DNA of 21,475 bases from a virus. Shown here piece by piece: positions 1 through 21,475 of this stretch (positions within the stretch are counted from its first letter, which is position 1; every line of letters starts with the position of its first letter). The position numbers and the translations under genes are program-made. The stretch is from IMG/VR virus record IMGVR_UViG_3300035180_000703, positions 1 through 21,475 of that record, one strand, 5' to 3'. A model generated the notes under the pieces. That model was not told the DNA's origin. It ran no database searches and was given only the letters and a program-made list of their open reading frames with translations.

Positions 1-1199
1 TTAGGTGTTTCACTTTCTGCAAAAGCGGGGGTTGGAACTGCTTTCATTTTGAAATCGTCGTCACTTAAACCATAAGTATTCTTAATGTAAGTATCTGTGA
101 AATCAACGATTTGACTTAATATTTGATCTCGCTGTGCGACCAACATATCAACGTCGGTTTCCTCATAAAGTCTCAAAATCGGATAAACACCATCGGTATA
201 ATTGAAGTCTATTAGTAATCTGATTATTTCATTTAAAGCTTGTTCCACCATTGATTTATCCGCATCAACAATATCCTGTCTAATCTGTAAATGCGTTTGG
301 GACATTGCATAAGAGCCTGTTTTACCTTGTTCCGTCGTTAGAGTTTGACTTAAAATTGTTTTAGATATTTCTGAATTCAAAAAAGAGATAAAGCCCTCAA
401 ATAGAGCAGACGCCGAGTTTCTGTCCACCTCTAATGTTGAAATATCAAACGTCGAGGATGTTGCAATAGTGAAGTTTCTTTTTGCGTCTTGCAGTAATTC
501 ATTTAATTTTGCTAATTGTTCAGGGTTAACGTTCGTTTCTGCTTTCCCAATTAAGAATGGTGAACCGTATTTTTGGACAAATTCAGCCCATAATTGCAAC
601 GCCCCTTTCTTATAGATATAAGGTCGTAAACAATTAGTAAGTAGAGCATGTCCGTAAGGGTTATTATACGTTGCGTTATGCTGAACTAATATGAATTTCT
701 TATTTGGAACAAATTCAAAAGCCCCGTTAGTATAGTATCTTAATCGCCCCTTGTTATCAAAATCAAACCAGAACGGCGGTTTCCCTATTGCATCTTGTAA
801 TATTACTTTTCCTTCTTGAAAGTCCCAATACAACTCAATAGGTTTGTAGCCAAATAATGGAGCATCTAAAATTTCACTAATTAAACCTTTTAAATCTATT
901 TTAGAAAAAGTTTCATAAATGAATTCTTGTTTTTCTTTATCGTCGGTTAGTATTTCGTACTCCATTGCCAGCACCGCAGATTTTCTACTTTGAACTACTG
1001 AAAATATGTGTGGATCATATAATAGATTAGATAGGTCGGCTAATGAATTACCGAGTTCTTTTAATACCTTATTTGCATTCTCAAGTATTCCATCATAAGC
1101 GATAAGTGTATTATTGGAATTTAACGTTGCGGTTGCACCGATTGGAACATTGTCTTTATATGCGACTTTCTCGGTGCTGAATAAATTAAATAAATTCAT
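1..1199 (-). CDS. Portal protein, DUF935 / Mu gp29-like (3' end outside window)
   Basis: The portal forms the dodecameric DNA channel at the head vertex and docks the terminase. I translated this frame from the ATG at 1199-1197; it stays open to the left edge for 399 codons, so the C-terminus is missing. The DUF935 signature is visible in order: PHIFSVVQSRKSAV in the N-terminal third, GYKPIELYWD, then KFILVQHNATYNNPYGHALL, WAEFVQKYGSPFLIGK in the middle, and GKTGSYAMSQTHLQIRQDIV followed by a D about two thirds along. These match the conserved blocks of Mu gp29-type portals, which are usually somewhat longer than the part seen here. The start lies one base after the TerL stop codon, so the gene is almost certainly translationally coupled to TerL. 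A Mu F-like minor head gene would be expected next, beyond the left edge. Confidence 0.9.
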   Translation of the reverse strand, partial: MNLFNLFSTEKVAYKDNVPIGATATLNSNNTLIAYDGILENANKVLKELGNSLADLSNLLYDPHIFSVVQSRKSAVLAMEYEILTDDKEKQEFIYETFSKIDLKGLISEILDAPLFGYKPIELYWDFQEGKVILQDAIGKPPFWFDFDNKGRLRYYTNGAFEFVPNKKFILVQHNATYNNPYGHALLTNCLRPYIYKKGALQLWAEFVQKYGSPFLIGKAETNVNPEQLAKLNELLQDAKRNFTIATSSTFDISTLEVDRNSASALFEGFISFLNSEISKTILSQTLTTEQGKTGSYAMSQTHLQIRQDIVDADKSMVEQALNEIIRLLIDFNYTDGVYPILRLYEETDVDMLVAQRDQILSQIVDFTDTYIKNTYGLSDDDFKMKAVPTPAFAESETP

Positions 1200-1200
1200 T

Positions 1201-2508
1201 TTATACCTTGTAATAATTATTTTCTTGAAATTTTGGTTTGTAGGTTAGTAAACTTTCAAAGTTAGAAATTGTCTTTGAATACTCCAACGCTTGACTGAGT
1301 GAATCCACGAAGTCGTCGTGCACATCAAAAGGAAAGTTAGTTAATTCGGAAATTATATCGGTATCTAAATCAGCAGGGAAAAACACTTTTCCATTTTCAA
1401 AAAGATTAGACACGGCGTGTAATCGTGTTACTTTATCCGCAATAGGATTTACAGCACGCACTGGTAAACTTAATTCTTTCAAACTTTGAATTAAAGGCTC
1501 TCCGGAAGCTTTTTTTTCAATCAAAATAATTGACGGATTGAATTTTACAAATAAAGATTTTGCATTGCGTAATAAATCTGGGAAATTTAATTTTTGTCTG
1601 AAAACATCAATCAAATAATTATTCCCATTAACTATTTTCCAAGTCGTGCAAACTGAATAATCGTTCTTTTGTTTGTTATCAAAAGCCGTGTCCCAGCTCT
1701 GAAAGACTATTCCTTGTGAATTATTTTCATCATAGAATTTTAACCAATCATAATTAATTATTTGATTTTCTGAAATAATCGGCGATTGCTGATAAAGTGA
1801 AGCAAACCAATAAGAACCTATTTGTTTCTTAATTTCCATCAAAGTTTCTATTGGGTAACGCTCCGGCCACAAAGCCTCACCTTGTTCATTTATTGCTGGG
1901 AAATTAATTAATTCCCAATCACCTTGTTTAATAAATCGACCAGCCAAATCGTCATAATGCCAACGGGTCTGAATTACTATTATTTTTGCATCCGGACTTA
2001 ATCGTGTAAAGGCAGTTGAATTGAACCATTCATAAACTTTGTCCCTATAAACCCTACTCAATGCCTCTTCTGAATTTTTTACCGGGTCGTCAATGATAAA
2101 CAAGTCCGCCCCTTTTCCTGTTATATCACCACCCGCACCCGTGGCGTGCATAACCCCGCCAGCCTCTGTTTCCCAGTGCCCTTGTCTATCGACGATTAAA
2201 TCATTTCTAAAATAAGAATAAACTTGTTTTGCCTTCATTGACCACGAGGTCGCAAAACTTGTTGCATAAGAGGTCAATATCACCTCTTTATTTGGATAGT
2301 TTAACAGATACCAAGCGGGTAAATACTTACTTATGAATTCACTTTTTCCATGCCTTGGTGGGAACGTAATAATTAATTTAGATTTGTCTTTGGAGAGGAG
2401 TAATTCAAGCACCCGCTTTTCTAATTGTTGAATGTGAACGGGTGTCTGATACTTGCCTCGTGTGTAAATTTTGGCAAAATTACTGGGTATGTTCGCCGTT
2501 GTTCTCAA
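1201..2508 (-). CDS. terL: Terminase large subunit (ATPase/nuclease)
   Basis: This is the packaging motor that translocates and cuts phage DNA. In the 435-residue protein the ATPase half has Walker A PPRHGKSE (50-57), Walker B LFIIDDP (136-142) and a coupling block VIQTRWHYDDLAGR (178-191). The RNase H-like nuclease half has an acidic residue in SWDTA (D273), LIEKKASG (E331) and HDDFVDSL (398-405). Length and motif spacing are normal for the family, so it looks intact. The start is odd: the only usable initiation codon near the conserved N-terminus is TTG at 2508-2506. It lies 29 bases inside the terminase small subunit gene, just downstream of an in-frame stop at 2515-2517, and there is no good Shine-Dalgarno sequence. 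Translation probably depends on coupling to the small subunit. The portal gene follows after one base. Confidence 0.95.
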   Translation of the reverse strand: MRTTANIPSNFAKIYTRGKYQTPVHIQQLEKRVLELLLSKDKSKLIITFPPRHGKSEFISKYLPAWYLLNYPNKEVILTSYATSFATSWSMKAKQVYSYFRNDLIVDRQGHWETEAGGVMHATGAGGDITGKGADLFIIDDPVKNSEEALSRVYRDKVYEWFNSTAFTRLSPDAKIIVIQTRWHYDDLAGRFIKQGDWELINFPAINEQGEALWPERYPIETLMEIKKQIGSYWFASLYQQSPIISENQIINYDWLKFYDENNSQGIVFQSWDTAFDNKQKNDYSVCTTWKIVNGNNYLIDVFRQKLNFPDLLRNAKSLFVKFNPSIILIEKKASGEPLIQSLKELSLPVRAVNPIADKVTRLHAVSNLFENGKVFFPADLDTDIISELTNFPFDVHDDFVDSLSQALEYSKTISNFESLLTYKPKFQENNYYKV

Positions 2509-2857
2509 TATATGTTAAGTTGTTTATATTTTTAGGAATTTGGAAATTCGTAAAATCATTCTTAATTGTAATTTGTTCCCGTTCTGAATAACCACGATGT
2601 TTGCCTTGTGTTTTTAAATAGAAAATCGTGGCGACCGTGTTACCTTCTTTAATTTGATTTAGCAAAGAATTTTCGGCAAAATCGAGCATTTCTTCTCGGC
2701 TGTTGTGTAAGATTTGTTTTAATTTTGGATAACGCTTCATATAATTTCTAATTGTCTGTTGGTCGCATTTTAAGAGTTTGGCAGCCTGGCTAACAAATCC
2801 TTTGTTAATTATCAAAGCATCTGCGACTTGGTCTATTGTGAATATTTCCTTTGCCAT
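2480..2857 (-). CDS. terS: Terminase small subunit
   Basis: The small subunit recognises phage DNA and loads the large subunit. The 125-residue protein has an N-terminal helix-turn-helix (about 20-44, GFVSQAAKLLKCDQQTIRNY), a helical segment and the block TVATIFYLKTQGKHRGYSER (74-93), a combination I recognise from many small terminase subunits. Its position directly before TerL supports the call. It starts with ATG 35 bases after the methyltransferase stop and overlaps TerL by 29 bases. The tail after residue 100 is polar and probably binds the large subunit, as in related proteins (inference). Confidence 0.9.
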   Translation of the reverse strand: MAKEIFTIDQVADALIINKGFVSQAAKLLKCDQQTIRNYMKRYPKLKQILHNSREEMLDFAENSLLNQIKEGNTVATIFYLKTQGKHRGYSEREQITIKNDFTNFQIPKNINNLTYIENNGEHTQ

Positions 2858-2892
2858 ATTTTTTTATTTTCGTTAGTTAAAAAAAACATCAT

Positions 2893-4074
2893 TTATTTGT
2901 ATTGTTTGCCATTAACATTAACTTCTAAATTACTATCAAGTTTCAACATCCTATCAATTATTACTTGACAATAGATAGGATCAATTTCCATTCCATAACA
3001 TTTTCTATCAAGTTGATGTGCGGCGACCATTGTTGTACCTGAACCCAAAAACAAATCTAATATTGTTTGATTAATTATACTAAAATGATTAATAAATTTA
3101 GCAACGAAAGAAATTGGCTTCTGATGCTTATGTATTGTGTGTTCGTCCTTTAATCTGAATCGATATTCCAACGGAATTATACTCGCCAAGCCGTCGTGCA
3201 GATTTTGGTGTTTCATTGCGTCGCCGTGTTTTTCCTGGCTAATCAAAATGTGTTGTAAATAAGGATCGTTGCCACGTGGACTTGAAAAACCAAAATTAGC
3301 AACGTAAAAACGTAAAAAGTCTAATTTAGAGTTCCTTAAATAATTAACAATACCTCGGTCGTCGTGCATTACAAATACGTGTGCATTTTCGCTGAATAAA
3401 AATATATTCACTGCATAACCCACGTCGTCCAAATCATAGGGTGGGTCAATGAATACCATATCCGCTTTGTTCCCATTCATAAGTTTCGCCACTTGTTCAC
3501 TATCCGTGCTATCACCACACATTAGACGATGGAGGGTTTGACCGTCTTTCTTAAATTCAATCAAATCACCAAGAACAATATTAGTTTGTATTGCTTCTGC
3601 TTCTGTAACTTCGTAGTCGTCCTCACTTGCTTCAAGTTTGGTATCAAATACCAGCGGTTCAAATTCCCATTCTTTCAAATTCAAATCAAATTCATTTGCC
3701 AAATCGTCAATGACTTCAAAATCAAAATCTATTCCTACTTTTGCTGTTTGATTGTCTGCTAATGCAAGTTCACGACCTTTCTTTGAGTTAATAGAAACGT
3801 CTTTTCGTTTAACTGCGATTATTTCGTTCCCGTCTGTTTCTATGATTTTAATGTTTTCCAATCCGATTTGTCCTGCAACTTCAATTACTCCATTGCCAGC
3901 AATAATATTATTGTCTTTATCTAACAAAATAGAACGCCCCGCACCTAATTTAGAAAGTGATTTTTCAAGTAGTCGCATTCCTTTTTCTGTGTGCTTATTT
4001 GCATTTTTAGTGTCAAACTTCAAATCTTTTATTGTCGCTTTATCCATTTTGCTTTCTTGTTTCATTTTGCCCAT
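2893..4074 (-). CDS. ParB-like domain fused to beta-class DNA methyltransferase
   Basis: This predicted S-adenosylmethionine-dependent DNA methyltransferase acts on adenine-N6 or cytosine-N4; the sequence alone does not say which. The first 120 or so residues form a ParB/Srx-like domain, with GAGRSILLDKDNNIIAGNG (45-63) and RELALADNQTAKVG (101-114). The methyltransferase domain follows from about 165: DPPY (210-213), HKHQKP (315-320), FLGSGTT (343-349) and GMEIDP (361-366). Having the catalytic DPPY before the cofactor-binding motif is the beta-class order. The fusion is common in phages, where it can modify phage DNA against host restriction or mark it for packaging. No partner nuclease is visible. 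The ATG at 4074 gives 393 residues. The ATG at 4065 (390 residues) is an attractive alternative because it overlaps the stop of a 22-codon frame as ATGA. Confidence 0.9.
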   Translation of the reverse strand: MGKMKQESKMDKATIKDLKFDTKNANKHTEKGMRLLEKSLSKLGAGRSILLDKDNNIIAGNGVIEVAGQIGLENIKIIETDGNEIIAVKRKDVSINSKKGRELALADNQTAKVGIDFDFEVIDDLANEFDLNLKEWEFEPLVFDTKLEASEDDYEVTEAEAIQTNIVLGDLIEFKKDGQTLHRLMCGDSTDSEQVAKLMNGNKADMVFIDPPYDLDDVGYAVNIFLFSENAHVFVMHDDRGIVNYLRNSKLDFLRFYVANFGFSSPRGNDPYLQHILISQEKHGDAMKHQNLHDGLASIIPLEYRFRLKDEHTIHKHQKPISFVAKFINHFSIINQTILDLFLGSGTTMVAAHQLDRKCYGMEIDPIYCQVIIDRMLKLDSNLEVNVNGKQYK

Positions 4075-4130
4075 ATTTCGCTCATAAATCGTTGCTGTTG
4101 AATTTTTATTGCCTTCTTAATGGTTTCCAT
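4062..4130 (-). CDS. Possible 22-residue leader or micro-ORF before the methyltransferase
   Basis: A 22-codon frame begins METIKKAIKI and ends SEIWAK, starting at ATG 4130-4128 and ending at TGA 4064-4062. An in-frame TAG lies two codons upstream, so it is not the tail of a longer gene. Its stop overlaps the second possible start of the methyltransferase (4065) as ATGA, the same coupling seen at 9439 and 10123. The start codon lies inside a small inverted repeat (AATGG-TTT-CCATT, 4119-4131) that resembles the arms of the 23-bp repeats further upstream. There is no clear ribosome binding site. It could be a leader that tunes methyltransferase expression, a tiny real protein, or chance. Confidence 0.3.
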   Translation of the reverse strand: METIKKAIKIQQQRFMSEIWAK

Positions 4131-4200
4131 TGGCTAACACCCAAAAACTTTACTACGCCCTTAAAAACACTTAATAATAAATTTCAAAAAAACAAAGTCC

Positions 4201-4244
4201 TATTATTATATATATTATTATTTATATTATTATATTATATTATA
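4201..4244. repeat. 44-bp pure A/T run (possible DNA unwinding element)
   Basis: Every base from 4201 to 4244 is A or T, mostly in TAT/ATT triplets; C at 4245 begins the first 23-bp repeat. Even in this AT-rich genome such a run is notable. It could be a DNA unwinding element of an origin, a promoter upstream region, or simple low-complexity spacer. Confidence 0.6.
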
Positions 4245-4313
4245 CAATGGGTTGTTTCGCACCATTGGAATGGTCGGTTTCGCACCATTGGAATGGGTCG
4301 TTTTGCACCATTG
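4245..4313. repeat. Three tandem 23-bp repeats with inverted ends
   Basis: The units are 4245-4267, 4268-4290 and 4291-4313, head to tail without spacers. They share AATGG near the left end, a GTnGTTTnGCA-like middle and CCATTG at the right end, so each unit carries a short inverted repeat (AATGG / CCATT). At each junction the ends form CCATTGGAATGG. The 23-bp length is not a multiple of three and no believable protein crosses the array, so the repetition is not a coding effect. A related but shorter element (AATGG-TTT-CCATT) sits at 4119-4131. Iterons for a replication initiator or binding sites for a repressor are the likely roles. Confidence 0.8.
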
Positions 4314-4321
4314 ATGATTTT

Positions 4322-4354
4322 TAAGAACTTACAAACATTTTATAAGAACTTACA
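4322..4354. repeat. Two 12-bp direct repeats, TAAGAACTTACA
   Basis: Identical 12-bp copies lie at 4322-4333 and 4343-4354, with starts 21 bp apart, or about two helical turns. Each has a small internal dyad (TAAG-AA-CTTA). They lie between the 23-bp array and the end of the NinG-type gene and could be a second class of protein-binding site in the same control region. Confidence 0.6.
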
Positions 4355-4362
4355 GCGATTTT

Positions 4363-4761
4363 TTACGTTTTAACGTCAATTTTTTCTGTAACTATAATTT
4401 GTGTTAGAACGAGTAATAAGCGATAAAGTTCAAACGTTGAAAATTTTGTAATTTGTTTGGCGTCTCGGACAAGTGAATTAACTTTATCGTCTCCAATTTC
4501 ATTTCGTAATTTTTGTTCAAAGATTTGTAAATTACCTTGTTTCATTACGTTGCAAGTATTACATTGTGGGCGTGCGTTGTCAAAATTCCAACGTGTCGCA
4601 AAATAACGACGACTAATAAAATGTCCACATTGTAGTTCTTTAATTGGCAAAACTTGTCCGCACGTGTAACAGGTATTGAACCCGTCGGATGAATTGCGGT
4701 TACGAACAATGATTGAAAATAATCTATCAAGTTTCCCAATTAATTTATTTCTTGCATTCAT
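4363..4761 (-). CDS. ninG: NinG/Rap-like HNH-type recombination protein
   Basis: Lambda NinG (Rap) is a structure-specific endonuclease that resolves branched recombination intermediates. The 132-residue protein shows the family hallmarks: CYTCGQVLP with a zinc-binding pair (C31, C34), the core LQCGHFISRRYFATRWNFDN (43-62) with H47 as probable catalytic residue, and a second cysteine pair in QCNTCN (C67, C70) followed by KQGN. It is shorter than lambda NinG (about 200 residues), mainly lacking the N-terminal part, but the core is complete. The ATG at 4761 is the only methionine start. A TAATTTTG box ends only a few bases before it, so the transcript may be leaderless. It is the first gene of the leftward block and diverges from the capsid operon. 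Confidence 0.85.
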   Translation of the reverse strand: MNARNKLIGKLDRLFSIIVRNRNSSDGFNTCYTCGQVLPIKELQCGHFISRRYFATRWNFDNARPQCNTCNVMKQGNLQIFEQKLRNEIGDDKVNSLVRDAKQITKFSTFELYRLLLVLTQIIVTEKIDVKT

Positions 4762-4763
4762 AA

Positions 4764-4833
4764 TACAAAATTAACATTTATCAATACAGCAATTTTACGT
4801 AAATTTCTTTAATGGTTCGTATTTAATTTTGTA
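4764..4833. promoter_or_regulatory. Symmetric divergent control region (nested inverted repeats)
   Basis: The gap between the two divergent operons carries an 11-bp perfect inverted repeat, TACAAAATTAA at 4764-4774 and TTAATTTTGTA at 4823-4833. A perfect 10-bp palindrome, TTTACGTAAA, sits at 4794-4803. Both have the same dyad centre, 4798.5. Each outer arm contains TAATTTTG, which fits the TAnnTTTG -7 box known from Bacteroidota promoters, facing outward toward the NinG-type gene on the minus strand and the capsid operon on the plus strand. I find no convincing -33 TTG at the usual distance. The simplest reading is two mirror-image promoters around one dyad operator. Confidence 0.55.
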
Positions 4834-4854
4834 AAAAAATTATAAGTTAATATT

Positions 4855-5766
4855 ATGGAACTATGGGTAGACGTTTTTAAGACTGGCGAGCACACCGATA
4901 GTAGTGGCGACACGCAGACCTGGACTGAAAATGATTTAAACGAAATCGCAAATCTATATAACCACCAAAACCCCGACGAACAGCACCTCGCACCCGTGGT
5001 TTACGGGCACCCGTCAAGCGAGGATGCGGCGTTAGGTTGGGTTGAAAAGTTAAAAGTTGATGGCAACATATTAAAAGCTAAATTAGTTGATTTAAGCGAT
5101 CAACTAATTCAATCAATCAAGGACGGCGCTTATAAATTCCAATCAATCGCTTTGTATCCGAATAAGCTATTACGCCATCTTGGAATACTTGGAGCAGTGC
5201 CGCCAGCAGTAAAGGGTTTAAAGCCTTTATCCGAGTATTTCTCGGATAGCAAATTTCTTTTATTTGAATTTGCCGCAAACGATATTAATGACGTTGAGAA
5301 AATCAAGGAATACATCCGGCAAAAATACGGCGAAGATGACTATCAAATAATGTTGAAAGATTTATTATTATTAAAACCAGAGGATAACCAAATGGACACA
5401 ACAACACAAAATAACAATGTACCAGTAGATAACACACAAGCATTAAGTGAAGCACAATTTAGTGAGATGAATGCACGAATTAAAGAATTAGAAAGAAAGA
5501 ACGAGGAGTTGGCTTTTGATTTATTCTTTAACGAGTTAGCATTACAAGGTTATGTAATTCCAGCACAGAAGGAATTAATTAAGAGCATTGCAGTTCCAAA
5601 TTACCAATTTGGAGAAGGAAAAACACTACTTACAAATCTAACTGAATTAATTAAAACGTTTCCAAAACAAGTTGAATTTAAAGAAGTGGCAAAAGAAGCA
5701 CCACCAACCGACGAAATTGACGAACAGACTAAACTACTTGTAGACTTAATTAAGGGAGTAAAATAA
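4855..5766 (+). CDS. Prohead protease with C-terminal scaffold (Mu I protein-like)
   Basis: This protein is predicted to process and scaffold the procapsid. Residues 1-140 resemble Mu-like prophage I protein: WTENDLNEIANLYN (23-36), APVVYGHP (46-53, with H52 a candidate catalytic residue), AALGWVEKL (58-66), IKDGAYKFQSIAL (88-100, S97 the candidate nucleophile) and LGAVPPAVKGL (112-122). Residues 180-303 are polar with a short coiled-coil segment around 205-225 and probably act as scaffold. An internal ATG at 5392 in the same frame, preceded by AGAGGA, would give the scaffold part alone. This is the first gene of the rightward operon, 21 bases after the mirrored control element. Its stop overlaps the next start by one base. 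The fold assignment is firm; the catalytic residues are inferred. Confidence 0.85.
   Translation: MELWVDVFKTGEHTDSSGDTQTWTENDLNEIANLYNHQNPDEQHLAPVVYGHPSSEDAALGWVEKLKVDGNILKAKLVDLSDQLIQSIKDGAYKFQSIALYPNKLLRHLGILGAVPPAVKGLKPLSEYFSDSKFLLFEFAANDINDVEKIKEYIRQKYGEDDYQIMLKDLLLLKPEDNQMDTTTQNNNVPVDNTQALSEAQFSEMNARIKELERKNEELAFDLFFNELALQGYVIPAQKELIKSIAVPNYQFGEGKTLLTNLTELIKTFPKQVEFKEVAKEAPPTDEIDEQTKLLVDLIKGVK
5392..5766 (+). CDS. Possible nested scaffold protein (internal start of the protease gene)
   Basis: The ATG at 5392, codon 180 of the protease gene, is preceded by AGAGGA at 5379-5384 with a spacing of 7 bases, a better ribosome binding site than that of the full-length gene. It would produce a 124-residue protein beginning MDTTTQNNNV, consisting only of the acidic, partly coiled-coil C-terminal part. 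Nested scaffolds inside protease genes are established for Mu (I and Z) and lambda (C and Nu3). That background makes this internal start plausible, but the sequence cannot show that it is used. Confidence 0.5.
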   Translation: MDTTTQNNNVPVDNTQALSEAQFSEMNARIKELERKNEELAFDLFFNELALQGYVIPAQKELIKSIAVPNYQFGEGKTLLTNLTELIKTFPKQVEFKEVAKEAPPTDEIDEQTKLLVDLIKGVK

Positions 5767-6113
5767 TGAGCGATTTAGGGATTACAAACACTGGCAACAT
5801 CGGTGTAAGTAGTATTTTCTATAAGAATACCGATACTTATGAAATAAAGGGAACCATAGAAAGCGGACAAGGAGTGTTACCCGTTGGAACGGTATTAAGT
5901 AAGAACGTAGAAGGCACTAAATACATTAAGTGTACTGACACAACAAAAATTGAAGGTGTATTAGGTGAAGACGTTGACGCAACAAGTGGCGACGTTGCAA
6001 ACGTTGTAATTTACGTTCACGGACAATTCTTAACTAATAAATTAACAGCAGGCGTTGCATTAAGCGATGGTGCATATAAATACGGAACTTTAAATTTTAA
6101 ATCGGAGATATAA
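5766..6113 (+). CDS. Head decoration protein, lambda gpD-like
   Basis: Proteins of this family bind as trimers on the expanded capsid and stabilise it. The 115-residue product has the expected beta-rich pattern: PVGTVLSKN (39-47), IEGVLGEDVDATSGDVANVV (62-81) and a VHGQFLTNKLTAG block (about 84-96), in line with gpD-type proteins in length and motif order. The start ATG overlaps the protease stop by one base, and the major capsid gene starts two bases after its stop. The protease, decoration, capsid order is the one seen in lambda-like head modules. The call rests on pattern and context. Confidence 0.8.
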   Translation: MSDLGITNTGNIGVSSIFYKNTDTYEIKGTIESGQGVLPVGTVLSKNVEGTKYIKCTDTTKIEGVLGEDVDATSGDVANVVIYVHGQFLTNKLTAGVALSDGAYKYGTLNFKSEI

Positions 6114-6114
6114 A

Positions 6115-7134
6115 ATGGCAATTGATATGATAACAAACTGGCGGAGCTTAACAGCGGGTATAAATAGTTTCAATTCTCAACCTACATTTGCGTTGAAAAA
6201 TATCTTTCAAGCTACTGAAAATCACGCATCTGATATTATAGATTGGGAGGTTTGGACAAGGACTTCAAAATTAGCATCATTCGTTAATGATACAGAAAGC
6301 CCAGTACCGAGCTCCAAAGGAACAGGAGTTACTTATTCTGTAAAAATTCCAAAGACAGCAAATATTAAATTATTCACTGCGAAAGAATTAGCAGATTATA
6401 AAAGGCTCCAAGACGCTGGATACATACAGAATGCCAGCCAAAGACTGCAAGCACAAGCACAATTTGTAACTGACGAATTGAAATACGAGCAACTTGCAGT
6501 AATGCGGACACGTGAATATATGGCTATGAAATTACTTGTTGATGGCACATTAACCGCTGGCAACAATACAATCACTATGAATTACAGCACCAATAAGCAA
6601 ACATTCACATTAACAAGTGGGAATAAATGGAGCGATAACGGCGTTAACCCGTTAGATACAATTGATACCTACAAATCAACAATAATGAAGCGTTCAAATG
6701 CAGTTCCTAATATTTGCTTATTAGGCTCCAACGCCGCAACTTATTTCAAGAAAAACGACGATATTATTAAGCAATTAAACGCCAATAATTACCGCACTGG
6801 TGCATTAGACCTAACACAAGGTATCACAGAAGGTTCAGTAGTATTTTTAGGAACAATACGTGGAATTAGTTTCTTTGAATATTTAGGAACTTATGACGAC
6901 GGCGGTGTTGCAACAGATATTATGAACCCGAATAAGATATGTTTATTAGCCGTGGACGATTCATTCAGAATGCACCACGCACCGATTATTAAGACAGACG
7001 GTATATTCCAAGACGATATTTATGTTAGAGTTACCGAGGATCCGTACGGCAATTGGAAGAGTTGGACAATTGAACAAAAATCATTACCTATTGTTCATAA
7101 TAAAGATTTAGTTATTAGTGCAGTAGTAGTGTAA
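6115..7134 (+). CDS. Major capsid protein, lambda gpE-like
   Basis: This is the structural subunit of the icosahedral head. The 339-residue length matches lambda gpE (341). Features typical of the gpE family are the N-terminal ENHASDIIDWEVW region, an IPKTANIKLFTAKELADYKRL segment around 80-100, the helix LAVMRTREYMAMKLLVDGTL (about 125-145), and the C-terminal CLLAVDDSFRMHHAPIIKTDG followed by a YGNWKSWTIEQKSLPIVHNK ending. The spacing to the decoration gene is one base and to the gp36-like gene one base, so the whole head block is tightly coupled. A lambda-type capsid combined with a Mu-type portal and protease indicates mosaic origin. Confidence 0.88.
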   Translation: MAIDMITNWRSLTAGINSFNSQPTFALKNIFQATENHASDIIDWEVWTRTSKLASFVNDTESPVPSSKGTGVTYSVKIPKTANIKLFTAKELADYKRLQDAGYIQNASQRLQAQAQFVTDELKYEQLAVMRTREYMAMKLLVDGTLTAGNNTITMNYSTNKQTFTLTSGNKWSDNGVNPLDTIDTYKSTIMKRSNAVPNICLLGSNAATYFKKNDDIIKQLNANNYRTGALDLTQGITEGSVVFLGTIRGISFFEYLGTYDDGGVATDIMNPNKICLLAVDDSFRMHHAPIIKTDGIFQDDIYVRVTEDPYGNWKSWTIEQKSLPIVHNKDLVISAVVV

Positions 7135-7135
7135 T

Positions 7136-7528
7136 ATGTATATAACAAGTGATTATTTTATCAATATAATGACCGAAAGAGCAGTTGCTCAATTAACCGA
7201 TGATGTGAACGGGGAAACTATTAATACAGATTTAGTTAATCTTATTATTGCCAATCAATCGGAGTTAATTGATAATTATTTAAGGGGGCGTTATTTACTC
7301 CCCCTTAAAAATTCACATTATATTCTTAAAGCAATATGTTTTGATTTGACTAAGTACGAATTATACAAGCGGCGCAATGCGGTGAACGACGGCATCAAAG
7401 ATAGTTATATGCAAGCAACGAAACTATTAGAGGACATTAACACAGGAAAGATTATATTGAACGAAGACAATATGAGCCAATCATTCATTTATACAACTGA
7501 TAACTCGGTTTACACCAATGACTTATAG
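7136..7528 (+). CDS. Head-tail connector, Mu gp36-like (DUF1320)
   Basis: This is probably the adaptor ring below the portal. The 130-residue protein has the DUF1320 pattern: an N-terminal LTDD motif after a short helix, VNLIIANQSELIDNYLRGRY (34-53) followed by LLPL, then FDLTKYELYKRR and a C-terminal YMQATKLLEDINTGKIIL. The length is normal for the family. It starts one base after the capsid stop and overlaps the gp37-like gene by 11 bases. A perfect 10-bp inverted repeat lies inside the codons for YLRGRYLLPLK (7279-7309) and is listed separately. Confidence 0.85.
   Translation: MYITSDYFINIMTERAVAQLTDDVNGETINTDLVNLIIANQSELIDNYLRGRYLLPLKNSHYILKAICFDLTKYELYKRRNAVNDGIKDSYMQATKLLEDINTGKIILNEDNMSQSFIYTTDNSVYTNDL
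7279..7309. repeat. GC-rich 10-bp hairpin inside the gp36-like gene
   Basis: TTTAAGGGGG (7279-7288) pairs perfectly with CCCCCTTAAA (7300-7309) across an 11-base loop. It uses AGG GGG and CTC CCC codons in a gene that otherwise prefers A/T-rich codons. The core AGGGGG/CCCCCT is the same as in the tail terminator at 15125. It lacks a T-run on the plus strand, so it is not a simple terminator; RNA pausing, processing or translational attenuation are possible. Confidence 0.5.
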
Positions 7529-7901
7529 TGAAATAGAAAGTAGGATTATAGAAAGATTAAAGGAATATTTACCGGGTTACGAAGTTGTAAGTTATCCGAG
7601 CAGACCGGAGGACTTTCAATTCACGCACCCGCTGGCATCAATATTAGTGAAATTTCAAAGCACGCAATATGTGAAGCAAGCCGCAATGATTAATTATGAA
7701 GTTCACATTATTAGTAGAAGTCTAATTGGAGCAGAAGGCTATGATTTATTGGAGAAGACACGGGACATATTAACCAAAGACTTTGAATTAAACGGGACAA
7801 GATTTTATGTTGTTAGTGAACAACAATACGATTATTTGGACGGTAAATGGTTTTACCGTTTATCAATTAGTTTACCATTTTTAACATTTAAAGGATATTA
7901 A
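7518..7901 (+). CDS. Mu gp37-like (DUF1834) protein, probable tail terminator
   Basis: Proteins of this family sit at the head-tail junction and probably cap the tail tube. The 127-residue product starts MTYSEIESRIIERLKEYLPG and shows a basic, alternating beta pattern including ILVKFQSTQYVKQAAMINYE (42-61) and the C-terminal GKWFYRLSISLPFLTF, as expected for gp37-like proteins. It overlaps the gp36-like gene by 11 bases and is the last clear head/neck gene before the lysis block. The assignment relies on pattern and on following DUF1320 directly, as in Mu. Confidence 0.75.
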   Translation: MTYSEIESRIIERLKEYLPGYEVVSYPSRPEDFQFTHPLASILVKFQSTQYVKQAAMINYEVHIISRSLIGAEGYDLLEKTRDILTKDFELNGTRFYVVSEQQYDYLDGKWFYRLSISLPFLTFKGY

Positions 7902-7922
7902 AAAAAATATAAAGGTAAAAAA

Positions 7923-8258
7923 ATGAAAAAAACATTAAGTGATATAATTAGCTTTATTACAAGGCACGCAGTGTGGATAACTGCAATTCTATTAGGATTG
8001 GCAGTATTAAGTCCATTTTTGGAAATCTATAATAAAGTAATTATTATTGTAATCTTACTAGGCGTTGCGTTAGGTTGGTCTAATCTTGCAGTATTTTCAT
8101 TCACAAAGATTAATCTAACCAAAAAAATAATGTCCGGGGATGATGGTGCATCCTCTCAATCGGAGCAGATAGCAACAGCGATTATTATTGCTGGAATACT
8201 ATTAGGTGTTCATATTTTAGTAGGATTAGCATTTTACATCTTGACTTTAAATGTTTAG
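7923..8258 (+). CDS. Three-span membrane protein, candidate holin
   Basis: The 111-residue protein has hydrophobic segments at about 15-31, 38-58 and 84-107, with a polar loop (KINLTKKIMSGDDGASSQSE) between the second and third. Size and topology fit a class I holin, which would form lesions in the inner membrane and time lysis. I recognise no specific holin family. Its stop overlaps the start of the endolysin gene by 8 bases, which is the strongest argument for a lysis role. AAAGG lies upstream of the ATG. Because the downstream endolysin carries its own signal peptide, the holin need only be of the pinhole or timing type (inference). Confidence 0.55.
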   Translation: MKKTLSDIISFITRHAVWITAILLGLAVLSPFLEIYNKVIIIVILLGVALGWSNLAVFSFTKINLTKKIMSGDDGASSQSEQIATAIIIAGILLGVHILVGLAFYILTLNV

Positions 8259-8826
8259 ATACGTAAAACATATTGCACTATTGGTAATTATTCTTGCTAA
8301 TGTTGTATATTCACAACAGCGGTATGAATTACCAACCCTTTATGATACGAATTTGCCAAGAATACAATTAGCAGAAACACAATTAGGAATAAGAGAGGAA
8401 ACGAATGCTCGGATTATACGTGGATATTTACAAAGTGTAAATATCTATACGAACGCCTCTTGGTGTAACGCATTCCAATATTGGCTAATGGATTCAGTTT
8501 GCAGAAAGTTACAAATTATAAACCCAATGCCAAAAAGTGGTTTGGCAAATTCAAGTTACGATTATGCAATAAGAAAAGGGAATAGAACTACATTTATTCC
8601 ACAGCCCGGAGACTTAATCGTGTGGCGAACCGAGGGTAAGTGGACAGGACACGTAGGATTAATAATACAGACACGCAATCAAGCAAGCGTAATAACAATT
8701 GAAGGTAACACCTCGAGTAATTCTTTTAGAACGGGCGGTTGTGTATGGAAAAAGGTAAGATTGACTAACCATCCGATTGGTAAGCATTTACTCAGAGGTA
8801 TCGTTGGCTTTAAATCACAATTTTAG
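8251..8826 (+). CDS. Secreted CHAP/NlpC-type endolysin
   Basis: This is a predicted peptidoglycan amidase or endopeptidase. Residues 1-21 form a Sec signal (basic FRYVKH, hydrophobic core IALLVIILANVV, likely cleavage after YS). The catalytic domain has NASWCNAFQYWL with C72 as nucleophile, QPGDLIVWR (118-126), TGHVGLI with H134 and TIEGNTS with N153 completing the triad. These are the CHAP-domain signatures. Residues 30-60 (PRIQLAETQLGIREETNARI) form the helix that usually precedes this domain. The gene overlaps the candidate holin by 8 bases. A signal-bearing endolysin can be exported without a large holin pore and released or activated at lysis time. Confidence 0.85.
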   Translation: MFRYVKHIALLVIILANVVYSQQRYELPTLYDTNLPRIQLAETQLGIREETNARIIRGYLQSVNIYTNASWCNAFQYWLMDSVCRKLQIINPMPKSGLANSSYDYAIRKGNRTTFIPQPGDLIVWRTEGKWTGHVGLIIQTRNQASVITIEGNTSSNSFRTGGCVWKKVRLTNHPIGKHLLRGIVGFKSQF

Positions 8827-8835
8827 TCGTAGAAA

Positions 8836-9144
8836 ATGGAAACAACTAACATAATATTTTGGGCGTTTAATGGACTGGCGGTCGGTATCTTTACCATAAT
8901 GGCGTATTTATTGAAAAACGTCTTTGAAGGCGTTAAAAAAGAATTGGCAGAATTAAAAGTAGTGATGAACGCACTACTCGAATTCGTAGCTATTCAGAAG
9001 GAAAAGAACAGCCATTATGGGCAAGAAATTAATGATATTTGGCATAAAATTAATACCATAGAAACAAAGCAAGAACAACACATTGAGTTAATCAATAAAA
9101 TGAAAAATACACATAATTTAGTTCACCCGGACAAGAAGGTATAA
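8836..9144 (+). CDS. Small membrane-anchored coiled-coil protein
   Basis: The 102-residue product has one N-terminal membrane segment (about 6-27) followed by a charged helical region with heptad-like spacing (about 30-92), such as ELAELKVVMNALLEFVAIQK. I do not recognise a family. Similar layouts occur in phage lysis accessory proteins (XhlA-type haemolysin-like proteins, holin partners), and it lies nine bases after the endolysin, so a role in lysis is reasonable but unproven. There is no clear Shine-Dalgarno sequence. The next gene starts two bases after its stop. Confidence 0.6.
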   Translation: METTNIIFWAFNGLAVGIFTIMAYLLKNVFEGVKKELAELKVVMNALLEFVAIQKEKNSHYGQEINDIWHKINTIETKQEQHIELINKMKNTHNLVHPDKKV

Positions 9145-9145
9145 A

Positions 9146-9442
9146 GTGACAATATTAGGTAAAGAATATGAAATAATAGAAGCAGACGCTACAATAATGA
9201 ATGATAAAGTAGGCATCTGTGAATTTACAAAACAAAAGATTTACATTGCAACAGGATTAGCAGACGATTTATACGCTGATACATTATTGCACGAAATTTT
9301 ACACGTAATTGATTTTACAATTGGATTAGAACTTACAGAAAAACAAGTTATAGGAATTGCTGGGGGGTTGTATGCAGTGTGGAAAGACAACCAAAACGTT
9401 ATAGAGGGTATCAACAAGGAAAATAAGAAAAAAGTAAAATGA
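9146..9442 (+). CDS. Small putative metallopeptidase with HExxH motif
   Basis: The 98-residue protein starts with GTG two bases after the previous stop. It contains LLHEILHVID (47-56), an HExxH zinc site (H49, E50, H53) followed by GLELTEKQVIGIAGGLYAVW. This short domain occurs in many phage genomes as a putative ImmA/IrrE-like or related metallopeptidase. The third zinc ligand is not obvious; D56 or an acidic residue in the ELTEKQ helix are candidates. There is no signal peptide, so it should act in the cytoplasm. The substrate is unknown. Its stop and the next start overlap as ATGA, linking it to the cysteine protein. Confidence 0.65.
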   Translation: MTILGKEYEIIEADATIMNDKVGICEFTKQKIYIATGLADDLYADTLLHEILHVIDFTIGLELTEKQVIGIAGGLYAVWKDNQNVIEGINKENKKKVK

Positions 9443-9663
9443 AATACGAAACAGACATAATACCGACTTGTCATACGTGCATACACTGGCGTTATATTGG
9501 CGTTCACCGTGGAACGTGTCAGTCCGACGAATTCCAAGTAGTAACAGGCTACGATAAGAAGCACTATGTAACAACAAGGCAAGACTTTTTCTGTGCGGCT
9601 TATAGTCCAAACAGCGAATTAATTGATGACATAATTAAGGTTGAAAATGACGACGACGAATAA
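9439..9663 (+). CDS. Small four-cysteine protein, probable zinc binder
   Basis: This is a 74-residue protein of unknown function. CHTCIHW (11-17), C27 and C52 provide four cysteines that could bind one zinc ion, and the C-terminus is strongly acidic (ENDDDE). I recognise similar short CxxCxxW phage proteins but no named function. It overlaps the HExxH gene by four bases (ATGA) and runs into the next gene by 17 to 23 bases, so it is embedded in a coupled run. Nucleic-acid or protein binding is possible, but the sequence does not decide. Confidence 0.6.
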   Translation: MKYETDIIPTCHTCIHWRYIGVHRGTCQSDEFQVVTGYDKKHYVTTRQDFFCAAYSPNSELIDDIIKVENDDDE

Positions 9664-10126
9664 AGTATTAACAATAGTTATATTATTAGCATCGGTTGTA
9701 ATTATTATACTGGCTTTTCTTTTTGGAGAACGTAATTTTAAGTTGCACGAAGCGTTGAATAACCCAGTAGTGACAATAACGGTTCGTGATACAATTTATA
9801 GTGATAAGATTGATACATTCAAAGTAGGTTACCCAGTCGTCAAGACTATTTATAAAGAAAAAATTGATACTATAACAATTACACGAGCGTTCGAAAAGTC
9901 TATTGATACAACATTCATTGATAGTTCACGTTTGCAAGTTGTTTATATGTTTCCGCAGGACACGTTCAAGATTAAGTTACAAACTCGGATTAAAGAAATT
10001 TTTCAAAAAGACACGATAAAAACTTACATTGAAATTCCAAAGCAGAAAGATTATACAACCCCGCTCATATATGGTGGCAGTGGATTAATTTTAGGCATAA
10101 TCGGAGGGGTATTAATAGCTAAATGA
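9647..10126 (+). CDS. Two-membrane-segment protein, spanin-like
   Basis: From the ATG at 9647 (AAGG at 9637-9640) the protein has 159 residues; an in-frame TTG at 9641 would add two. It has a membrane segment at about 6-28 and a second at the very C-terminus, about 139-157 (GGSGLILGIIGGVLIAK). Between them lies a roughly 110-residue, probably beta-rich domain with repeated DT pairs (VRDTIY, KIDTF, KIDTITI, SIDTTF, KDTIKTY). Spanins join inner and outer membranes in the last step of lysis of Gram-negative hosts. Known unimolecular spanins have an N-terminal lipoprotein signal plus a C-terminal span, but here there is no cysteine at all. It sits after the endolysin genes, which favours a lysis role. 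A structural membrane protein remains possible. Confidence 0.55.
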   Translation: MTTTNKVLTIVILLASVVIIILAFLFGERNFKLHEALNNPVVTITVRDTIYSDKIDTFKVGYPVVKTIYKEKIDTITITRAFEKSIDTTFIDSSRLQVVYMFPQDTFKIKLQTRIKEIFQKDTIKTYIEIPKQKDYTTPLIYGGSGLILGIIGGVLIAK

Positions 10127-11067
10127 AAAGCAAAACACAGATATTGCAAGAATATATTAATCAATATCCAGAACTGGGACATAGTCCATTGGCAAAACTA
10201 ATCATTAACGAGGTGTCCGAATTCCAAAACGACGAGGTGGACGTGTTAAGAAAAGTAGTTTCTTTTATGCGAGATGGTGGTGTTGAAAATGATTTTTTTG
10301 AGGATGTGGATACTGAATTAGATATTCCTGAAAGTTGGTACAACGACCCCGAAAAATTTGAGTTTGAAGGGAAAGTAGCTATCATAAATGATTTACACAT
10401 TCCATTCCACGATAAATACGCACTTAAAACAGCAATTGATTATTTAATCAAATACAGCCCGGACGTTGTTGTTTTGAATGGCGACGTTGGCGATTATTAC
10501 GCAAATAGTAGGTTTGTTAGAGACCCGAATTTAAGAAATTTGGCAAAAGAAATAGAGATACTTAATCAATTTTTGGATTATTTACAAGGCAAATTCACAA
10601 AAATCGTGTACAAAGAAGGCAATCACGAGGAAAGATTATATGATTATATTTCTTTGAAGGCGCCGGAACTTGGTGATATTGAAGGGGTTAAATTACAGAA
10701 CTTATTAAGATTGGAGCAAAGAAACATAATTTTTGTTGACAATCGGAGTAGAATTAAGATAGGAAAATTAAGCGTAATCCACGGGAATGAAATACCAGCA
10801 GGTGGAATAATTAACGTTGCAAGAACAAAAATAATACGTGCAATGGGAAACGTTTTATTTGGTCACCACCACGTTACACAGGATTTTACACAACGCACTA
10901 TTGACGAAAAAGTAATCGGTGCGTGGTCGGTAGGGTGTTTATGTGGTTTATCACCTCGCTTTTCCAAGTTCAATAGTTGGAATCACGGGTTTGCAATAGT
11001 TGAAACTGAAAGCAACGGAAATTTTGAAGTTCAAAACAAGAAAATTGTAAATGGACGGGTGGTGTAA
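10123..11067 (+). CDS. Calcineurin-like metallophosphoesterase
   Basis: This is a 314-residue metal-dependent phosphoesterase with the complete motif series: NDLHIP (89-94, D90 and H92), NGDVGD (119-124, D121), EGNHEE (165-170, N167 and H168), IHGNE (219-223, H220) and GHHH (247-250). The substrate cannot be read off; nucleic acids, cyclic nucleotides, and nucleotide or protein phosphates are all used in this superfamily. Residues 1-80 are an unassigned helical extension (TQILQEYINQYPELGHSPLA) that may recognise substrate. There is no signal peptide. ATGA overlap couples it to the spanin-like gene. It may serve phage DNA metabolism or host takeover (inference). Confidence 0.85.
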   Translation: MKSKTQILQEYINQYPELGHSPLAKLIINEVSEFQNDEVDVLRKVVSFMRDGGVENDFFEDVDTELDIPESWYNDPEKFEFEGKVAIINDLHIPFHDKYALKTAIDYLIKYSPDVVVLNGDVGDYYANSRFVRDPNLRNLAKEIEILNQFLDYLQGKFTKIVYKEGNHEERLYDYISLKAPELGDIEGVKLQNLLRLEQRNIIFVDNRSRIKIGKLSVIHGNEIPAGGIINVARTKIIRAMGNVLFGHHHVTQDFTQRTIDEKVIGAWSVGCLCGLSPRFSKFNSWNHGFAIVETESNGNFEVQNKKIVNGRVV

Positions 11068-11364
11068 ATGAAAGCAGGTAAATATAACATAGACGCTTAT
11101 TACAATAGAGATTATGTTCAAGTCTTTGAATTTGATATTGATATAAGTAATTATGCATTTGCGGGCTCCATAGATTATAAAGGCAATAAAATAAATTTCA
11201 CAATTACGAAACTAACAAATACACAGATACAAGTTGTATTAGATAAATCAATTTTATCACAAATGGTGCCGGGTGTGTATTCTTATGATATTAAAATGAA
11301 TGACGGGTTTGATTTGCAAGTAATTGAAGGGAGTTTCAAGGTAAACAACACAATTACTAATTAG
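11068..11364 (+). CDS. Small beta-rich virion-associated protein
   Basis: This 98-residue protein starts directly after the phosphoesterase stop. It appears to be all beta: an N-terminal YVQVFEFDIDIS strand pair and a C-terminal half with VPGVYSYDIKMNDGFDLQVI followed by EGSFKV. The ending resembles the common YDL-x-DG-x-LLEG-T-V-V motif of small phage baseplate or fibre-associated proteins, so a place in the virion is likely. I cannot name the exact role. It opens the block of surface-protein genes that runs to 14446. Confidence 0.55.
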   Translation: MKAGKYNIDAYYNRDYVQVFEFDIDISNYAFAGSIDYKGNKINFTITKLTNTQIQVVLDKSILSQMVPGVYSYDIKMNDGFDLQVIEGSFKVNNTITN

Positions 11365-11373
11365 AGGGACAAA

Positions 11374-11829
11374 ATGCAGGTTCTTATAACAGAAGAGAAA
11401 TTAAACGTAAATACATACGATAAAATAAACGTTAAAATTGGCGATGTAATTAGTTTAGTTGCAGGACAAGGTGTAAGCCAAATTAACACAATTGTAAAAA
11501 GTTATAAATGTGGCGAAGCAATCGGAGGGCATAAAGTAGTCTATTTAGAAGGTGATAAAATTTATATTGCGGATTATTTAAATTTGAACATTGTTAATAA
11601 GATTGTTGGAGTAACAAGACAAGCGGGCAATGCAGGTGATTATGTTGAAGTCGTTATTTTTGGTGAAATTGTTTATGATTTTGCAACAAGTGCAGGCGAT
11701 TATTATTTATTCACTGCTGGTACTTTACAAACTGCAATTGCAAACAATGGAATTATTGTTAAAATAGGAAAATACGTTCAAGATAAAGTTTTATTTATTG
11801 AAATTGGCGAATATATTATTAGAAATTAA
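11374..11829 (+). CDS. Virion surface protein, paralog of the next gene
   Basis: This is a 151-residue beta-rich protein. Central GEAIGGHKVVYLEGDKIYIA (48-67), NKIVGVTRQAGNAGDYVEVV (75-94) and FGEIVY resemble a small domain common in phage fibre-associated and decoration-like proteins. The C-terminal third (AGDYYLFTAGTLQTAI to KVLFIEIGEYIIR) lines up with that of the next protein, suggesting duplication of one gene. GAGGG at 11363-11367 lies 6 bases before the start. A fibre attachment or capsid decoration role fits the position, but no function is known. Confidence 0.6.
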   Translation: MQVLITEEKLNVNTYDKINVKIGDVISLVAGQGVSQINTIVKSYKCGEAIGGHKVVYLEGDKIYIADYLNLNIVNKIVGVTRQAGNAGDYVEVVIFGEIVYDFATSAGDYYLFTAGTLQTAIANNGIIVKIGKYVQDKVLFIEIGEYIIRN

Positions 11830-11844
11830 TTAAAGGATAAAAAA

Positions 11845-12357
11845 ATGGCTGACAAATATGTTTATTTAGGAACAACAGGACTCGCAGAAAAAGCCGCAAC
11901 AACAGCAAGTGCGGGCGTTGCTGATGCAGGTAAGATAGTAGCATTAGGTGGTGACGGATTATTAGATGTAAGCGTAATGCCAACGGGTATTGGAGCAGAT
12001 ACAAGGGTTGCCGTTGCAAGTGAAAACTTGAACGCAGGAGATTTAGTCAATCTATATAATAATTCCGGCGTTATAACAGCAAGGAAAGCAGACGCAACGG
12101 GTGGAATTGCTAAACAAGCTGACGGGTTCGTAATATCGGCAGTTTCAAGCGGACAAAACGCAACGGTTTACTTTGATGGCACAATTACAGGATTAAGTGG
12201 ATTAACACCCGGAGCAATCTATTATTTAAGCACAACGGCGGGTGGAATAACAACTACTATTCCTACAACAACAGGTTATATTGCACAAATTGCAGGAAAA
12301 GCATTAAGTGCAACTGAATTAACTTTTGAACCGGGCGAGCCTATTGTCCGAGCTTAA
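11845..12357 (+). CDS. Virion surface protein, paralog with fibre-like N-terminus
   Basis: This is a 170-residue protein. The body (DTRVAVASENLNAGDLVNLY to VYFDGTITGL) and the tail (PGAIYYLSTTAGGITTTIPT to ELTFEPGEPIVRA) align by eye with the preceding protein, so they share a fold. The N-terminus KYVYLGTTGLAEKA matches KVITLGTNGLQEAN of the large fibre encoded next, at DNA as well as protein level, and reads like a shared attachment peptide. The stretch GKIVALGGDGLLDVSVMP is typical of phage fibre linkers. AAAGGA precedes the ATG. It is likely part of, or bound to, a tail or neck fibre. Confidence 0.6.
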   Translation: MADKYVYLGTTGLAEKAATTASAGVADAGKIVALGGDGLLDVSVMPTGIGADTRVAVASENLNAGDLVNLYNNSGVITARKADATGGIAKQADGFVISAVSSGQNATVYFDGTITGLSGLTPGAIYYLSTTAGGITTTIPTTTGYIAQIAGKALSATELTFEPGEPIVRA

Positions 12358-12370
12358 AAGAAGGTAAAAG

Positions 12371-13399
12371 ATGGCAAAAGTAATTACATTAGGAACAAAC
12401 GGACTACAAGAAGCCAATTTAAGCGTTGGTGAAGCCGTCAATATTCAAGCATTGACAGCAGACAAAACACTAACAGCGACGGATGCTCCTATTCAAATTT
12501 ACACAATGACTGCTAATAGAACAGTCAATTTACCAACGACTGGTCTAACCAGTGGTCAAAAATTTGAAATTTGGAATAAGAACGCATACAACAGCACTTA
12601 TTATTTAACAATCCAACAAGGCTCGACGACAATATACAATTTAACTTCACAATCCGAAATTGAATTAAGATGGGATGGAGCAAATTGGATACCTACTTTT
12701 AATCAAAATGTTGCAATTGGGTATGGTACAGATTCAAATTATAGTAACGGCACAGGAGTAGGTAACGGTGCGAGTAATAATTTTAATTTCGGCACAGGAA
12801 TTGGTGCTTATGCGAATTGCAATAATGATCACGGCGTAGGAGTAGGTTCTGGTGCGAGTAATAATTATAATTCCGGCACAGGAATAGGTGATAGTGCTAC
12901 TGCGAACAGCAAGCAGGATAATACAATCGCAATAGGTGCACATTCAAGAGCGGAGCGCAATAGAGAACTTGTATCAACAGCAACAACAAGCATACCAAAC
13001 AAGGCACAACTCACATTTCAAAAGTTTCAAGAAACAGATTTAGCAAGTAACAGCGGGGCATGGCAAGAATTATTTATCGACGGTTCAAGTGCAAGATTAA
13101 CAATTATTGCAAGTTCTGTGTATCAATTTAAGATACAGATTAATGCAATTGATAAAACAACATTTGATGTTAAAACTTGGAAAGTAGAAGGCACGATAAA
13201 AAGAAATGGTTCAAATGTAACAAGTATTGTTGGAGCGGTAATAAAGACAATCATCGCCGCTGATACAGCTACTACTAACTGGGATGTGCAAGTAACCGCC
13301 GATGATACCAATGAGGATTTAAAAATTGAAGTGAAACACGACTCAGCAAATCAAGTAAGATTTAGTTTAAATGTATTTGCAACTGAAACAAGGATTTAA
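12371..13399 (+). CDS. Fibre with YadA-like beta-roll repeats
   Basis: This 342-residue putative receptor-binding or surface fibre begins with the shared LGTNGLQE motif (7-14). A beta domain follows (about 30-110, with ANRTVNLP and WDGANWIP typical of phage fibres). Residues 112-192 hold about five 14-residue repeats of the form TGIG-x(2)-A-x(7), as in the trimeric left-handed beta-roll of YadA and Hep/Hag adhesin heads. The C-terminal domain (about 200-342) is beta-rich, with KAQLTFQKFQETDLASNSGA and an ending SLNVFATETRI, similar to jelly-roll tips. The repeats suggest a trimer. Residues 134-174 carry a near-perfect 84-bp DNA duplication. Host surface adhesion is inferred. Confidence 0.7.
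   Translation: MAKVITLGTNGLQEANLSVGEAVNIQALTADKTLTATDAPIQIYTMTANRTVNLPTTGLTSGQKFEIWNKNAYNSTYYLTIQQGSTTIYNLTSQSEIELRWDGANWIPTFNQNVAIGYGTDSNYSNGTGVGNGASNNFNFGTGIGAYANCNNDHGVGVGSGASNNYNSGTGIGDSATANSKQDNTIAIGAHSRAERNRELVSTATTSIPNKAQLTFQKFQETDLASNSGAWQELFIDGSSARLTIIASSVYQFKIQINAIDKTTFDVKTWKVEGTIKRNGSNVTSIVGAVIKTIIAADTATTNWDVQVTADDTNEDLKIEVKHDSANQVRFSLNVFATETRI
12751..12918 (+). repeat. 42/84-bp coding repeats of the fibre beta-roll
   Basis: The 14-residue protein repeats correspond to 42-bp DNA units. Units one and three are nearly identical at DNA level, from GGTGCGAGTAATAATT at 12767 and again at 12851, exactly 84 bp apart. This suggests recent duplication of a two-unit block, and therefore a length that could vary by slippage or recombination. 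Confidence 0.7.
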
Positions 13400-13402
13400 A
13401 AA

Positions 13403-13699
13403 ATGGCTTTAAAAAACAACACCACGGGTGAATATTTAAAAATAATAAGTTTTCAGTTTGATTTTCAAGCGGGCAATCATCATATTAGCTATTTAATATT
13501 TGCTAATGTAGAACAAAGACAACGCTTTGATGCGGGCTTGTCCGAGTACGAAACTTATAAACACGGACAATACAACGGCATTGGAGTAATTAACGATGCA
13601 CTTAATTTAACAGCAACAGGGAACGCAAAAGACGCAATTTTTAATACCTGTTACACGGCTCTAAAAAATGATATGTTCAAAGATTGGATAGATGCGTAG
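13403..13699 (+). CDS. Hypothetical phage protein in the fibre block
   Basis: This 98-residue protein starts three bases after the fibre stop and ends directly before the next ATG. It has a beta-strand N-terminus (EYLKIISFQFDFQAGNHHIS) and a helical C-terminal half (VINDALNLTATGNAKDAIFN to WIDA). I recognise no family, and there is no signal or membrane segment. Its place between two fibre genes suggests a chaperone or accessory structural subunit for them, but that is only context. Confidence 0.5.
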   Translation: MALKNNTTGEYLKIISFQFDFQAGNHHISYLIFANVEQRQRFDAGLSEYETYKHGQYNGIGVINDALNLTATGNAKDAIFNTCYTALKNDMFKDWIDA

Positions 13700-14446
13700 A
13701 TGGCAAAACTATTTCAAATATTGGACACTTCAAACGGGCAACAGGGATTAAAAAGTCTTACTGGTGCTGATATTGGTATTGATACTACGAACTTTAATCA
13801 CAATTTAAATAATGTAGATACAAATATACAGACAGCATTAGATACAATTGATGATTTGGCTATTGATAAAGTAAAAGCAAGTTCAAGCGACACTAACAGC
13901 GGGTATTTAATTGATAAATTAAGCAGTACAGGTATAATTGGAATAAACGCAATTCACAATCAAGTAAATTTAAATGTTGAATTGCCGGTAATTACAGAAG
14001 TAATTCAAGACAACGCCTGGTATAATTGCGGAACAAAAGTTTTACGAACTTTTCCAGAAAATACTAATTTGGAAATTGGAAAGAAATATTTAATGACTTT
14101 TAACTTTGTCATATTTGCCGGGGGTGATTGGAACGGTTTATTTTCGGAGGTGTGCAGTCTAACATATACAGAAAATGGAGTTGAATATTTAGTTAGTAGT
14201 CACGATTATAGTTATTCATTCTATAATGTATTACAAGGGTGTCTCAAAACAACTACGTGTTTTGATTTGCAATTCATAGGAACTGGATTTGTTCTGCAAG
14301 GTTCAAAAGTAATTACAGCAGAAGACGTGGGCGGGGTTGGAAAAGTTCAATTATATTTCACAATTTATAACGGACATCCGCAATGGAGAATTTATAGTGC
14401 AGATACTTATATGAATTTTATTGAATTTATAAAAATTAAAGAATAA
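13700..14446 (+). CDS. Fibre-like structural protein
   Basis: This is a 248-residue protein. The N-terminal part contains TNFNHNLNNVDTNIQTALDT (31-50), a pattern very common in the stalks of phage fibres (DTNVQAALDTLD-like). The rest (from about 110, with VLRTFPENTNLEIGKKYLMT and YNGHPQWRIY) is beta-rich and contains three cysteines in the middle. It may be a tip domain of a second fibre. It starts on the base after the upstream stop. Unlike the beta-roll fibre it has no repeats. A role in host contact is inferred. Confidence 0.55.
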   Translation: MAKLFQILDTSNGQQGLKSLTGADIGIDTTNFNHNLNNVDTNIQTALDTIDDLAIDKVKASSSDTNSGYLIDKLSSTGIIGINAIHNQVNLNVELPVITEVIQDNAWYNCGTKVLRTFPENTNLEIGKKYLMTFNFVIFAGGDWNGLFSEVCSLTYTENGVEYLVSSHDYSYSFYNVLQGCLKTTTCFDLQFIGTGFVLQGSKVITAEDVGGVGKVQLYFTIYNGHPQWRIYSADTYMNFIEFIKIKE

Positions 14447-14467
14447 ATGTTAAACAAAACAATTGAT

Positions 14468-14472
14468 GGAGG
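14468..14472 (+). promoter_or_regulatory. Strong ribosome binding site (GGAGG) fixing the tail tube start
   Basis: GGAGG at 14468-14472 lies 5 bases before ATG 14478. The upstream in-frame TTG (14463) and ATG (14466) have no such site and would place it inside the gene, so 14478 is the likely start. It is one of the strongest sites in the window, fitting a highly expressed protein. Confidence 0.7.
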
Positions 14473-14477
14473 TTATT

Positions 14478-15113
14478 ATGGGCGCAAGTTCACCAGCAAT
14501 GAATAAGGTTGCGTTTTTCCGTGCAAATTACAATGGCACAAATTGGTCAATCTATAAGACATTGACCGGAACAGCAACAGCAGCAACTCCTGCCGATGCA
14601 GGATACATACTTACAGGACTTATTGAGGAAGGTAAATATGATTACCAAGAAGACGGAACATTGAAAGTGTCGTGGACACAATACAATGACGACGAAACAT
14701 TTTACAACTTTCTAGATGTTGTTGCTCCAGTTACACAAACAAGCAGTAGTAGAAGCAGTAAGAATATGGAAGATGGTTCCAAGCTATCAGGCGATGCAGC
14801 ATCAGGCGATTTTGTTATTATGCTCGCTTATACAACGGTAGCTAATAATAAAGTCAAGACAATCGCCGCAGTTGGAAATATTGCCAAAACGTCGGGTTCG
14901 TTCGGGACAAAATACGATGACTGGGCATCGCCAACGTTAGAATTCACATCAGCACTTACACAAGCCGATTTAAGTATACCGGCAGGACTATTTGATGTTT
15001 ATGATGCAACAAATAATAGTGGTGGTATATTAGCAGCATCAGCAGTGTCAGGGGCACAAGTAATACTCAACAAGACCTCGTATTTGCGTAAATATTTCAC
15101 TAAAAAATCATAA
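14478..15113 (+). CDS. Major tail tube protein
   Basis: This predicted subunit stacks as rings to form the non-contractile tail tube. From the ATG at 14478 it has 211 residues, a normal size. The pattern is typical: an N-terminal SPAMNKVAFFRANY, then a mixed region with GLIEEGKYDYQEDGTLKVSW, a long low-complexity loop (TQTSSSRSSKNMEDGS, about 86-101) and a beta-rich second half with AYTTVANNKVKTIAAVGNIA. Its position just before the overlapping chaperone frames and the tape measure gene, and the following terminator, are classic for this gene. The fold assignment rests mainly on this context; no tail sheath gene is visible. Confidence 0.75.
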   Translation: MGASSPAMNKVAFFRANYNGTNWSIYKTLTGTATAATPADAGYILTGLIEEGKYDYQEDGTLKVSWTQYNDDETFYNFLDVVAPVTQTSSSRSSKNMEDGSKLSGDAASGDFVIMLAYTTVANNKVKTIAAVGNIAKTSGSFGTKYDDWASPTLEFTSALTQADLSIPAGLFDVYDATNNSGGILAASAVSGAQVILNKTSYLRKYFTKKS

Positions 15114-15124
15114 TTAAAATCACA

Positions 15125-15149
15125 AGGGGGGATTAAACCCCCTCTTTTT
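15125..15149 (+). terminator. Rho-independent terminator after the tail tube gene
   Basis: AGGGGG (15125-15130) pairs with CCCCCT (15138-15143) around a 7-base loop, followed by CTTTTTA. It lies in the 58-bp gap between the tail tube and tail chaperone genes, where many siphoviruses place a partial terminator to make far more tube protein than tape measure protein. Confidence 0.8.
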
Positions 15150-15171
15150 ATTAACTTAAAAACAAAGAGAG

Positions 15172-15627
15172 ATGGAAACTAAACTTTATATTAAGGACGA
15201 CGATTATATTACGTTGCCTTTGAAACGTCCTACAATGCAGGTTAAAGACGCTTTATTGAAACTAAATTTAGAGTTTGCAAACGAGCAAAAAAAGATTATG
15301 TCCAATGATAAATTCAAGGATATAAAGACAATACAAGAAGCGTTAATTAATTCAGAAAAGGGAACTAATTCAATTGAAACACTATCAATCATTAACACGC
15401 CTGAGAATGCAGTATTAATAGAGGAATTTACACTTGCAACACAGAAAATTATTGATGAATTTCTATTAAAGAAATTCAAAGAAGTAATTAATGCCAAATC
15501 AATTGACGACCCAGAAGTCAAAAAACAATTTGAAAGCTCGGTAAATAGTGCGTTTTGGAAAAACCAAGATTTAGGGGAGGTGAACGACGCACTCAATTAC
15601 TTTCGCACAAAACTTGGAATTGGATAA
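15172..15627 (+). CDS. Tail assembly chaperone, G-like
   Basis: This 151-residue acidic, helical protein lies between the tail tube and tape measure genes, the invariable place of tail assembly chaperones, which coat the tape measure during tube growth. It has a lambda G-like length (140) but no sequence motif I can name. The N-terminus YIKDDDYITLPLKRPTMQVK looks like the short beta part of these proteins. AGAGAG precedes the ATG. The next frame overlaps its 3' end and lacks an ATG, so a minority product continuing into that frame is likely. Confidence 0.7.
   Translation: METKLYIKDDDYITLPLKRPTMQVKDALLKLNLEFANEQKKIMSNDKFKDIKTIQEALINSEKGTNSIETLSIINTPENAVLIEEFTLATQKIIDEFLLKKFKEVINAKSIDDPEVKKQFESSVNSAFWKNQDLGEVNDALNYFRTKLGIG
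15601..15606 (+). other. Candidate +1 programmed frameshift site (TTT CGC)
   Basis: Codon 144 of the G-like gene is TTT followed by CGC. A phenylalanine tRNA moving one base forward would pair with TTC and enter the second chaperone frame, which is open from 15584. The fused product would have about 241 residues. A -2 slip elsewhere in 15584-15627 would give the same frame, and I see no classic Mu-type -2 heptamer. The location is right, but the exact site is a guess. Confidence 0.3.
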
Positions 15628-15898
15628 TGAAAAGATAAAATACGTGCGAGAATTCCCAGTATTTGAAGTTCTAAAAACAAAAGCAAAGAAAGAGAAAAAA
15701 TCGTATTATAATACATTCAATCTATTACCCAACGAGGATTACGGAGATTATGAAGCACAACTTTATTACCATAAAGCGTTGTGCTGGATGTTGGCGGAGA
15801 ATGACTACAAGAAATTTGACGACTTATATAATAATTTCCCAGAAGGTGAAATTTGGGAAATGATAGGTATAATGAATGCAGTTAACTATATTCCATAA
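15614..15898 (+). CDS. Tail assembly chaperone, T-like downstream frame
   Basis: This frame is +1 relative to the G-like gene, open from 15584 and closed at 15898. There is no ATG near its beginning; only TTG at 15614 or 15620 could start it, giving 94 or 92 residues. It contains a helical, aromatic-rich domain (EFPVFEVLKTKAKKEKKSYY to WEMIGIMNAVNYIP). In lambda and many siphoviruses such a frame is read only as a G-T fusion made by frameshifting, and the fusion recruits tail tube protein. Independent translation from TTG by coupling is the alternative. It ends 11 bases before the tape measure gene. Confidence 0.7.
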   Translation: MELDNEKIKYVREFPVFEVLKTKAKKEKKSYYNTFNLLPNEDYGDYEAQLYYHKALCWMLAENDYKKFDDLYNNFPEGEIWEMIGIMNAVNYIP

Positions 15899-15909
15899 GA
15901 GGTGAGAAA

Positions 15910-18900
15910 ATGGCTGGTTTCCCAGACATAACTATTCAATTAAAGATAGATCCGGTTGTAAATGCTCAAAAACTAAATGCAGTTCTTGACGCACTTTCCA
16001 AGTCAATGGGAGATTTTGGAAAAGATATTAAACCTATTGACGAAAGCGTATTAACCGAAGCGTTCCGAAAGATTGAAGACCAAGCAAAACAAACAGGCAC
16101 GGATGTAAAATCGTCGTTTGAACAAGGGAACGCAGGCGCTGATAAATTCGGTCAGGGAATGGATGCGGTCAAGGGAAAATTAAAAGACGTGGACGACCAA
16201 GCCAAGAAAGCGGGCACAGATATAAATTCCTCGTTTAGCAAAGGAAATGAAGGTGCTAATAAATTCAGTCAAGGCATTGATACCATTGAGAATAAATTAA
16301 AAGGCACGAGCGACCTCGCAACAAAGGCATTCAATTTTGCTATGATGTCTCAATCATTAAGTGCCGCTGGTCAAAGTATTCAGTCTTTATCATCGCAATA
16401 TGTAGCCTTAGATACAGGATTAAGAAACGTCGGAACATTAGGTGTAACCAATTGGAAAGATTTTAATGACTTAATGCAAGAATACATCCACAAGGGCGAG
16501 GATGCAAACGTTGTAACAAAATCTTTATATGATGCAATTTCAGCAGGGACGGTCAAATCAACGGGTGGAATTGGTGATTTAGCTGGTGCGACTGCATTTT
16601 TAACAGCGTCAGAAAAATTGGCAAAAGCCGGATTGGTTGATATGACCGTTACAACCGATGCACTTACAACACTGCTTAATGCTTATGGAGAAAGTGCGGA
16701 TAAAGCAGGTAAGTATTCTGATATTCTTTTTGGAGCTGTGAAACTCGGAAAAACGACCGTAGCAGAATTAGCACCAGCATTATATAATGTCGTTCCAATT
16801 GCCAAGTCCGCAGGTATATCGTTTGACCAAGTCGCCGCAGGACTTGCAACAATTACCAAAGCAGGCGTGCCGACCGCAGAAGCAACCACAGAATTAAGAC
16901 AGCTAATCGCCGAAATGTTGAGACCGACTGGTAACCTAGCTTTAATGATGAGCAAACTTGGAATTTCTGTTGAGAGTATAAAAGCCGAAGGTTTACAAAA
17001 AACACTGGTCAAATTAAACGACGAAATGCAAAGAACGGGCACGCTCGCCACCAACGTTTTTTCAGATGTTTATTCAGCTAATGCCTTTAACGCTCTACAA
17101 TTGGTGGACGATACAGGGGCAAAAGTGGCGTTGCAGGACTTGCAGTATATTCAAACGCAAGCGATAGGCTCGGTTGATGCCGCTTATTCACTTGCCAGTG
17201 AAAGCATCGCCAGCAAATCTAAAAGAATGTTTGGAGCAATACAAGGAGCAATTACACAAGCCTTTTCTTTCGTTGCTCCGTCAATGATTTCGTTGATGAA
17301 TGTAATGCCACAAATTAGTTCCTCACTTACAGCATTAATGGCGTTGAAAATGTTAGACCCGGTCGGAACATTCAAGAAGTTATTCATTTCAAGCGAGGAA
17401 GGAATTTCAATCATGGCAAAACTTGGAACTTCTATAAAGGGACTGGGTGCTGGGTTTGGTTCAGTAATAGGAAATGTGGGTAAGTTTGCATCAAGTTTAT
17501 TGAGTTCGGTCATTCCAAGCTTAGGAGCAACAGCAACAGCAGAAGTGGGAACAGGAGTAGCAGGGGCGACGATGTGGTCAGAAATATTGTGGCCTATCGC
17601 ATTAGTTGTTGCAGGAGTTGCCGCCGTTACTGCGGCATTATTTGGAATGAGCGCATTGATGTCGAGTTTAAACAAAAAATCAGCGGAAGAGTTACTAAAA
17701 GAAGCAGAGAACGAAAGTCAGGTCAATGCAAAAAAACTACAAATTGCAAACGAACAAGTAAAAATTGAAAACGATAAACAAACAAAATTAAAAGCATTAC
17801 ATCAAGAATACCAAACACTACAGCAAGCCGTTACGGACGAAAACTTCGGAGGCAGTGAGGCACAGAAAAATAGTATATTAGATAGACAAAAACAGATATT
17901 AGGTGAAATTAATCAAATGTATCCTGGCTTAATCCAAAAAGGCGACGATTACGCCAAAATAAATGAAAAACTCGCAGATGCAGACGTGAAGCAAGAAAAA
18001 GCAATCATTGTCAAAAAGTCGGTTGCTTATGAAACAGAAGTAACACAAGTAAAGATTGATACACGCAAGGCAGATTTAGCAGTGGAAAAAGCAGGTGAAG
18101 ATTTAACGAAAACAATGAAAGAGGCGACGCAGGGTTGGTGGGACAAAGCAGGTGAATGGTTAACCGGGTCATCGTCTGCTGAACAAAAAGCGATTGACGC
18201 AATGAGTAAATACAAGCAAGCGATAGCTAAGAGTGTGACCGACGACGACATCAAATCCAACGTAATTAATTTCCAGAGCGCAATTTGGACAGACCCCGCT
18301 TTCACGTCTCTTCCAGAAGAGACAAAACTTAAGATAGTCAAGTCTATTGAAGATTACGGAGTAAAGCAGAAAGAAGCGGTGAAAAAAAGTCAAGAAATGG
18401 TCAAAATGCAAGGTGGAAAATTAGAAGATTATTTACCTAAACCACAAATGGAAAGCTCGGGCTGGTTTAGTGATTTTGTAGGGGATATAATGAACGTTTT
18501 CCAGCCGGTATTTGGTATTTTTTCACAGGTCGGTTCAGCGGCAAAAGATGTGTGGAATGTATTCAAGGGATTAATGATAGTAGTTGGCGATTTGGTCGCA
18601 AGTTTCTTAAAAATGGTTGGAAATTACGTGTGGGGTGTAATAACCTCAATTTTCACGGGCATCTATCATACGATGCAGTCTGTGGGTCAATACATAAGAG
18701 ATGTATTTTCAAGTATTTGGAACGGTTTAACCTCCGCTTTTCAAACTGCGGCAACGTGGGTAACAAATTTGGCGAATAAATTTCCATTTTTAAATACCGT
18801 AATGGAAACCGTAAAAGGTGTAGTGGATACATTATGGAGCAAGGTCGACTCTATTGTCACGACAGCCAAAAGTGCGTGGAATTTTTTCAAAGGTGTTGGC

Positions 18901-21432
18901 GCCAATAGTGATAAGAAAGCACCACTTGCAATTACAGATAAAGATGTTGAAAACGCCCAAAAATACGATAAACTAACAAAAGAGCAAGCAGACGCCGCCG
19001 CCAAGCAGGCTGCTGCATCAACACCCAGTCGTTACGATTCACTCAAACAGACACTCACAGAAGAACAGGCAAAATGGAGTCAGCTGAGTGTGTTTGACCA
19101 AAAGCAATTTGAGGTGAACTTTAAGAAGCAATTAAAAATGGCAACAGACTTAACAGCCGACCAACGATTAGAGTTAGGTAAGTTACTTGAACAATTATAC
19201 AAGTCGGGAGGAAGTTTAAGAGGCGCAAAAGAACAAGCCGATAAAGATTATAACGGCTGGGAAGCAATACAACAAGAAGTTGAAAGAAAGCGAGAAGAAT
19301 TAATACGTAAGAATATCAAGGACGAGGAATTAGCAGAATTACAAGCCCTGCAAGACAAAAATAATGATAAATTAAAGGAATATTCCAAGAAAATTTCAGA
19401 TTATGAACAAAAATTAAATACAGCCAAATCGCAAAAAGAAAAAGACTCGCTCCAAAAGTCTATTACTTATACCAAAGAATTAATGAAACTTGAAGGTGAC
19501 GAGTATAACATTGATTTGCAGGCTCTGTATTCCAAGATAGCTGACAAGAGAATTAAAGCAATTACCGATTTAACCAAAACTGAAATTGACGCCTTAAAAC
19601 AACGGAAAGAAGCAATTAATAACTATCTGAAAACGGGTGCGTCTGTTGATATAAGTTTAATTACAGAATTGCAAGATGTCGAGACAAAACTATTAAAACA
19701 GACAAGTGAACAACAAATTAATGATATTATTCAAAAAAGCGATGGCTATAAACAATTAATACAAAATATTGTTCAATACGAAACAACATTGAAGCAACTT
19801 CAAGAAAGTTCAAACAACCGAGTGCCTTTTGGAATAGATTTCAATAAAATAAATATAGAAAAAGCAGAGGAGCAATTACAGCAAGCCAAAAAAGCGTTGC
19901 AAGATTATATTGATAACCAAAAATCCAGTAACGAACAAATAAAATTACTCCAAGCGACCTTAAATGCACAATTAGATAGTTTGCACAAGCAAAATGACTT
20001 TGAACTCCGTGACCGGCAAATAAAATCAATGCAAGACGCTTACAACCAAGAATACGAATTTGCAAAATTAACAGCAGAAAAAGAATATAATGACCAGATG
20101 AGCAAAAGCCAAGGTCTAATCTCCGAGCAATTGAAAGCGTGGGTTGATTTTCAGAATAAGAAATTCCAAATTGAGATTGACCGCTTAAATAAATTGCACC
20201 CATATTACCAGAGTATCAATGACTTGGCTGACAATATTTCCAAAGCTTTTTCAGAAATGAAAGTAGACACAAACGATAACAGCGCACAAGAAGCCGACAA
20301 TAAATTAAAAGAACAACAAAAGACATTAGAGGACAATCTCAAAAGTCAAAAAATGTCTTATACTGATTTTACAAATCAAATGAATGAACTCGATAAACAG
20401 CGAAAAGACCAAGTCATTAATACCAACAAGGAAATAATTAACGCAATTAATAGTGCTCTCAAAGAAGCGTTCCAAAAAACACTTGAAACGGCTCAAAATG
20501 CACTACAAACAAGTTTGAAAAATTATAACGATTATTCACGGGCAATCAAAGGTTATAATGAGGAAAAAGACGAAATTGAAAAAGAATATTCAAGCAAAAC
20601 GTATGACGAAAGAAAAATCTTAGACAAGAAACTAACAGATTTAGACACACAACGCACAGAAGCAGAAAAGAAACAGCACGAAGAATTACAACAAGTCTAC
20701 ATTCAGAGCGGGATGATAATGGGTGCAACTTTTATGAAGCTGATTGAAGATGGTAAAAGTGCACAAAAAGCATTCGTAATGAGTGCATTAGAGGGAGCAA
20801 AAGCGATGGTGCCTGTGATGGTAGTTTCAATTTTGGGTAAAGAATTTATTGATAAGGGACCGATAGGAGCTATTACAGCGGCACTTATGGGTGCGGCACT
20901 TTATACTGCACTTTCAGCCGCAGAAGCCGCCGTCAATCGTGCTAAATTTTATAAAGGGGTTGTAAACTTGCAAGGAGCAGGCACGTATACCAGCGACAGT
21001 ATACCAGCCAAGCTGTCACGTGGTGAAAGTGTAATACCAGCATCGGCAACAAGGAAAAACATAAAGGAATTAAATTACTTATTAAATAATGATACAAGTG
21101 TGCTGAATTATTATAAAGAAAAAGAACCGCAAGCAATTAAGCAGGCATTTATGGAGATTGCAACGTCAAAAGATTTATTAAATTTTGTTCCTGTAATTAA
21201 TCTGATGTTGGAGGAACGAAAAATGAGCAATGGTGAAATTAACACATTACGGAAAGAATTACAGACAATGAATGGAAAATTAGACTTACTTACTGAAATT
21301 AACCAAAGCATTGAAAGAGGCAATTATGCAAGGAAAACAAATACTACGATTGATTTGAACGTTGAGGTTAGTGATAAAGAACTTATTAAACGCATTCAAA
21401 GGCAAGAATTAATGAGCGTGCGGAGGTCATAA
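15910..21432 (+). CDS. Tape measure protein
   Basis: This 1840-residue protein sets tail length and helps DNA entry. At about 0.15 nm per residue it predicts a tail of roughly 250-280 nm (rule of thumb). Residues 57-134 are two copies of a 39-residue repeat. About 145-480 is a TP901-type core, with AYGESADKAGKYSDILFGAV and DQVAAGLATITKAGVPTAEA. Hydrophobic segments lie near 557-585 (LWPIALVVAGVAAVTAALFG) and 861-925. Long coiled-coil stretches lie at about 590-760 and 1080-1600. A glycine/alanine-rich hydrophobic part follows near 1620-1675, and SIPAKLSRGESVIPA, the usual C-terminal tape measure motif, near 1700. AGAGGTGAG precedes the ATG. No lytic transglycosylase or peptidase domain is evident. 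Confidence 0.95.
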   Translation: MAGFPDITIQLKIDPVVNAQKLNAVLDALSKSMGDFGKDIKPIDESVLTEAFRKIEDQAKQTGTDVKSSFEQGNAGADKFGQGMDAVKGKLKDVDDQAKKAGTDINSSFSKGNEGANKFSQGIDTIENKLKGTSDLATKAFNFAMMSQSLSAAGQSIQSLSSQYVALDTGLRNVGTLGVTNWKDFNDLMQEYIHKGEDANVVTKSLYDAISAGTVKSTGGIGDLAGATAFLTASEKLAKAGLVDMTVTTDALTTLLNAYGESADKAGKYSDILFGAVKLGKTTVAELAPALYNVVPIAKSAGISFDQVAAGLATITKAGVPTAEATTELRQLIAEMLRPTGNLALMMSKLGISVESIKAEGLQKTLVKLNDEMQRTGTLATNVFSDVYSANAFNALQLVDDTGAKVALQDLQYIQTQAIGSVDAAYSLASESIASKSKRMFGAIQGAITQAFSFVAPSMISLMNVMPQISSSLTALMALKMLDPVGTFKKLFISSEEGISIMAKLGTSIKGLGAGFGSVIGNVGKFASSLLSSVIPSLGATATAEVGTGVAGATMWSEILWPIALVVAGVAAVTAALFGMSALMSSLNKKSAEELLKEAENESQVNAKKLQIANEQVKIENDKQTKLKALHQEYQTLQQAVTDENFGGSEAQKNSILDRQKQILGEINQMYPGLIQKGDDYAKINEKLADADVKQEKAIIVKKSVAYETEVTQVKIDTRKADLAVEKAGEDLTKTMKEATQGWWDKAGEWLTGSSSAEQKAIDAMSKYKQAIAKSVTDDDIKSNVINFQSAIWTDPAFTSLPEETKLKIVKSIEDYGVKQKEAVKKSQEMVKMQGGKLEDYLPKPQMESSGWFSDFVGDIMNVFQPVFGIFSQVGSAAKDVWNVFKGLMIVVGDLVASFLKMVGNYVWGVITSIFTGIYHTMQSVGQYIRDVFSSIWNGLTSAFQTAATWVTNLANKFPFLNTVMETVKGVVDTLWSKVDSIVTTAKSAWNFFKGVGANSDKKAPLAITDKDVENAQKYDKLTKEQADAAAKQAAASTPSRYDSLKQTLTEEQAKWSQLSVFDQKQFEVNFKKQLKMATDLTADQRLELGKLLEQLYKSGGSLRGAKEQADKDYNGWEAIQQEVERKREELIRKNIKDEELAELQALQDKNNDKLKEYSKKISDYEQKLNTAKSQKEKDSLQKSITYTKELMKLEGDEYNIDLQALYSKIADKRIKAITDLTKTEIDALKQRKEAINNYLKTGASVDISLITELQDVETKLLKQTSEQQINDIIQKSDGYKQLIQNIVQYETTLKQLQESSNNRVPFGIDFNKINIEKAEEQLQQAKKALQDYIDNQKSSNEQIKLLQATLNAQLDSLHKQNDFELRDRQIKSMQDAYNQEYEFAKLTAEKEYNDQMSKSQGLISEQLKAWVDFQNKKFQIEIDRLNKLHPYYQSINDLADNISKAFSEMKVDTNDNSAQEADNKLKEQQKTLEDNLKSQKMSYTDFTNQMNELDKQRKDQVINTNKEIINAINSALKEAFQKTLETAQNALQTSLKNYNDYSRAIKGYNEEKDEIEKEYSSKTYDERKILDKKLTDLDTQRTEAEKKQHEELQQVYIQSGMIMGATFMKLIEDGKSAQKAFVMSALEGAKAMVPVMVVSILGKEFIDKGPIGAITAALMGAALYTALSAAEAAVNRAKFYKGVVNLQGAGTYTSDSIPAKLSRGESVIPASATRKNIKELNYLLNNDTSVLNYYKEKEPQAIKQAFMEIATSKDLLNFVPVINLMLEERKMSNGEINTLRKELQTMNGKLDLLTEINQSIERGNYARKTNTTIDLNVEVSDKELIKRIQRQELMSVRRS
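16078..16311 (+). repeat. Tandem 39-residue (117-bp) repeat at the tape measure N-terminus
   Basis: Two adjacent copies, 16078-16194 and 16195-16311, encode DQAK(Q/K)(T/A)GTD then SSF, GN-GA-KF, QG-D and KLK. They are similar in protein but diverged in DNA, so the duplication is not very recent. Each copy adds helical length near the end of the tape measure that is thought to be placed first in tail assembly. Confidence 0.8.
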
Positions 21433-21475
21433 ATGGCACAAGTTGAGAACAATAATATTTATAGGCTTGAATGGC
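21433..21475 (+). CDS. Start of the next tail gene (3' end outside window)
   Basis: An ATG directly after the tape measure stop is preceded by GGAGGT at 21422-21427, spacing 5. Only 14 codons are visible (MAQVENNNIYRLEW). By position this should be a distal tail protein or tip component, but the visible sequence cannot confirm it. Confidence 0.6.
   Translation, partial: MAQVENNNIYRLEW

Follow-up and report, generated by a model that had tools for sequence, protein, structure and literature searches.

Predicted twin late promoters around a shared central dyad, probably under one regulator, in an uncultured phage whose head genes are Mu-type

In phage P2, late genes are divided between two divergent promoters, pP and pO, so that the P/Q terminase and portal genes are transcribed leftward and the genes from the O/N scaffold-protease and capsid onward are transcribed rightward. 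The annotated starts lie at 3016 (leftward) and 3127 (rightward), and a single activator site at 3057-3087 serves both promoters; its centre (3072) is 0.5 bp from the midpoint of the two starts (3071.5). One stretch (4381-4398) likewise serves both promoters in the P2-like phage Smp131 (PMC3931495). In phage Mu, late control is exerted by C at Plys, PI, PP, and Pmom and by Mor at Pm, through separate sites, one per promoter. Mu Mor recognizes 5-bp inverted repeats within a 16-bp element at -43.5, which replaces the -35 element (PMC4390567). Among Bacteroidota, sigma-A promoters of Flavobacterium have the consensus TAnnTTTG at -12 to -5 (PMC9723704), a motif that is also the -7 consensus of the Bacteroides primary sigma factor (PMC7366714). 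We found no description of late gene control in Bacteroidota-lineage phages in the literature searched.

We analyzed a viral contig of 21,475 bases, hereafter the window, from an uncultured phage that has Mu-type head genes and probably originates from Bacteroidota or their relatives. A divergent intergenic control region of 93 bp and 16% G+C (4762-4854, no strand) separates two operons. Leftward, on the minus strand, are encoded a NinG/Rap-type junction endonuclease as the first gene (4363-4761; PF05766, E 1e-11; phrog_5034), a ParB-like/DNA methyltransferase (2893-4074; PF01555, phrog_498), the terminase small subunit (2480-2857; phrog_309), the terminase large subunit TerL (1201-2508; PF17289, PF03237), and a Mu-type portal protein (3-1199; PF06074, E 1e-82), which runs off the contig. 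Rightward, on the plus strand, the first gene encodes a Mu gene I-like head maturation protease/scaffold (4855-5766; phrog_976, E 2e-49, with a PF10123 match just under the cutoff), followed by a head decoration protein (5766-6113; PF02924), major capsid protein E (6115-7134; PF03864, E 2e-38), and the remainder of the right late operon (7136-21432), namely Mu gp36/gp37-like head-tail genes, an endolysin, and tail and tape measure genes. The GC and AT skews change sign near 5 kb, which fits the switch of coding strand. We consider it likely, with a probability of roughly 0.68, that 4762-4854 contains twin late promoters governed by a common regulator.

A first-pass annotation had proposed twin promoters under a single dyad-binding regulator, which would couple packaging/recombination genes to capsid genes. 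The divergent operons were borne out; the left operon is really a terminase/portal late operon, in which NinG is just the first gene. Because distant relatives (L108, L036, L041, and L111) carry extra genes, including a methyltransferase-like one, between the control region and the terminase, the left late operon takes in cargo. Two repeat arrays were also observed in the window. At 12737-12890, 42-bp tandem repeats (3.7 copies) encode a repeated segment of a putative fibre-like protein. Behind NinG, at 4201-4314, an AT-rich stretch and three 23-bp repeats (AATGGGTCGTTTCGCACCATTGG) are about 83% identical to the iterons and AT-rich DNA within the O-like replication gene of a close relative (L031:6871-7028) and form a second, intergenic origin-like array; L003 has different repeats there.

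The control region is organized around one axis. The left outer arm TACAAAATTAA (4764-4774, minus strand) is the exact reverse complement of the right outer arm (4823-4833, plus strand), and these arms share the centre 4798.5 with a 10-bp palindrome, TTTACGTAAA (4794-4803, no strand), which we propose to be the shared regulator site. Each arm carries a box, TAATTTTG, that faces its own operon, at 4773 down to 4766 on the minus strand and at 4824-4831 on the plus strand. The palindrome lies in a 21-bp core, AGCAATTTTACGTAAATTTCT (4788-4808, no strand), within which an imperfect 16-bp dyad (4791-4806) has seven of its eight pairs matched. Every coordinate of the 11-bp inverted repeat, the palindrome, and their common centre given in the first-pass annotation was thus confirmed, as were the boxes on the outer arms.

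Such symmetry might have arisen by chance, because short repeats alone are cheap in a gap of only 16% G+C: 46% of dinucleotide shuffles of the 93-bp gap contained a 10-bp palindrome, and 1.4% contained an arm of at least 11 bp. An arm and a palindrome on one centre, however, occurred in only 0.02% of shuffles (a joint probability of about 2e-4). Two TAnnTTTG boxes pointing outward at a distance of 40-75 bp were found in 0.2%. When the arms were held fixed, a 10-bp palindrome fell exactly on their centre in 0.3% of shuffles and within 3 bp of it in 1.8%. These tests are post hoc, having been picked once the feature was seen, and the independent support comes from conservation in relatives: the same blocks are invariant in 11 relatives, and mirror arms recur in other lineages. 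We regard coincidence as barely credible here. Single-strand folding of the gap was no better than that of shuffles (z -0.5), so that a hairpin role is not favored, and an Rfam search of the window gave no match.

Eleven contigs of 86-92% nucleotide identity carry the same control region. Of its 93 sites, 79 were invariant in 12 related sequences, compared with 50% of third codon positions in the protease gene. The invariant sites form three blocks (4766-4778, 4788-4808, and 4822-4839) with variable stretches between them; in the 12 sequences, invariance was 95% in the core and 91 and 100% in the arms (11 of 11 sites in the right arm), and 64-67% in the spacers. The core is the longest invariant run of the gap, and the distance from arm to core is fixed in these relatives, with no insertions or deletions between blocks. 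Beyond the -7 box, the symmetry is kept less than strictly: L009 alters position 4765 on one arm with no matching change on the other. In L009 and L014, one additional base separates the box from the NinG ATG. Three contigs of 80-83% identity (L033, L034, and L010) stop just short of the region or are without it. A scan of viral contigs for the arm-core-arm pattern with loose spacing returned 13 contigs, 11 of which were these relatives; the other two matches (L026 and L028) were rejected as chance, as they lie inside coding sequence on contigs unrelated to the phage. Beside this nearly constant control region, NinG comes in two alleles, with about 95% and about 66% identity to that of the window (L002, L003, L005, L006, and L011 compared with 4363-4761), and the small terminase and methyltransferase genes likewise differ as whole blocks.

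TAATTTTG fits TAnnTTTG, the Bacteroidota -7 promoter box, on both strands. The window contains 39 occurrences of TAnnTTTG, which is about the chance number. The closest relatives of the window TerL in named bacterial genomes (47% identity) are in Ignavibacteria/Kapabacteria MAGs; in the test set of Ignavibacteria/Kapabacteria/Bacteroidetes (FCB) loci carrying related phages, TAnnTTTG occurred upstream of genes 71 times in the sense and 35 times in the antisense orientation, against 24 ± 5.6 in shuffles, that is, it was threefold enriched and strand-biased. TATAAT was not enriched upstream of genes in these loci, and TAnnTTTG was not enriched in Paenibacillus/Xenorhabdus-type host loci (6 versus 10 in shuffles). 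E. coli-type promoters and terminators were not clearly above shuffles. With the -7 box placed at -12 to -5 (PMC9723704), transcription is predicted to start at 4761 on the minus strand and at 4836 on the plus strand, the latter with a 19-nt leader. Because position 4761 is the A of the NinG ATG, the NinG mRNA is predicted to be leaderless. The palindrome spans -42 to -33 relative to both predicted starts, and since these are only 75 bp apart, two polymerases may not fit simultaneously. The -33 element TTTG is absent at the N19 position, where AAAT (+) and AAAA (-) are found; we therefore call the region promoter-like, and its dependence on an activator is something we infer. The twin divergent promoters suggested in the first-pass annotation gained support from the box on each arm, its enrichment upstream of genes in DNA of the probable host lineage, the three-block conservation, and mirror arms of changed sequence in distant relatives; they stand as a prediction.

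The more distant phages (TerL about 47% and protease 35-38% identical) keep the divergence of terminase/portal from protease/capsid genes, across longer gaps of 265-305 bp. The dyad of the window is absent from these gaps. Mirror-image promoter arms of different sequence are found instead in at least three, and probably four, further lineages, around lineage-specific repeats. In the lineage of L197, L200, L201, L202, L204, and L205, both outward arms read GTGC[AT]TTT-N20-T[AT]nnTTTG, and 0-4 of 300 shuffles were as good. L206 has CTACTT.TGATA in both arms (0 of 300 shuffles) and a TTTG-N19-TAATTTTG promoter on its right side, the two arms of L213 agree at 32 of 38 bases (0 of 100 shuffles), and the mirror arms of L043 are weaker. 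For L197, L201, and L043 (as L208), arms were found by the box-anchored test, while the unanchored test picked other repeats or nothing; for L203, mirror arms were found in neither test. The repeats between the arms comprise 13-bp iterons in L040, 12-bp repeats in L043, a repeated CCGTCGATTCGACGG palindrome in L206, and TTCTGCAAA repeats in L213. Relatives that keep the coding sequences without the symmetry had been named in the first-pass annotation as evidence against its reading; close relatives keep the dyad, and distant ones have a symmetry of their own in other sequence. Neither twin boxes nor, for the most part, mirror arms were present in divergent loci of G+C-rich or other hosts (L219, L226, L232, L245-L252, and others). 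In L254, L255, and L313, GAAC[CG]GTTC repeats lie between a leftward gene and the protease gene, and TAnnTTTG twin boxes are absent.

Arm-to-arm agreement was 15-22 of 28 bases within lineages and averaged 8.7 (maximum 13) between lineages; the within-lineage arms are best pairs, so that their similarity is inflated, and the shuffles were given the same choice while the between-lineage comparison was not. Among 120 permutations of the arms of five lineages, the true pairing alone reached the observed sum. Because agreement within lineages exceeds agreement between them, the alignments indicate that both arms have changed together between lineages. Joint change suggests one regulator per phage for both operons, and it is not predicted by two independent promoters. 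The first-pass idea of a single regulator for both operons, here still putative, thus gains from the joint arm change and from the precedent of P2. Repeated joint change also provides natural covariation data on the sequence read by each regulator.

These comparisons bear on whether the region might hold two ordinary constitutive promoters back to back, with a core that is just a pair of adjoining -33 elements and is bound by no dedicated regulator. At both promoters the core does cover position -33, a -7 box present twice in outward orientation already makes an inverted repeat, and the rightward promoter of relatives has TTT[AGT] at -33, 19 bp from the box. The sequences at the -33 positions of the window are not TTTG, however, and the core is exactly palindromic on the shared centre and invariant across 21 bp. 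In the relatives, moreover, the mirrored element extends upstream of -33 (GTGC, CTAC) and differs from lineage to lineage while remaining alike on both arms. We judge a constitutive pair to be unlikely.

A position in the gap preceding the packaging operon could also suggest that the palindrome is no promoter element and serves in packaging (pac/cos), replication, or recombination, all the more as iterons resembling those of the O-like gene lie nearby (4246-4314). Against this, the arms are promoter boxes whose position and orientation track the two gene starts across lineages, the iterons form a separate array behind NinG, and the small terminase gene is 2 kb away, which makes such a site very improbable.

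As the regulator of the predicted twin promoters, we propose an 85-aa Mor/C-family protein encoded in the early operon of close relatives, a candidate whose odds we place just short of even. A Mor-family protein of 85-87 aa is encoded by the last gene of the early operon in L031, L034, and L190; it matched PF08765 at 25.5-26.5 bits in these three contigs, just above the cutoff of 24.9, and phrog_836 ("late transcriptional activator") at E 2e-7. The contig of L190 carries both this gene and the dyad. Among distant relatives, the L108, L111, and L039 contigs also have Mor-like genes, and the L213 contig has a weak match; most partial contigs of the other lineages gave none. The structure model of the Mor-like protein (pLDDT 78) has a C-terminal helix-turn-helix; in a fold search, Mu Mor (1rr7) was a weak match (rank 14, E 1.7), and a sequence search of solved structures gave no real match. 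The divergent neighbour in L340 was Mor-like by eye, and a 60-residue fragment of this protein gave no Pfam match. No match to an Ogr/Delta zinc-finger activator was seen among the scanned early proteins of the close relatives, in a scan not aimed at Ogr.

The dyad could also be thought of as a repressor operator that silences both late operons early or in lysogeny. Its centre, at about -37.5, is roughly half a helical turn from the Mor position and over -33; at both promoters the dyad intrudes on the -33 region, a classical repressor position, and would also suit a repressor, and both -7 boxes match the consensus. On the other side, the -33 elements are poor, and the sole transcription regulator recognized in the early region visible in the close relatives belongs to an activator family. 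No further copies of the dyad were found in the window or in the early region of these relatives, and a lysogeny repressor should have a site in that region as well; the palindrome occurs once per contig. We infer activation rather than repression, and regard an operator as distinctly improbable.

Our reading of the region as predicted twin late promoters under one regulator is based on the geometry, the conservation, the joint arm change, and the Mor-family gene in close relatives. Two outward promoters for the host primary sigma factor, whose -7 boxes are good and whose -33 elements are poor, would flank the central dyad, and a phage-encoded dimer would bind this dyad within the 21-bp core, at an equal distance from both predicted starts. 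The bound dimer may replace the missing -33 contacts at both promoters, so that the packaging/portal genes leftward and the protease/capsid/tail genes rightward would be switched on together, and the shared dimer would keep late expression of the two operons balanced. The small palindrome thus resembles one common switch for every late gene visible here. If this reading is true, a short symmetric sequence would govern these genes across an uncultured phage group and keep packaging and capsid expression in step, and late control in Bacteroidota-lineage phages would gain a testable site and a testable activator.

We also put forward, tentatively and at less than even odds, that Bacteroidota-lineage phages with Mu-type heads generally have their twin late promoters arranged as mirror images, a design in which the regulator and its site are lineage-specific and the two sites are matched. 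In the lineage of the window, the sites would have collapsed into one dyad bound by a Mor/C-family protein. Such a design would be convergent with the Ogr-controlled pP/pO of P2, and two phage groups would have arrived at the same divergent late switch via unrelated activators.

Compared with Bacteroidota sigma-A (ABfr) promoters, both arms of the window have a perfect -7 TAnnTTTG (PMC9723704, PMC7366714), whereas the -33 TTTG at the spacing of relatives is replaced by a shared palindrome. The likeness to Mu lies in the Mor/C-family protein encoded in close relatives, in the rightward promoter upstream of a gene I homologue, as with Mu PI, and in a dyad that stands in place of the missing -35 element (PMC4390567, PMC4461284). 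Mu has separate sites, whereas the window has a single dyad between its two predicted divergent late promoters, about 6 bp nearer the start than the Mu Mor site. With P2, the window shares the same gene split, and its one dyad lies exactly midway between the predicted starts, where P2 has one annotated Ogr site. The P2 site is at -55.5, whereas the window dyad is at about -37.5, and the arms are mirror images in sequence in the window but not in P2. The P2 activator is the zinc-finger protein Ogr, while the candidate here is a Mor-type protein, and P2 has E. coli-type promoters and P2-type head genes in place of Bacteroidota-type boxes and Mu-type head genes. By analogy, the region may work like pP/pO, a likeness of function that we do not extend to membership of the P2-type class: the layout is known from P2, whereas the promoter type, the distance, the head genes, and probably the activator differ.
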